Source of the DNA: Sulfuriferula nivalis
GTDB lineage: Bacteria; Pseudomonadota; Gammaproteobacteria; Burkholderiales; Sulfuriferulaceae
Length of the DNA: 64,000 nucleotides
NCBI RefSeq assembly: GCF_009937995.1
Contig: NZ_AP021881.1
Span: 1,178,001-1,242,000, forward strand
Reading direction: 5' to 3'
Under the pieces are notes generated by a model. It saw only the letters and a program-made list of their open reading frames with translations. It was not told the DNA's origin and did not search any database. The translations under genes were made by a program, and so were the position numbers. This document shows, one piece after another, positions 1 to 64,000 of this stretch (position 1 is the first letter of the stretch; the number at the start of each line of letters is the position of its first letter).

Positions 1-1511
1 CGCTATCTCTGCCTGCACGCAGGGCGGCGGTGCTGGCTGGTGCAGTTACTGCGACTGGCTATGTATTATTGGCAGGTTTTGGTGTGCCAGCGCAGCGTAC
101 TTTATATATGTTGTGGGTAGTGGCGTTGCTGTTATGGTCGGGACGAACCTTGGCGCCGGCGCGGATACTGGCGTGGGCGTTGCTGGTAGTGGTGTTGCTA
201 GACCCCTGGGCTGTACTGGCAGCGGGGTTCTGGTTGTCGTTTGGTGCGGTGGGTGTGTTGCTATATGCAACAGGTGCGCGAGTGGGTGATGTGCATTGGT
301 TACGTGCCTGGTGGCAGTCACAATGGGCAGTGACGCTGGCGTTAGCGCCTGTTTTATTATTGTTGTTTGGTCAGGTTTCTACCGTTTCTCCTTTAGCAAA
401 CGCAGTAGCAATACCGTTGGTGAGTTTTTTGATCACACCATTGGCGCTACTGGGTAGTATTCCCTATATGGACTGGGCATTGTATAGCGCACATGCACTG
501 ATGGCCGCCTGCGTGTGGAGTTTGCAGCAATTTGCTGCTTTGCCGATGTGGACACAAGCCCAGCCAGCAGTTTGGCAGGTGTTGTTAGCGTTGGCTGGTG
601 CGTTATGGATGTTGCTGCCGCGTGGATTTCCTGCACGATGGCTGGGTGCAGTATGGATGTTGCCTGCGTTGTTGGTTACACCGCAGCAACCCAGACTGGG
701 CGAATTATGGGTGGATGCAATAGATGTAGGGCAGGGGTTGTCAGTGCTGGTGCGTACAGCGCATCATGCGCTGTTGTTTGATGCTGGTCCACAATATACC
801 AGTACGGCCGATACTGGAAATCGCATACTGGCACCTTATTTGCGTGGTGAGGGCGTAACTCAGTTAGACGTGCTGGTGTTGTCGCATGATGATAACGATC
901 ACACGGGCGGTGCTGCATCGCTGTTGCAAAGTGTACCAGTTGCCCACATCTACACTTCATTACCCGATACGCATATTATTTTTTCGGGCGCCATTTCGCA
1001 TATAAGTCAGTGCCTGCCCGGACAGGGCTGGCAGTGGGATGGCGTAACATTTGAAATGTTGTATCCGACCTCTGAAAGTTATGGCGAGGTAAATCGCAAG
1101 GATAATCATCGCAGTTGTGTGATGAAAGTGAGTAGTGCGGGTGGTAGTGTATTATTGACGGCAGATATAGAAGCAGGTGATGAGCGTTACTTATTGGACA
1201 ATGAGCGCAGCGAGTTGGCAGCGACATTGTTAATTGCACCACATCACGGCAGCAGAACGTCTTCAACACCCGACTTTATTAATGTGGTGCAGCCAAGATT
1301 AACTGTGTTTACCGTGGGTTATCAGAATCGTTTTGGGCATCCGCGAGGCGATGTGGTGGCACGTTATGCGCAAATGGGTAGCGCATTAGCGCGTTCGGAT
1401 AGGGATGGTCTGGTTGCGATTAAATTCGCGCCTGATCAAGTTATGCAAGTGCAATATTGGCGACAACAGCAACAGCATTATTGGTGGGATGATGGTTACG
1501 ACAAACAATAA
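1..1511 (+). CDS. comEC: ComEC/Rec2 DNA-uptake channel, C-terminal part
   Basis: Inner-membrane channel that carries single-stranded DNA into the cytoplasm during natural transformation. The reading frame is open from base 3, so the gene is cut by the window edge and its true start lies upstream. The visible part begins inside the Competence domain: repeated hydrophobic segments, with the family-typical PAQR near residue 20 counted from base 30. It continues into a metallo-beta-lactamase-like domain containing DAGPQY, the metal motif SHDDNDHTGG (about residue 285) and APHHGS (about residue 403). The stop overlaps the relA start by 23 bases, so the two may be translationally coupled. Assignment is firm; natural competence of the host is inference. 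Confidence 0.93.
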   Translation, partial: LSLPARRAAVLAGAVTATGYVLLAGFGVPAQRTLYMLWVVALLLWSGRTLAPARILAWALLVVVLLDPWAVLAAGFWLSFGAVGVLLYATGARVGDVHWLRAWWQSQWAVTLALAPVLLLLFGQVSTVSPLANAVAIPLVSFLITPLALLGSIPYMDWALYSAHALMAACVWSLQQFAALPMWTQAQPAVWQVLLALAGALWMLLPRGFPARWLGAVWMLPALLVTPQQPRLGELWVDAIDVGQGLSVLVRTAHHALLFDAGPQYTSTADTGNRILAPYLRGEGVTQLDVLVLSHDDNDHTGGAASLLQSVPVAHIYTSLPDTHIIFSGAISHISQCLPGQGWQWDGVTFEMLYPTSESYGEVNRKDNHRSCVMKVSSAGGSVLLTADIEAGDERYLLDNERSELAATLLIAPHHGSRTSSTPDFINVVQPRLTVFTVGYQNRFGHPRGDVVARYAQMGSALARSDRDGLVAIKFAPDQVMQVQYWRQQQQHYWWDDGYDKQ

Positions 1512-3621
1512 CATAACGCAAGACAGTGACGCAGCGATGGCGCATTTACGGGCGGGATTGTCCGAGGAAGATGCAGACTTGGTATCGCAGGTGGCAATCT
1601 GGGCACGCCCCCTGATGGACGATACACAGTGGGAATATGCTGTAGGCACTGCGTTGCAGGTGCGTGATTTACAACTTGATGCACATAGTATTGCTGCTGC
1701 ATTGCTGGTGGGTTTGCCGTTGCCTGATGATGCCGGTGTGCCTGATGCAGTGCTACGTTTGGCACAGGGCGTGGCCAAAATGGATAGCGTGGCGCAACTG
1801 GTCACGGGGCGAGATGACGGCCGGCATCAGGTTGAAAATTTGCGGCAAATGTTATTGGCTATGGTGGAAGATGTGCGTGTGGTGCTGATCAAATTGGCAG
1901 AGCGCGCTTATGCTTTACGGATAGCAACAACCAGTGATGATGAAGATGCGCGTTGGCAAGTCGCACAAGAGGTTCGTGAGCTGTTTGCGCCATTGGCAAA
2001 TCGTTTGGGTGTATGGCAAATAAAATGGGAAATGGAAGATCTATCCTACCGAATTTTAGAGCCGGAACATTATAAGCAAATTGCTAAATTATTAGATGAA
2101 AAGCGACTGGACAGAGAGCGCTATATTGAAGATGTGCTGGCTATTCTGCGTCAGGAACTGACTGCAGTTGGTATTGCTGCAGATGTAACAGGACGCCCAA
2201 AACATATCGTTAGTATCATTAACAAGATGAAGCGTAAGCATCTGGCATTTGAGCAGCTGTATGACATTCGTGCTGTGCGTATCCTGGTGCCCGAGCTGAA
2301 AGATTGTTACACCGCATTGGGGCTAGTTCATCATTTGTGGCAGCCTATTTCAGGTGAGTTTGATGATTATATTGCTCACCCCAAAGCAAATAATTACCGT
2401 TCTTTGCACACTGGTGTAATCGGGCCTGAAAACAAGGCGCTAGAAGTACAGATACGTACGGTTGAAATGCATAATCATGCGGAATTAGGTGTGGCAGCGC
2501 ATTGGCGTTATAAAGAGGGGGCGGCCAAACCTTCTGGTGGTGAGGACAAGATTAGTTGGCTACGGCAGATTTTGCAGTGGAAAGATGATTTAGCCGATGG
2601 TCAGGCATTGGCAGATTTATTTAAAAATGAATTATTTCAGGACCGGATTTATGTACTTACGCCACAGGGACGCGTAGTGGATATGGCTGCTGGAGCAAGT
2701 CCTGTAGATTTTGCTTATCATTTGCATACTGATTTAGGTCATCGTTGTCGGGGCGCAAAAGTTGATGGTGCGATAGTGCCATTGAACACACCATTAAAAA
2801 ATGGGCAGCGTGTTGAGATTCTGACTGCGAAGCAGGGTACGCCAAGTCGTGACTGGCTGAATCCAACGCTAGGATATCTGGTCACTCCCAGAGCTCGAGC
2901 AAAAGTAAGGCATTGGTTCCGCTATCAATATTTCACTGAAAATATAGCGCAAGGTCGGGATATTCTGGATCGTGAACTGCGCCGCATGGGCGCTACCGAT
3001 ATTAGCATCGATAAAATCGCACAAAAATTAAATGAACCTAAAGGTGATGAGTTTTTTGCGGCAGTTGGTCGTGGGGATATAAGTATTAAGCAATTAAGTG
3101 ATGCGATTATCTCTCTGCGTGCTCCTGTGCCCGTGGTTCCACAAGTTAAGCGTGGCTTGCCTAATGCTTCCAGGTACAAACCGGATGAGGTGTTAATTGA
3201 AGGGGTAAGCGGTTTGCCCATAACGTTGGCGCGTTGCTGCCAACCGCTTCCGCCAGCAGCTATTGTGGGATATATGACTCAAGGTCGTGGCGTAACGGTA
3301 CACAGGGCGGATTGCAGTAATGTGTTAAGGGTGCAGGGTGAGCGTAAAGCCCGCTTGTTAGCTGCGAGCTGGGCAGGCGATATGGAGCAATTTAGTTGTG
3401 ATATTTTAGTGGTCGCTTATGATCGGCATGGTTTGTTGCGTGATATATCGGATATCTTCACTAAGGCGCAGATGGCGGTGACTCGCGTGAATACTGAAAC
3501 TCAAGGTGAAATGGCAACTATGGCATTTCGTGTTCTAGTGAGCCAGTCCCAGCAAGTTCAACGCGCGTTAGAGAAAATTTCAAAGCTTGCTAATGTAGTG
3601 AGCGCAATAGAGAGAGAATAA
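1489..3621 (+). CDS. relA: RelA-type (p)ppGpp synthetase
   Basis: Long RelA/SpoT homologue that makes (p)ppGpp from ATP and GTP/GDP in the stringent response. Domain order: a degenerate HD region (the hydrolase HDxxED is absent, around SIAAALLVGL), synthetase domain with RPKHIVSI and YRSLHT, TGS domain (about residue 385), zinc-finger/RIS region RCCQPLPP (about 581) and C-terminal ACT. The synthetase carries the EFDD (ExDD) signature at about residue 289, which marks monofunctional RelA rather than bifunctional SpoT (RxKD). The start is taken at ATG 1489 or the adjacent ATG 1492, giving about 710 codons, because the frame upstream lies inside comEC and has no homology. Overlaps comEC by 23 bases. 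Confidence 0.93.
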   Translation: MMVTTNNNITQDSDAAMAHLRAGLSEEDADLVSQVAIWARPLMDDTQWEYAVGTALQVRDLQLDAHSIAAALLVGLPLPDDAGVPDAVLRLAQGVAKMDSVAQLVTGRDDGRHQVENLRQMLLAMVEDVRVVLIKLAERAYALRIATTSDDEDARWQVAQEVRELFAPLANRLGVWQIKWEMEDLSYRILEPEHYKQIAKLLDEKRLDRERYIEDVLAILRQELTAVGIAADVTGRPKHIVSIINKMKRKHLAFEQLYDIRAVRILVPELKDCYTALGLVHHLWQPISGEFDDYIAHPKANNYRSLHTGVIGPENKALEVQIRTVEMHNHAELGVAAHWRYKEGAAKPSGGEDKISWLRQILQWKDDLADGQALADLFKNELFQDRIYVLTPQGRVVDMAAGASPVDFAYHLHTDLGHRCRGAKVDGAIVPLNTPLKNGQRVEILTAKQGTPSRDWLNPTLGYLVTPRARAKVRHWFRYQYFTENIAQGRDILDRELRRMGATDISIDKIAQKLNEPKGDEFFAAVGRGDISIKQLSDAIISLRAPVPVVPQVKRGLPNASRYKPDEVLIEGVSGLPITLARCCQPLPPAAIVGYMTQGRGVTVHRADCSNVLRVQGERKARLLAASWAGDMEQFSCDILVVAYDRHGLLRDISDIFTKAQMAVTRVNTETQGEMATMAFRVLVSQSQQVQRALEKISKLANVVSAIERE

Positions 3622-3623
3622 AA

Positions 3624-3850
3624 ATGCAAAATAGTCAGCAGGTGATATTTGAGTTGCAGGGTGAGTTTGTTGAGTTGAATCAATTGTTGAAATTGGTTGG
3701 CGTCGTGGATAGCGGGGGGCAGGTAAGCATTTGGTGGCCGAGGGTGTGGTGCAAGTTGATGGTCAACAAGAGTTGCGTAAAACCTGCAAAATCCGTGCTG
3801 GTCAGGTCGTTACTTTAGGTGATGTGTGTATACAGGTCATAAAATCTTAA
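3624..3850 (+). pseudogene. YbcJ-like S4 RNA-binding protein, frameshifted
   Basis: Starts two bases after relA. The first frame reads a YbcJ-like start (VIFELQGEFVELNQLLKL, then VDSGGQ) and then loses homology. From base 3725 a second frame resumes as KHLVAEGVVQVDGQQELRK and CKIRAGQVVTLG, ending at 3848-3850. Together they make a complete protein of about 75 residues of the small single-domain S4 family (E. coli YbcJ: SGAQAK, then VKVDG, ETRKRCKI and AGQ). A single missing base between GGQ and KHLV, next to a run of six G, explains the break. Either a real disruption or a sequencing error; the rest of the coding sequence is well kept, so error or a very recent mutation is likely. Confidence 0.8.
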
Positions 3851-4423
3851 CGTCATGTGTAATTTAATGCGTTTTGTCTACCAAGAAGCCGGTGCTGAAT
3901 ATTGTTGTTAAATATTAAGCTGTTTCGCGTGTTGTTTATTTACAACAAGAATTCTGCGAAATAATGGCTGTTCGTGTGAATAAATAATAATTTAAATTTA
4001 TTTAAAAATAAATATTATTATTAATCAAATAGTTAGTATCTATTTAAGAATTTATTTAAAATTTTTTCAAAATAACCCTAAAGTTTTACTAAATCCTGCC
4101 GATAACATAAATAAGATGATAAATATTATTGCCTACGCTCTAATATTTGCCAGCTTTCGTCTTACTTGCTGTTGTTTGTTTTTAGTGTTTTAAAAAAATA
4201 AACGCGGCTTATTCAATAAGTTACATCTCTGCAGAATCTATTTTAGATTCTGCTTTTGCACGTCTGTCAGACAGTATCATGCGGTTTTGCTCCCCTCTTT
4301 ATTACCTAAAAAACAGTGTAAGCCTGCTTTTCGTTTTGTTCGTATCGTTTCAATATGCAATCACTAACAGGGGAAACAGTAGTTTCCATACGAAGATTAG
4401 CGATGTTGTTGAGGAGAATTAAA
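3851..4423 (+). other. AT-rich non-coding leader upstream of flhDC
   Basis: 573 bases without a convincing gene. The first half is strongly AT-rich (runs of ATAAT/TTTAAA around 3985-4075), typical of a nucleoid-protein-bound regulatory region. It contains a perfect sigma-28 promoter (separate entry) and a small imperfect dyad GCAGAATCTATTTTAGATTCTGC around 4232-4254. A 25-codon hydrophobic frame begins at ATG 4116 but has no clear ribosome site and is not called. The long leader before the flhD ribosome site (GAGGAG, 4411-4416) leaves room for regulators or an untranslated RNA; no known riboswitch was recognised. Confidence 0.6.
4079..4105 (+). promoter_or_regulatory. Sigma-28 (FliA) promoter
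   Basis: TAAAGTTT at 4079-4086, 11 bases, then GCCGATAA at 4098-4105. This matches the enterobacterial FliA consensus (TAAAGTTT-N11-GCCGATAA) at every position, including spacing. Transcription would start near 4112 and run toward flhD, leaving a leader of about 310 bases, or make a separate short RNA. FliA promoters normally sit below FlhDC in the flagellar hierarchy, so a perfect box upstream of the master operon suggests feedback or an unannotated transcript. Confidence 0.8.
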
Positions 4424-4741
4424 ATGAATATAGACGATATGTTGGCTGAAATCCGTGATGCTAATTTAAATTATTTGATGTTGGCACAGCAGTTAATTCG
4501 TGCTGATAAACCAGCCGCAATTTTTCGTTTGGGCATTGATGTTCAAATTGCAGACTTGCTGGAAAGTTTAAGTAATGCGCAGGTACTTAAACTTGCAAGT
4601 AATAATATGATGCTGACTCGTTTTCGCTTTGACGACAGCGCGATTTTGGGTATGCTTACAAATTATACGAAAGATCGTGCTTTAGGGCATTCTCATGCAG
4701 CTATATTAATGGCTGGCCAATCTGTTGAGGAGCTTGTTTAA
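4424..4741 (+). CDS. flhD: Flagellar transcriptional activator FlhD
   Basis: Partner of FlhC in the FlhD4C2 master activator of flagellar class II promoters. 105 residues (E. coli 116). Begins MNIDDMLAEIRDANLNYLML, followed by AQQLI and later FRLGI, the helical FlhD fold. ATG 4424 is chosen because GAGGAG lies about 8 bases upstream and the family start aligns there; the frame is open 23 codons further up, but with no homology. flhC follows after 36 bases. Confidence 0.95.
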   Translation: MNIDDMLAEIRDANLNYLMLAQQLIRADKPAAIFRLGIDVQIADLLESLSNAQVLKLASNNMMLTRFRFDDSAILGMLTNYTKDRALGHSHAAILMAGQSVEELV

Positions 4742-4777
4742 GCACGTTGATGCAATTACTGCGGAGGTGTGTGTATC

Positions 4778-5326
4778 ATGGCCAAAAAAAGTGTCCTCAA
4801 TGAAGCCCAGGACATACAGCTTGCAACAGAACTCATCAAATTGGGTGCGCGTTGTCAGTTGTTAGAGTCGGAAACATCGCTGTCACGTGAGCGTATCTTG
4901 GCTTTATACAAAGAGGTCAAAGGGGTTTCTCCTCCTAAGGGTATGTTGCCATTTTCTACGGATTGGTTTCTGACATGGCAGCCCAATATTCATTCCTCAA
5001 TATTTTTAAATATTTATCGATATTTAATTCAGCATGCTGAAATACATGGCGTACAGGCCATGATGAAAGCATATCAGTTGTATCTTGAACAAATCGAAAT
5101 GAAATCTGAAGAAGAAGCCGTGTTGTCTTTGATGCGTGCTTGGACACTAATCAGGTTTATTGATAACAAAATGTTGGCTTCTACTGCATGCTCTCAATGT
5201 GGGGGGAATTTTGTGATTGATAAATATGATTTGAATCAGCACTATGTTTGTGGTTTGTGCCACTTGCCTTCTCGGGCAGGAAAAACCAACAAAAAGGCTC
5301 ATGACGTCGATAATATTGTTCAGTAG
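4778..5326 (+). CDS. flhC: Flagellar transcriptional activator FlhC
   Basis: DNA-binding, zinc-containing subunit of FlhD4C2. 182 residues. The family core LATELIKLGARCQLLESETS and PPKGMLPFSTDWF is present, and the four zinc cysteines are intact as CSQC (about residue 138) and CGLC (about 158). The start at ATG 4778 matches other FlhC N termini (M-x-K-S) and has GCGGAGG upstream; the ATG nine bases earlier is less likely. Followed five bases later by a methyltransferase gene, so co-transcription is probable. Confidence 0.95.
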   Translation: MAKKSVLNEAQDIQLATELIKLGARCQLLESETSLSRERILALYKEVKGVSPPKGMLPFSTDWFLTWQPNIHSSIFLNIYRYLIQHAEIHGVQAMMKAYQLYLEQIEMKSEEEAVLSLMRAWTLIRFIDNKMLASTACSQCGGNFVIDKYDLNQHYVCGLCHLPSRAGKTNKKAHDVDNIVQ

Positions 5327-5331
5327 TACAT

Positions 5332-6120
5332 ATGGCGTTATCTGGTTTTTCTGTAGCGCGTTCATTGCTGACATTGCCTGCTATTAAAGCATTAATGATC
5401 CAGTTGTTGACGGCTGGATTTGTTGTTTTAGTATTTCAGTTTTGGGTACGTTGGTTACACGTTCCGTTTTTAAATATATATGAGATCGCATTGTCGCAAG
5501 GGATAATTGCTGCACTATGGTCAAAAAAAATAAAATTGGCTGTGTGGTGGTGGTTGATTCAGTTTCTGATGCCATTTGCTTTGCTTGCCGCGCTAAGCTG
5601 GCATTTGTCGGCTACTATTTATTTGTCGGCATTTTTGTTTTTTGTGGTGTTTTATGGCCACACTTTTCGTACTCAGGTGCCATATTATCCGTCAAGTAAA
5701 TCCACTTGGTATGGCGTTGAAAGTACATTGCCCAAAGATCGTCCTTTATATATCATTGACGTAGGTAGTGGTTTGGGTGGTTTAGTTTTACATTTAGCTA
5801 AAAATTACCCGAATTGTCAGGTAGTTGGAGTGGAATTGTCTTGGTTGCCTTGGTTGTTCAGTTGGTTGCGAGGATATTTCAGTCATAGTAATGCTCGATT
5901 TTTGCGTGTTGATTATATGACACTGGATTTTGCTCAGTTTGATGTGGTATTTGCTTACTTGTCACCAGCGGCGATGCCAGCATTATGGTATAAAGCTCGT
6001 GCTGAAATGCGACCAGGTGCTATTTTATTGAGTAATGAATTTGTTGTACCAGAACATCCAGCAGACATAACAATTCAGACGGAACAGATGCGCACGCCAC
6101 TTTATGCGTGGTATATTTGA
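5332..6120 (+). CDS. Membrane-attached class I SAM methyltransferase
   Basis: 262 residues. The first 110 or so hold three to four hydrophobic segments (for example LTAGFVVLVFQFWV and STAIYL-like stretches near residues 80-105). A soluble class I SAM-dependent methyltransferase domain follows, with motif I IDVGSGLGGLVLHLA at about residue 141, an acidic residue ending the next strand (VVGVELSW) and a later FDVVFAYLSP strand. The substrate cannot be read from sequence. Position between flhC and motA, five bases after flhC, suggests it is transcribed with the motility genes, but it does not resemble the FliB lysine methylase. No strong ribosome site is visible. Function unknown; fold assignment fairly safe. 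Confidence 0.75.
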   Translation: MALSGFSVARSLLTLPAIKALMIQLLTAGFVVLVFQFWVRWLHVPFLNIYEIALSQGIIAALWSKKIKLAVWWWLIQFLMPFALLAALSWHLSATIYLSAFLFFVVFYGHTFRTQVPYYPSSKSTWYGVESTLPKDRPLYIIDVGSGLGGLVLHLAKNYPNCQVVGVELSWLPWLFSWLRGYFSHSNARFLRVDYMTLDFAQFDVVFAYLSPAAMPALWYKARAEMRPGAILLSNEFVVPEHPADITIQTEQMRTPLYAWYI

Positions 6121-6233
6121 CAACAATTGTAGTGTGGACGTTTGCAAAAGATTGATACTGGGTGCGATATTGTGAAATGCACCTTCATAATAATGAAGCT
6201 GAATAATTTTCCCAAAATGGGAGGGAGCAGCAA

Positions 6234-7094
6234 ATGTTAGTGATTGTTGGCTATGTGGTTGTGCTCGGTGCCGTTTTTGGTGGTTTCGCCATGGCCGGTG
6301 GTCATTTGGCAGCGTTGTTTCAGCCCTTGGAATTGCTGATGATAGGTGGCGGTGCTGGTGGCGCTTTTTTTGTAGGTAATAACGCAAAATCAGTGAAGGC
6401 AACATTAAAAGCACTGCCTGATATCTTTAAAGGTTCTAAGTACAATAAAGCGCTGTATATGGATTTGCTTGCGCTTTTGTTTGAGATTTTAAGCAAAGTG
6501 CGCAAGGAAGGTCTGATGTCGATTGAAGGTGATATCGAAACCCCAGATGCCAGTCCGTTGTTTAGTAAATACCCATCTATCGTCCATGATCATCATCTTA
6601 TCGAATTCATGACTGACTATTTGCGTTTAATGGTGTCTGGAAATATGGACGCATTACAGATTGAAAATTTGATGGATAACGAATTAGAAACTCATCATCA
6701 TGAAGGTGCAGTAGCAGCGCATTGTATTGCCAAACTTGGTGATGGTCTGCCTGCATTTGGTATCGTTGCTGCGGTAATGGGGGTTGTGCATACGATGGAG
6801 TCTGTTGGCGCACCACCGGCTGAATTGGGAATGCTGATTGCACATGCGCTGGTTGGTACCTTCTTGGGTATTCTGTTGGCTTATGGGTTCGTAGGGCCGC
6901 TTTCTGGTTTGCTCGAGCAGAAACTGGATGAGGCAAGTAAAACGTTCCAATGTACAAAAATTACTTTACTAGCCAGTTTAAATGGATATGCTCCGGCGCT
7001 CGCTGTTGAATTCGGGCGTAAAGTTTTATATTCCACTGAGCGTCCAACCTTCCTCGAGCTTGAAGAGCATGTCAAACAAGCTAAATCTAAGTAA
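6234..7094 (+). CDS. motA: Flagellar motor stator protein MotA
   Basis: Proton-channel stator subunit in the inner membrane. 286 residues with two N-terminal and two later membrane spans around a large cytoplasmic loop. Arg90 and Glu98, the E. coli residues that contact FliG, are found at exactly those numbers in RKEGLMSIE. The GDGLPAFGIVAAVMGVVHTM region carries the conserved channel proline. Ribosome site GGGAGGGAG before ATG 6234. motB follows after 11 bases. Confidence 0.96.
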   Translation: MLVIVGYVVVLGAVFGGFAMAGGHLAALFQPLELLMIGGGAGGAFFVGNNAKSVKATLKALPDIFKGSKYNKALYMDLLALLFEILSKVRKEGLMSIEGDIETPDASPLFSKYPSIVHDHHLIEFMTDYLRLMVSGNMDALQIENLMDNELETHHHEGAVAAHCIAKLGDGLPAFGIVAAVMGVVHTMESVGAPPAELGMLIAHALVGTFLGILLAYGFVGPLSGLLEQKLDEASKTFQCTKITLLASLNGYAPALAVEFGRKVLYSTERPTFLELEEHVKQAKSK

Positions 7095-7105
7095 GCGGGG
7101 CTGAT

Positions 7106-8074
7106 ATGGCTGAAGTGCGCCCCATAGTTATTAAGCGGATTAAGAAGGTCGCTGGTGGACATCACGGTGGTGCTTGGAAAATCGCCTATGCTGACTTTGT
7201 TACGGCTATGATGGCGTTCTTTTTGTTGATGTGGTTGTTGGGATCAACAGCAAAGGGCGATTTGAAGGGGATTTCGGATTATTTTTCTACGCCGCTAAAA
7301 GTGGCGATGCAAGGCGGTTCGGGTAGTGGTGATAGTTCGAGTGTGATTCAAGGTGGTGGCAAAGACTTGACCCGAAAAGATGGGCAAGTAAGTAAAGCTT
7401 CTGATCCAAAACAGAAAAAAACTTATGATTTAAAAGCTGCGCAGGCAGATATGGCAAAATTAGAAGAGGCACGACTAAAAGCGTTAAAGTCCAGTATTGA
7501 AGCATCAATTGATGCTAATCCGTTATTAAAACAATTTAAGAAGCAACTATTGCTGGATATTACATCCGAAGGGTTGCGTATCCAAATTGTAGATGAGAAA
7601 AATCGCCCAATGTTTGCTTCTGCAAAGGCTGAGTTGCAGCCTTATACAAAAGAAATATTGCATGAAATTGGCAAAACTTTGAATGAAGTTCCAAATAAAA
7701 TAACTTTGTCTGGTCATACAGATTCTACACCTTATGCAAATGGTGGTACTGCATATAGCAATTGGGAACTGTCAACTGATAGAGCCAATGCATCCCGCCG
7801 TGAGTTAATTGCTGGTGGTATGGATGAAAGCAAAATGTTGCGTGTTGTGGGGTTGGGTTCGGCGATACCATTTGATAAAGATAATCCCATGAATCCAATT
7901 AATCGACGTATTAGCATCATTGTAATGAATAAAAAAACAGAAGATGCCGTGATTAAGGATGGTGGTGTGTTGAGTGCCAAGGATGCTGCGGATGTTAAAA
8001 CTGGATTGGATAGTTCACTCCCAGCCCCAGTCCCATCTTTATCCCCAGCTCTACCTCCAGTTCCAGCTCACTAG
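7106..8074 (+). CDS. motB: Flagellar motor stator protein MotB
   Basis: Peptidoglycan-anchored stator subunit. One membrane span follows WKIAYADFVTAMMAF. Asp30 in AYADF is the expected proton-binding residue (Asp32 in E. coli). A plug-like amphipathic stretch comes next. The C-terminal OmpA-type domain shows LSGHTDSTPY (about residue 202) and WELSTDRANASRREL. The tail is Pro-rich (PVPSLSPALPPVP) and unlike the family. Operon with motA. Confidence 0.95.
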   Translation: MAEVRPIVIKRIKKVAGGHHGGAWKIAYADFVTAMMAFFLLMWLLGSTAKGDLKGISDYFSTPLKVAMQGGSGSGDSSSVIQGGGKDLTRKDGQVSKASDPKQKKTYDLKAAQADMAKLEEARLKALKSSIEASIDANPLLKQFKKQLLLDITSEGLRIQIVDEKNRPMFASAKAELQPYTKEILHEIGKTLNEVPNKITLSGHTDSTPYANGGTAYSNWELSTDRANASRRELIAGGMDESKMLRVVGLGSAIPFDKDNPMNPINRRISIIVMNKKTEDAVIKDGGVLSAKDAADVKTGLDSSLPAPVPSLSPALPPVPAH

Positions 8075-8148
8075 TACATATCGCTTATTGTTCGAACTGT
8101 ATATTCGACATACCATCGGCAAAACTTTTTGGGATCAGGAGATAAACA

Positions 8149-9417
8149 ATGTTATTTGAAAGCTTTGCTCAAGCGCAATCTGTTTTGTTGTGGTCGACCT
8201 TCGCTTTGGCTTTGGTTTTGGGGCTAGTCGCAAACAAAACCAATTTCTGTACTATGGGTGCAGTGTCTGACTGGGTGAATATGGGCGATATGGGGCGGAT
8301 GCGTGCATGGTTGCTGGCGATCGCAGTTGCTATGCTAGGTGTGTCTGTATTGGAATATCTGGGATTGGCTAATATTGATGCTTCATTCCCCCCGTATCGT
8401 GGTGCACAGTTGATTTGGGCGGAAAATATTTTCGGTGGTGTTTTGTTCGGTATCGGTATGACTTTCGCTTCAGGTTGCGGCAACAAGACCTTGATTCGTA
8501 TTGGTGGCGGCAATATCAAATCCATATTTGTTTTGCTGATTATTTCAGTGATAGCTTATTTTATGGTTAATCCTTTCCCCGGAACAGATAAGACATTGTT
8601 TACTGTTTTGTTTAATGGCTGGCTGCGTCCTTTAGCTATTAATGTGGGTACGCATCAAGATTTGGCTTCATTCTTAGTGAACGATGCGAGTCTGAAACAG
8701 GCTCGTTTAGTGTTGGGTGTATTAATCGCATTATTCATTGCGATTTTCGTTTTTAAGTCCAAAGATTTTCGTGCCAGCAAAGATAATATTATTGGTGGTT
8801 TGGTAGTGGGCCTGGTTGTGTTGGGTGCTTGGTATATCAGTACTGTAGTCGGCGTGAAAGCCTCTGATGGAACGGTTTATACTCTGCAGTCGTATGTTCA
8901 AGAGTGGGATTTTGCTGCTGGACCTAACGATATCAAGCCAGCAGACAGTCGTCCATTAAGTCCACAATCTTTTACGTTTATTAATCCTATGGGTCAAACT
9001 TTGGGCTATGCAATAGCTAAATTTGATGGCAGCTTTCTGACGTTTGGTGTAATGGCACTTGCGGGTGTTATTGCGGGTTCGTTGCTTTGGTCACTGTTGA
9101 GTCGTAATTTCCGTATCGAATGGTTTGCATCGTTTGCGGATTTTCGTAATCATGTATTTGGTGCCGTTCTAATGGGATTTGGTGGTGTTTTAGCGATGGG
9201 GTGCACTATAGGTCAGGGCATTACGGGTATGTCTACTTTAGCATTAGGTTCATTTTTGGCATTGATTAGTATTGTATTTGGCAGCGCTATGACTATGCGT
9301 ATGCAATATTACAAATTGGTGTATGAAGCTGATGCAAGTTTTATGAAATCATTATTTAGTAGTTTGGTTGATTTCAAATTGTTGCCAGCATTTATGCGTA
9401 AGCTCGAAGCAGTTTAA
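8149..9417 (+). CDS. YeeE/YedE-family sulfur-compound permease
   Basis: Integral membrane protein of 422 residues with about ten hydrophobic segments and the duplicated Sulf_transp (DUF395) repeats. The conserved cysteines lie in NFCTMGA (near residue 35), FASGCGNKTL (about 108) and LAMGCTIGQG (about 350), which in TsuA line the thiosulfate path. Likely imports thiosulfate or a related sulfur species, or supplies sulfur to a partner enzyme. Ribosome site CAGGAG before ATG 8149. The stop lies only 18 bases before the inverted repeat of the mobile region, so any native terminator or downstream partner has been displaced. Confidence 0.85.
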   Translation: MLFESFAQAQSVLLWSTFALALVLGLVANKTNFCTMGAVSDWVNMGDMGRMRAWLLAIAVAMLGVSVLEYLGLANIDASFPPYRGAQLIWAENIFGGVLFGIGMTFASGCGNKTLIRIGGGNIKSIFVLLIISVIAYFMVNPFPGTDKTLFTVLFNGWLRPLAINVGTHQDLASFLVNDASLKQARLVLGVLIALFIAIFVFKSKDFRASKDNIIGGLVVGLVVLGAWYISTVVGVKASDGTVYTLQSYVQEWDFAAGPNDIKPADSRPLSPQSFTFINPMGQTLGYAIAKFDGSFLTFGVMALAGVIAGSLLWSLLSRNFRIEWFASFADFRNHVFGAVLMGFGGVLAMGCTIGQGITGMSTLALGSFLALISIVFGSAMTMRMQYYKLVYEADASFMKSLFSSLVDFKLLPAFMRKLEAV

Positions 9418-9434
9418 GTTAGATATTTCAAAAT

Positions 9435-9486
9435 TAAAAACCCTTTGCATTATCACAACTAGGGCGTGTAATATCGTGTTGATAAC
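9435..9486 (+). repeat. Left terminal inverted repeat of the outer element
   Basis: Begins TAAAAACCCTTTGCATT and continues to the GTTGATA block. It matches the reverse complement of 21721-21772 without gaps at 47 of 52 positions, with 17 identical bases at the outer tip. It lies 56 bases before the transposase start, as expected for an element end. Confidence 0.85.
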
Positions 9487-9541
9487 TTCAGCATAATTCA
9501 ACTACAATGCTCCTTGAGTCTACGATTCAGGGGGCATTACT

Positions 9542-11440
9542 TTGGCGAAAAAATCTTCTTCAGGCTATCGGCTACCACCACCGCATGACGGGTTGAACGT
9601 CAATTTCTGCAAAAACCCAAAATGTGCTAATTTCGGCGTGCCAGAAATACCTGGCAGGGGATACCGACCAAAAGGATCTGCACCTTTACCCGGGTTTTAT
9701 ATCCTTAACAGTAAGGGTAACAATAATCCGAAACTGGAATGCAGCATATGCGAAGACAATCAACCGATACGGAACAATGCTTCGATACTTGAAGACCTAG
9801 ATCGAATATCTGCTTACCTCAAATACACTCCCGAAGCATCTTGCCCTAATTCAGCATGCACGATGCATGGAGTTTCCTTATCTCAGGGTGGGAACAATTA
9901 CGCAGCTTTCGGCGTTACAGCAGCGGGAACGCCGCGCTGGCGATGTAACGTTTGTCGAAAGACGTTTACCGTTGGCGGCAAATCTACGCGTAAACACAAA
10001 GTCCCTCATAAGAATCGTGAGGTTATGTTACTGCTGATGAACAAGGTGCCACTAAGCCGGATTGCGGAAATCACTGGTCTGGATCGTAAATCACTATATG
10101 GGAAGATTGCTTTTATTCACCGGCAATGCCTGCTGTTAGCTCAAAGTCGGGAAAAGCTACTACTGGAAGACTTCCCACTACCAAAGATGTATGTCGCAGT
10201 GGATCGACAAATGCATATTGTGAACTGGAACAGCCGTAAGGACAGGCGCAACATTCAACTAAATGCAATCGGCACAGCGGATATTAAAACCGGCTATGTT
10301 TTCGGTATGCATCTAAATTTCGACGAAACTATCAATCCAGATCAACTAAAGCTTTTGGCGAAAGAGGCAGGAGATTACAACTTAACACAGCCATTTCGAA
10401 AATATGCCAGGTTTTGGTTAAAACCCGACTATGCGGCTGCGTTAATCAAGGGGTCATCCACAGCTAAGAGGAGAATTACGCGTGCACTTCAGATTGCGCG
10501 TGGCGCTGACACACTGACCGCAGAAATCATGGGCGAATATGAAGCAGCAAAAGATCGTGATGATATTGAGGATAGTGATGAAAAAAACAGCAACATTATG
10601 CTTCCAACTAATGGAGTGCAGGTACGGGAACAATACACCATGCAGGCCCATTTCTTGTTGATGGCAAAAATGCTAGCAAATGCGCCTAAAGTCCGTTTTT
10701 TTCTAGATCAGGATTCAGGATTCCGTGCAGCTTTTTTAGCAGCCTTCCATGATAGAGTGACTGCTAGAACTGCCGATGCCTGGTATGTAAAAGTATTGAA
10801 AGAGGCAACTATCGACGAGAAAGACCAAGCAATCGCCGCAAGCTTACGTGTGTTCAGGGCAGTAAAAGCCGCGAATCCCGGACTCACTGATTTTGAAATT
10901 AAGGTATTAATGACAAAGGCCGAGATGCAGCGCGCAGTGTCGTTGGGATACCCAGATGACTGGTGGTTGGTGCACCCATTGCCAAATAAGAGCGAACCTG
11001 CCAAACACATATGCTGGCTTACAAATATAAGCACATATTCCGACGATCATGCAGCGAGACTGTATCTGAAAGCATCATTACACCCAATCGATCGATTCTT
11101 TATGCTGGTGCGACGTAGACTTTCTTTTGCAGAGCGGGCTTACGGATCTGCCAATCAAGCAGGCCGGAAGTGGTATGGCTATAACGCGTATCGCCCAGAT
11201 AACTTAGCAAAGCTACTGGATATCTTTCGTGTGTTCTATAACTACTCGCTCAAAGGATCGGATGGCAAGACGCCCGCAATGAAATTAGGCTTGGCACGCG
11301 GACCTGTGGCACCAGAGGATATTCTTTATTTCGAGCCCCTTACCTCAACTCGAAAACCGAGAACTAAGCGCCCCGCTGATATCGATAAGCATTCTGATTG
11401 GGTTGCTGACGATAAAACACTGCCACCATGGGCATTTTAA
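9542..11440 (+). CDS. Putative DDE transposase with two N-terminal zinc ribbons
   Basis: 632 residues, start TTG 9542. The N terminus has two cysteine clusters: C23-x4-C28 paired with CSIC near residue 70, and CPNSAC near 105 paired with CNVC near 140. A helix-turn-helix follows (PLSRIAEITGLDRKSLYGKI), an arrangement like InsA/IS1-type DNA-binding parts. The C-terminal two thirds look like an RNase-H-type catalytic domain: candidate acidic residues are the Asp in YVAVDRQ (about 220), Asp in FFLDQDSG (about 388) and Glu in FAERAYG (about 530). It ends with the transposase-like YNYSLKGSDGKTPAMKLGL. It is twice the size of IS1/IS1595 enzymes, so I assign no IS family. The inverted repeat 56 bases upstream supports the transposase reading. 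Confidence 0.7.
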   Translation: MAKKSSSGYRLPPPHDGLNVNFCKNPKCANFGVPEIPGRGYRPKGSAPLPGFYILNSKGNNNPKLECSICEDNQPIRNNASILEDLDRISAYLKYTPEASCPNSACTMHGVSLSQGGNNYAAFGVTAAGTPRWRCNVCRKTFTVGGKSTRKHKVPHKNREVMLLLMNKVPLSRIAEITGLDRKSLYGKIAFIHRQCLLLAQSREKLLLEDFPLPKMYVAVDRQMHIVNWNSRKDRRNIQLNAIGTADIKTGYVFGMHLNFDETINPDQLKLLAKEAGDYNLTQPFRKYARFWLKPDYAAALIKGSSTAKRRITRALQIARGADTLTAEIMGEYEAAKDRDDIEDSDEKNSNIMLPTNGVQVREQYTMQAHFLLMAKMLANAPKVRFFLDQDSGFRAAFLAAFHDRVTARTADAWYVKVLKEATIDEKDQAIAASLRVFRAVKAANPGLTDFEIKVLMTKAEMQRAVSLGYPDDWWLVHPLPNKSEPAKHICWLTNISTYSDDHAARLYLKASLHPIDRFFMLVRRRLSFAERAYGSANQAGRKWYGYNAYRPDNLAKLLDIFRVFYNYSLKGSDGKTPAMKLGLARGPVAPEDILYFEPLTSTRKPRTKRPADIDKHSDWVADDKTLPPWAF

Positions 11441-11690
11441 GACTTGGTTGCTGATAATTTGGCTGGGTGCTGAAGGTATCCATTGTGCCTGAAGTAGTCT
11501 TTCCATTCATACAAGCATGACCGTCTCTTGTTCGGCCCTACCGGACAGTGACGTTCCAACCCTGAATGGCTGTTGTATATACTAGACTGAACTGTGGTTA
11601 CTCGCCAAATCCCACTTTCAGACTCAGTAAAAGTGCAGTGGATTACCCTTACACCCACGTCAATTTATACACCACGCAGCGTAAATAGCG
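11441..11690. other. Gap between transposase and TPR gene remnants
   Basis: 250 bases between the convergent transposase and TPR stops. No second copy of the 52-bp inverted repeat was found here. That argues against the transposase being a self-contained short element ending at this point. No gene or strong terminator seen. Confidence 0.5.
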
Positions 11691-12763
11691 TCACGTACGT
11701 CCCGTTTGCAAAGCCGTAAAATCTGGTTCTGGACACTTATGCCCAAAATGTGCCGCCCAAGGGAACTGAGCGCCGTGTTTCACGTATTGATGGTATAGCG
11801 ACTGCGCTAACTTATCATCGCCAGACAGTATCCAACCTGTCGCATTACACAACACCGATGCATATGCTTGAGACTTTACGGGCAATAATGCTGCGGTCTT
11901 TTGCGCCTCTTGCACGGCGATATAACGATAATGAAAACGTTTGTCGATGGTGGGCGTAGTTGACGCAAAACGCTGGCGTTCGGATGGGCTGACTAAATTA
12001 AAACCTTGAAACCGTTTCTGCTCTACTTTCGACAAAGCATCTACCTTGTTAAGGTATTCACCCGCAAAAAAAACAAATGCATTTTTTGGCACAAAACTTG
12101 TGTAGTCAAGCTGATAACTACCATCCGCAAAAGCATCATCCGGATCAAGTTCATATCCCAAAATTTCCATGCCATGCTCACGTGCCATGTTCGCAGCAGC
12201 ATACCAAGCTCGTGCTTTTTCAAGTTTGTCATGTGTATGCTGAGCCAAGATTAAAGATGCCATATAGGCTTTTGCCCATTGCGAGGGGTTCCCCTTCACA
12301 GGATTTCCCAATTCATCTTGAGCCATAGGCCCTGCATAAAAATATGGGATTGCTTGCGCGAATTTCCCCTCGCGCATCAATCGTCGCGCCAATAACTCAC
12401 GTAGACCTTCTGCAGGCGTACGTCGATAAGCCACAACACCCTGTATTTTCTCTTCGTCCGATACAACAGGAATGGTCGCGGCATGTTGATCGACATAGGC
12501 TTGCAATTCCTCAGTGGAAAAAATACGTTCCGCCAAATAAGCCGCATCTAACCACGACGTTTCAGACAGAATTTGTAACGCCTGATCAAAGTCTCCACGA
12601 CCTACAGAAAATACGGCAAATTCATCCCGTAAAAGCGCTTCTGGCGGAACTGTAGTCCAGTCATAGTCTTCGGCATACGTATATTCAAGCGAAGTAGTTT
12701 TAGTGGCGCCCTCAGCTTGAGGATGTTCTTGCGCATAAGCGGTCAAAGCTTGATGATATTGTT
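11691..12763 (-). pseudogene. TPR-like exported protein, 3' part
   Basis: Downstream half of a gene that begins at 17677 on the minus strand and is split by IS91 copy 1. At the junction the codons read through cleanly as AAAQQ-YHQALTAYAQEHPQAEG once the element is removed; combined length 2187 bases, 729 codons including the stop. This half is rich in helical, TPR-like pairs (for example LRELLARRLMREGKFAQAIP and KARAWYAAANMAREHG) with no catalytic motif that I recognise. It ends DFTALQTGRT. An internal TTG at 12746 could start a shorter product, but this is a remnant of the larger gene. Confidence 0.8.
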
Positions 12764-12841
12764 GAACGAAGCCGCTTAAAGTGGACCCCGATTTCTGGAC
12801 AATGAATTAAGATGGTAACCTGCTGTAAAAAGGAGCGGGTT

Positions 12842-13135
12842 GTGAGTGAAACAAATCGTAAGCATTTTTCGGGTGAGTTTAAAGCCAAGGTTGCAGTGGA
12901 AGCGATTCGTGGTGTCAAGACGGTTAACGAAATAGGTCAGGAATTTGGCGTGCATCCGACCCAGGTTGGATTGTGGAAGAAAGAGTTGCAAGAACAAGCT
13001 GCTGGCTTGTTTAATGCCAAACGCGGCCCGAAGCCAGTGGATCTCTCTGCTAGTCCAGAGCGACTGTATTCCGAGATTGGCAGACTCAAAATGGAATTGG
13101 ACTGGCTTAAAAAAAAGTCCGGGATCAACCCATAG
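12842..13135 (+). CDS. IS3-family transposase OrfA
   Basis: Helix-turn-helix DNA-binding half of the IS3 transposase, about 97 residues from GTG 12842 (AGGAG six bases upstream; start SETNRKHFSGEFKAKVA). It contains TVNEIGQEFGVHPTQVGLWK and a coiled C-terminal segment rich in leucines. A run of eight A (13109-13116) sits in the dnaX-like heptamer A-AAA-AAG in the zero frame, where -1 slippage gives the OrfAB fusion transposase. Confidence 0.92.
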   Translation: MSETNRKHFSGEFKAKVAVEAIRGVKTVNEIGQEFGVHPTQVGLWKKELQEQAAGLFNAKRGPKPVDLSASPERLYSEIGRLKMELDWLKKKSGINP

Positions 13136-13194
13136 CACTGCGCAAGCAGTGGATTAGCCAATGCACATCTTTAGCACTCAGTCAGCAGTGTGCA

Positions 13195-14088
13195 TTGGCG
13201 GGTGTGGCGCGATCCAGCGTTTATGCGCCCAGATTGATCAAAGCCACTGACGAACAAGAATTGGCATTGCTGACGTTGATAGACACAGAATACACACGGC
13301 ATCCATTTTATGGCAGCCGCAAGATTAGGCATTACCTGAGTAGCATAGGACACCACATCAATCGCAAACGAGTGCAACGATTAATGCGCACACTGGGGTT
13401 AGCTGGCATGGCGCCAGGACCGAACACCAGTCGTGCGCACCCGCAGCATAAGATTTATCCTTACCTGCTCAGAGGTGTCGCAGTGACCCGTCCCAATCAG
13501 GTGTGGAGTACGGATATCACTTACCTGCGCCTGCCACGAGGATTCGTGTATTTGGTGGCAGTGATAGATTGGTACTCGCGCAAAGTGCTGGCATGGCGAT
13601 TATCGAATACGATGGACAGTGGCTTCTGTGTGGACTGTCTGGAACAGGCACTACAGTCGCACGGCATACCTGAGTTATTTAACACTGATCAGGGCAGTCA
13701 GTTCACCAGTGACGCGTTTACGGGTGCACTCAAGGAAAACGGCATTACGATTAGCATGGATGGTCGCGGACGGGCATTGGATAACATCTTTGTGGAACGG
13801 CTCTGGCGTAGCGTCAAGCACGAAGACGTATATTTGAAAGGCTATGCTACATTACCAGCACTGCTGCTAGGATTGACGGAATACTTTGTGTTTTATAACG
13901 CTGAACGTATCCATCAGTCACTGGGTTATAAAACACCAGACGAGGTTTATCGAACAGCCAGTGGCGGTGGTGCCAGCATCGTGGACAAGTTCACTACGTC
14001 AGGAAAAGCGTTGTTAGAAAAAGATCGAAAACCAGAAACAAAACCGGGGCAGCGCCGTGCAGCTGCATATGAAAGGTTACCCTCTTAA
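13195..14088 (+). CDS. IS3-family transposase OrfB (DDE catalytic part)
   Basis: rve-type integrase core. Catalytic Asp in WSTDITYL, Asp in FNTDQGSQF and Glu in NIFVERLWRSVKHE, followed by YNAERIHQSLGYKTP. In the -1 frame the coding sequence is open back to the slippery run at 13109-13116, continuing as VRDQPIALRKQW, so the active protein is probably the OrfAB fusion. The TTG at 13195 is only a formal start. All catalytic residues are intact. Confidence 0.92.
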   Translation: MAGVARSSVYAPRLIKATDEQELALLTLIDTEYTRHPFYGSRKIRHYLSSIGHHINRKRVQRLMRTLGLAGMAPGPNTSRAHPQHKIYPYLLRGVAVTRPNQVWSTDITYLRLPRGFVYLVAVIDWYSRKVLAWRLSNTMDSGFCVDCLEQALQSHGIPELFNTDQGSQFTSDAFTGALKENGITISMDGRGRALDNIFVERLWRSVKHEDVYLKGYATLPALLLGLTEYFVFYNAERIHQSLGYKTPDEVYRTASGGGASIVDKFTTSGKALLEKDRKPETKPGQRRAAAYERLPS

Positions 14089-14226
14089 ACTCGACGTATT
14101 ATTGTCTTGACGGAGGGGTCCACTTTAGCTATCGCGGAGAAATATTCCCGAACCATCAAATTACGCAGCATAATTTCGTCTCCCCCAGCAATGGAATTTT
14201 GATTACTGTACCACGAGGAGACGACA

Positions 14227-15140
14227 TTGACAGCCCCCACACCCATCCCCGCGCACTTCGAGCACAATCACCAGCGACTGCTGAATTGCCTCAAGCTCAG
14301 AGGCATGCAGCCTAAAACCATCGCCTTGTATTCACACGGCGTACGGCGCGCAGCGGTGTATTTTAATGACCAGATAGACGCGCTCACCAAGCCACAATTA
14401 ACCGACTATTTTGTTCGCATCCTGGATACCCATTCATGGAGTACGCTCAAACATGATCTGTATGGACTGAAGTTCTATTATGCCCATGTACTCAGCCAAC
14501 CCTGGCCAGGTGCGGATCTGGTTAAACCACCCAAGTCATATAGCCTGCCCGACATCATTACCGTCGCCCAGGCACAACAAATCTTCATGGCCACCCGCGT
14601 ATTGAGCTACCGCGTATTCTTCTTCACCCTCTACAGCCTGGGCTTACGATTAGGCGAAGGCTTACGCTTGCAGGTAGGGGATATCGATGCGGATCGGATG
14701 CGGGTGCAAGTACGCAACGCCAAAGGCAACCGTGATCGATTGGTGCCGTTATCAGAGAACACCTTGCAGGTATTGCGCCGTTTCTGGCTCACCCATCGCA
14801 ACCCAAGCTTGCTCTTTCCTAATCGACACGGCGGTCTTGCCAAATCGCACTTGGCACGCACCCCGCTGGATCGTGGTGGTATCCAGACCACCTTGGGTCA
14901 AGTGACCCGTGACTGTGGCTTAAAAAAAGAATTACACCACACAGCCTGCGCCACAGCTATGCCACCCACCTGATAGAAGCTGGCATCGATTTACTCGAAA
15001 TTCAGCAGATACTCGGACACCAGTCCATCCTCACCACCATCCGCTACACCCACCTCACCGAACAACGCCATCAGAGCGCACACACTCGCCTTAATCAATT
15101 AATGGAGAAATTCCACATTCATTGGGGCAAAGTCAAATGA
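14227..15140 (+). CDS. IS91-associated tyrosine recombinase, copy 1, needs -1 frameshift
   Basis: Phage-integrase-type protein encoded upstream of the IS91 transposase. Start TTG 14227 after GAGGAGA. The zero frame has the N-terminal SAM-like domain and the first catalytic Arg region ([16 protein letters not shown]) but stops at 14973 before the active site is complete. A run of seven A at 14922-14928 allows -1 slippage into the frame reading [22 protein letters not shown] and TIRYTHL, which supplies HxxR, His and the Tyr nucleophile, ending at 15138-15140. That stop overlaps the transposase ATG as ATGA, showing that the shifted frame is the real C terminus. Full product about 303 residues. 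Identical in copy 2. Confidence 0.85.
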
Positions 15141-16252
15141 TCAGACTGGCGCACATCGTAGCAACCTACGCAGCTAAACTGCTTGCACAACACGGTCATC
15201 ACCTATTGCCCAGCCAGCAAGCTGCCTTAACCGCCTTTCAAACCTGCCGTAGCCAGATGAGCCCGAGGATGCAACTTGCCTGTGATGATTGTCAAACACC
15301 CAGCTACCTGCCACATTCCTGCGGTCATCGGCATTGCCCGCATTGCCAGGCGCACGAATCACAGCGCTGGATAGACCAGCAATTACACAAATCCATCCCC
15401 GCCAACTACTTCATGCTCACCTTCACCGTGCCCGCCCAGTTGCGCACACTGGCCTGGCAACATCAGCGCGTCATGTATGACTTGATCACACGCTGCGCGT
15501 GGGAAACAGTCAACACCTTCAGCCAAAACGACAACAAGCTGCGCGGCAGCGCAGGGGCGGTGACTGTACTGCATACCCATAACCGCCGACTGGACTATCA
15601 CCCCCATGTGCATCTCGTCATGCCCGCTGTCGCCTTTAACCCCAAACAGCGACGCATGCGTCATAAACACGGCAACTACCTGTTTAACCACAAAGCCCTG
15701 GCCAAAGTATTTCGTGCCAAATTACTGGCAGGCATCAGACAAGCAGGACTCACCCTGCCAAACGATTACCCGACCGATTGGGTGGTGGATTGCAAAGCCG
15801 TCGGCACTGGACAGCACGCTCTGATCTACCTTGGGCGCTATCTGTATCGGGGGGTGATACAGGAGAAAGACATCCTCTCCGACCGGCATGGTCAGGTCAC
15901 CTTCCGTTACCGGAACAGCCAAACCAAACAAATGGAAACCCGTACCTTGAGTGGTGTAGCCTTCCTGCGACTGATACTGCAACACATTCTGCCCAAAGGC
16001 TACCGCCGCGCCCGCAACTTTGGCTACCTGCATCCCAATAGCAAACTACTCACCCAGCTACAGCTGACCCACCTATGGCGACGGAACAATCCGCCGCCAG
16101 CGCAACCCAGACCAGCGATACGTTGCCAATGTTGCGGTGGGGTGATGAAGATAGTGCGCACACGTATCAAAGCGATACCGCTAGCCACATCAGCCCCATC
16201 TATAAAACGGGAACACAGAGCAGATGACACAGGGTGGGAGACCATGCGCTAA
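15137..16252 (+). CDS. IS91-family HUH (Y2) transposase, copy 1
   Basis: Rolling-circle transposase of about 371 residues from ATG 15137 (the TTG at 15122 lies inside the recombinase end). N-terminal zinc-binding cysteines CDDCQ and CGHRHCPHC, the HUH motif HPHVHLVMP, and the paired tyrosines in [10 protein letters not shown] expected for the Y2 nucleophiles. C-terminal CQCCGG resembles the family tail. The four-base overlap with the recombinase gene implies coupled translation. Confidence 0.93.
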
Positions 16253-16521
16253 ACCAGCCCACACCGCCCACCTGCCAGACTAGGCAGGTATGGCCGTGCT
16301 CGCCCTGAAGAAGGCTGAAATTGGGTTAACATGCCCGAAAAGCCGACTAAAAACGGTGAGTTGAATAGAATAAGTTGCTGCAATGGCAACGTGAAGGTCG
16401 TGAAATGGCGGGTGGGATGCGTAACGCGTCCAGTTATGCCAGCATAGTCAAAAAGATATTTCCATAAGCGCTCAAGCAACACCCGCCCCAGCCATGCCGG
16501 GCTTGTCCAACAAACGGTTCA

Positions 16522-16549
16522 GATTGTGGCTCGCTTCGCGATCACAATC
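16522..16549. repeat. oriIS-like hairpin near right end, copy 1
   Basis: GATTGTG and CACAATC pair around an inner TCGC-TTC-GCGA stem, ending 14 bases before the element terminus at 16563. A hairpin just inside the 3' end is typical of the IS91 replication origin. The same structure occurs in copy 2. Confidence 0.7.
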
Positions 16550-16563
16550 TAACCTTATTCGTT

Positions 16564-17677
16564 GTGCAGCGGCATCCATATCACCTCGTTGGATGGCCAG
16601 TTTTGCCTTCAACCATTCTGCGCGAGGCGAATTGGCGTGCTTTGCAAACTTTGCCGCATCTTCGTAGCGACCCATGGCATAGGCCATAACGGCTAAATTA
16701 TCCGCCCCATCAAAATTTTTCTGACGGAGTTGCTGCTCACTTATTTCCAATAAAGCACTCATCTTGTCAGCTTGTTCAGGTTTTGCCGTCTCTCTACCAA
16801 AGGCATCCCCCGGTTCAACAAAATCCACCACATAACTAATCAACAGTTTACGGGTTTCGTTATCTTCTGCCGTCAACGACAACAAGTTTTGATTTTTAAA
16901 TAACCACCGCGAAACGTCTCTCAACGATAATATTCCATCACCACCCAGACGGCTCTGCATCGAGTATAGATGCACGGCCTGAACCACATTCGCAGCGACT
17001 TCTTTTGATGAGCCGTCCGCCAGACTGGGGTAACCTGCGGTCAGTAAGTGAGTGCGCGCCTGTTCCCCATAACTCTCCAGTGCCAATTGCAGAGGATCAG
17101 CTTTACCTTGGCTAGCAAGTTTGCGAGTCATAACAAAATACTGATCTGCCTGTAACAGCAATTGTGAGTCAGGCTTGATATCACGGATTTGTACCAAAGC
17201 AATCCGTCCTAGCATAAATGCCGCCCATACCACACGTGAATCGCCCGACTTATCAGGCAGGTTCAAAATCTTATGGAAACGTTCGGCAGCAGATGTGTAA
17301 TGCTGAAGATGAAAATCTGTTGCTGCAGCAGCATACAAACGATCTGCTTCGGGTTTGTCAGCCAATTTACGATAGGTTTCATCCCCGCTGGCATCCAGAA
17401 TTTTCTCAGATTGAGGATTTGGCTGCTCATCCGTTGTAGTAGAATTTTCGCTTGAACTGACTTCATTTGTGCCTGTAACGGGCGGTAAGTTTTTTGTCGA
17501 ATCCGTACCATCCAACAAATGCATGGCGTCTGCATAAAAATTTCCACCGGTTGCTGGATCGGCTAACACAGCTGCTCGCCCCGGCAATAAAAGTTTGAAA
17601 TCTGGGCCGCAGGCTAAAGCGGTCAGCACCAAAGTACTGGCCAGCACCGCAATTAAAGTCAGTTCAATTTTCCGCAT
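16564..17677 (-). pseudogene. TPR-like exported protein, 5' part
   Basis: Upstream half of the 728-residue gene completed at 12763-11691. ATG 17677 overlaps the DUF3142 stop by 14 bases. An N-terminal signal sequence (MRKIELTLIAVLASTLVLTA, cleavage near LACGPDF) suggests export and perhaps a lipoprotein, although the lipobox is not ideal. After a low-complexity Ser/Thr/Asn stretch come TPR-like helices (DRLYAAAATDFHLQHYTSAA). The open frame runs about 30 codons into IS91 and stops at 16472, so a truncated product could be made. No function known to me. Confidence 0.8.
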
Positions 17678-18794
17678 ATGTTTTCATCCCCGTTGTAGCA
17701 CAACGAATCCAGCCAATCACGCGTTGTGCATGTCCATGTAATAAGCCTTCCTGCTGTCGCGAAAAAGATGCTTTGTCTGGATTAAAGACATAAGCATTCG
17801 CACCATCCCCTACTTCGCAAGCATGATTCAGTACAAGCAATCTTGGTAATTCCACATCCATATCATTTGGATTATTTAACACCACGGTCAACATCCCGTT
17901 AGTATGTGATTGTAGTTCCGGCAACAAAGGCACCGCATGATAACGGTCATCCATCACAGCTACCCAAGTTTGGTATGACCAAGTTCTGCGATCCCCACTC
18001 ACAGGGAGGCGGAACCAAACTACACCTTGTAAATGCGCTGGTGGATCAGTGTGTAATTTACGCAAAAACGCGGTCAGCACAGCTGGTTGAGCCATTAATT
18101 CTTGTGTTTGTTGTGCAGAGGCCAATATAGGCATCTCGCTTTCAACGGCTAGTAATTTACCTTGCGTGTTACTTAAAATTCGGGAACCGTAATTAGGTAA
18201 TGCCAATTCAAAAGGGGTGCTGGATAAATGGGAAAATTCTTGCGCCCAAGTCTCTGCTAACGAGGAATCAAACAGCCCTTGACGTGGATTGCTGACTGCG
18301 TGAACTTGCAAAGTGTAACGCGACACCTGATGCAATAAAGACGAAATGCTGCTTGAATGCCGCCAATCAGGCAGCGCCGTAATATTCAGGGATATGTCTT
18401 TAGGTAAGCTATCACGCAATTGACGTAGAAAATGTTCGTAAACAGGTAATTGCTGAGTCGCGCAGTCATAATCTATTTCCAGTGCAGAAACATGTACCCC
18501 ATGTGACTGCCATTGTTGCCGAACTTGCGTCAAACGATCGATGAGCATATTTCCATCCAAGTGCCGCATCTGTCCATCAATACGAAATACCATCACCACA
18601 GGATGTTTTAAGCGAGGCAGTACGGAAAATGAAACTTGAGCAGGGCTAAAAGATTGCGCATCATGATCAAATTCACCCGCCAACACATGCCAACGATCCA
18701 CATGACTCGATGCCTCTGCTTGTTGAAGTGCAGCAACCACCGAGGAGGTCCAAGCACGTTGCCAAACGTATGCGCCCTGCTGAAAGTCTTTGTT
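17664..18794 (-). pseudogene. DUF3142 protein, main part, split by IS91 copy 2
   Basis: Carries almost all of a DUF3142 domain: AYVWQRAWT near the start, EIDYDCATQQLPVYEHFLRQ, SLNITALPDW, FELALPNYG and GVVWFRLP. The pattern resembles TIM-barrel glycoside-hydrolase-like folds; EIDYD could be the active-site strand, but that is inference. The first 33 codons, with the lipoprotein signal, lie across the IS at 21339-21241. Joining the two gives LSACTKHNKDFQQGAYVWQ in frame, 410 codons including the stop. The frame here stays open into IS91 up to 18944, so a fusion without a signal peptide is possible. The stop overlaps the TPR gene start. Confidence 0.8.
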
Positions 18795-18903
18795 GAACGA
18801 AGCCGCTATCGCGGAGAAATATTCCCGAACCATCAAATTACGCAGCATAATTTCGTCTCCCCCAGCAATGGAATTTTGATTACTGTACCACGAGGAGACG
18901 ACA

Positions 18904-19817
18904 TTGACAGCCCCCACACCCATCCCCGCGCACTTCGAGCACAATCACCAGCGACTGCTGAATTGCCTCAAGCTCAGAGGCATGCAGCCTAAAACCATCG
19001 CCTTGTATTCACACGGCGTACGGCGCGCAGCGGTGTATTTTAATGACCAGATAGACGCGCTCACCAAGCCACAATTAACCGACTATTTTGTTCGCATCCT
19101 GGATACCCATTCATGGAGTACGCTCAAACATGATCTGTATGGACTGAAGTTCTATTATGCCCATGTACTCAGCCAACCCTGGCCAGGTGCGGATCTGGTT
19201 AAACCACCCAAGTCATATAGCCTGCCCGACATCATTACCGTCGCCCAGGCACAACAAATCTTCATGGCCACCCGCGTATTGAGCTACCGCGTATTCTTCT
19301 TCACCCTCTACAGCCTGGGCTTACGATTAGGCGAAGGCTTACGCTTGCAGGTAGGGGATATCGATGCGGATCGGATGCGGGTGCAAGTACGCAACGCCAA
19401 AGGCAACCGTGATCGATTGGTGCCGTTATCAGAGAACACCTTGCAGGTATTGCGCCGTTTCTGGCTCACCCATCGCAACCCAAGCTTGCTCTTTCCTAAT
19501 CGACACGGCGGTCTTGCCAAATCGCACTTGGCACGCACCCCGCTGGATCGTGGTGGTATCCAGACCACCTTGGGTCAAGTGACCCGTGACTGTGGCTTAA
19601 AAAAAGAATTACACCACACAGCCTGCGCCACAGCTATGCCACCCACCTGATAGAAGCTGGCATCGATTTACTCGAAATTCAGCAGATACTCGGACACCAG
19701 TCCATCCTCACCACCATCCGCTACACCCACCTCACCGAACAACGCCATCAGAGCGCACACACTCGCCTTAATCAATTAATGGAGAAATTCCACATTCATT
19801 GGGGCAAAGTCAAATGA
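18904..19817 (+). CDS. IS91-associated tyrosine recombinase, copy 2, needs -1 frameshift
   Basis: Same as the gene at 14227-15140, offset by 4677 bases. The zero frame stops at 19650. The run of seven A at 19599-19605 leads to the -1 frame with LRHSYATHL and the TIRYTHL tyrosine, stopping at 19815-19817. Keeping the same slippery run in both copies means the shift predates the duplication, whether programmed or mutational. Confidence 0.85.
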
Positions 19818-20929
19818 TCAGACTGGCGCACATCGTAGCAACCTACGCAGCTAAACTGCTTGCACAACACGGTCATCACCTATTGCCCAGCCAGCAAGCT
19901 GCCTTAACCGCCTTTCAAACCTGCCGTAGCCAGATGAGCCCGAGGATGCAACTTGCCTGTGATGATTGTCAAACACCCAGCTACCTGCCACATTCCTGCG
20001 GTCATCGGCATTGCCCGCATTGCCAGGCGCACGAATCACAGCGCTGGATAGACCAGCAATTACACAAATCCATCCCCGCCAACTACTTCATGCTCACCTT
20101 CACCGTGCCCGCCCAGTTGCGCACACTGGCCTGGCAACATCAGCGCGTCATGTATGACTTGATCACACGCTGCGCGTGGGAAACAGTCAACACCTTCAGC
20201 CAAAACGACAACAAGCTGCGCGGCAGCGCAGGGGCGGTGACTGTACTGCATACCCATAACCGCCGACTGGACTATCACCCCCATGTGCATCTCGTCATGC
20301 CCGCTGTCGCCTTTAACCCCAAACAGCGACGCATGCGTCATAAACACGGCAACTACCTGTTTAACCACAAAGCCCTGGCCAAAGTATTTCGTGCCAAATT
20401 ACTGGCAGGCATCAGACAAGCAGGACTCACCCTGCCAAACGATTACCCGACCGATTGGGTGGTGGATTGCAAAGCCGTCGGCACTGGACAGCACGCTCTG
20501 ATCTACCTTGGGCGCTATCTGTATCGGGGGGTGATACAGGAGAAAGACATCCTCTCCGACCGGCATGGTCAGGTCACCTTCCGTTACCGGAACAGCCAAA
20601 CCAAACAAATGGAAACCCGTACCTTGAGTGGTGTAGCCTTCCTGCGACTGATACTGCAACACATTCTGCCCAAAGGCTACCGCCGCGCCCGCAACTTTGG
20701 CTACCTGCATCCCAATAGCAAACTACTCACCCAGCTACAGCTGACCCACCTATGGCGACGGAACAATCCGCCGCCAGCGCAACCCAGACCAGCGATACGT
20801 TGCCAATGTTGCGGTGGGGTGATGAAGATAGTGCGCACACGTATCAAAGCGATACCGCTAGCCACATCAGCCCCATCTATAAAACGGGAACACAGAGCAG
20901 ATGACACAGGGTGGGAGACCATGCGCTAA
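19814..20929 (+). CDS. IS91-family HUH (Y2) transposase, copy 2
   Basis: Identical in translation to copy 1: zinc-finger cysteines, HPHVHLVMP, and the YLGRYLYRG tyrosines. ATG 19814 overlaps the recombinase stop (ATGA). This copy sits in the uninterrupted element and is the more likely source of active transposase. Confidence 0.93.
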
Positions 20930-21198
20930 ACCAGCCCACACCGCCCACCTGCCAGACTAGGCAGGTATGGCCGTGCTCGCCCTGAAGAAGGCTGAAATTG
21001 GGTTAACATGCCCGAAAAGCCGACTAAAAACGGTGAGTTGAATAGAATAAGTTGCTGCAATGGCAACGTGAAGGTCGTGAAATGGCGGGTGGGATGCGTA
21101 ACGCGTCCAGTTATGCCAGCATAGTCAAAAAGATATTTCCATAAGCGCTCAAGCAACACCCGCCCCAGCCATGCCGGGCTTGTCCAACAAACGGTTCA

Positions 21199-21226
21199 GA
21201 TTGTGGCTCGCTTCGCGATCACAATC
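21199..21226. repeat. oriIS-like hairpin near right end, copy 2
   Basis: Same GATTGTG/CACAATC stem with inner TCGC-TTC-GCGA, 14 bases from the element end at 21240. Confidence 0.7.
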
Positions 21227-21240
21227 TAACCTTATTCGTT

Positions 21241-21339
21241 ATGTTTTGTACAAGCTGATAATGCAAGAAAAGCAATGATCAAGACTAGGTTTCTCAAAGC
21301 AATTAAAAACGACCTTTTATGGTTTAGCGTGTTGCTCAA
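21241..21339 (-). pseudogene. DUF3142 protein, 5' part with lipoprotein signal
   Basis: Minus-strand 33 codons cut off from the main body by IS91 copy 2. Encodes a basic N-region (NHKRSFLIALRN), a hydrophobic core (LVLIIAFLA) and the lipobox LSAC followed by TKH. The TTG at 21339 is my best start (GGA a few bases upstream; TTG at 21294 is an alternative). A TATAAT lies at 21369-21364 on the same strand, but no good -35 is visible. The frame joins that at 18794 without a shift. Confidence 0.7.
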
Positions 21340-21720
21340 TTCTATTCCAACAATGTGCGTTATATTATAGTTAGTATGAATGATCCGCAGTTTGATTTTC
21401 GCTTGCCCCTTAATGAAAAACGAATACACTTAAGCTGGTATTTCAGTCCGTTGTGGTTATTTTACCTGTCATTGTAACCTTTTATGATTAGACTGGGACC
21501 GTCCGATTTGGCCGAGCAGCTGACGTTAAACTCGACCTGGAATGCATATTGGCTGACAATTGGCACCTCGCGCAACCAATCGGATGTAGAAACAAAAAAG
21601 TGGAGCTCTGTTAAGAGCTCCACTTTGAATGTTAATACTTTAAAACCAAAATGTCATTACTCACTTAAATTCAGTAAGTATGCGTTCATGCTATACGCTA
21701 ATGGGTTAATTACCACTTTC
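21340..21720. other. Right-end non-coding region of the outer element
   Basis: About 380 bases without a convincing gene, between the DUF3142 start and the right inverted repeat. It holds a possible -10 (TATAAT, minus strand, 21369-21364) for the DUF3142/TPR operon and a strong minus-strand terminator at 21591-21626. A frame at 21484-21831 on the plus strand runs through the terminator and the inverted repeat and has no recognisable features. Confidence 0.5.
21591..21626 (-). terminator. Rho-independent terminator
   Basis: Perfect 12-bp stem (21597-21608 with 21615-21626; AAAGTGGAGCTC and its complement) around a 6-base loop. Read on the minus strand it is followed by TTTTTTGTTT. It would stop transcripts leaving the cupin gene before they enter the element's minus-strand operon. 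Confidence 0.8.
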
Positions 21721-21772
21721 GATATCAACACGATATTACACTCCCTAGTTATCACAATGCAAAGGGTTTTTA
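21721..21772 (-). repeat. Right terminal inverted repeat of the outer element
   Basis: Reverse complement matches 9435-9486 at 47 of 52 positions without gaps. Its outermost bases also form the stop codon (TAA at 21772-21770, minus strand) of the neighbouring cupin gene, so the insertion point lies at the very end of that gene. Confidence 0.85.
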
Positions 21773-22432
21773 TTTGGTGGAGATATCTAGATGTCCCACT
21801 TTTACCAATATGGTGCAGCCTGATTTGCTAAATGGCTGATGTGTACTCATATGTGGGCTACGTAACCATGTATCCGCTGGATAGTCACCATATTCATCTT
21901 GAAAAGTACCTTCTAACACCAGAATTTCTTCACCACCATGATGTCGATGTGTCTGAAAATAAGTGTCAGGTTGCCAGCGTACCAACGCGGTATGCTCGCC
22001 TTGGAACTCACTCAAGGGCATGACACTTAAGCCGTCAATTAAGCCTGGTGACCACGACGTGGTGCTAGTATTAATGACAATACGTTGTGTGTCATTCTGT
22101 TGCATATAACCTGATTTTAGAAAAAATGTGCAGCCCGTTTCGCTTGATGGGTTGTGGCTTGAGCCAGGTGGATTTCGAATGTAAGTACCAGCAGAATAAG
22201 TACCATATTCATCCGTTAGTGTTCCTTCAAGTACAAATATTTCTTCACCTGACTCATGAAAGTGCTTACTGAATTGGATCCCTGCACTATAACGAACAAT
22301 CGAGGTCGTACGGGCTTGTTCTAAGCCATTATGTTCTAACAGACGTTGTTCTGTACCAGTGGGAGAGGCTGTCCAGGGCAGCGATGCCAGATTGATTTGT
22401 ACTACTTGGCTGTGATCAGCGTTGACGATCAT
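21770..22432 (-). CDS. ChrR-like bicupin protein
   Basis: 220 residues made of two similar cupin halves: HFHESGEEIFVLEGTLTDEY with SAGTYIRNPPGSSH, and HRHHGGEEILVLEGTFQDEY with PADTWLRSPHMSTH. These match the ChrR cupin type that binds zinc in anti-sigma factors, but the N-terminal anti-sigma part is absent, so it is a stand-alone metal-binding sensor or enzyme. Both halves keep the His/Glu metal ligands. It overlaps psiE by four bases (ATGA). Its stop codon lies in the inverted repeat of the mobile element, so the last residues may have been changed by the insertion. Confidence 0.85.
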   Translation of the reverse strand: MIVNADHSQVVQINLASLPWTASPTGTEQRLLEHNGLEQARTTSIVRYSAGIQFSKHFHESGEEIFVLEGTLTDEYGTYSAGTYIRNPPGSSHNPSSETGCTFFLKSGYMQQNDTQRIVINTSTTSWSPGLIDGLSVMPLSEFQGEHTALVRWQPDTYFQTHRHHGGEEILVLEGTFQDEYGDYPADTWLRSPHMSTHQPFSKSGCTILVKVGHLDISTK

Positions 22433-22893
22433 GTGGGCTTGTCCAAATTACGGTTAATTGCAATCGATGCACCACCCACCAACCAATGTAAGATGCCTAT
22501 CACCAGTAAGGCAGCAAGGATTAGGCCGAAGTGTAGCGGGTCAAACTCATCTCCAGTCGATGGTGTAGCGCCTGCCATTTGTACAGGTGCGACTAGTAAT
22601 TGGCGTAATAAAGTAATAATTACGACTTCAATAAATACCCGTACATGTAGTATGCCATTTTGCAGGAAGCTTATTTCAGCGGAAATCAGGCTGGATAGTG
22701 TCCATACTAAAAATAATGTACCTAAAGATTGCAGAAAGCCTTTTATAAGATACCCATGTGTAATTGCGTGAAAGACGTCCACGCTAAATTGCCAAATGAC
22801 CATGACACTGGCAATTGCCAGCGCGACAGTCAGTGCCATATGTAACAGGTTATTGAATTGTGAAAGTAATTGTATGAGTTTTTTTTCAAACAT
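22429..22893 (-). CDS. PsiE-family membrane protein
   Basis: 154 residues with four hydrophobic segments (for example ALTVALAIASVMVIWQF, LGTLFLVWTLSSLI and LGLILAALLVIGILHWL-like). It has the PsiE-family motif HVRVFIEVVIITLLRQLLV. PsiE genes respond to phosphate starvation in E. coli; the molecular role is unknown. Co-transcribed with the overlapping bicupin gene. Confidence 0.8.
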   Translation of the reverse strand: MFEKKLIQLLSQFNNLLHMALTVALAIASVMVIWQFSVDVFHAITHGYLIKGFLQSLGTLFLVWTLSSLISAEISFLQNGILHVRVFIEVVIITLLRQLLVAPVQMAGATPSTGDEFDPLHFGLILAALLVIGILHWLVGGASIAINRNLDKPT

Positions 22894-23049
22894 GGTGGGT
22901 TCTATGGGAATGCCAAATAGATATATCTACCGTTGGTAAATATCATACGCGGAATAAAGTTGGTTAGTGCAGCGTGATTGAAATTATGTGCAAGAATGTT
23001 TTTATGCTAAACCGTGGCTAGATGAGTTTGAATGGCTTGTCGTTGGTAA

Positions 23050-23436
23050 TCAAGCGGCTGCCATTTGCACTGGGATGTGATGACGTGTGTTATTGATGCG
23101 GTTGTGTGCATCGACATAGACTAACTGCGGCGCAAATTTTTCTAATTCAACTTCATTATAGTTTGCATAGGTAGCGATGATTAAAATGTCACCTGGGTTG
23201 GCTTTGTGTGCAGCTGCGCCATTGACAGAAATAGTGCCTGAGTCACGCTCAGCGCGTATAGCATAGGTAGTAAAGCGCTCGCCATTGCTTACATTGTAAA
23301 TGTCGATTTGCTGATATTCATGTATATCAGCTGCCTCAAGCAACGTATCATCTATCGCACATGAACCTTCGTAATGCAGTTCGGATTGTGTGACTGTGAC
23401 ACGATGTAGCTTGGATTTCAACATGATTATTTGCAT
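23050..23436 (-). CDS. panD: Aspartate 1-decarboxylase
   Basis: Pyruvoyl enzyme making beta-alanine for pantothenate and CoA. 128 residues. The start [20 protein letters not shown] aligns residue for residue with E. coli PanD, and the self-cleavage site Gly24-Ser25 is intact in YEGSCAID. Later [16 protein letters not shown] and [12 protein letters not shown] match the family. It stands alone; the rest of the pantothenate pathway is not in the window. Confidence 0.96.
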
Positions 23437-23508
23437 CTAATTCGACCTTAGTGTGGTGCATATCAGCCGCGCATTATAAATCTAAACGGCTGAGTATGCA
23501 TGCCTAAG

Positions 23509-24054
23509 CTATTCGTCTTCGGGCTCTTCTTCATCCACTGCAGCCAGTTCAGGGTGTGCAGTCTCGATAATGCCGCGTATTAATTTAAATAAAGCTCGGC
23601 TGCTTTTCGGTGGTTGCAGCAAACTGGCTTCTTTACGCGCATTGCGTATTAGCGTGCGTAATTGTTGTACGTCAACATCTGGAAAATCTGCAATAAATAA
23701 TGTGACCGAATTGTCATCATTAATCAAACTTGTACGCCATTGTTCCATTTGGTGAAATACTACATTTTCATCACTATGATGATTGCGCCACTTCTCCAGT
23801 TGTTCAGCAATGGGCTGTGCATCAATGATGCGCATTAGTCGACCTATGTACTGTTTTTGTCGACTAAGTGCACCATGTGCAGTGATACGCTTGGCATCAT
23901 CAATAGCGTCACGCAAATTTTCAGGCAAATCGAGTTTGTTGAGTTTGCTTTTAGGCAACGCTATGAGTTCTTCACCCAGTTTTTGTAATGCCGTCATTTG
24001 CCGCTTAATTTCGCTTTTGCTTATGACGGGGATTTCGTCTTCAATTTCTTCCAT
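23509..24054 (-). CDS. darP: Ribosome maturation factor DarP (YjgA, DUF615)
   Basis: 181 residues. Core VISKSEIKRQMTALQKLGEE, ALPKSKLNKLDLPENLRDAI and RQKQYIGRLMR define the YjgA/DUF615 family, which assists late 50S assembly. ATG 24054 is chosen because homology starts there; the frame is open further upstream but runs into the divergent pmbA gene. The acidic tail AAVDEEEPEDE is typical. Divergent from pmbA across 66 bases, an arrangement common in beta- and gammaproteobacteria. Confidence 0.92.
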   Translation of the reverse strand: MEEIEDEIPVISKSEIKRQMTALQKLGEELIALPKSKLNKLDLPENLRDAIDDAKRITAHGALSRQKQYIGRLMRIIDAQPIAEQLEKWRNHHSDENVVFHQMEQWRTSLINDDNSVTLFIADFPDVDVQQLRTLIRNARKEASLLQPPKSSRALFKLIRGIIETAHPELAAVDEEEPEDE

Positions 24055-24120
24055 GGTACTCAGATATGCTGTAAATGTTGTTATGATAACGGTTTTCGCT
24101 TTACTTAGTCTGGAGTTTTC

Positions 24121-25458
24121 GTGTCTGATCAATTTAGCCATACTAAAAACGAGTTGCAATCCCTCGTACAAGAAATGTTGGATTATGCCAAACAGCAGGG
24201 TGCAAGTGCATGTGCTGCCGAGGCTTCAGAGGGAATGGGGCAGTCTGTTACGGTGCGTAAGGGCGAAGTTGAAACCATAGAATATAATCGCGACAAAGGG
24301 ATAGGCGTTACGGTTTATATAGGGCAGCGACGTGGTAATGCTTCCACGTCTGATTTTAGTCGCACCGCATTGCGTGATACTGTTGATAAAGCACTGACCA
24401 TCGCACGCTACACCGCAGAAGACAGTTTTGCAGGGTTGCCTGACGCGGATCGCTTGGCGACTGATTTGCCAGAGCTGGATTTATATCACCCTTGGACACA
24501 ATCTATCGAAGATGCGATTGCGATGGCAGCTGAGTGCGAGGCGGCGGCATTGGCCGCGGATGCGCGTGTGAATAATTCCGAAGGCGGTAGTGTCAATACG
24601 CAAAACTCTTTATTTGTATATGGTAACAGCTTGGGCTTTTTGGCGGGTTATCCAACTTCCAGACATGGCATTAGCTGTGCGGTTATAGCCGAGTCTGAGC
24701 AGGGCATGCAGCGTGATTACTGGTACACCTCAGCGAGACGTGCTGCAGATTTAATATCGGCAGCCGAAGTCGGTCGACGCGCAGGTGAACGTACAGTGCG
24801 ACGCTTGGATGGGCGCAAGGTTAAAACTTGTCAAGTTCCGGTATTGTTTGAGGCCCCAATCGCTGCGGGCTTAATTGGGAGTTTTGTATCTGCGACCAGT
24901 GGTAGCAGCTTGTATCGGAAATCTTCTTTCTTGATGGATAGCTTGGGTCAAACGTTGTTTCCCGAGTGGTTGCAAATCAGTGAGCGTCCGCACTTGTTAC
25001 GAGGACTGGCGAGCAGCCCATTTGATAATGAAGGCGTGGCAACTGTAGATAGAGAAATTATCAAAGATGGTGTATTGCAAGGTTATTTCTTGAGCAGTTA
25101 CAGCGCTCGTAAATTAGGTATGCAAACGACAGGTAATGCGGGTGGTAGCCATAATTTGCTGGTAAATTCGACTGGTGAGGATTTCGCGGGGCTGCTGAAA
25201 AAAATGGGTACTGGCTTGTTGGTTACTGAATTGCTCGGGCATGGTACAAATATGGTAACTGGTGATTACTCACGTGGCGCTGCGGGTTTTTGGGTAGAGA
25301 ATGGCGTGATTCAATATCCAGTAGAAGAAATTACTATCGCAGGAAATCTCAAGCAAATGTACCAGGATATAGTCGCGATTGGCACAGATACTGAAACGCG
25401 TGGCTCCAAGCAGACTGGTTCTATACTCATAGCTCAAATGACCGTGGCTGGAGAGTAA
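24121..25458 (+). CDS. pmbA: PmbA/TldE metalloprotease subunit
   Basis: 445 residues, GTG start. TldE half of the TldD/TldE protease that matures microcins and degrades unfolded peptides. Features: VTVRKGEVETIEYNRDKGIG near residue 40, SSPFDNEGVATVDREIIKDG, and the C-terminal TELLGHGTNMVTGDYSRGAAG. The zinc HExxxH of TldD is absent, as expected for TldE. The stop overlaps the dctQ start by one base (TAATG). Confidence 0.93.
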   Translation: MSDQFSHTKNELQSLVQEMLDYAKQQGASACAAEASEGMGQSVTVRKGEVETIEYNRDKGIGVTVYIGQRRGNASTSDFSRTALRDTVDKALTIARYTAEDSFAGLPDADRLATDLPELDLYHPWTQSIEDAIAMAAECEAAALAADARVNNSEGGSVNTQNSLFVYGNSLGFLAGYPTSRHGISCAVIAESEQGMQRDYWYTSARRAADLISAAEVGRRAGERTVRRLDGRKVKTCQVPVLFEAPIAAGLIGSFVSATSGSSLYRKSSFLMDSLGQTLFPEWLQISERPHLLRGLASSPFDNEGVATVDREIIKDGVLQGYFLSSYSARKLGMQTTGNAGGSHNLLVNSTGEDFAGLLKKMGTGLLVTELLGHGTNMVTGDYSRGAAGFWVENGVIQYPVEEITIAGNLKQMYQDIVAIGTDTETRGSKQTGSILIAQMTVAGE

Positions 25459-25973
25459 TGGTGCGTGTTTTATTGAGATTTGCGCATGCTGTTGATGCAT
25501 TGAACGACAGGGTGGGGCGTAGCGTGAAATGGTTAATATTGCTGGTGACGCTCATTTCTGCTGTTAATGCATTGTGGCGCTACACATTTGGTGAAAGCTC
25601 TAATGCGGGTCTGGAGATGCAATGGTATTTGTTTGGTGCGGTATTTCTGTTAGCAGCAGGTGATACGCTCAAACATAATGGGCATGTACGTATTGATTTT
25701 ATATATGGGCGATTGTCCAGACGTGGGCAGTTACTCATTGATATTTTTGGTACTGTGCTGTTTTTATTGCCTTTCTGTGCATTAATAATCTGGTTTTCCT
25801 GGCCCATGTTCATGCTGGCCTGGCAGTCGGGCGAGATGTCACCTGATGCGGGTGGCTTGCTGCGTTGGCCAGTTAAATTATTGATACCAGTTGGATTTGG
25901 TTTATTGGGTTTGCAAGGTATAGCTGAACTGATTAAGCATGCTGCAGCGCTATGTGAGGAGCCGTCGGCATGA
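25458..25973 (+). CDS. TRAP transporter small permease (DctQ type)
   Basis: 171 residues with four membrane helices: WLILLVTLISAVNALWRY, WYLFGAVFLLAAGDTLKHNGHVRID (family signature), LIDIFGTVLFLLPFCALIIW and the C-terminal LLIPVGFGLLGLQG. Overlaps dctM by four bases. No substrate-binding DctP gene is in the window; the substrate is unknown. Confidence 0.9.
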   Translation: MVRVLLRFAHAVDALNDRVGRSVKWLILLVTLISAVNALWRYTFGESSNAGLEMQWYLFGAVFLLAAGDTLKHNGHVRIDFIYGRLSRRGQLLIDIFGTVLFLLPFCALIIWFSWPMFMLAWQSGEMSPDAGGLLRWPVKLLIPVGFGLLGLQGIAELIKHAAALCEEPSA

Positions 25974-27373
25974 GCATGGAGTGGATGGCACCCGCTATGT
26001 TTGCGGGATTGGTTTTGGTGTTGTTATTGGGTTATCCCGTTGCATTTTCGTTGGCAGCCAATGGCTTGATTTTTGGCATCATAGGCTTAAAGCTTGGCTT
26101 CATAGATTTGAGTCTGATGCAGGCTTTGCCTGAACGTGTGCTGGGTATCATGGCGAACCAAACTTTATTGGCGATACCGTTTTTTACTTTTATGGGGTTG
26201 ATCCTTGAGCGTAGCGGGATGGCTGAGGATTTGCTGGAAAGTGTCGGGCAGTTGTTTGGTGCGATACGCGGTGGTTTGGCTTATGCGGTGATTTTAGTAG
26301 GCGCATTGTTGGCGGCAACCACGGGTGTGGTGGCGGCTTCGGTAATTGCAATGGGATTGATATCGTTGCCGATTATGATGCGCTATGGTTATGATGCCAG
26401 ATTGGCGACTGGGGTAATTGCAGCATCGGGTACGCTAGCGCAGATTATTCCGCCTAGTCTGGTATTGATAGTTCTGGCGGATCAGCTTGGGATTTCTGTT
26501 GGTGCTTTATATCAGGGTGCTCTGGTGCCGAGTTTGGTGTTGACTGGATTGTATGTGCTGTTTGTATGGCTGGTTACAATATTTAAACCTGCTGCTGCAC
26601 CCGCTTTGCCACTGTCTGCCAGACCCTTGCGCGGAAAAGCATTGTGGGGCAGTGCACTGCGCGCTATTGTGCCACCGTTGTTACTGATTTTCCTGGTGCT
26701 GGGGACAATATTTTTGGGCTGGGCGACGCCAACCGAAGGTGGCGCGATGGGTGCGACTGGGGCACTGCTGCTTGCATGGGTGCGTAGACGTTTGCCACTG
26801 GCGCTGCTCAAACAAGCTTTGGATACCACGACACGCTTGTCTAGTTTCGTCATGTTCATACTTATCGGCTCTACGGTATTCAGTTTGGTATTTCGTGGTC
26901 TGAATGGTGATTTATGGGTTGAGAACTTGCTGACAGGGTTACCGGGTGGTGCATTGGGGTTTCTCATCGTGGTCAATTTGCTAGTATTTGTGCTGGCATT
27001 TTTCCTCGATTTTTTTGAAATCGCGTTTATTATTATTCCGTTATTAGCACCTGTTGCACAAAAACTAGGTATCGATTTGGTATGGTTTGGTGTGTTGATC
27101 GGGATTAACATGCAAACGTCATTCATGCATCCACCATTCGGCTTTGCCCTGTTTTATTTACGTAGCGTTGCGCCCAAGGAAATTAAAACCACGGATATTT
27201 ACCGTGGTGCAATTCCTTTTGTGTTGATACAGTTGGTGATGGTGGTGTTGGTGATTGCGTTCCCTAATATTGCCAGCAGTGCCAAACCTAAAGCTTTATC
27301 CAGCGGGGTGATTGAAATACCGATGGAGCAGGATGGTTATGGCGATTATTATTTACCTAAAGAGTGGCGTTGA
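25970..27373 (+). CDS. TRAP transporter large permease (DctM type)
   Basis: 467 residues, about twelve membrane segments. Family signatures include LLGYPVAFSLAANGLIFGI, LLAIPFFTFMGLILERSGMA, the ATTGVVAAS region and GTLAQIIPPSLVLIVLADQ. The Glu-rich C terminus ends EQDGYGDYYLPKEWR. The DctM transport core uses the sodium gradient and needs an extracytoplasmic receptor, which must be encoded elsewhere. Sequence style is close to the mannitol/chloroaromatic TRAP group; substrate not inferable. Confidence 0.92.
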   Translation: MSMEWMAPAMFAGLVLVLLLGYPVAFSLAANGLIFGIIGLKLGFIDLSLMQALPERVLGIMANQTLLAIPFFTFMGLILERSGMAEDLLESVGQLFGAIRGGLAYAVILVGALLAATTGVVAASVIAMGLISLPIMMRYGYDARLATGVIAASGTLAQIIPPSLVLIVLADQLGISVGALYQGALVPSLVLTGLYVLFVWLVTIFKPAAAPALPLSARPLRGKALWGSALRAIVPPLLLIFLVLGTIFLGWATPTEGGAMGATGALLLAWVRRRLPLALLKQALDTTTRLSSFVMFILIGSTVFSLVFRGLNGDLWVENLLTGLPGGALGFLIVVNLLVFVLAFFLDFFEIAFIIIPLLAPVAQKLGIDLVWFGVLIGINMQTSFMHPPFGFALFYLRSVAPKEIKTTDIYRGAIPFVLIQLVMVVLVIAFPNIASSAKPKALSSGVIEIPMEQDGYGDYYLPKEWR

Positions 27374-27378
27374 CGGTT

Positions 27379-27843
27379 TTATGCGCCACCCAAATAGCCG
27401 TTTTGCCGCCAGGCATCAAATACAACCACGGCGACGGTATTGGATAGGTTAAGGCTGCGATTGTTGGGCATCATTGGTAGACGCACACGTTGTTCAGTGC
27501 TGAGGCTGTCCAGGATGACGGCAGGTAAGCCACGTGTTTCCGGGCCAAAGACAAATACGTCTTCAGCTCGAAATTCGCATTGCGCAATGCTGGTTGCACC
27601 TTTGGTAGTGAGTGCAAAAATGCGGCGATCACCTAGCGCAGTTAGGCAGGCTGCCCAGTTGGCATGAACATGCAAGTTGGCGTATTCGTGATAATCTAGC
27701 CCAGCACGGCGTAAGTGTTTGTCTTCGAGCTTGAAGCCCAGTGGCTCGACCAGATGCAAGGTGCAGCCAGTATTCGCAGCAAGACGAATGACATTGCCAG
27801 TATTCGGTGGTATTTCAGGTTCAAAGAGTACGATATGAAACAT
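27379..27843 (-). CDS. trmL: tRNA (cytidine/uridine-34-2'-O)-methyltransferase TrmL
   Basis: SPOUT methyltransferase of 154 residues modifying the wobble base of tRNA-Leu. Starts [20 protein letters not shown]; knot motifs [10 protein letters not shown] and [20 protein letters not shown] are intact. ATG 27843 chosen on homology; 23 further open codons upstream have none. Convergent with dctM, five bases apart. Confidence 0.95.
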
Positions 27844-27910
27844 AACATTATTAATTTGGTATAGCGCGAAAGCGTCATTATGACAGGTTAAATAAAATAA
27901 GAGGTATCGC

Positions 27911-29173
27911 ATGGTTCCCCATTTAACGACTGCTTTAACGGGTCCGTTGCTCGAATTAGAGCAGCATATCTTAAGTAATACAGCAAAAATTGAACGTTGG
28001 TTTCGCAGCCAATGGCATGCGCATGAAGCGCCATTTTATACGTCGGTTGATTTGCGCAATAGTGGCTTCAAGTTGGCACCTGTTGATACCAATTTATTTC
28101 CTGGCGGATTTAACAATCTGAACACCGACTTCATACCACTTGCCGTACAGGCAGCAATGAGCGCGGTTGAGAAAATATGCCCTGAAGCGCAACAACTATT
28201 ATTAATTCCTGAGAATCACACCCGTAATGTTTTTTATTTGCAAAATGTTGCCCGTCTAGCCAGTATTCTGCGGCAAACGGGTTTGGAAGTGCGCATAGGT
28301 AGCCTGATACCAGATTTGACTGAGCCTCTCACGTTAGATATTGGTGACGATGAGCATTTGACATTAGAACCCGTGATACGTCGAGGTAACCGTATAGGAT
28401 TGGCAGATTATGATCCCTGTGCTGTGTTATTGAATAATGATTTGTCTGCGGGTGTTCCAGCAATTTTGCAGGGAATCGAGCAGAAGTTGTTACCACCATT
28501 ACATGCGGGATGGCACGTGCGTCGGAAATCGCAGCACTTTACTGCCTATGAACGGGTGGCGCAGGAATTTGCGAAACTAATTGATATTGATCCATGGTTC
28601 ATTAATCCGTATTTTGCAACTTGCGGTGAAATCGATTTTCATGCGCGACAAGGCGAAGCCTGTCTGGAAAAACATGTGGAATTCATGTTGGAGCAAATCA
28701 GCGAAAAATATAAGCAGTACGGCATAGAATCTGATCCATTTGTTATTGTCAAAGCTGATGCAGGGACATATGGCATGGGGATTATGACGGTGAAAAGCCC
28801 TGCTGATGTGCGCGATCTGAACCGTAAACAGCGCAATAAAATGGCGGTGGGCAAGGAAGGTTTGCAGGTGTCGGAAGTGATCATACAAGAAGGTGTTTAT
28901 ACCTTTGAGAGTATCAATGATGCCATTGCTGAGCCAGTGGTGTATATGATGGATCACTTTGTGATAGGTGGGTTTTATCGTGTACATACAGGACGTGGTG
29001 TGGATGAAAATCTGAATGCGCCCGGTATGCATTTCGTCCCATTAGCGTTTGAAACGCCTTGTTGTACCCCCAACCAAATGGCAAATCCGGATGCGACGCC
29101 GAATCGTTTTTATACCTATGGTGTAGTGGCACGTTTGGCCATGCTTGCGGCAGCAATAGAGTTAGAGCAATGA
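27911..29173 (+). CDS. gshA: Glutamate-cysteine ligase, 'ferrooxidans' type
   Basis: First step of glutathione synthesis: gamma-glutamylcysteine from Glu and Cys with ATP. 420 residues. It belongs to the distinct GshA family found in beta/gammaproteobacteria such as Acidithiobacillus, seen in [49 protein letters not shown] and [16 protein letters not shown]. It is unrelated to the E. coli enzyme in primary sequence. The stop overlaps gshB (ATGA). Confidence 0.93.
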
Positions 29174-30114
29174 AATTTTTATTTATTATAGACTCCATCA
29201 GCACGCTTAAAGCTTACAAAGATAGTACCGTCGCTATGTTGCATGAAACTGGACGACGTGGTCATGAGCTTGCGGTAGTGCGGCCTGCTGATATGCTGCT
29301 ACGTGATGGGGTGGTGCAGGCGGACGTGAAATCTGTACAAGTCAGTGTGGATGACGATGCCTGGTATGCGCTGGGGGTGAAGACAAGGTTGTGCTTGTAT
29401 GATGTGGATGCGGTCATCATGCGCAAAGACCCGCCATTTGATACCGAATATTTATACACTACGCATTTGCTCAGTCTGGCCGAGCAGCAGGGTGCGCGAG
29501 TATTTAATAAGCCTGGCATGCTGCGTGAGTTTAACGAAAAACTGGCGATTGCTAAATTTCCACAATTTACCGTGCCCACCTTGGTGAGTCGCCGCATGGA
29601 CGAGATTAAATCGTTTATTGCTGAACATGGCGATGTGATACTAAAACCATTAGATGGCATGGGGGGCAGCAGTATATTCCGCGTATGCCCAGATGAGATG
29701 AATTTGAATGTCATACTGGAAGTCATGACTCAGCTTGGTACTCGAACCATCATGGCGCAACGTTATATTCCTGCGATTAGTGCAGGGGATAAACGGATAT
29801 TGCTGATAGATGGTGTACCCGTGCCTTATGCACTGGCGCGGATTCCTGCCGCTGGTGAAACGCGTGGTAATTTAGCAGCCGGTGGGCGTGGCGTGGCTCA
29901 GCTACTAACAGAACGTGATAAGGAAATTGCTAATACATTAGCTCCAGTATTGCGAGATTTGGGGTTGTTTCTGGTAGGGTTGGATGTTATCGGTGAATAT
30001 CTGACCGAAATCAACGTCACTAGTCCAACAGGTTTTGTTGAAATTAGTCAGCAGACTGATATCAACGTGGCTAGTATTTTTGTTGATGCATTGGAACGTC
30101 AATGCGCTGGCTGA
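29170..30114 (+). CDS. gshB: Glutathione synthetase
   Basis: ATP-grasp enzyme adding glycine to gamma-glutamylcysteine. 314 residues. [20 protein letters not shown] start, RKDPPFDTEYLYTTHLLS, VILKPLDGMGGSSIFR and EINVTSPTGFVEI are family hallmarks. ATG 29170 overlaps the gshA stop by four bases; the longer open frame upstream lies inside gshA. Its end overlaps apbE by 13 bases. Confidence 0.96.
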   Translation: MKFLFIIDSISTLKAYKDSTVAMLHETGRRGHELAVVRPADMLLRDGVVQADVKSVQVSVDDDAWYALGVKTRLCLYDVDAVIMRKDPPFDTEYLYTTHLLSLAEQQGARVFNKPGMLREFNEKLAIAKFPQFTVPTLVSRRMDEIKSFIAEHGDVILKPLDGMGGSSIFRVCPDEMNLNVILEVMTQLGTRTIMAQRYIPAISAGDKRILLIDGVPVPYALARIPAAGETRGNLAAGGRGVAQLLTERDKEIANTLAPVLRDLGLFLVGLDVIGEYLTEINVTSPTGFVEISQQTDINVASIFVDALERQCAG

Positions 30115-31106
30115 TATTGCTGGTAGTGTTTGTCTTGGCTGGTTGTGGTCAGCCACAAACTTATAGTCAGGAAAGCTATGTTTTTGGCACGCGGGTTGAG
30201 GTGACGATATACGGCGCGCCACAGGCGCTGGCTGAGCGAGTCACGGCGCAAGTGTTGCGTGATTTTGATGTGATGCATCATAGTTTACATGCTTGGGAGC
30301 CTGGCACCTTATCGCGGATGAATGGCATCTTTGCGTTAGCGCCTGCACAAGCTGCGATCGCGCCGGGCATGATTCCTATTATTCAAGATGCCACACGCTA
30401 TTCGATACAATCTGGTGGGTTATTCAATCCTGCGATTGGTAATTTGATTAAACTATGGGGATTTCAGTCTGATCATTTTGAAGCAAAGCTACCTGATCCT
30501 GCACTGATAAAACAGCTGGTTGCAGAAAATCCAAAAATGCAGGATATTGTTGTCGATGGCATTATGTTTCATAGTACCAACCCGGCTGTACGTGTGGATC
30601 TGGGTGGTTATGCCAAAGGCTATGCGTTGGATATGGCTGCTGCCTACTTACGTTCGCAGGGGATTAAAAATGCATTGATTAATATTGGTGGTAACATTAT
30701 TGCCATAGGGCAGCATGGTGACAGGCCTTGGCGTGTAGGCATACAGCATCCACGTAAACCTGCACCGATTGCATTGCTTGATTTGCGTGATGGTGAAGCT
30801 GTCGGGACTTCTGGTGATTATCAACGGTACTTCGAGCTGAATGGACAGCGTTATTGCCATATCATCGATCCTCGTACAGGATGGCCAGCACAAGGCGTGC
30901 AGGCGGTGACTGTATTGATATCGCCGGGGCCACATGCAGGAACATTATCGGATGTGGCTAGCAAGCCAATATTTATTGCAGGGGTCGCAGGTTGGCAAGC
31001 AGCCGCCCAGAAAATGGGTGTGGATAAAGCTATGCTGATTGATGCTAATGGAAAAGTGCACATGACTGCAGCAATGCAGCAGCGACTGAACTTCAAAGTT
31101 AATTAG
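30102..31106 (+). CDS. apbE: FAD:protein FMN transferase ApbE
   Basis: Periplasmic lipoprotein (MRWLILLVVFVLAGCGQ, lipobox LAGC) that attaches FMN to threonine of flavoproteins such as NqrB/C and RnfG/D. 334 residues. FGTRVEVTIYG, NPAIGNLIKLWGF, RVDLGGYAKGYALD (flavin/metal motif) and GTSGDYQRYFE are in place; HIIDPRTGWPA is the metal-binding loop. The start overlaps gshB by 13 bases, so it is in the same operon; its target is not in the window. Confidence 0.94.
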   Translation: MRWLILLVVFVLAGCGQPQTYSQESYVFGTRVEVTIYGAPQALAERVTAQVLRDFDVMHHSLHAWEPGTLSRMNGIFALAPAQAAIAPGMIPIIQDATRYSIQSGGLFNPAIGNLIKLWGFQSDHFEAKLPDPALIKQLVAENPKMQDIVVDGIMFHSTNPAVRVDLGGYAKGYALDMAAAYLRSQGIKNALINIGGNIIAIGQHGDRPWRVGIQHPRKPAPIALLDLRDGEAVGTSGDYQRYFELNGQRYCHIIDPRTGWPAQGVQAVTVLISPGPHAGTLSDVASKPIFIAGVAGWQAAAQKMGVDKAMLIDANGKVHMTAAMQQRLNFKVN

Positions 31107-31115
31107 GGAGCGGCA

Positions 31116-31526
31116 ATGATAGGCATACTCATCGTGGCTCACGGTACCTTGGGCGAAAGCCTGATACAGTGTGCAACGCACGTTCTGGGTAATCGTCCAG
31201 AGCAAGTGGTGGCTTTGGATGTCACTGCACAAACGCAATTGTGTATGCTGGATGATGCCCAGCAATTAATACAAGATATGGATCAAGGTGAAGGTGTGTT
31301 GCTGCTATCCGATATCTATGGCGCTACGCCTTGTAATACCATGTGTCGCGTATTGGAACCTGGGCGAGTAGAAGGGATAGCAGGAGTGAATTTGCCTATG
31401 CTGATGCGCGCCATTACCTATCGACATTTGCCTCTGTCAGAACTTATTACTAAAACCGTGACAGGTGGGCAAGAAGGCATTTTATATATCACCACGGAGT
31501 TTTGCGATGCTGCAACAGGACATTGA
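31116..31526 (+). CDS. PTS EIIA component, mannose/fructose family
   Basis: 136 residues. The phosphorylation site is His9 in ILIVAHGTLGESL, followed by LLLSDIYGATPCN. No EIIB/EIIC partner is nearby. Together with HPr and EI it forms the incomplete PTS that betaproteobacteria use for regulation rather than sugar uptake. Overlaps the HPr gene by 20 bases. Confidence 0.92.
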   Translation: MIGILIVAHGTLGESLIQCATHVLGNRPEQVVALDVTAQTQLCMLDDAQQLIQDMDQGEGVLLLSDIYGATPCNTMCRVLEPGRVEGIAGVNLPMLMRAITYRHLPLSELITKTVTGGQEGILYITTEFCDAATGH

Positions 31527-31776
31527 AATTACCAATAAATTAGGTTTGCACGCACGAGCGTCAGCCAAACTGACACAAACTGCCAGTCAGTTCCAAAGTG
31601 AAATCTGGATAACCCGCAATCAGCGTCGCGTCAATGCGAAAAGCATTATGGGGGTGATGATGTTAGCTGCGGCAAAAGGTTCGACCGTTATCCTCGATGC
31701 CGATGGCGTAGACGAGCATACTGCAATGACGGCGTTAGTTGCGCTTATCAATGATAAGTTTGGAGAAGGTGAGTGA
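31507..31776 (+). CDS. ptsH: HPr phosphocarrier
   Basis: 89 residues from ATG 31507 (family start, M-x-x-x-x-I-E-I). His15 in GLHARASAK is the EI-dependent site. Ser46 in NAKSIMGVMML is the site used by HPr kinase in species that have HprK; both are intact. The GTG start of ptsI overlaps its stop. Confidence 0.94.
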   Translation: MLQQDIEITNKLGLHARASAKLTQTASQFQSEIWITRNQRRVNAKSIMGVMMLAAAKGSTVILDADGVDEHTAMTALVALINDKFGEGE

Positions 31777-33500
31777 GCTTTACGCTACACGGCATAGGTG
31801 TTTCCCCCGGTATCGCAATAGGTGTTGCGCGGCTGGCTTCGCATAGCCATATCGAAGTGGCGCACTATGTTTTGCCTACTCAATACGTCGATAAGGAAAT
31901 TGCGCGTTTTGAGGATGCCGTTAATACCGTGCGTCTGGAAATGCAAACCTTACGTGGTCAGATTCCTGAAAATGCACCTGCTGAAATGCCTGCGTTTTTG
32001 GATATGCATTTGATGATACTAGATGATTCTATGTTATCAGCGGTTCCAAAACAGCTTATACAGAGTCAGCAATGCAATGCGGAATGGGCGTTGACGCAAC
32101 AGATGGAGCAATTGGTCGCACAATTTGAGTCCATTGATGATCCTTATTTGCGCGAGCGAAAAACAGATGTGGTGCAAGTTGTTGAGCGTGTGCTGAAAGT
32201 GTTGATGGGCCATCGGGATAATTTGCCTTCAAATGAAAGTAATTTAGCGGACTGTATTTTAGTCGCGCATGATTTGTCACCAGCTGACATGATTAATTTT
32301 AAGCGTCAGCGCTATGCTGCGTTTATTACTGATGTGGGTGGTACGACCTCACACGCAGCCATTCTGGCGCGGAGTATGAATATCACTTCGGTGATGGCGT
32401 TGCATAATGCGCTGGGTTTGATGCGTGACAACGAGATCATCATTGTTGATGGTGAAAATGGTGTAGTCATCGTTGATCCGGATGATGCGGAGCTGGAAGA
32501 ATATCAGCTGCGCCAAAGTCAATGGCTCATTGAACACCAGAAATTAAAACGTATTACTACCAGTCGTGCGGCGACCCTGGATAATGTAGAAATTGAACTG
32601 CATGCAAATATCGAATTGCCGCAAGATATTCCAGCCGTAAAATTATCGGGTGCGACAGGAATAGGATTGTTCCGTAGTGAATTTCTGTTTATGAATCGTG
32701 CCGATTTACCGACCGAGGACGAGCAGTTTGAAGCCTATAAAGAGGTAGCTGCGGCTATGAACGGACAGCCTGTGACTATCCGTACTCTGGACGTAGGCGC
32801 TGATAAGCCATTAGGTGATTTAACGGATCATACCCTCAACCCGGCATTGGGACGACGCGCAATCCGTTTGTGTTTGTCTGAACTTGCATTATTTCATACC
32901 CAACTTCGTGCCATTTTGCGTGCATCGCATTATGGCAAAGTTCAGATTCTCATCCCCATGTTGTGTAATTTGACCGAGCTTCAACAAACTTTTGCTGCGA
33001 TAGAACGCGCCAAGGGGACATTAAGCGCAGATAATATTCCATACGATGCCAACATCGCTGTTGGCGGCATGATAGAGATTCCTGCCGCTGCGTTAATGGC
33101 GCAGGCGTTTGCTGAACGGCTGGATTTTTTATCCATAGGTACAAACGACCTGATTCAATACACGTTAGCCATAGATCGTGCAGATGACAGTGTAAGTTAT
33201 TTGTATAACCCATTACATCCGGCAATTTTGCATTTGATATCACAGACTTTACGCGCTGGTGAGAAAACAGGAAAGCCGGTTTCGGTATGCGGTGAAATGG
33301 CTGGTGATCCTAAACTGACACGCTTATTGATCGGTTTGGGCTTGCGTAAATTTTCGATGCAGTCCGCAAGCTTATTGAGCGTAAAACAACAAGTCTTACA
33401 AACACACAGTAGTGAAATTTACGCACTTACTCAAAAAATCCTTAAAACCAGTGATGCTGACAAAATAGACGGATTGATGGCGCGATTGAATCAATCATAG
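31773..33500 (+). CDS. ptsI: PTS enzyme I (phosphoenolpyruvate-protein phosphotransferase)
   Basis: 575 residues, GTG start overlapping the HPr stop. N-terminal HPr-binding helical domain, phospho-His in GGTTSHAAILARS (about residue 193), and a PEP-binding barrel with GIGLFRSEFLFMNR, RTLDVGADKP, LSIGTNDLIQYTLAIDR and VSVCGEMAGDP. It donates phosphate to the adjacent HPr. Last gene of the run that starts at gshA. Confidence 0.96.
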   Translation: MSFTLHGIGVSPGIAIGVARLASHSHIEVAHYVLPTQYVDKEIARFEDAVNTVRLEMQTLRGQIPENAPAEMPAFLDMHLMILDDSMLSAVPKQLIQSQQCNAEWALTQQMEQLVAQFESIDDPYLRERKTDVVQVVERVLKVLMGHRDNLPSNESNLADCILVAHDLSPADMINFKRQRYAAFITDVGGTTSHAAILARSMNITSVMALHNALGLMRDNEIIIVDGENGVVIVDPDDAELEEYQLRQSQWLIEHQKLKRITTSRAATLDNVEIELHANIELPQDIPAVKLSGATGIGLFRSEFLFMNRADLPTEDEQFEAYKEVAAAMNGQPVTIRTLDVGADKPLGDLTDHTLNPALGRRAIRLCLSELALFHTQLRAILRASHYGKVQILIPMLCNLTELQQTFAAIERAKGTLSADNIPYDANIAVGGMIEIPAAALMAQAFAERLDFLSIGTNDLIQYTLAIDRADDSVSYLYNPLHPAILHLISQTLRAGEKTGKPVSVCGEMAGDPKLTRLLIGLGLRKFSMQSASLLSVKQQVLQTHSSEIYALTQKILKTSDADKIDGLMARLNQS

Positions 33501-33565
33501 TGGAATACTAATTGCATTATTTATATGGTTTTTACAGATGGTGCCATGCCATCATAATTTAATGA

Positions 33566-35215
<1,650 letters not shown>

Positions 35216-36070
35216 TCAGGGTAGTTTGGCTTCCAGCATACGTAATTGACGCGCAGCTTCTTCTGCTAGCGCGTCATCAATTTCACGCATTACACTAGGT
35301 AAATCAACTGGCTTGTCGCTGGCAACAAAATTCCCCGTGAGTACGCTGCTTGGTAATAATTCGCCTTGCTCATACAAAGACCAGATTTCTTTGCCATACT
35401 GCGTTTGCAGTAATTCAGGTGCGAATTGTCCGAAATATTGGGTCAGGTTATTCACGTCACGCTCCAGCATGCTCTGGGCGTGATTGTTTCCTGCTGCATC
35501 GACCGCTTGTGGTAAATCAATAATGACCGGGCCGTGATCGCTGAGCAGGATGTTGTATTCCGACAAGTCCCCATGTATCACACCAGCACAGAGCATGAGT
35601 ACCACTTGATGCAGCAGCATTTGAAAATATTCACGTGCCTGTTCAGGTGTTAGCTCAATATCATTCAGCCGTGGCGCAGCGTTGCCCTCTGCATCGGTGA
35701 CCAGTTCCATCAGCAACACGCCTTCGTGGAAGTTGTAGGGTTTTGGCACACAAACCCCAGCTGCCGCGAGGCGATACAAAGCATCGACTTCAGCATTTTG
35801 CCAGGCTTCTTCTTGCGCCTCACGCCCGTAACGTGACCCCTTGGCCATTGCGCGCGCCATACGGCTGTTTTTTACTTTACGATTTTCGGTGTAATCGACG
35901 CTTTGGCGGAAACTGCGCTTATTCGCTTCTTTGTATACTTTGGCGCAACGGACTTCATCACCACAGCGCACGACAAAAACCATCGCCTCCTTGCCGCTCA
36001 TCAACTGACGAATTACGTCATCGATCAAGCCGTCTTCAAGCAGGGGGATTAGTCTTTTTGGGATTTTCAT
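35216..36070 (-). CDS. RIO-family protein kinase
   Basis: 284 residues. ATP-binding Lys in VRCAKVYKEANKRSFR, catalytic loop VIHGDLSEYNILLSDHG with the Asp base, and metal Asp in VIIDLPQAVD. RIO1-like atypical kinases are linked to ribosome assembly in archaea and eukaryotes; the bacterial role is unclear. Divergent from guaB. Confidence 0.9.
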   Translation of the reverse strand: MKIPKRLIPLLEDGLIDDVIRQLMSGKEAMVFVVRCGDEVRCAKVYKEANKRSFRQSVDYTENRKVKNSRMARAMAKGSRYGREAQEEAWQNAEVDALYRLAAAGVCVPKPYNFHEGVLLMELVTDAEGNAAPRLNDIELTPEQAREYFQMLLHQVVLMLCAGVIHGDLSEYNILLSDHGPVIIDLPQAVDAAGNNHAQSMLERDVNNLTQYFGQFAPELLQTQYGKEIWSLYEQGELLPSSVLTGNFVASDKPVDLPSVMREIDDALAEEAARQLRMLEAKLP

Positions 36071-36133
36071 TGGGGAAGTTTAGTCTATATCGTAAGTTGA
36101 TGAGCAATACTCAGCTTAGTTATTTTAACTTAG

Positions 36134-37681
<1,548 letters not shown>

Positions 37682-37702
37682 GTTTTGGTTAGTTAGATTA
37701 AG

Positions 37703-37732
37703 ACACAGCAGGTTTATGCCTGCTGTTTTTTT
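37703..37732 (+). terminator. Terminator-like hairpin between guaB and guaA
   Basis: ACAGCAGG (37705-37712) pairs with CCTGCTGT (37719-37726) over a six-base loop and is followed by seven T. It ends 13 bases before the guaA ATG, so it would lower guaA expression relative to guaB or act as an attenuator. Confidence 0.75.
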
Positions 37733-37745
37733 ATATGGTGAAAGA

Positions 37746-39311
37746 ATGGCACATCAGAAAATATTAATACTGGATTTCGGCTCGCAATACACTCAACTGA
37801 TAGCGCGCCGTGTGCGTGAGGCGAATGTGTATTGTGAATTACATTCGTTTGATGTGGATGCTGAGTTTATCCGCGAATTTAATCCAGTGGGGATTATCCT
37901 GTCGGGCGGCCCAGCTTCCGTGACTGAAGATGAAACCCCGCGTGCGCCGCAGATCGTGTTTGAATTAGGCGTGCCTGTGTTGGGTATCTGCTACGGTATG
38001 CAGACCATGGCATCGCAGTTGGGTGGCACAGTGGAAAACGCGCTACATCGTGAATTTGGCTATGCAGAAGTACGGGCGCAAGGCCACTCGGCGTTGTTGC
38101 GTGATATACAAGATCGCGCGAATGAACAGGGTCATGGTTTGTTAGATGTATGGATGAGCCATGGCGATAAAGTGACTGCACTGCCAGAAGGTTTCAAAGT
38201 AATAGCCAGCAATGCCGCGACAGCGATTGCAGGGATGGCAGATGAAGCCCGTCGGTTTTATGCTTTGCAATTCCACCCGGAAGTTACTCACAGCAAACAG
38301 GGTAAAGCGATTATTTCGCGTTTTGTTCATGAGATTTGCGGCGCAGCGGCGGATTGGACTATGCCTAACTATGTAGACGAAGCCGTTGCACGTGTGCGTG
38401 AACAAGTTGGCAACGACGAAGTGATACTGGGATTGTCGGGCGGTGTGGATTCTTCCGTAGTTGCAGCACTATTGCACAAGGCGATAGGTACACAATTGAC
38501 CTGTGTGTTTGTTGACAATGGCCTGTTGCGCTTAAATGAAGCGGAGCAGGTGATGGACACATTTGCGCGCAATCTGGGCGTTAAAGTTATTCATGTCGAC
38601 GCCAGTGCTGAATTTATGAAACATCTGGGTGGTGTGACTGACCCCGAGCAAAAGCGCAAAATTATCGGACGTGAATTCGTCGAAGTGTTCCAGCGTGAAT
38701 CAGCAAAATTGCCTAATGCAAAATGGTTGGCACAAGGCACGATTTATCCTGATGTGATTGAATCGGCTGGTGCAAAAACCAAGAAAGCTCACGCGATCAA
38801 GTCGCATCATAATGTGGGCGGTTTACCCGATACCTTGCATTTGAAACTGTTAGAGCCACTGCGTGAATTGTTCAAGGATGAAGTCCGTGAACTGGGCGTG
38901 GCATTAGGCTTGCCGCATGAGATGGTCTATCGTCATCCGTTCCCAGGTCCTGGCTTGGGTGTGCGTATACTGGGTGAAGTGAAAGCAGAATTCGCTGATT
39001 TATTGCGTCGTGCAGATGCGATTTTCATAGAAGAATTGCGTGCAAGTGGCTGGTATGAAAAGACTTCTCAGGCATTCGCTGTGTTCTTGCCAGTGAAATC
39101 GGTTGGCGTAATGGGTGATGGGCGTACTTATGAATATGTAGTGGCGTTGCGTGCAATACAAACGCAAGATTTCATGACCGCGCATTGGGCTGAGTTGCCG
39201 TATAGCTTGTTGGGCAAAGTATCTAACCGTATTATCAATGAAGTGCGTGGTATCAATCGCGTTGTTTATGATATTTCAGGTAAACCACCTGCGACGATAG
39301 AGTGGGAATAA
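37746..39311 (+). CDS. guaA: GMP synthase (glutamine-hydrolysing)
   Basis: Converts XMP to GMP. 521 residues. Glutamine amidotransferase half: [19 protein letters not shown], Cys in LGICYGMQ (about residue 84), His in [11 protein letters not shown]-pyrophosphatase half: PP-loop [14 protein letters not shown] (about 229). C-terminal dimerisation domain with [17 protein letters not shown] 37746 by homology. Confidence 0.97.
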
Positions 39312-39337
39312 TATAGCCTTCACTCGTGTGGCAAAGT

Positions 39338-39370
39338 AAAAAAAACCCATTGCTAGTCAATGGGTTTTTT
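39338..39370 (+). terminator. Rho-independent terminator after guaA
   Basis: AAACCCATTG and CAATGGGTTT pair across a short CTAGT loop, with six T after and a run of A before. It could terminate in both directions, but only guaA reads into it. Confidence 0.85.
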
Positions 39371-39555
39371 ATGTGCTGCTGTGGTTCTCTCAGAAATAAG
39401 TTCCATTAAAGTTTGTCCTGCGCGTTTATCCATTTCAATTAAAAATTCGTGCTGTACATTTTGTTACATTTCACAAAATGAGCAAGTTGAACTTTTGGCG
39501 CTCTCACTTTTCTATCTGATGTAGCAAAAATAATAATTGTGGAAAGGAATCATCA

Positions 39556-40545
39556 ATGGATGTCGTCACTCAGCCTGCTGACACAATCTTGTCAGCATTC
39601 TATGCACTACGTGCCTATCTTAATGAACAAATACTCGGTCAGGAAAATCTTGTAGAGCGCTTATTGGTTGCACTGTTGGCAGATGGTCACTTGCTGGTTG
39701 AAGGGCCGCCTGGACTGGCTAAAACACGAGCGATCAAAGCCTTGGCGCAAGGCATAGAGGCCGACTTCCAGCGTGTGCAGTTTACGCCGGACTTATTACC
39801 TTCTGATTTGACTGGATCCGATATTTACCGTCCTGAGCAAGGCAGTTTTCATTTTCAGGCAGGACCACTGTTCCATAATTTGATACTGGTGGATGAGATC
39901 AATCGTGCACCAGCCAAGGTGCAGTCGGCATTGCTGGAAGCCATGGCAGAACATCAAATCAGCGTAGGTGCTGCAACTTATCCGCTGCCACGTATGTTTC
40001 TAGTGATGGCGACCCAGAATCCTATCGAGCATGAGGGAACTTATCCGCTACCTGAAGCGCAGCTGGACAGATTCATGCTACATACTTTGGTCGACTATCC
40101 TGATCGCGCTACCACTTTACGTATTATGGAATTGTCGCGGCGTGAGGCCAGAAAGGAGACTGAACTGACGCCTCCGCATATCGCATTGACGCAAGCGCAA
40201 GTCTTTGCTGCACGGCACGCGGTATTGGAAATTACCTTGGCAGATTCCGTTGCGGAATACATTGCAGCTTTGGTCGAAGCAACCCGTATCCCCAAACAAT
40301 ATAGTCCGAAATTAGCCGAGTGGTTGCGCTGGGGTGCGAGCCCACGTGCAGCTATTGCTATGGAGCGTTGTGCCCGAGCTCTGGCATGGCTGGATGGTCG
40401 TGATTATGTGACGCCAGAGGATGTTCAAGCCATTGCGCCTGATGTGTTAAGGCACCGTTTGTTGCTGAATTACACCGCACAGGCACACGGTGTTACGACC
40501 AATGAGTGCGTGCTGGAACTGTTGCGTCAGGTTCCTATGCCATGA
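39556..40545 (+). CDS. MoxR-family AAA+ ATPase
   Basis: 329 residues. Walker A GPPGLAKT (about residue 51), Walker B LILVDEINRA, sensor ATQNPIEHEGTYPLPEAQLDRF. Chaperone-like ATPase paired with VWA proteins encoded downstream. First gene of a seven-gene operon with 4- to 13-base overlaps. Ribosome site GGAAAGGA before ATG 39556. Confidence 0.95.
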   Translation: MDVVTQPADTILSAFYALRAYLNEQILGQENLVERLLVALLADGHLLVEGPPGLAKTRAIKALAQGIEADFQRVQFTPDLLPSDLTGSDIYRPEQGSFHFQAGPLFHNLILVDEINRAPAKVQSALLEAMAEHQISVGAATYPLPRMFLVMATQNPIEHEGTYPLPEAQLDRFMLHTLVDYPDRATTLRIMELSRREARKETELTPPHIALTQAQVFAARHAVLEITLADSVAEYIAALVEATRIPKQYSPKLAEWLRWGASPRAAIAMERCARALAWLDGRDYVTPEDVQAIAPDVLRHRLLLNYTAQAHGVTTNECVLELLRQVPMP

Positions 40546-41444
40546 TACAGCCGGATCTCGTAGAACTGGTTGCATTACGAGGTGCCGCACATGATATCGC
40601 TTTGCATGCGCGTAAGCCGGTACTGGCGCGCTTGCAGGGTGCACATCGTAGTGCTCAGCGCGGCCGTGGCCTGGAGTTTGAAGAAGTCAGGTTGTATACC
40701 CCTGGTGATGATGCCAGAAACATCGATTGGCGGGTGACGGCCAGACGTGGGCAAGCGCATACCAAATTGTTTCGTGAAGAACGTGAACGTCCGGTGTGGA
40801 TAGTTGCGGATCTGCACGTTGGTCTTTATTTTGGCAGCCGTTTGCAACTCAAGTCAGCGCTTTTGTTGCGTGCCGCAGCTATCCTGGCGTGGGTCGCAAC
40901 GATGGATGGTGATCGGCTGGGTGCAGTTATTTCTGATGCAAACAATCAAGTGAGCATATTCCCACCACGTTCTCGTGAAGCAGGCGTGTTACCCGTGCTT
41001 GAAGGACTGGTCCAAGCACAGCCAAAACAGCCTGGTGAGGAGAGTTTTAATAATCTGAATAAATTGTTGACTACGTTAAAACCACTGCTACAACCAGGAA
41101 GTCTGGTTTTGGTGTTGTCTGATTTTAGTGCTTTGGATGATAACAGCGAGACATTGCTGGCAAATATTTCACTACATAATGATATTCGGTTGATAGGCTT
41201 AGTCGATCCACTTGAATACACAGGATTGCCGGATGGCAGTTACCGTGCTGGATTGCCGGGACGGCTTTGGTGGCTGGATGGCAATCGCACACGGCGGCTT
41301 TGGCAAGAAAAATGGGCTGCCCGAAAAAAGTATGTGGATGATATGGCAAATCGTTTGAATCTGCCTGTAATCCGTCTGGATACTGCCAACCCAGTGACGG
41401 AGGCGCTGCCACAATTGCTAAGAGAACCCTCATGGCAAATCTGA
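40542..41444 (+). CDS. DUF58 domain protein
   Basis: 300 residues from ATG 40542, overlapping moxR by four bases. The DUF58 signature EFEEVRLYTPGDDARNIDWRVTARRG is near residue 45. The rest is a von Willebrand A-like fold (VWIVADLHVG; VLVLSDFSALD). Always partnered with MoxR ATPases; biochemical role unresolved. Confidence 0.92.
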   Translation: MIQPDLVELVALRGAAHDIALHARKPVLARLQGAHRSAQRGRGLEFEEVRLYTPGDDARNIDWRVTARRGQAHTKLFREERERPVWIVADLHVGLYFGSRLQLKSALLLRAAAILAWVATMDGDRLGAVISDANNQVSIFPPRSREAGVLPVLEGLVQAQPKQPGEESFNNLNKLLTTLKPLLQPGSLVLVLSDFSALDDNSETLLANISLHNDIRLIGLVDPLEYTGLPDGSYRAGLPGRLWWLDGNRTRRLWQEKWAARKKYVDDMANRLNLPVIRLDTANPVTEALPQLLREPSWQI

Positions 41445-41893
41445 ACGCGGAGTGGCTCAAACAACTGGCACCCGATCATGCGCCACCTCCTTCTGGCTGG
41501 TGGCCTCTGGCACCGGGTTGGTGGGTATTGTTGGTGCTATTGATCGCGATACTGGCAATCTGGATTTATCGTTATCGGCGTAAACCCAGTGTCCTTAGTC
41601 GAGCTGCATTGCGAGAACTTCAATTACTGGAAAGTAAAGGCGGCGATGATGCAAGTTTTTCGCGAGAACTGCAAAATCTACTGCGTCGATACGCGTTAGC
41701 GAAATATGGTCACGCCATAGTAGCCAATCTGAGTGGCAAGGAATGGCTGGCGTTTGTAATTGATCATGGTGGTAAAGCATTTGCTGGTGAGACCGGCGCA
41801 AGTTTTTTGCGCATTGCTTATGGTGGACAGGCGCAATCGGAGCGTGAGAGTTGGCTGAATGGCGCCAGAGCATTTTTGAGGTGGCGTAAATGA
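41432..41893 (+). CDS. DUF4381 membrane protein
   Basis: 153 residues, one membrane span (WWVLLVLLIAILAIWIYRYRR), then a cytoplasmic helical domain (LLRRYALAKYG, LSGKEWLAFVID). Typical position between DUF58 and BatA genes. Overlaps both neighbours. Confidence 0.88.
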   Translation: MANLNAEWLKQLAPDHAPPPSGWWPLAPGWWVLLVLLIAILAIWIYRYRRKPSVLSRAALRELQLLESKGGDDASFSRELQNLLRRYALAKYGHAIVANLSGKEWLAFVIDHGGKAFAGETGASFLRIAYGGQAQSERESWLNGARAFLRWRK

Positions 41894-42858
41894 TGCATAT
41901 AGACTGGCCCTGGATGTTGCTGTTGTTGCCGTTGCCCTGGTTGATATCGCGCTGGGTACCTGCGGCGCAACCCATAGGCGATGCGGTTTTTTTGCCATTT
42001 GTCAGTGGTTTGAATGCAGACTCGCTTCCTGCTACACACAGCCCTTCACGTATATACAAGGCTTTGCTGGTATTGATTTGGGTATTACTGGTGCTGGCAG
42101 CAATCCGGCCACAGTGGCTGGGTGAGCCTGAACCAGTCCCCAGTACTGGACGACGCCTGTTGTTAGCTGTGGATGTTTCCGGCTCTATGGGGACGCAAGA
42201 CATGGCGGGTGATGCGAGTCGTTTACAGGTTGTGCAGAAGGTTGCTGGCGATTTCATTCAACATCGTCGTGGCGATCAGGTGGGCCTCATATTGTTTGGT
42301 ACACGTCCTTATTTGCAAGCGCCACTTACCAGTGATTTGCATACGGTAACTGAATTTCTTGATGAGACCATGATAGGTATAGCGGGGACACAAACTGCCA
42401 TTGGTGATGCGATTGGGTTTGCGATTAAACGCTTGCGTGATGATACTCATAAAAACCAGCATAAAGGCGATACTGTATTGATACTGCTTACTGACGGCAG
42501 TAATGATGCGGGTATTATGCCGCCAATTGAGGCAGCTAAGATGGCGGCTGCCGAAAAACTGCGCATCTATACCATAGGTGTTGGTTCAGTTGCACAACCG
42601 GGTTTTTTCGGTACCGGTGGAAATAGCGATTTGGACGAAGACACACTCAAGCAGATTGCACAAATTACCGGCGGCGAGTATTTCCGCGCGGCCGATGCGA
42701 GTTCGCTGCAACAGGTGTATGAACGTATCGATCAGTTAGAACCCAGTGCCGCACGCCAGCAGTGGTATCGCCCTCGAGCAGAGTGGTTTCCGTGGCCGTT
42801 GGGTCTGGCTTTGTTCTTAAGTGTACCAGCAGTGTTATGGAGTCGAAGATGGCACTGA
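41890..42858 (+). CDS. batA: BatA-like VWA protein
   Basis: 322 residues. Two N-terminal hydrophobic helices flank the start, then a VWA domain with an intact MIDAS (LLLAVDVSGSMGTQDM, about residue 94; LLTDGSNDAG). C-terminal helix WFPWPLGLALFLSVPAVLW. Aerotolerance-operon type membrane protein. Overlaps DUF4381 and batB. Confidence 0.92.
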   Translation: MMHIDWPWMLLLLPLPWLISRWVPAAQPIGDAVFLPFVSGLNADSLPATHSPSRIYKALLVLIWVLLVLAAIRPQWLGEPEPVPSTGRRLLLAVDVSGSMGTQDMAGDASRLQVVQKVAGDFIQHRRGDQVGLILFGTRPYLQAPLTSDLHTVTEFLDETMIGIAGTQTAIGDAIGFAIKRLRDDTHKNQHKGDTVLILLTDGSNDAGIMPPIEAAKMAAAEKLRIYTIGVGSVAQPGFFGTGGNSDLDEDTLKQIAQITGGEYFRAADASSLQQVYERIDQLEPSAARQQWYRPRAEWFPWPLGLALFLSVPAVLWSRRWH

Positions 42859-43844
42859 TACAGCATTTCCAATTTTTGCGTCCGTTATGGTTGTTGCTGC
42901 TGCCGGTGTGGTGGGGATTAAGTATCTGGCTGGCACGCCGACACGCTACAGAAGGTGGCTGGTCACAACTGATAGACAGTGCGTTATTACCCAGCCTGCG
43001 ATTGGCTGGGGGCGGTAAGCCTGCCGGTTCGCCATGGCCGTGGGTGGCAGTGGCCTGGACGCTGGCAACCGTGGCGCTGGCAGGACCGAGCTGGCAGCAG
43101 GTATCCTCTGCAGCGTTTCGTGGCAATAGTACCTGGCTGCTGGTGCTGGATTTGTCACCGTCGATGTTAGCGAAAGATGTAAGCCCCGATCGGGTCACCC
43201 GTGCCCGTTATGCGCTGGATGATCTGCTTGAAGCGGCTCAGGATACGCGAGTGGGATTAGTCGCGTTTAGCGACGAAGCCTATACGGTGACACCCATTAC
43301 TGATGATGTGGCGACGATACGTACATTGTTGCCTTCACTGACGCCAGGGATTATGCCTAGCGCAGGTGACAATCTTGCACCAGCGCTAGAACAGGCAGGT
43401 AATTTGCTGAAACAGGGCGGGGTGAAAAACGCCCAGATCGTAGTGTTGACCGATGGCTTTAGCGATTCAACTGCCGCTTTCCCCATCGCGAAAAAACTTC
43501 AGTCACAAGGAATATCCATTAATGTTGTCGGTATTGGTACGCAAGCGGGTGCGCCGGTCAGTCAGCAAGCCGGTGGCTTTGCTCAAAACGGGCAAGGTGG
43601 GCTGCAACTTAACCGGCTGGATATTGCGCAATTGCAGCAACTGGCGACTACAGGTGGTGGCAGCTATGCAAATTTGGCGCAGTTGCCAGACCTGATTCAG
43701 GCACTGAAAAACCGGGCAGATCACAGCAAACTCGCTACTGAGAATAAGGAAATGCGACTCGAACACAGGCTGGATGGTGGTATCTGGTTGCTTCCATTGC
43801 TGTTGCTGGTCGCAGCATTGCTGGCACGGCGGGGTTGGTTATGA
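42849..43844 (+). CDS. batB: BatB-like VWA protein
   Basis: 331 residues from ATG 42849 (GGAG six bases upstream; overlaps batA by 10 bases). N-terminal helix pair, VWA domain with LVLDLSPSMLAKD (MIDAS, about residue 100) and VLTDGFSD, and a final membrane helix IWLLPLLLLVAALLARRGWL. Second VWA partner of the MoxR operon. Confidence 0.92.
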   Translation: MALIQHFQFLRPLWLLLLPVWWGLSIWLARRHATEGGWSQLIDSALLPSLRLAGGGKPAGSPWPWVAVAWTLATVALAGPSWQQVSSAAFRGNSTWLLVLDLSPSMLAKDVSPDRVTRARYALDDLLEAAQDTRVGLVAFSDEAYTVTPITDDVATIRTLLPSLTPGIMPSAGDNLAPALEQAGNLLKQGGVKNAQIVVLTDGFSDSTAAFPIAKKLQSQGISINVVGIGTQAGAPVSQQAGGFAQNGQGGLQLNRLDIAQLQQLATTGGGSYANLAQLPDLIQALKNRADHSKLATENKEMRLEHRLDGGIWLLPLLLLVAALLARRGWL

Positions 43845-44773
43845 AACGTGTCCTGTTCTTAACTGTCGCGTTGTTGCTTGTAACTGAACAGGCTATGGCC
43901 AGCGAGTTGTGGGATAGTTTGTGGCTAAACGCTAATCAGCGTGCTGAAAAAATGCTCAGTCATGGAGATGCCGCTGGCGCTGCAAAATTTTATCAAGATT
44001 CGCGACATAAAGCTTATGCGCAACTGAAGGCGGGTGATTTTGCCAATGCTGCGCAAGGGTTTTCTCGATTTGATGATAGTGATGGTAACTACAACAGAGG
44101 CAATGCTCTGGCTCGGGCCGGCAAGCTGCAAGATGCCATTAAAGCCTATGATGCAGCATTGGCGCATGATCCAAAAAACAAGGATGCTAAACATAATCGC
44201 GATTTGCTTGAAAAACTCAAGCAGCAACAACCACCTCAGTCAAAAGACGGCAATAAGCAATCTGGTCAGTCAGATGGAAAGCAGGGCAAGCAACAGGACA
44301 ACAATGCAAAAGGTTCAGGCGACAGGCAGGGTCAGAATAATTCATCCCAAAATGGGAAGGATCAGCAAGCTAAGTCGGCGCAGAGCAAGCCAGGGGGCGA
44401 TGCAAAGCAATCAGCAGGTCAGCAACCATCACCGCAGAATCAGCCCGCTGATATAGCTAAATCAAATGCTCAGGCCAATTCGCAAGCCCAGCCGAATCAA
44501 TCTCAGTCTAAGCAGGGGCAGGCTCAACCAGCTTCCTCAGCAAATCCGCAAAAGGCTGCTGATGACGCTGCTCAGGCACAACGGGATGCATCGGCAGCAC
44601 TTGGTAAGTCATCAGATAAAAACACTGTGCCAGCGGCTGCTGATGTTCCCGGCAGCGAAAAACAGCTTGCTCAAGAGCAGTGGCTACGACAAATCCCTGA
44701 TGATCCGAGTGGACTATTAAGACGTAAATTTTTGATTGAACATATGTTGCGACAACAAGGTGGACAACAATGA
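43841..44773 (+). CDS. batC: BatC-like TPR protein
   Basis: 310 residues from ATG 43841 (ATGA overlap). Signal sequence MKRVLFLTVALLLVTEQAMA, a short TPR region (NYNRGNALARAGKLQDAIKA), then a long Gln/Ser/Lys/Asn-rich low-complexity tail (about residues 130-265) and a conserved end EQWLRQIPDDPSGLLRRKF. That ending is the BatC hallmark. Confidence 0.9.
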   Translation: MKRVLFLTVALLLVTEQAMASELWDSLWLNANQRAEKMLSHGDAAGAAKFYQDSRHKAYAQLKAGDFANAAQGFSRFDDSDGNYNRGNALARAGKLQDAIKAYDAALAHDPKNKDAKHNRDLLEKLKQQQPPQSKDGNKQSGQSDGKQGKQQDNNAKGSGDRQGQNNSSQNGKDQQAKSAQSKPGGDAKQSAGQQPSPQNQPADIAKSNAQANSQAQPNQSQSKQGQAQPASSANPQKAADDAAQAQRDASAALGKSSDKNTVPAAADVPGSEKQLAQEQWLRQIPDDPSGLLRRKFLIEHMLRQQGGQQ

Positions 44774-46530
44774 AGACCGCATACATTATTTTTATTTCAT
44801 TGCTATTTTCCAGCATGAGCATGCCTGTTATGGCGGCTATTAATGCAAGTCTGGATCAGAATCAAATTGCACCTGGTGAATCTGTGCAGCTGACTTTGCA
44901 ACATGACGGGCAGACTAATTCTCAGCCTGATCTTAGCCCGCTTAAACAGGATTTTGAGGTTGCCGGGCAAAGCTCGGGTAGCAGCGTGCAGATTATCAAC
45001 GGCAAGGTCAATTCCAAGGTTGAGTTGATTCTGATGCTGATACCCAAGCATAGCGGCAAGTTGCAAATTCCTGCTTTATCTTGGGATGGGCAGCATACTC
45101 CTGTGCTTGATTTAACCGTGGTGGCAGGCGCTCCTGGACAGGCGGGTAATACCTCAGGCGCAGTAACCGCGCATCCCTTTATCACGACTAAACTGGATCA
45201 GCAGCAGCCCTACGTGCAGGCTGCGGCAACTTTGGTAATTAAGATTTATGTCGATCAGCCTTTGTTGCAGGCATCTTTGAATTTTCAGCCTGGCAACGAT
45301 GTGTTGATCCAACAGCTGGGGGATGATCAGCAAAGTAGCGAGGTGTATAAAGGCAAGAATTATCAGGTTATCCAGCGTAAGTATTTATTATTCCCGCAAC
45401 GTAGTGGTCAGATACGTCTGGATGGCCCTGTGTTGAACACACAGGTGCAAGTGCAGGACAATACCGTGTCTGCAAATGACCCGTTTTTTGGTAATAGTCC
45501 GTTCGGTGGCATGATGAGTGCGACTCGTCCGCTGCGAATTCAGGCAGATCCTGTTGTGCTTAATGTGCAACCTCGACCCGCCAACGGCAGTGCTCACGAC
45601 TGGCTGCCAGCGCAAAACGTGACGCTGAATGAAACCTGGAAGCCGGATAGTGGCAAGATACACGCGGGTGAGCCAGTGACCTTGCATCTGCATTTGGGTG
45701 CAATCGGGTTAACTGCCGCACAATTGCCTGATCTGAGCCAGGCTATACAGCTTCCGCAAGGTTTACGTGCTTATCCAGATCAGGCCAAGTTAAATAACAG
45801 TGTGCAAAGTGACAGCGTTTTTGCCAGTCGAGATCAGGATATTGCCATTATCGCCAGTAGTGCCGGGCATTACCAAGTACCAGAGCTGCATCTGTACTGG
45901 TGGGATACCAGCAAGAATCAGCAAAAAGAGATAGTGTTGCCAGCCCATACGCTGGATGCGTTGCCTGGCGTCGTTACGTCATCAACAGGTGTCACGCCGC
46001 TTCCTCAAGGTGCCTCAAATAGTGATACTTCATCTTCAGCCAGCCTGAGTAGTCCGCGTGCTGGCAGTGTATTTGCTGGGGATTTCTGGAAATGGCTGAG
46101 TCTGTTGTTTGCCTGTATGTGGCTGGTGACGCTGATTATCTGGTGGCGTGTCAGGAAGAATCAATCCACCAGCAAGGCAGTAACGGTGAAAGAACCATTT
46201 ATCCCGCCCGTATTGGCACCCCATGCCGAAAAATCACGACAGGCATTCCAGCAGGCATGTACTGAGAATGATAAACAAGCCGCCAGACAAAGTTTGTTGG
46301 ATTGGGCGCGTGCGACATGGCCGCAAGATCCACCGGTTGGACTGCAAGCCTTATCCAGACGCTTGGATAATCCTGTCTCACAACAGTTGATTATGCAGCT
46401 GGACCGAGCCTGTTATGTCGATGAGAACTGGCAGGGTTCAGCATTGCGTGATGCATTAGAGCAATTAAATAATGGCGTTAATAAGGCTGCGCTGGCAGAG
46501 ACCAAGCTACCGGGTCTTTACCCCAAATAA
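44770..46530 (+). CDS. batD: BatD-like exported protein
   Basis: 586 residues. Signal peptide ending VMAAINAS, several beta-rich domains (GESVQLTLQHDG; QRKYLLFPQRSGQIRL, a BatD signature), a membrane span FWKWLSLLFACMWLVTLIIW near 440, and a cytoplasmic helical tail. Last gene of the operon; large periplasmic part likely works with BatA/B. Confidence 0.9.
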   Translation: MKTAYIIFISLLFSSMSMPVMAAINASLDQNQIAPGESVQLTLQHDGQTNSQPDLSPLKQDFEVAGQSSGSSVQIINGKVNSKVELILMLIPKHSGKLQIPALSWDGQHTPVLDLTVVAGAPGQAGNTSGAVTAHPFITTKLDQQQPYVQAAATLVIKIYVDQPLLQASLNFQPGNDVLIQQLGDDQQSSEVYKGKNYQVIQRKYLLFPQRSGQIRLDGPVLNTQVQVQDNTVSANDPFFGNSPFGGMMSATRPLRIQADPVVLNVQPRPANGSAHDWLPAQNVTLNETWKPDSGKIHAGEPVTLHLHLGAIGLTAAQLPDLSQAIQLPQGLRAYPDQAKLNNSVQSDSVFASRDQDIAIIASSAGHYQVPELHLYWWDTSKNQQKEIVLPAHTLDALPGVVTSSTGVTPLPQGASNSDTSSSASLSSPRAGSVFAGDFWKWLSLLFACMWLVTLIIWWRVRKNQSTSKAVTVKEPFIPPVLAPHAEKSRQAFQQACTENDKQAARQSLLDWARATWPQDPPVGLQALSRRLDNPVSQQLIMQLDRACYVDENWQGSALRDALEQLNNGVNKAALAETKLPGLYPK

Positions 46531-46577
46531 TTGCTGGCTCATCTGGAGTAAATGACCAAAAGTCGTGTTTGCGGGGA

Positions 46578-47567
46578 TTAAAGAAAATTCCCGCTACGTC
46601 GTCCAGCAGAATAGTCTGTCAGATTCTGTACAGTCGCGGCAGCGATTGCTTCCAGTGCTTCAATGGTGAAGAATGCCTGATGAGGAGTGAGTAACACATT
46701 AGGCAGAGTTAGCAGCTCTTTCAGTAAAGTATCTTCATATCCAGTTATTGAACAGTCTCGGAAAAACAAACAGGATTCATTTTCGTAAACATCTGCCCCG
46801 TAGGCAGCGAGATGTCCCTGCTTTAGCGCAGCTAATACAGCAGCCGTATCAACCACCGCACCTCGGCTGGTATTGATCAGGATAGTATCAGGATGGCAAT
46901 TTTCCAACATGGCAGCATTGATGATGTGTCGAGTTTCAGGCAATAGCGGGCAGTGCAGGGAAATAATTCTGGCGCGTGCAATGCCATCAGCCAGCTCATC
47001 GATATACTCAATCTGAGGGATTCTATGCGCCACCGGCATGGCTGGATCGTATGCCAATACTACACAACCAAATCCTTGCATGATGCGTGTAAATGCCTGA
47101 CCTATACGACCTGTGCCGACAACCAGTACAGTTTTGCCATGCAGATCGAAACCCCTTAAGCCTTGCAGTGAAAAGTTGCCATGTAGTACTCGCTGGTAAG
47201 CGTGAGGTATATGTCGATTCAAGGATAACAGCAGCGCAACTGCCTGTTCAGCTACGGCATAAGGTGAATAGGCCGGAATACGGGCAATCTGTATGCCCGC
47301 CTGATGTGCTGCAGCAAGATCGATGTTGTCGACGCCAGCTGCACGCTGGGCTATCAGTTTTACACCTGCGGCTGCCAATGCGTTGATGACCGCGGCAGAT
47401 AAATCGTCACAAACGAAAGTTACTACCGCTTCAAACCCTTGCGCACGCTGGACTGTTTGCAAACTGAGCATATCGGATGTGGTTTCTATATCATGACCTG
47501 CCTTGGTCAGTGCAGGGATTAGCGTATCCAGATCATGCTGTGCGACGCCGGTAACAAGAATTTTCAT
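46578..47567 (-). CDS. ldhA: D-2-hydroxyacid dehydrogenase (D-lactate dehydrogenase type)
   Basis: 329 residues. Substrate-domain RAAGVDNIDL, NAD-binding VVGTGRIGQAF, catalytic Arg in LINTSRGAVVD, Glu in DVYENESCLFF and His in LLTPHQAFFT. The DVYENE..LFF and HQAF motifs are those of E. coli LdhA, so fermentative pyruvate to D-lactate is the best guess; other 2-keto acids remain possible. Stands alone, convergent to the bat operon. Confidence 0.88.
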   Translation of the reverse strand: MKILVTGVAQHDLDTLIPALTKAGHDIETTSDMLSLQTVQRAQGFEAVVTFVCDDLSAAVINALAAAGVKLIAQRAAGVDNIDLAAAHQAGIQIARIPAYSPYAVAEQAVALLLSLNRHIPHAYQRVLHGNFSLQGLRGFDLHGKTVLVVGTGRIGQAFTRIMQGFGCVVLAYDPAMPVAHRIPQIEYIDELADGIARARIISLHCPLLPETRHIINAAMLENCHPDTILINTSRGAVVDTAAVLAALKQGHLAAYGADVYENESCLFFRDCSITGYEDTLLKELLTLPNVLLTPHQAFFTIEALEAIAAATVQNLTDYSAGRRSGNFL

Positions 47568-47682
47568 ATGCTGTACCTTTGGATGTGGAAAAATCAGTAT
47601 TTCATCTCGAATTATAGTTACGCTCTGTGTATGTTATTCCACTATATTGTGAGTGTTTTATTTTGCGCTATTAGGCGTGATC

Positions 47683-49386
47683 TTATTGCTTAAAACAGTA
47701 ATCTTTAGCCGCATATAACTGCCAACCTCCATTTCCATCGAGTTCCAGTACTTGTGGGTGATATTTTAGTATGGAAGGGCGATGGCCGACGCTGACCATG
47801 GTGGTGGCGCTGCCGGCTAATTGCTGATACAGATTATCTTCGTTATCGATATCCAGCGCGCTCGTTGCTTCGTCGAGTATGACGTATTTAGGAGCGGCGA
47901 GCAGTACACGAGCAAAGGCCACACGTTGTTGTTCGCCGACTGACAATACTTTTGCCCAATCCAGTTCGGCATCCAGCCCGCCCAATCGCGCAGCGATATC
48001 TGGCAGGTTGACGCGTTTCAGTAACTGCAGCAGCTCTTCGTCTGTTACTTTTTTGTCCTGCTGAGGATAGAGTAATTGAGTACGCAGGGTGCCCAGCAAC
48101 ATGTAGGGGCGCTGTGGTAAGAACAACATCTCATCGGTATCCGGATGGATAATGCAGCCGCTGCCAGCATGCCATAGACCAGCAATAGCGCGCAATAATG
48201 AGCTTTTCCCACAACCGCTGGCACCTACGATCAACACACCTTCACCTGGGTTAATTGTCAGCGATAGTTCTTTGATCAGGGTGCGCTCATGATTTGGCGT
48301 CTCCAGCGTGAGATTTTCGATGACCAGTTTGGAGTCCTGAACTAGCGCGATGCTGTCCTCAGTCTGTGGTGAGTTGTCGCCATTGCTGGTCAGGTACTTG
48401 GCGAAGCTGTCGAGACGATCTATGCCTGCGGCAAATCGGCTGAAACTCTCAAAGTTATCTACTATGATGGTGAGTGCGCTCAATATCGCTGCAAAAGCAC
48501 CTGCCGCCTGAATCGCGCGCCCAACTTCCAGCTCGCCTGAAAGCACTCTTCCGGCGATGATCGCGCTGGGCAGGATGATGGTCAGAAAACTATAACCATA
48601 CTGGAACAGATTCAGATGCATTTGGGATTTAATGAGTTTGTTGTAATTGGTGAAAGCTTCATTGAAATGCTGACTGACCTGCCGTGATTCCTGTTCCTCG
48701 CCACGATAGAAAGCGATGGCCTCAGCATTCTCGCGTATGCGCACCAGACTGAAACGGAAATTGGCTTCACGCTTGAGTTGGTAAAAATTCAGTCCGATCA
48801 GCACTTTACCAAATACCAGTACGGTAACTGCCGTGCCGATAATGGCATATACGATCAAAAAATAGACCAGATCCGTGGAAATCGACCAGAGCACGCCAGA
48901 GAAAGCCATGAGTTGCAGTAACGCGCCTATGATTATCAGTAGAAAATAGAGAGAACGCTGGGTGAAGGTGTTGATGTCTTCAGCAATACGCTGATCAGGG
49001 TTGTCGATCTCGGTATTGCCATTCAGCGCATAGTACGCACGGTTGCTGAAATAACTGCCAAGGAAATTTCGGGTCAGCCAGCGTCGCCAGTATATGCCCA
49101 GCTTGTCGCGCACGTAGTAGTAAAACGCATAAATCGGTACGGCGATAACCAGAATGGCGAAGCACTCTCTGATCGCAGTCCAGAACCTGTCCCCATCTTT
49201 TGCTGCCAGCGCCGAAGTGAATTCCCCAGTGAGCTGATTGAATAGTACGGCGAATCCGGTCTGCCCCAGTAACAGTATCACCAGTAGAAACAGCATGCTT
49301 CGCGCCTGCCATTTTTCTTCCCCCAGCCAGTATGGAGCCGCGATTACTTTGAAACGCCGCCACAAGTGAAGATCAAATTGAATCAT
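47683..49386 (-). CDS. ABC transporter, YddA/SbmA type fused permease-ATPase
   Basis: 567 residues. An SbmA/BacA-like membrane domain (about residues 1-330; RRWLTRNFLGSYFSNRAYYAL, DNPDQRIAEDI) is fused to an ATPase: Walker A GASGCGKSS (about 392), signature LSVGEQQR (about 480), Walker B YVILDEATSALD. Relatives take up peptides or cobalamin-like molecules or export fatty acids (Rv1819c, YddA, peroxisomal ABCD). Substrate unknown. Confidence 0.9.
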   Translation of the reverse strand: MIQFDLHLWRRFKVIAAPYWLGEEKWQARSMLFLLVILLLGQTGFAVLFNQLTGEFTSALAAKDGDRFWTAIRECFAILVIAVPIYAFYYYVRDKLGIYWRRWLTRNFLGSYFSNRAYYALNGNTEIDNPDQRIAEDINTFTQRSLYFLLIIIGALLQLMAFSGVLWSISTDLVYFLIVYAIIGTAVTVLVFGKVLIGLNFYQLKREANFRFSLVRIRENAEAIAFYRGEEQESRQVSQHFNEAFTNYNKLIKSQMHLNLFQYGYSFLTIILPSAIIAGRVLSGELEVGRAIQAAGAFAAILSALTIIVDNFESFSRFAAGIDRLDSFAKYLTSNGDNSPQTEDSIALVQDSKLVIENLTLETPNHERTLIKELSLTINPGEGVLIVGASGCGKSSLLRAIAGLWHAGSGCIIHPDTDEMLFLPQRPYMLLGTLRTQLLYPQQDKKVTDEELLQLLKRVNLPDIAARLGGLDAELDWAKVLSVGEQQRVAFARVLLAAPKYVILDEATSALDIDNEDNLYQQLAGSATTMVSVGHRPSILKYHPQVLELDGNGGWQLYAAKDYCFKQ

Positions 49387-49656
49387 GCTTCACTTAGCCG
49401 ATTATTTATAACTATGTCATTACCCATGTTGGACATTGCTTTCTCCTGACTATAACCATAGTCTGTCATTTTGATATTGAGTGCAGGGCAAAGCCTGGCT
49501 AATTGTATGAAGGCTGGCAGGCGAGCACAAGTTTAATAGAATAATTGAGTGTCATCAGTTCGTTTGCGTACATAATTCCATTTTTGATAGAAATATAGAG
49601 TCGATTGAAGTAAGGCTTATTATGGATTTTATAGTAATGTTTACGGAGTCAATGCA
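49387..49656. other. Intergenic region before the thioredoxin-like gene
   Basis: 270 bases between divergent genes. It contains a small perfect dyad GACTAT-AACC-ATAGTC near 49448-49463 that could be a regulator site. Otherwise nothing recognisable. Confidence 0.35.
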
Positions 49657-49995
49657 ATGTGCCCAATAAACTCCCCTGATAGTGTAATTGCACAACTGAC
49701 TCGCGCTGATATAGATAAATTGCCTGGTTCAGTAGTCATTGAGTTTGGTGCAGGCTGGTGTGGTTATTGTAAAGCCGCTCGCCCATTGATACTTGCCGCT
49801 TTGGCCGATTATCCTCGGGTACGTCACGTGATGATAGAGGATGGCAAAGGTCGTCGATTAGGACGGACATTTGCCGTGAAACTCTGGCCGACGTTGATAT
49901 TTCTTCAGGATGGGCAGGAGCTTGGTCGATTGGTCAGGCCAGATAATATGGCAGAACTATCCAAGTTGTTGGCTATGTTGCAGGATGGGGATTGA
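49657..49995 (+). CDS. Thioredoxin-like protein
   Basis: 112 residues, no signal peptide. Active site W34-C-G-Y-C38 replaces the usual WCGPC; the proline before the last strands is kept (LWPTLIF). Cytoplasmic reductase of small size. ACGGAG precedes the ATG. The Tyr in the CxxC loop suggests a different redox potential or partner from standard thioredoxin. Confidence 0.88.
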   Translation: MCPINSPDSVIAQLTRADIDKLPGSVVIEFGAGWCGYCKAARPLILAALADYPRVRHVMIEDGKGRRLGRTFAVKLWPTLIFLQDGQELGRLVRPDNMAELSKLLAMLQDGD

Positions 49996-50166
49996 GATCG
50001 ATAATATCTGCTCTTGCCAACTTTAGAGGTTTACATATACTTGTTAAATAGCAAATCATTAATAATAAGATATTAGCATCTTCTTATTCTTGTAGTGTAT
50101 TATACATTCGCAATTCTGAATATAGGCTGCCAAAACATTTTTTACAGATGATAGTAATTATTTAAT

Positions 50167-53100
50167 ATGCGATCGATCAAATCACGGATCATGTTGTTTA
50201 CTTTGGCCATTTACCTGATAAGTATATGGTCATTGGTTTTTTACGCCAGTCAGACATTGCAGGGCATTATGCAACAAGGTTTATGGCTAATTGCTGCATT
50301 ACTGACTTTGTTGAGCAGCGGTCTGATTTGGTGGGTATTAGGCCGAGAATTATCATCATTATTTACTGCAATTAAGACCTTGGCGGCAGTCACTGATATA
50401 CGACAGTCGTTGCAGCCTTTGCCAATTAATGGCGATGATGAGATTGGTGAACTGATTGGTGAAGTCAATCGGTTGTTGATCATCCTGGCACAACGTGAAA
50501 TCGCAATAGCTGAAAACCGCAATTTATTACTGACCATTATCAATACTACCCAGATACGTGTGTTCTGGAAGGATAGAGATCTGCGTTATCTGGGGTGTAA
50601 CATCGTATTTGCCAAAGATGCGGGGGTGGATGATCCACAATCGATAGTAGGTATAGATGATTTTCAGCTAGTGTGGGCGGATCAGGCTGAATTATATCGT
50701 GCTGATGATCGTGCAGTTATTACAACGGGTATTCCCAAGTTGTTTTATGAAGAGCCACAAACAACCTCTGATGGGCATATAACCTGGTTGCGTACGTCGA
50801 AGGTGCCACTTAGAAATGCCGATAATCAAATTATTGGCATTTTAGGTATGTACGAAGATATTACTGAACGCAAACTTGCTGAGCAAAAAATAGTCGAAAG
50901 CGAATCAAGGTTGCGCACCATCATAGAGAATGATCCTGAGTGTGTGAAAATTGTTGATACTTATGGGTTGTTGAGGCAAATGAATCCCGCTGGGTTAGCA
51001 ATGATAGAGGCAGACTCATTAACGCAAGTAATGAATAAACCAATATTGGATATTATTGCGCCTGAGTACCATCAGCTTTACAGTGAATCCCACAAGCAGG
51101 TGCTTGCAGGGAAAGCCATGGAGCTTCAGTATGAAACGATAGGGTTGAAAGGAACGCGCCGCTGGATGGAAAGCCACGCTGTGCCCATACTGGACAATGG
51201 TGCACCAGCTTATCTTGCTGTTACGCGTGATGTTACAGTACGTAAGCAGACTGACGAGAAATTGAGATTAAGCGACCTTGCGCTGAAAACAGTATCACAG
51301 GGCATCATTATTAGTGATATTCATCAAGAGATTATTTGGGTGAATGACGCGTTTACAACAATTACGGGATACGATCGTCATGAGGTGGTGGGTCGGAATT
51401 GTCGGTTTATGCAAGGTGTGCTAACTGAGCCGAAAACCCTTTGTGCCATACATCAGGCTATTGAGAGCGCGACTGAATTTACGGGTGAAATCTTGAATTA
51501 TCGTAAAGATGGTAGCGTGTTCTGGAATGAGTTAACTGTCGCGCCGATGTGTAATGAGCATAGTCAGGTGACGCACTTTGTTGGTATCGCACGTGATATC
51601 TCTGAACGCAAACAAGTAGAACATAAGCTCCAGCTGGCTGCCAGTGTGTTTTCTCATGCGCGTGAAGGCATACTGATTACAAATCCTGCTGGAGAGATAG
51701 TCGACGTTAATGATATGTTTACGCATATTACTGGTTACAGTCGTGAAGATGTATTAGGGCAGAATCCACGTATTTTGAGCTCTGGGCGTCAGAGTAAGGA
51801 TTTTTATATATCCATGTGGCAGGATATTTATCAAGATGGCCACTGGTATGGTGAAGTTTGGAATCGCCGTAAGAATGGCGAGGTTTATGCTGAAATGCTC
51901 ACTATTAGTGCGGTATATGATGCAGATGGGAACCCTGCTCAATTTGTTGGATTGTTTTCTGATATTACTACACTGAAAGAGCATGAGCATCAGCTGGAAC
52001 ATATAGCTCACTATGATGCCTTGACTGACTTGCCTAACCGGATACTGTTGGCGGATCGATTGCATCAGGGTATGGTGCAGGCGCAGCGACATGGTCAGAA
52101 ATTGGTGTTGGTTTATCTTGATCTGGATGGCTTCAAGGCGGTTAATGATACTTATGGGCATGAAGTAGGGGATCAGCTACTTATCGAGTTAGCAAAGCGT
52201 ATGAAGCAGGTGCTGCGTGAAGAAGATACTCTGGCGCGTCTTGGCGGTGATGAGTTTGTTGCGATATTGCTTAATTTGAGTGATGTTGAGAATTGTATGC
52301 CATTGTTAAATCGTCTGCTTGCTGTGACGGCTGATCCATTAGTCATAGGAGACCGTGCGTTACAAGTTTCTGCCAGTCTTGGTGTTACCTTTTACCCACA
52401 AGCGGAAGATGCTGATGCTGATCAGTTGTTACGGCAGGCAGACCATGCCATGTATCAGGCAAAATTAGCCGGGAAAAATCGGTATCATATTTTTGATGCT
52501 GCGCTGGATTTGAATATTCGTAACCATCATGAGAGCTTGGAGCGTATTCGTCATGCTTTGGTTAATGATGAGTTTGTGTTGTACTACCAGCCTAAAGTGA
52601 ATATGCGTACAGGTGTCGTCACTGGTGCAGAAGCATTGATACGTTGGCAACATCCTGAACTTGGGCTGGTGCCACCAGCCGATTTCTTGTCGATTATTGA
52701 AGACCACCCATTGGCAGTTGAGCTGGGTGAATGGGTAATAAAAGCTGCTTTGTCACAAATGTCCGATTGGCATGATGTTGGGTTGGATATAACAGTTAGT
52801 GTGAATATCAGCGCACGTCAGTTACAGCAGAGTGATTTTGTCGAGCGATTGACTGCATTAATGTTGGCGTACCCACAGATGACACCAGGTTGCATAGAAC
52901 TGGAAATACTGGAAACCAGTGCACTAGAAGATATGCTGCACGTTACTCAAGTTATCGAAACATGTCAGAAAATCGGCTTCAAATTTGCCCTTGACGATTT
53001 TGGTACAGGCTATTCATCGTTGACTTATTTAAAACATCTGCCTGCGAATATGCTCAAAATTGATCAGAGTTTTGTTCGCGGTATGCTGGATAATCCTGAT

Positions 53101-53685
53101 GATGTTGCGATTCTGGATGGTGTATTGGGGTTGGCTAAGGCATTCCGGCGTCAAGTGATAGCCGAGGGTGTTGAGACGATTGCACATGGTGCAATGTTGT
53201 TGCAACTCGGTTGTGATCTGGCCCAAGGTTATGCAATTGCACGTCCTATGCCAGCGATAGATTTTCATGTTTGGTCAACAACTTGGCGTCCTGATATTGC
53301 ATGGCAGGATTTGCACGTGCTTAGTCGTGATGATTTGCCTTTATTGTTTGCTGGTGTTGAACACCGAGCCTGGATAGCTAGTGTCTCTGCTTATTTAAGG
53401 GAAGAAAGTAATGTATTGCCGCCGATGGATCATCATCAGTGTTTCTTCGGTATCTGGCTGGATACTAAACATCCAGCCAAATATGAATTACAACCGGTTT
53501 TTCAGCATATTCTGGTATTACACCAGCAGGTGCATGCTTTGGCGAGGGAGTTGTTGGCGCTCTATGCAGACAATCAGCAACTGGTCAGCCTGACTAGATT
53601 AGATGAGTTATATGCGCAACGTGATGCATTGCTTGCAGCATTGCGGGATTTATTGCAGGGTAATTTGTCAGCGTATGACAGATAG
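50167..53685 (+). CDS. PAS-GGDEF-EAL-CZB c-di-GMP signalling protein
   Basis: 1172 residues. Two N-terminal membrane helices (residues 8-28 and 35-57) with hardly any periplasmic loop, a HAMP-like linker, then four PAS domains (about 118-240, 247-362, 370-480, 490-605; the third has GRNCRFMQG as in LOV-like/PAS folds but lacks the LOV cysteine motif NCRFLQ context). GGDEF domain with intact RLGGDEF (about 691) and inhibitory RxxD (REED) just upstream. EAL domain with EALIRW (about 820), DDFGTGYSS and EGVET intact. C-terminal zinc-binding CZB domain: HRAW (about 1064), HHQCFFGIWL, HILVLHQQVH. Probably both makes and degrades c-di-GMP, gated by zinc and by PAS ligands. Confidence 0.92.
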   Translation: MRSIKSRIMLFTLAIYLISIWSLVFYASQTLQGIMQQGLWLIAALLTLLSSGLIWWVLGRELSSLFTAIKTLAAVTDIRQSLQPLPINGDDEIGELIGEVNRLLIILAQREIAIAENRNLLLTIINTTQIRVFWKDRDLRYLGCNIVFAKDAGVDDPQSIVGIDDFQLVWADQAELYRADDRAVITTGIPKLFYEEPQTTSDGHITWLRTSKVPLRNADNQIIGILGMYEDITERKLAEQKIVESESRLRTIIENDPECVKIVDTYGLLRQMNPAGLAMIEADSLTQVMNKPILDIIAPEYHQLYSESHKQVLAGKAMELQYETIGLKGTRRWMESHAVPILDNGAPAYLAVTRDVTVRKQTDEKLRLSDLALKTVSQGIIISDIHQEIIWVNDAFTTITGYDRHEVVGRNCRFMQGVLTEPKTLCAIHQAIESATEFTGEILNYRKDGSVFWNELTVAPMCNEHSQVTHFVGIARDISERKQVEHKLQLAASVFSHAREGILITNPAGEIVDVNDMFTHITGYSREDVLGQNPRILSSGRQSKDFYISMWQDIYQDGHWYGEVWNRRKNGEVYAEMLTISAVYDADGNPAQFVGLFSDITTLKEHEHQLEHIAHYDALTDLPNRILLADRLHQGMVQAQRHGQKLVLVYLDLDGFKAVNDTYGHEVGDQLLIELAKRMKQVLREEDTLARLGGDEFVAILLNLSDVENCMPLLNRLLAVTADPLVIGDRALQVSASLGVTFYPQAEDADADQLLRQADHAMYQAKLAGKNRYHIFDAALDLNIRNHHESLERIRHALVNDEFVLYYQPKVNMRTGVVTGAEALIRWQHPELGLVPPADFLSIIEDHPLAVELGEWVIKAALSQMSDWHDVGLDITVSVNISARQLQQSDFVERLTALMLAYPQMTPGCIELEILETSALEDMLHVTQVIETCQKIGFKFALDDFGTGYSSLTYLKHLPANMLKIDQSFVRGMLDNPDDVAILDGVLGLAKAFRRQVIAEGVETIAHGAMLLQLGCDLAQGYAIARPMPAIDFHVWSTTWRPDIAWQDLHVLSRDDLPLLFAGVEHRAWIASVSAYLREESNVLPPMDHHQCFFGIWLDTKHPAKYELQPVFQHILVLHQQVHALARELLALYADNQQLVSLTRLDELYAQRDALLAALRDLLQGNLSAYDR

Positions 53686-53705
53686 TCACACGTGCTGATG
53701 AAAAA

Positions 53706-53912
53706 CTAACCTACTTCAAACCCCGCCCCATCAATCACTTTGTGCATTGCTTCGAGTGTCGTTTTGTCGGGGTCAAAAGTTACTTCAGCATTGGCGTGTT
53801 CCAGAGATACGTTGACTTCGCTAACCCCTGAGATTGCGCTGAGGACGCGGGTCACACTGCTGGTGCAGCCGCCACAGGTCATGCCTTTGATGTTGATGAT
53901 GGTATGTTGCAT
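53706..53912 (-). CDS. Copper chaperone-like HMA protein
   Basis: 68 residues, single HMA domain with metal site M11-T-C-G-G-C16 and the typical VNVSLEHANAEVTFDP. Resembles CopZ; it likely hands copper or a similar ion to a P-type ATPase encoded elsewhere. It lies four bases after serB and is probably co-transcribed. Confidence 0.92.
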   Translation of the reverse strand: MQHTIINIKGMTCGGCTSSVTRVLSAISGVSEVNVSLEHANAEVTFDPDKTTLEAMHKVIDGAGFEVG

Positions 53913-53915
53913 GGT

Positions 53916-54764
53916 TTACTCCTTACCTAGTAGAGGGATGACCGCACTTAGATCATTATAATTGAGTGCGTAGCTGGCTTGTTCACGTACGATGGGTTTG
54001 GCGTGGTAGGCGACTGAGCTGCCTGCTGCAGCCATCATTAACAGATCATTGGCGCCATCGCCAATGGCGAGGGTTTGTTTTTGGGTGCAGTCGATTTCAT
54101 TTCGGATTTTATTGAGCCAGTCGGCTTTGCCTTGTGCGTCAAGTATTGTGCCTAATATACGACCGGTGAGTTTTCCATCTACGATTTCCAGCTCATTGGA
54201 TGCTGCATAGTCCAGATTGAGTCTGGCTTTGAGTTTGTCCGTGAAGAAAGTAAATCCACCAGAAACCAGCAGGGTTTTGATGCCGTTTTTTTGGAAAGTG
54301 GCGATGAGTTTTTCTGCGCCTGGTGTGAGTTGCAGGCGTTCGTCATAGACGCGTTGTAGTGCATCGGCATCCAGTCCGGCGAGCAGTGCGACACGGCGAG
54401 TCAGGCTTTCGGCAAAGACGATTTCACCGCGCATGGCGGCTTCGGTGATGGCAGCAACTTCGGTTTTGACGCCTATCATATCGGCGATTTCGTCTATGCA
54501 TTCGATAGTAATCAGGGTGGAATCCATATCCATTACTGCCAGTTTGAAATCCTTGATGTAGCGGTGGAAAGGGATGAAAGCGAAATCCAGTTGTTGCTCT
54601 GCACACATAGCAGCGATGGCTGCAGCTTGGCTATTGTCGGCCTGGCTCAGGCAAAATGCCTGCTGGTTGATGGCGTCGATTGCACCGACATTGGCAAGCT
54701 TGGCGATTTGTTTCAGACTTTGGGTGGGGACGTGTTGTCCCTGAATAATTAAGTTATAAAGCAT
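53916..54764 (-). CDS. serB: Phosphoserine phosphatase
   Basis: HAD phosphatase, last step of serine synthesis. 282 residues. N-terminal regulatory region, nucleophile Asp79 in VMDMDSTLI, LLVSGGFTFFTD and metal-binding AIGDGANDLLMM. Starts four bases after mfd ends on the same strand. Confidence 0.95.
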   Translation of the reverse strand: MLYNLIIQGQHVPTQSLKQIAKLANVGAIDAINQQAFCLSQADNSQAAAIAAMCAEQQLDFAFIPFHRYIKDFKLAVMDMDSTLITIECIDEIADMIGVKTEVAAITEAAMRGEIVFAESLTRRVALLAGLDADALQRVYDERLQLTPGAEKLIATFQKNGIKTLLVSGGFTFFTDKLKARLNLDYAASNELEIVDGKLTGRILGTILDAQGKADWLNKIRNEIDCTQKQTLAIGDGANDLLMMAAAGSSVAYHAKPIVREQASYALNYNDLSAVIPLLGKE

Positions 54765-54768
54765 GATC

Positions 54769-57700
54769 TTAGCTCAGTTCTTTCAATAAGTTTCTAACAT
54801 TTTTTACGCGGTCAGCGAGGTCTTTGCTGGTTAGGGTGACGCGCAATTTGTCGGGGCCGGCCAGTTTGTAATGACGACGGGTCTGGATTAATTCTATCAG
54901 GCGCATCGGGTCGATAGGTGGTTTGGGAATAAATTGCAGGCCGATAGCCTCGTTGGATGCATCCAGTTTGGCGATGCCAAGTGGTTTGGCGAGCAACCGC
55001 AGACGATGCGATTCGAGCAGGGCCAGGGCGGGCTCAGGCAACAAACCAAAGCGGTCAACCAGTTCGGCATGCAGATCATCAAGTGCATCTTGTTCAGTGC
55101 AATTGGCGAGGCGTTTGTATAACACCAGACGTTCATGGATGTCACCACAGTAGTTGGTAGGAAGCAGGGCAGGGGTGTGCAGATTGATTTCCGTAGTCAC
55201 ACCCAGCGGCTGGTTCATGTCCGGCTCCAGCCCTTTCTTTAGTGCTGCGACAGCGTGGTTGAGCATGTCGTTATACATGCTGAAGCCGATTTCCTGCATG
55301 CTGCCGCTCTGTGAGTCACCCAGTACTTCACCTGCGCCACGTATCTCCAGATCGTGCATGGCGAGATGGAAACCAGCACCCAGATCTTCCATCATTTGCA
55401 ACGCTTCCAGACGTTTCTTTGCCGCAGGGGTAATCGCGTCTTCCTCAGGCGTGAGCAGGTAGGCGTAGGCCTGATGATGCGAGCGTCCGACCCGTCCACG
55501 CAACTGATGCAACTGCGCCAGACCGAATTTGTCGGCGCGGTTCATGATGATGGTGTTGGCGGTGGGGATGTCGATACCTGTCTCGATAATCGTGGTGCAA
55601 AGTAGCAGATTGACCTGTTGCTGATGGAAGTCACGCATGACATGTTCCAGTTCACGCTCAGGCATTTGACCATGGGCGACGCGAATACGCGCTTCGGGTA
55701 GCAGTTTTGCCAGTCGTGCTTCCATGTTGTAGATGGTATCGACTTCGTTGTGCAGGAAGTATATTTGCCCACCGCGCTTGAGTTCACGCAGTACGGCTTC
55801 ACGTATCACGCCATCGGAATAACGGGAAACAAACGTTTTAATCGACAGGCGTTTCTGTGGTGGTGTGGTGATGACAGAGAAGTCACGTATACCTTCCAGC
55901 GACATCGCCAAGGTGCGAGGTATCGGCGTAGCGGTAAGGGTAAGCATATCGACTTCTGCTCGCAGTACTTTCATTTGCTCTTTCTGCCGTACGCCAAAGC
56001 GATGTTCTTCGTCGATGATGACCAGCCCCAGATTTTTGAAGACGACATCTTTTTGCAATAATTTATGAGTGCCGATGACGATATCGATGGTACCTGCTGC
56101 CAGTCCTGCCATGGCTTGTGTTTGTTCCTTGGCGGAGCGGAAACGGGATAATTCGGCGATACGCACGGGCCAATCGGCAAAGCGGTCGGAGAAATTCTGG
56201 AAATGTTGTTCTGCTAGCAAGGTCGTAGGAACCAGTACGGCGACTTGCTTTCCATCCATCAGCGCAACAAAAGCAGCACGGAGTGCAACTTCGGTTTTGC
56301 CAAAGCCGACATCACCACATACCAGCCTGTCCATGGGACGTGCCGAGCACAGGTCGTCGATTACGGCGGTAATTGCGCTGGCCTGATCTATGGTTTCTTC
56401 AAAGCCAAAGCCTTCGACGAAAGCCTCATAGTCATGCTGCTTGAGCGTAAATGCATGTCCTTGACGGGCAGCACGGCGAGCGTAGAGATTAAGTAATTCT
56501 GCTGCGGTATCGCGTGCTTGCTCCATCGCGCGGCGTTTGGCTTTTTCCCAGTTGCCGCTGCCTAATTTGGATAACGCAATTGATTCTGGCGCACCGCCGC
56601 TATAACGACCAATTAGGTGCAGTTGCGACACCGGCACATAGAGCTTGTCGTCACCTGCATATTCCAGCAACAGAAATTCGGTTTCGCCTTCGCCGAGATC
56701 CATGCTGACTAAACCCAGATAACGCCCGATACCGTGGTCGGCGTGAACTACGGGGTCACCCACTTTGACTTCAGATAAATCACGCAGCATGCCGTCAACC
56801 TGGCTGCGGCGATGGCTGTTACGCCCACGCGTGCGTACTGTAGTGGCGTAGAGCTCGGCTTCGGTTACAAACGCAACGGGTGGGTCGGATTGCAAAATGA
56901 AACCGTGTGCGAGTGGCGCTACGCCTAATCTGGGCTGGTTCAGGTCTGCGGTACATGTGGTGTAATCTTCACACAAGGCCAGTTTGATGCCATGTTCAGC
57001 AAAATACTGCGCCATGGTTTCGCGTCGCCCCAGACTTTCAGCGAAAATCAGCACATGACCAGGAAAGGTGTCCAGGAAATGATGAATGCGGTGCAGTGGT
57101 TCGTCTTCACGGCGTTCGACGTTGAGTGTAGGCAGCGGCGCTGTATGTGGGTTGTTGACGGTTGCTGTATCAATTTCAACGCGGGCATAGCGTTTGAGGT
57201 TGCCAAATAACACGTCGGTGGCTAAAAACAAATCTGCGGGTGGCATGATTGGGCGTTGGGGGTCGCCACGCATCAGTTTATAGCGGGTTTCTGTATCCTG
57301 CCAGAATGTTTGTGTGGCGGTTTCAATATCACCATGCAGGCAAATCAATGCGTTTTCCGGCACATAGTCAAACAAGGTTGCAGTCTGTTCAAAAAACAGT
57401 GGTAAGTAATATTCTATCCCCGCTGGCGCGAGACCATTGCTGACGTCTTTATATATCTGACGCTTGGACGCATCACCTTCAAAACAGTCACGGAAATTTT
57501 GGCGGAACAAGGCCATGCCGGCTTCATCCAATGGGAATTCACGTGCAGGCAGTAAACGGATTTCTTTTACGGGATAGATACTGCGCTGCGTATCGACGTC
57601 AAACGTGCGTATGCTTTCTATTTCGTCATCAAATAAATCGATTCGATAGGGTAGTGCGCTGCCCATAGGGAACAAATCGAGCAAACCGCCACGTACACTG

Positions 57701-58176
57701 AATTCGCCAGGCGATAATACCTGACTCACCGCTGTATAACCTGACGTCGCCATTTGTTTACGTAGCGCATCCAGATCAAGTTTTTGGCCTTGGATCAGAA
57801 AGAAAGTATAAGCACCTAAATAGCTAGGTGGGGCAAGTCGGTACAGTGCTGTAGTGACCGGCACGATGGCGATATCACACTGACTTTGGGAAATTTGGTA
57901 TAGCGTGGCCAGACGTTCAGAAATTAAATCCTGATGTGGCGAAAAGTGATCGTAGGGTAGTGTTTCCCAGTCGGGCAATAAGCTGACTGTTAACTTGGGT
58001 GCGAACCAGCGCATTTCATCCAGCAACCGCTGAGCATCCAGTGCATTTGCGGTGAGCACAACTATAGGTCGCTGTGGTGTGGCGAGTTCGCTAATCGCTA
58101 AGGCATCAGCCGATCCGACTAAGCCCCCTATGCTTAAACGTTGACCAGCAGGGGGTATGGGTTGGTTAATCAGCAT
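54769..58176 (-). CDS. mfd: Transcription-repair coupling factor Mfd
   Basis: 1135 residues. It displaces stalled RNA polymerase and recruits UvrA. UvrB-like N-terminal region ([20 protein letters not shown]), RNA-polymerase-interacting domain ([15 protein letters not shown]), and helicase motifs [16 protein letters not shown] (about residue 622), DEEHRFG (about 720), [12 protein letters not shown] and [19 protein letters not shown]-terminal TRCF domain present; length matches the family. Confidence 0.97.
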
Positions 58177-58303
58177 GGAAAAATAATGCGCCTAAATAAA
58201 CAATGTATTTTAGCTTATTTTGGGCAGGGTGTAGGCAATCTGGTCTGGTGTAAATGAAAAAGGACTAGCTCAAGCCAGTATTTCTTGATTGTGGACGCCA
58301 TAT

Positions 58304-58699
58304 TTAAGTCTTAACTGCTTCTCGAAATAAGTTAATAGCGTGATCAAAAAACTCTTCCAGCCAGGATTTTAATTCCGGGGATAAGGTGATTAATTTTGCT
58401 CTGCCATCACTTGGGTCGGGCAACTCTATGAGCAGACCAATCATTATTGCTTTATCCAAATATTTTTTGGCGGTTTGGGGCCCCAGATGGCGCATGTATA
58501 AAAGCGCTTCTTGTTTTCGCACTGGCTCCTGTTTAGCCCATAGACCGGTATATAAATCGGAATAGTTAATATCGAAGACATCCTTGTCTTGCAAAAACTC
58601 CATCCAGGCAGAATCCATCCGATTTAGCGCTTCTACAAATCTTAAACGTTGTTGATGTTTTTTTACTGCACCCATTTTTCTGACCTGTTTTAAATTCAT
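58304..58699 (-). CDS. MarR-like winged-helix regulator
   Basis: 131 residues. Helical N terminus, a winged helix with EALLYMRHLGPQTAKKYLDKA, then LLIELPDPSDGRAKLITLSPEL and a C-terminal dimer helix; this is the MarR pattern (DPxDGRxxxxxLTP). Divergent from the desaturase operon with a large palindrome between them, so it probably represses that operon and itself. Ligand unknown. Confidence 0.78.
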   Translation of the reverse strand: MNLKQVRKMGAVKKHQQRLRFVEALNRMDSAWMEFLQDKDVFDINYSDLYTGLWAKQEPVRKQEALLYMRHLGPQTAKKYLDKAIMIGLLIELPDPSDGRAKLITLSPELKSWLEEFFDHAINLFREAVKT

Positions 58700-58742
58700 T
58701 GAATATCGAAGACCTTATTATATTTTAGTAAAGCTGTCAAAA

Positions 58743-58776
58743 TTACAAGTAAATTTACCGGTAATTTTACTTGTAA
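58743..58776. promoter_or_regulatory. 34-bp operator-like palindrome
   Basis: TTACAAGTAAA (58743-58753) and TTTACTTGTAA (58766-58776) are perfect inverted arms around TTTACCGGTAAT, itself nearly symmetric; the centre is at 58760/58761. It sits between the MarR-like gene and the desaturase operon. Further half-site-like TTACAATTTACT lies near 58793. Best candidate for the MarR-like protein's binding site. Confidence 0.75.
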
Positions 58777-58834
58777 TAACCATTTCAACTGATTACAATT
58801 TACTCAAGTGCTTTTTAATTGAGGTGGTTAAGTC

Positions 58835-59851
58835 ATGAAATCGAAATTTCAATTGTGGCGACATGCCGATGGGGTTATGCCTAATTCAATAGCATTTCTC
58901 TATGTTTTTGGAATGCAGGTATTAGGTATCTATTTATTAACGTCGACAGATCTGATTTCTTGGCTCATCGGTGTATTGGCCTTGGCTCATTCTCTTGTGA
59001 TTGCGGCTTACTTAATTCACGAAATTGCACATCAGTGTTTATTCCAGGATAGAAAGATAAATGTGCTAGTTGGCGAGGTGTTGTCGTGGATTTGTGGTGC
59101 AGCATATGCGCCTATCACTCGTATTCAACGTATGCACATGCGCCATCATGGTGATCGAGCTGACGTGACTCTTTATGACCCGCGACCGGATTTTAAGCGT
59201 GTGCCAAACATCCTTAGAAAATTAATCTATATTCTGGAGTGGTGTTACATCCCGGCAGTGGAACTCGTTATGCATTTCCATGTAATGTTCCGACCTTTCT
59301 TTAATAAAAGATACAAGCAAGAAAGACCGCGTGTCATTTTGATGGGATTAAGTCGAGTTGCTTTATTTACCTGGATATATATACAAAATCCATGGGGTGT
59401 AGTTGGATTTGCTATCGCATACTTAATATTTCTGATGGCTTTGTTTATTGCCGATGCTTATGCACACACTTATGAATTCTTTGTAGTTACAGATGTGAAT
59501 GAGAAAGTAGCAAGGAATGGTCGTAATCATGCCTATGATCTGCAACATACCTGGTCCAACTTGATTTCTGAGCGCTGGCCGCTGCTTAATTTATTAAATC
59601 TGAACTTCGGTTATCACACTGCTCATCATGCCAAACCAGCAGAACCATGGTATCGCTTACCAGAATTGCATCAGGAATTATTCTCTCCGGATTCGCCTCA
59701 GGTATTACCTATGAAGGAAGTTTGGCGGTCATTTCGGATAAACCGCCTTAAACGCATTGAAGCCGAAGAGGGTGGAGATGTAGGAACAGGGGTAGGTCGT
59801 GCAGATGAGTTTCTGGGCGTACACGGTGTTTCATTTTTGAGTATTGTTTAA
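58835..59851 (+). CDS. Membrane fatty-acid desaturase-like protein
   Basis: 338 residues with four to six membrane helices. The three histidine boxes of the di-iron desaturase/hydroxylase superfamily are present: HEIAHQ (about residue 63), HMRHHGD (about 101) and HTAHH (about 262). The substrate may be an acyl chain, carotenoid or alkane-like compound. GAGGTGG precedes ATG 58835. First gene of an operon with an SDR and a creatininase-like protein. Confidence 0.85.
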   Translation: MKSKFQLWRHADGVMPNSIAFLYVFGMQVLGIYLLTSTDLISWLIGVLALAHSLVIAAYLIHEIAHQCLFQDRKINVLVGEVLSWICGAAYAPITRIQRMHMRHHGDRADVTLYDPRPDFKRVPNILRKLIYILEWCYIPAVELVMHFHVMFRPFFNKRYKQERPRVILMGLSRVALFTWIYIQNPWGVVGFAIAYLIFLMALFIADAYAHTYEFFVVTDVNEKVARNGRNHAYDLQHTWSNLISERWPLLNLLNLNFGYHTAHHAKPAEPWYRLPELHQELFSPDSPQVLPMKEVWRSFRINRLKRIEAEEGGDVGTGVGRADEFLGVHGVSFLSIV

Positions 59852-59864
59852 AGGGGGAACTGGT

Positions 59865-60608
59865 ATGGAATTTACAGGGAAAACGGTATTGATCACCGGT
59901 GCCGCTAGCGGGATTGGCCGAGCAGCAGCCGTAGCGTTTTTAAGAGAGGGGGCAACTGTTGGTATTAATCATATCAATCAATCACACTTATTTGCAGAAC
60001 TGCAAGCAACCCATGCCGATTGTGCAGACCGACTAATTGAACTTGAAGCCGACGTGCGTAATGGAAGCGAAGTAAAGACAATGGTTGATACACTGATTGC
60101 ACACACAGGCAGACTTGACGTGCTTGTGAACAATGCAGGTGTTTCACAAATTAAACCCTTTCTCGAAACCACCGAGGAGGATTGGGATTTCATTATAAAT
60201 ACCGATCTGAAATCAGTTTTTTTGTGTAGTAAAGCGGCTATTCCCTATTTAAAAATCAATCATGGCGCTATTGTGAATATAGCTTCTGAGTTGGCGCTGA
60301 GTGGTCGTGCACAGTATGGTCCTTATACTGCGGCCAAGGGTGGGATTATTAGTCTGACCCGTTCGCTTGCGCGTGAATTTGCACCAGAAATTCGCGTAAA
60401 TGCCGTTGCTCCAGGGCCAACCATGACACCGATGCTGGAAAAAGAAGCGTTAGTGCCAGGCCATAAGGAAGATCTTGGCGCTATTCCTATGGGACGTTAT
60501 GCCGAAGCGAAGGAAATTGCCGAAAGCATCCTGTTCTTGGCATCTACTCGTGCAAGCATTTTTTGTGGCGATATTATTAGCCCCAATGGCGGCGCAGTCA
60601 TGCGCTGA
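59865..60608 (+). CDS. Short-chain dehydrogenase/reductase
   Basis: 247 residues from ATG 59865 (GGGGGA upstream). NAD(P) motif TGAASGIG (residues 11-18), NNAG (about 88), catalytic Ser in NIASELALS and Tyr/Lys in YTAAKGG. It ends FCGDIISPNGGAVMR, typical of classical FabG-like SDRs. Substrate unknown; may act on the desaturase/hydroxylase product. Confidence 0.92.
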   Translation: MEFTGKTVLITGAASGIGRAAAVAFLREGATVGINHINQSHLFAELQATHADCADRLIELEADVRNGSEVKTMVDTLIAHTGRLDVLVNNAGVSQIKPFLETTEEDWDFIINTDLKSVFLCSKAAIPYLKINHGAIVNIASELALSGRAQYGPYTAAKGGIISLTRSLAREFAPEIRVNAVAPGPTMTPMLEKEALVPGHKEDLGAIPMGRYAEAKEIAESILFLASTRASIFCGDIISPNGGAVMR

Positions 60609-60630
60609 ATGATGAAGAAATGAGATTGAT

Positions 60631-61416
60631 ATGACAGAGACAAATTTTATCCATAGAAAAATTGGACGTATTACCTGGACAGCCTACCAAAAACATTTAA
60701 CGAGAGAGCCCATTATTTTCTTACCCGTAGGCGCATTAGAACAACATGGTCCACATTTACCTATGGGATGTGATGCGATTTTTTCTGAGGAGGTCTCATT
60801 AAGAGTGGCAGAAGCATTGAATGGATTGGTATTGCCTCCTTTAACTTACGGCTACAAATCCCAGGCTCGTAGTGGTGGTGGGCAATTGTTCCCGGGTACG
60901 ACAAGCCTGGATGGACAAACGTTAACGTCGATGGTGCAAGATATATTGCGAGAAGTGGCCCGCCATGGTGTAAAGCGAGTCGCTGTTATAAATGGTCATG
61001 TCGAAAATCAATGGTTTCTTACCGAGGGCATTGACCTGGCCCTTCGTGAAGCGAAAAGCAATGGCAATCAAATGCAGATTGTTCGTTGTGAATATTGGAA
61101 TTTCACACCACAGGATGTGCTTGAAAGTCTGTTCGAAGGTGCTTTCCCCGGCGTGGATCTTGAGCATGCCGCGCTGATCGAAACATCCATGATGCTTGCA
61201 CTTTACCCTTCGTTTGTGGATTTAGATAATCTACCCGTGGATGCCTATGGCCAGTTTCCAAATTATGACAGTTACCCGCAGAACGGGCATGGGGTACCTG
61301 CTTCCGGTGTGCTTGCGCCTGCTAGTCAATCTTCTGCTGAAAAGGGGAATTTGCTGATAAATAGCACCGTGAATGCCATGGTAAGTGCATTACAGAATGA
61401 ATTTTTAATATCATGA
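60631..61416 (+). CDS. Creatininase-family amidohydrolase
   Basis: 261 residues. All family metal ligands are present: Glu37 and His39 in LEQHGPHLP, Asp48, His123/Glu125 in NGHVEN and a later Glu. SGGGQLFPGTTSLDG is the usual second motif. The family covers creatinine amidohydrolase, FAPy deformylase and the mycofactocin peptidase MftE. No other creatine or mycofactocin gene is near, so the substrate is open. Confidence 0.88.
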   Translation: MTETNFIHRKIGRITWTAYQKHLTREPIIFLPVGALEQHGPHLPMGCDAIFSEEVSLRVAEALNGLVLPPLTYGYKSQARSGGGQLFPGTTSLDGQTLTSMVQDILREVARHGVKRVAVINGHVENQWFLTEGIDLALREAKSNGNQMQIVRCEYWNFTPQDVLESLFEGAFPGVDLEHAALIETSMMLALYPSFVDLDNLPVDAYGQFPNYDSYPQNGHGVPASGVLAPASQSSAEKGNLLINSTVNAMVSALQNEFLIS

Positions 61417-61806
61417 TTTGGCGCGATGGGCCTAATTTCTTGATGCGGGTCAATATTGAATGCAAACATCCAGCCAACTTGGCCCAATTCGGAATGCTTT
61501 TTAACAATTTGATGTATAGAGGGTAGGGTATTTATGCATTTCCATAGTGACTAAGTTAGTCTGAATTAATGCGTACTCAAAAGTAATACTTTTGGAGCCG
61601 CAGTATGCCAAGGCAGTTTAACTTGTCAAATCGGTTCCCATTGCGCTGCTTTAATGGGTATGCAGTATCTCTGTGGTGTAATTCTGGAAAGGTAGCTTGA
61701 AGAATAGGATGTTAATTAAGATTAATCAACATCCTATTTGAATTGGTGGTGCGCCCGAGGTGATCAATCGGGGCACTGGGTTGAGGTGATTCCAGTAGGC
61801 AGATAA
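61417..61806. other. Non-coding gap with two dyads
   Basis: 390 bases without a convincing gene between the convergent creatininase and Ala/Gly-rich genes. It contains a 17-bp palindrome CAAAAGTAATACTTTTG at 61578-61594 and a strong hairpin at 61703-61738 (separate entry). The rest shows no recognisable feature. Confidence 0.5.
61703..61738. repeat. Long hairpin, possible terminator
   Basis: AATAGGATGTT pairs perfectly with AACATCCTATT, and inner ATTAA/TTAAT extends the stem past one mismatch. It has no clear T-run on either side. Position between convergent genes suggests a bidirectional terminator; a mobile-repeat remnant is also possible. Confidence 0.5.
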
Positions 61807-62304
61807 CTATGAGAACTGGACTTCACCCTCAGGCCTACTCGCTTCGTAGCCAGCCGCAACCACTAGCACCGCAGCGACCCCAACCGCCACCTCTTCTGGC
61901 AAGCCAAAAATTCCGACTGCAACACCTGCCATCTCTTCCAGTGTGGGTGCCGCTACGGTAGCAGCTGCCCATGAACCCGTTAATGCGCTCATATCGCGAA
62001 GAAATCCAAATGTGCCAGCGTCTTGTGCACCAGCCCCAACGCCTGGCAATCCAGCCGCAACATTCATAGCAACATCGCTAGGCTGATACAACTTCCCAGC
62101 TGCAGCAGCTTCCGCCTCAGATAAACCATAAGCAGCGGCTCTCGCGAACCCATAACTTGCAAAAGCACCAGCAGCAGCAACCATATCTGGCACTGTAGGA
62201 CTCGAAGATGAATTTAACCAATTCTGTAACCACAGCCCTACAAAAGACTGATCTGGTGAAACATTCGGACTTGAACCATCCCCAACTGTAAGAACATCAG
62301 ACAT
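61807..62304 (-). CDS. Ala/Gly-rich protein of unknown function
   Basis: 165 residues from ATG 62304 (GGGAG seven bases upstream). Starts MSDVLTVGDGSSPNVSPDQS. The middle and end are very rich in Ala, Gly and Val, with a hydrophobic stretch ending VGVAAVLVVAAGYEA that could form a helical hairpin. No known family recognised and no obvious signal peptide. The composition, small size and adjacent membrane proteins resemble effector or bacteriocin-type proteins, but this is only suggestive. Confidence 0.55.
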   Translation of the reverse strand: MSDVLTVGDGSSPNVSPDQSFVGLWLQNWLNSSSSPTVPDMVAAAGAFASYGFARAAAYGLSEAEAAAAGKLYQPSDVAMNVAAGLPGVGAGAQDAGTFGFLRDMSALTGSWAAATVAAPTLEEMAGVAVGIFGLPEEVAVGVAAVLVVAAGYEASRPEGEVQFS

Positions 62305-62370
62305 ACATACTCCCAAAAAAATATATCAAAAGGATTAATTTAAATTCTTAACATGAGTAACTCAACACGG

Positions 62371-63057
62371 TTACTGATCTTTTGCCCGCCACCTAATCAA
62401 TAGCTTTTTCAATTGCACTGCGTCAAATGCCAATAATGAAATCTGCCCTGCGACGAATACAGGAAGCGAATAGCCCATGAAACTTGTCGTCACGAGCACA
62501 ACCAGCGCCCCAATGTCGCCTGGATGAAATGTCACTGCACCAGAGAATCCGAGCCAGAAGAACCCATAACTCGCGACTATAAAAAACAGAACCGAAAAGC
62601 GAGCCACCAAACCAGCACGAGAATACAGCGAGTACCCCAACCTCTCCTCAGCATGCCTGGCATTAAAAGTCAGATCGCTCAGAAAATGATAAGATTTGAT
62701 GAAAGCCAATAGATTCACAGTACCCGCCAGACAACTAAACCAAACACCTATCCCAGTCATCGCATAGCAAATATCCGCGGCGATAGGTCCATCGGCCAAG
62801 CCTGGACGCAACGGAATACCTAAATAACGAACCAATTCCAAGTAAGGGATCAATAGCTTCGCTATACGAAGCGCAGATTCTGGGGTATATTTTCCTGCGA
62901 TCGCCAAGGCAATCACACAAACCAGCGCAATCCCGCCCATCCAATACACCACTCGACTGGCCTGTAGTAAAAGGGGGGGGAGCGGCACCCGTCTTGCCCC
63001 ATTTCGAGTTTGCAAATTAAAATCTTGGAACACAACACCCTCCAATTCTCGGAACAT
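62371..63057 (-). CDS. Membrane protein of unknown function (228 aa)
   Basis: Four to five predicted membrane segments (VVYWMGGIALVCVIALAIAG, IGVWFSCLAGTVNLLAFI, FSVLFFIVASYGFFWLGF, IGALVVLVTTSFMGYSLPVF) and a basic C terminus. Starts MFRELEGVVFQDFNLQTRNG. No family recognised. Same strand as the Ala/Gly-rich gene, 66 bases upstream of it, so likely one transcript. Confidence 0.6.
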   Translation of the reverse strand: MFRELEGVVFQDFNLQTRNGARRVPLPPLLLQASRVVYWMGGIALVCVIALAIAGKYTPESALRIAKLLIPYLELVRYLGIPLRPGLADGPIAADICYAMTGIGVWFSCLAGTVNLLAFIKSYHFLSDLTFNARHAEERLGYSLYSRAGLVARFSVLFFIVASYGFFWLGFSGAVTFHPGDIGALVVLVTTSFMGYSLPVFVAGQISLLAFDAVQLKKLLIRWRAKDQ

Positions 63058-63188
63058 AACGTGGCAGTATTATCCACCATCTTGTGCTAATCACATCATC
63101 GTGCTAATAATGCTGAACTCGTGCTGTCATCAATCCCTACTTCATATTAAAAATAAAGCAGTGACTAGAGCAATACACAGACATTCAT

Positions 63189-63974
63189 TCACCCATCATC
63201 AGATTTTAATTGGCAAATTATCCAGCCTATTAAAAAGGTTGGAATAATCGCATAAACAACCATTTCAAGTATTGATGCTAGAGCAACTGCAAAACCCATA
63301 TAAAATCGATTTACCGTTTCAAATGCAAACATCCCATTACCAGAGAATGGCCCAAAATAGGGCATTCCAATTGGCAGCAGACTAGCATCAGATAAGATGA
63401 CCCACGAAATGAAGAGAAGTACGATTACATTAAAGCGCATTCTAGACATTGCTTTAGGTTTTGGACGGTTATGCAAGATTGCTTGAATTTCTCTTTCCTT
63501 ATTACCTGCGTCACGACTATTGGCGTAAAGCTGCAGGCAAAAAGATTTCTTTGCTCTCCACAAAGGAATAAGAATATAAGGCCATAAAGCCGGTATTACT
63601 ATAAACAGGAAAGACCACATCAACGCATTCACCGTCGCTGCCAGCTGCCCATAATGATTGTTCATGGCATTATATTTAGCCACTGCTGGCACGATACCTG
63701 ACATCCAGTCCACATAAGCGCGCAACATTGCCAAAGACTCCAAGACATGCAATGGCATAAGCCAGGATAGCAACAATGGGAACACCACCGTGAATAACGT
63801 GGCATAGGTCATATAGCGCTTAGCCTGTTTACTAGCTTGGAAAATACCAAAGCTTTCTGTTCTATGTGCAATGGCTTTTAGTTCCTGCTGCGCTACAACC
63901 AATTGCTCTTGTCTAGTAGGTGTATTTTGTGTGACATCCATGGCGTTGTTACTGCTTTGAAGACGCGTAGACAC
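63189..63974 (-). CDS. Membrane protein of unknown function (261 aa)
   Basis: Four hydrophobic regions (ATLFTVVFPLLLSWLMPL, LMWSFLFIVIPALWPYILI, FNVIVLLFISWVILSDASL, MVVYAIIPTFLIGWIICQL) and a Lys/Arg-rich loop near residues 150-180. The start is uncertain: GTG 63974 or ATG 63941; neither has a good ribosome site, and the upstream region is cut by the window end. No family recognised. Confidence 0.55.
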   Translation of the reverse strand: MSTRLQSSNNAMDVTQNTPTRQEQLVVAQQELKAIAHRTESFGIFQASKQAKRYMTYATLFTVVFPLLLSWLMPLHVLESLAMLRAYVDWMSGIVPAVAKYNAMNNHYGQLAATVNALMWSFLFIVIPALWPYILIPLWRAKKSFCLQLYANSRDAGNKEREIQAILHNRPKPKAMSRMRFNVIVLLFISWVILSDASLLPIGMPYFGPFSGNGMFAFETVNRFYMGFAVALASILEMVVYAIIPTFLIGWIICQLKSDDG

Positions 63975-64000
63975 ACGTGCAATTACATTTACTGAAATGG

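What the first reader, a model, noticed from the sequence alone, without database searches (positions are those of the whole stretch)
9435..21772. A 52-bp inverted repeat bounds a 12.3-kb nested element with a two-gene cargo
9435-9486 and 21721-21772 are inverted copies (47/52, ungapped). Only one large zinc-ribbon transposase gene lies inside, near the left end, and the other genes are a DUF3142 lipoprotein and a TPR protein on the opposite strand. Removing the later ISs leaves 6092 bp, a sensible transposon size. No known transposon I can name carries a DUF3142/TPR pair.
Basis: partly seen in the sequence, partly recalled or inferred. Interest (0 to 1): 0.72.

Follow-up and report, generated by a model that had tools for sequence, protein, structure and literature searches.

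The report
Terminator-loop transposon with swappable cargo
The 12-kb stretch is a real jumping element that landed in the loop of a transcription-stop hairpin, and its distant relatives often do the same while carrying anti-virus systems, so it points to a little-described family of cargo transposons that prefer transcription terminators.

Summary
The inverted repeat is real (47/52) and bounds a transposon, but it is not a 52-bp transposon end. It is composite: a ~26-bp terminal repeat (25/26 match) plus the stem arms of the intrinsic terminator that was the target. Three of its five mismatches lie in the hairpin loop, the other two inside the element. The element is 9459-21748, with a perfect 9-bp target duplication (TTATCACAA) centred on the loop. 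A same-genus relative (G002; transposase 82-86% identical) holds a 13-kb element with the same inner ends, its own 9-bp duplication in the loop of another terminator, and other cargo: Shango anti-phage genes. A close relative, G001, has an intact terminator there. Of 37 homologous loci scanned, 17 showed both ends; of 16 folded, 10 sit at the centre of a hairpin of 9 bp or more, against 0.4-0.6% of control positions; 6 do not. Eight of the 16 carry restriction-modification, Shango or AbiE genes. A strong leader fold precedes the transposase in 19 of 20. The DUF3142/TPR cargo is an operon elsewhere, broken here by two identical IS91 copies.

The parts
9436..9449 (.). left stem arm of the target terminator (host DNA)
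   Evidence: pairs with 21758-21771; fold of the joined flanks gives a 17-bp stem and 5-nt loop
9450..9458 (.). target duplication TTATCACAA, left copy
   Evidence: 9/9 identical to 21749-21757
9459..9484 (+). left terminal inverted repeat
   Evidence: 25/26 to the right end; 26/26 identical to both ends of the G002 element
9479..9508 (+). predicted promoter: -35 TTGATA inside the repeat (9479-9484), -10 TACAAT (9503-9508)
   Evidence: best consensus match, 18-bp spacer (no control was run); prediction only
9506..9538 (+). leader hairpin, 15-bp helix; AGGGGG in its 3' arm, just before the TTG start
   Evidence: z -4.3; position
9542..11440 (+). transposase, 632 aa, open
   Evidence: family alignment A1 of 15; weak NCBIfam IS1 hit, below cut-off
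11691..12760 (-). 3' part of the TPR-like gene
   Evidence: ORF 11691-12746; tblastn to 734-765-aa genes in G030, G120, G132
12761..16563 (+). IS91-like copy 1 (2,449 bp without the IS3 inside)
   Evidence: identical to copy 2 over the shared length; NCBIfam IS91 E 1e-103
12777..14127 (+). IS3-family copy inside IS91 copy 1; 3-bp GCT duplication
   Evidence: NCBIfam IS3 E 2.3e-77; ends read
16564..17677 (-). 5' part of the TPR-like gene, lipoprotein-like start (by eye)
17664..18791 (-). DUF3142 gene body
   Evidence: Pfam PF11340 E 3.3e-70
18792..21240 (+). IS91-like copy 2, inside DUF3142 just after its signal peptide
   Evidence: shared core with copy 1 and with the L022 copy
21241..21297 (-). 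DUF3142 lipoprotein signal-peptide piece (read by eye as ...FLALSACTKH)
   Evidence: sequence printed
21597..21626 (.). 13-bp hairpin inside the right end
   Evidence: fold; role unknown
21723..21748 (-). right terminal inverted repeat
21749..21757 (.). target duplication TTATCACAA, right copy
21758..21771 (.). right stem arm of the target terminator (host DNA; overlaps the stop codon of the cupin gene at 21770-21772)

Best explanation
9459-21748 is a transposon of a sparse, widespread family with a ~600-aa zinc-ribbon, probably DDE-type transposase distantly akin to IS1. The transposase joins both ends to staggered nicks 9 bp apart, in most cases studied at the apex of a perfect inverted repeat, usually an intrinsic terminator; here the terminator shared by the convergent yedE-like and cupin genes. 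Insertion separates the stem arms, which therefore look like an extension of the terminal repeats. Shown: ends, 9-bp duplications, centred hairpins, different cargo between like ends. Inferred: that the transposase (or a partner) recognises the hairpin or cruciform shape, since the duplicated 9-mers share no sequence that I can see. A hairpin between left end and transposase, which in the window holds the ribosome-binding-like sequence, probably blocks translation and/or continued transcription of messages that read in from the gene whose terminator was destroyed; the predicted start of the element's own message lies inside the 5' arm, so its own messages would escape. Cargo sits between transposase and right end and is exchangeable; in 8 of the 16 folded elements it includes restriction-modification, Shango or AbiE genes. 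Here it is DUF3142+TPR, now interrupted by IS91 copies.
For: Perfect 9-bp duplications at the window and G002 elements with 25/26 and 26/26 ends. The outer arms differ completely between these two while the inner 26 bp agree. Three mismatches of the 52-bp repeat fall in the loop, which is present as a direct repeat. Intact terminator without insertion after the 96%-identical ccsA-like gene of G001; terminator-like hairpins after that gene in several further relatives, by eye on the folds. Of 16 folded elements 10 have a centred stem of 9 bp or more; controls: mean 0.42% of flank positions, at most 0.79% in one locus, and 136 of 21,234 (0.64%) positions 5-95 bp after stops of long ORFs. Leaving out the two sites in which the pattern was first seen, 8 of 14. 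A Bacillota member at 23% identity (H9) is among the ten. Strong leader fold in 19 of 20; -35-like box at element position 21 in 14 of 20. Cargo.
Against: 6 of 16 folded sites lack a centred stem of 9 bp (L008, G1090, G403, H6, G339; G784b has 6). One of the ten (G393) has no T-run, so it is a hairpin but not a typical terminator. The 9-bp threshold was chosen after looking; by plain folding energy 7 of 15 sites were in the lowest 2% of control windows, and L010 (13%) and G748b (21%) were not. G339's ends (18/26 plus 8/9) score no better than the best chance pairs in other loci. The Enterococcus relative L125 shows no repeat beyond its ends. 20 of 37 scanned loci gave no ends. No transposition was observed; the structure model failed (pLDDT 42), so DDE chemistry rests on D221 (invariant), D389 and E531 (nearly invariant) in A1, picked by eye. 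For the window's own site no unoccupied orthologous terminator was found: in three relatives the yedE and cupin matches lie about 0.5 kb apart.
Confidence: 0.82

Rival explanations
1. The terminal repeat really is 52 bp: the outer 24 bp belong to the transposon.
For: 47/52 match with no gap.
Against: The outer part is wholly different in the G002 element with the same inner 26 bp; 9450-9458 repeats directly, not inversely, at 21749-21757; relatives' inner ends (CTAG../CAAG.. in most) start at the same boundary.
Confidence: 0.03
2. The elements choose sites for a reason tied to transcription ends (RNA polymerase pausing or termination, low cost to the host) and not for hairpin shape; survival bias keeps insertions in terminators.
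For: In 13 of 16 sites the 3' end of an open frame of 110 or more codons lies within 100 bp (raw frames, not gene calls). Low host cost is the reason given for group IIC introns next to terminators (PMC8919778, passages).
Against: The duplication is centred on the apex within 1 nt in the nine of the ten sites folded, and sampling only positions 5-95 bp after stops still gives 0.64%; harmless intergenic sites off the apex should be as frequent.
Confidence: 0.2
3. DUF3142/TPR pre-existed at the locus and the ends bracket it by accident of two insertions.
For: The operon is present without a match to this transposase in loci of G030, G120 and G132.
Against: One perfect 9-bp duplication flanks the whole unit; no DUF3142 in 17 other same-genus genomes.
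Confidence: 0.03

Closest known systems
IS1 family (and IS1595 superfamily)
   Same: 9-bp target duplication as in IS1 (recalled); zinc-ribbon N-terminus; NCBIfam transpos_IS1 hit in 14 of 15 members, best E 8.8e-12
   Different: transposase ~600 aa against a model of 199; window member scores 22 bits against a cut-off of 100; carries cargo; terminator preference not described for IS1 as far as I recall
IS1272, inverted-repeat-replacing transposition
   Same: targets are potential stem-loops without common sequence (PMC5678879, passages)
   Different: IS1272 replaces the stem-loop and leaves no target duplication; here the stem is kept and the loop duplicated, a case that paper draws as a possible pathway
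Group IIC introns
   Same: prefer rho-independent terminators (PMC8919778, passages)
   Different: retroelements that insert just after the terminator; here a DNA transposon inside the loop
TnGBS / ISLre2 / ISKra4 (p-MULT) elements
   Same: DDE elements with a transcription-signal target (PMC3942029, passages)
   Different: TnGBS and related ISs insert 15-17 bases upstream of the -35 region of sigma-A promoters; opposite end of the transcription unit; the search for 'terminator' in that text gave 0
IS10/IS50 fold-back control of outside transcripts (recalled, not looked up)
   Same: leader hairpin formed only in read-in messages, hiding the ribosome-binding site
   Different: here the feature is inferred from folds and promoter matches only
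Shango defence system
   Same: SngA, SngB and SngC (in two pieces) matched in the G002 element; activity described in PMC10250203 (passages)
   Different: in G002 the SngC-like helicase gene is split by an IS, so it is probably inactive there

Membership tests
IS1 family | transposase passes the curated IS1 model | tested here: not met
   window protein 22.4 bits against cut-off 100; 14 of 15 members hit at E 0.01 or better, scores of the others not shown
IS1 family | 8-9 bp target duplication (recalled) | tested here: met
   9/9 in 13 of the 16 folded elements, 8/9 in G393, G339, G403
IS1 family | insA/insB' frameshift arrangement (recalled) | tested here: not met
   single 632-aa ORF
Unit transposon (DDE type) | inverted ends plus target duplication around transposase and cargo | tested here: met
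Unit transposon (DDE type) | RNase H-like DDE catalytic core | tested here: inconclusive
   conserved D221, D389, E531 picked by eye; model pLDDT 42; PDB search gave zinc-finger matches in the 60 rows shown of 139
IS1272-like replacement | target stem-loop lost, no duplication | tested here: not met
   stem arms and 9-bp duplication present
p-MULT (TnGBS/ISLre2/ISKra4) | insertion upstream of promoters | not tested
   promoters next to the insertion sites were not searched; 10 of 16 sites are at hairpins
p-MULT (TnGBS/ISLre2/ISKra4) | Mutator-like transposase | tested here: not met
   no Pfam transposase domain for the window protein; only weak IS256-type zinc-domain hits
IS91 (for 12761-16563 and 18792-21240) | Y2 transposase passing the IS91 model | tested here: met
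   347 bits against cut-off 125

The most novel reading that the evidence does not exclude
A transposase family that recognises the apex of DNA hairpins or terminators by shape, splits them with a 9-bp stagger, carries its own leader hairpin to blunt the resulting read-through, and acts as a one-protein vehicle for single anti-phage systems across Proteobacteria and Bacillota.
Probability: 0.55. Interest if true: 0.82.

Novelty: new variant of a known kind. Interest (0 to 1): 0.7.

Why it matters
Terminators are harmless, abundant landing places; a DNA transposon aimed at their loops would be the counterpart of promoter-directed TnGBS/ISLre2 elements and an insertion activity guided by structure. 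It also offers a simple, single-transposase route by which restriction-modification, Shango and AbiE systems could move between genomes, outside prophages and large islands. For annotators it is a warning: inverted repeats around an element can include the target's own palindrome.

Tried and rejected
52-bp ends: rejected. A TA target duplication, my first guess from the outermost bases, was dropped once the 9-bp direct repeat was seen. Folding energy of 49-nt windows as the hairpin measure was replaced by a centred-stem count because GC-rich flanks fold well anywhere; one search's results are given under evidence against. AlphaFold2 with 5 sequences failed. The PDB search showed only zinc-finger-type similarity among the rows listed. 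More copies by order of G784 (2 of 78) and family of G999 (1 of 218) gave none new. The one related locus of the viral-contig scan stops just after the match. Papers: ten searches (two returned nothing, several lists were cut) showed, in titles and abstract openings, no transposon family said to insert into terminator loops; passages were read in five papers (PMC5678879, PMC3942029, PMC8919778, PMC6382973, PMC10250203). ISfinder is not held here, so a named entry there cannot be excluded.

Loci scanned without ends, left out of the counts (20 of 37): L007, L009, G073, G563, G748a, H1, H3, H4; G864, L048 and the eight f233 loci G823, G852, G930, G984, G991, G1055, G1060, G1078; H7, H8. L007, L048 and G563 lie on short contigs. 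Not scanned: L011, G445 (L042), the degenerate own copy in L022, L125 (inverted repeats only). The choice of ends was by eye: 16 of the 17 score 30 or more of 35; G339 scores 26, within reach of chance pairs. H2 has both ends, a 9/9 duplication and, read by eye, terminator-like arms, but its site was not folded or counted. The leader folds covered 20 members and left out G748b, G1064 and H9.
Full report
Observation. The inverted copies at 9435-9486 and 21721-21772 match 47/52 without a gap and are the only such pair in the genome at up to 3 mismatches. Inside are one 632-aa transposase gene, a DUF3142 gene, a TPR-like gene in two pieces, two identical IS91-like copies and an IS3.

What the repeat is. 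Three of its five mismatches, at 9452, 9454 and 9456, are not decay. The nine bases before CTAGGG on the left (TTATCACAA, 9450-9458) recur in the same orientation right after CCCTAG on the right (21749-21757). The transposon thus ends at CTAGGG (9459) and CCCTAG (21748); the bases outside are host DNA. The other two mismatches lie inside the element. With the element and one duplicate left out, the flanks read AAAAACCCTTTGCATTATCACAATGCAAAGGGTTTTTA, a 17-bp stem with a 5-nt loop and A/T tracts on both sides, i.e. a two-way intrinsic terminator between the convergent yedE-like and cupin genes. Because the target is itself a palindrome, its arms lengthen the apparent terminal repeat from about 26 to 52.

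Second element in the genus. Among 18 same-genus genomes 2 carry the transposase, this one and G002, where it is split by an IS. In G002 both ends are identical to the window's left end over 26 positions, the outer arms are quite different, the duplication is CGTTTATTG, and the empty site is again a terminator, that of a ccsA-like gene. G001, whose ccsA-like protein is 96% identical, has an uninterrupted terminator of the same build there. At blastn E 0.01 the two elements share only the transposase region and the ends. The G002 cargo matches SngA, SngB and, in two pieces split by an IS, SngC of the Shango anti-phage system.

The family. A scan for 26-bp inverted ends with 9-bp direct repeats, which does not look at flank palindromy, was run on 37 loci and gave both ends in 17: 11 of 19, 5 of 15, 1 of 3 (G339 weakly). 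Sixteen were folded (not H2). Ten have a stem of 9 bp or more centred on the duplication: window, G002, L010, G393, G370, G748b, G784a, G999, G1064, H9. Six do not: L008, G339, G403, H6, G784b, G1090. Nine of the ten also have A/T tracts (by eye); G393 lacks the T-run. Control positions reach 9 bp in 0.42% on average (highest locus 0.79%), and in 136 of 21,234 positions lying 5-95 bp after stops of long ORFs. Binomial tails are 7e-18 and 9e-19; the threshold was set after looking and the elements are related, so these are a guide only. Without the two sites where the pattern was first seen it is 8 of 14. By folding energy alone 7 of 15 sites fall in the lowest 2% of controls. H9 is from Pontibacillus (Bacillota), at 23% identity. 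The duplicated 9-mers have no consensus that I can see, so shape is the simplest common factor (inference).

Distribution, own genome included where it was searched: 7 of 399 genomes of the order and 4 of 369 of the class at E 1e-20; 15 of 398 of the phylum with a profile at E 1e-40, eight of them from one family, f233; 2 of 78 and 1 of 218 in two further draws, all seen before; 121 of 72,556 plasmid records, of which 101 are Enterococcus, Staphylococcus, Lactococcus or Listeria; 2 of 50,697 phage records with the H2 protein as query.

Cargo. Of the 16 folded elements, L010 and H6 hold the transposase and no room for more. Eight hold recognised defence-type genes: G002 Shango; L008, G339 and G999 type IIG-like methylases, G999 with a specificity subunit; G393 a methylase beside a protein weakly like type II restriction enzymes (E 7.5e-6); G784a a D12 methylase with a NotI-like enzyme; G784b an Eco57I-type methylase with a BsuBI/PstI enzyme; G403 AbiEii with a DUF6088 partner whose AbiEi hit is below cut-off. 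The others: window DUF3142+TPR; G370 a DUF6035/CoiA-nuclease-like protein; G1064 a PEP-CTERM protein (G748b similar by eye, not scanned); G1090 no family; H9 small hypothetical proteins. The DUF3142 protein, the 5' TPR piece and the transposase match nothing in PADLOC at E 0.01.

DUF3142/TPR. DUF3142 occurs in 8 of 300 genomes of the order, own included, 6 over the cut-off. In three of five loci read (G132, G030, G120) it is followed directly by a 734-765-aa TPR-like gene, with no match to this transposase in the 14-15 kb read; in G289 the two lie about 6 kb apart; in G248 no TPR match was found. The pair is thus an existing operon that was picked up. In the window IS91 copy 2 sits just after the DUF3142 signal peptide and IS91 copy 1 splits the TPR gene, so the cargo is probably dead while the transposase is open.

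Leader. In 20 members (14 with both ends, 6 with a left end read by eye) I folded 75 nt after the left repeat: 19 have z below -2, mean -4.1; G784b (0.1) is the exception. In several, the window among them, the 3' arm holds a purine-rich ribosome-binding-like stretch before the start codon (by eye). The best -35-like box sits at element position 21 in 14 of 20, and the expected start lies 3-11 nt inside the 5' arm of the main helix in 13 of 20; in the other 7 it is 20-27 nt in (best-match scan, no control). This fits the fold-back control known from IS10/IS50 (recalled) and suits an element that destroys terminators of upstream genes. It is a prediction.

Known or not. The window protein has no Pfam transposase hit, falls below the IS1 cut-off and matches no PHROG. 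In the held library I saw IS1272 replacing stem-loops (PMC5678879, passages), group IIC introns after terminators (PMC8919778, passages) and TnGBS-type elements upstream of promoters (PMC3942029, passages), but none that enters terminator loops with a duplication. ISfinder could not be searched. I file it as a new variant of a known kind.

Noticed in passing
L022 about 4700-8560 (own genome C1:2125700-2129560): Degenerate second copy: left-end leader and first 25 transposase residues, an IS with DDE_Tnp_1/DUF772 in place of the rest, a 349-aa exported-looking ORF without Pfam match, and a right end.
   Followed up: partly
window 12761-16563, 18792-21240; L022 about 1250-3700: At least three identical ~2,449-bp IS91-like copies that also encode a tyrosine recombinase; the third appears to interrupt a cytochrome-oxidase-like gene (by eye). 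Recent burst.
   Followed up: partly
L071 2947-5499 (G1064), L041 (G748b): Transposase homologue with an N-terminal exonuclease domain (RNase_T, E 3.6e-24; G1064 scanned, G748b by eye); in G393 a separate RNase_T gene sits near the right end of the element.
   Followed up: partly
L072-L079, L118, L119: Genomes of family f233 and the Vibrio and Photobacterium records H7, H8 hold a shorter homologue with no ends found; upstream flanks read alike (purine-phosphorylase-like, by eye), as if fixed at one chromosomal place.
   Followed up: no
L125: Enterococcus plasmid relative lies beside dfrG, within 50-nt inverted repeats; 106 of 114 plasmid records matched are Enterococcus, Staphylococcus, Lactococcus or Listeria, most listed rows with the same identity.
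   Followed up: no
L021 13010-16476: SngC-like helicase gene of G002 split by an IS that has a second, identical inverted copy in the same element.
   Followed up: no
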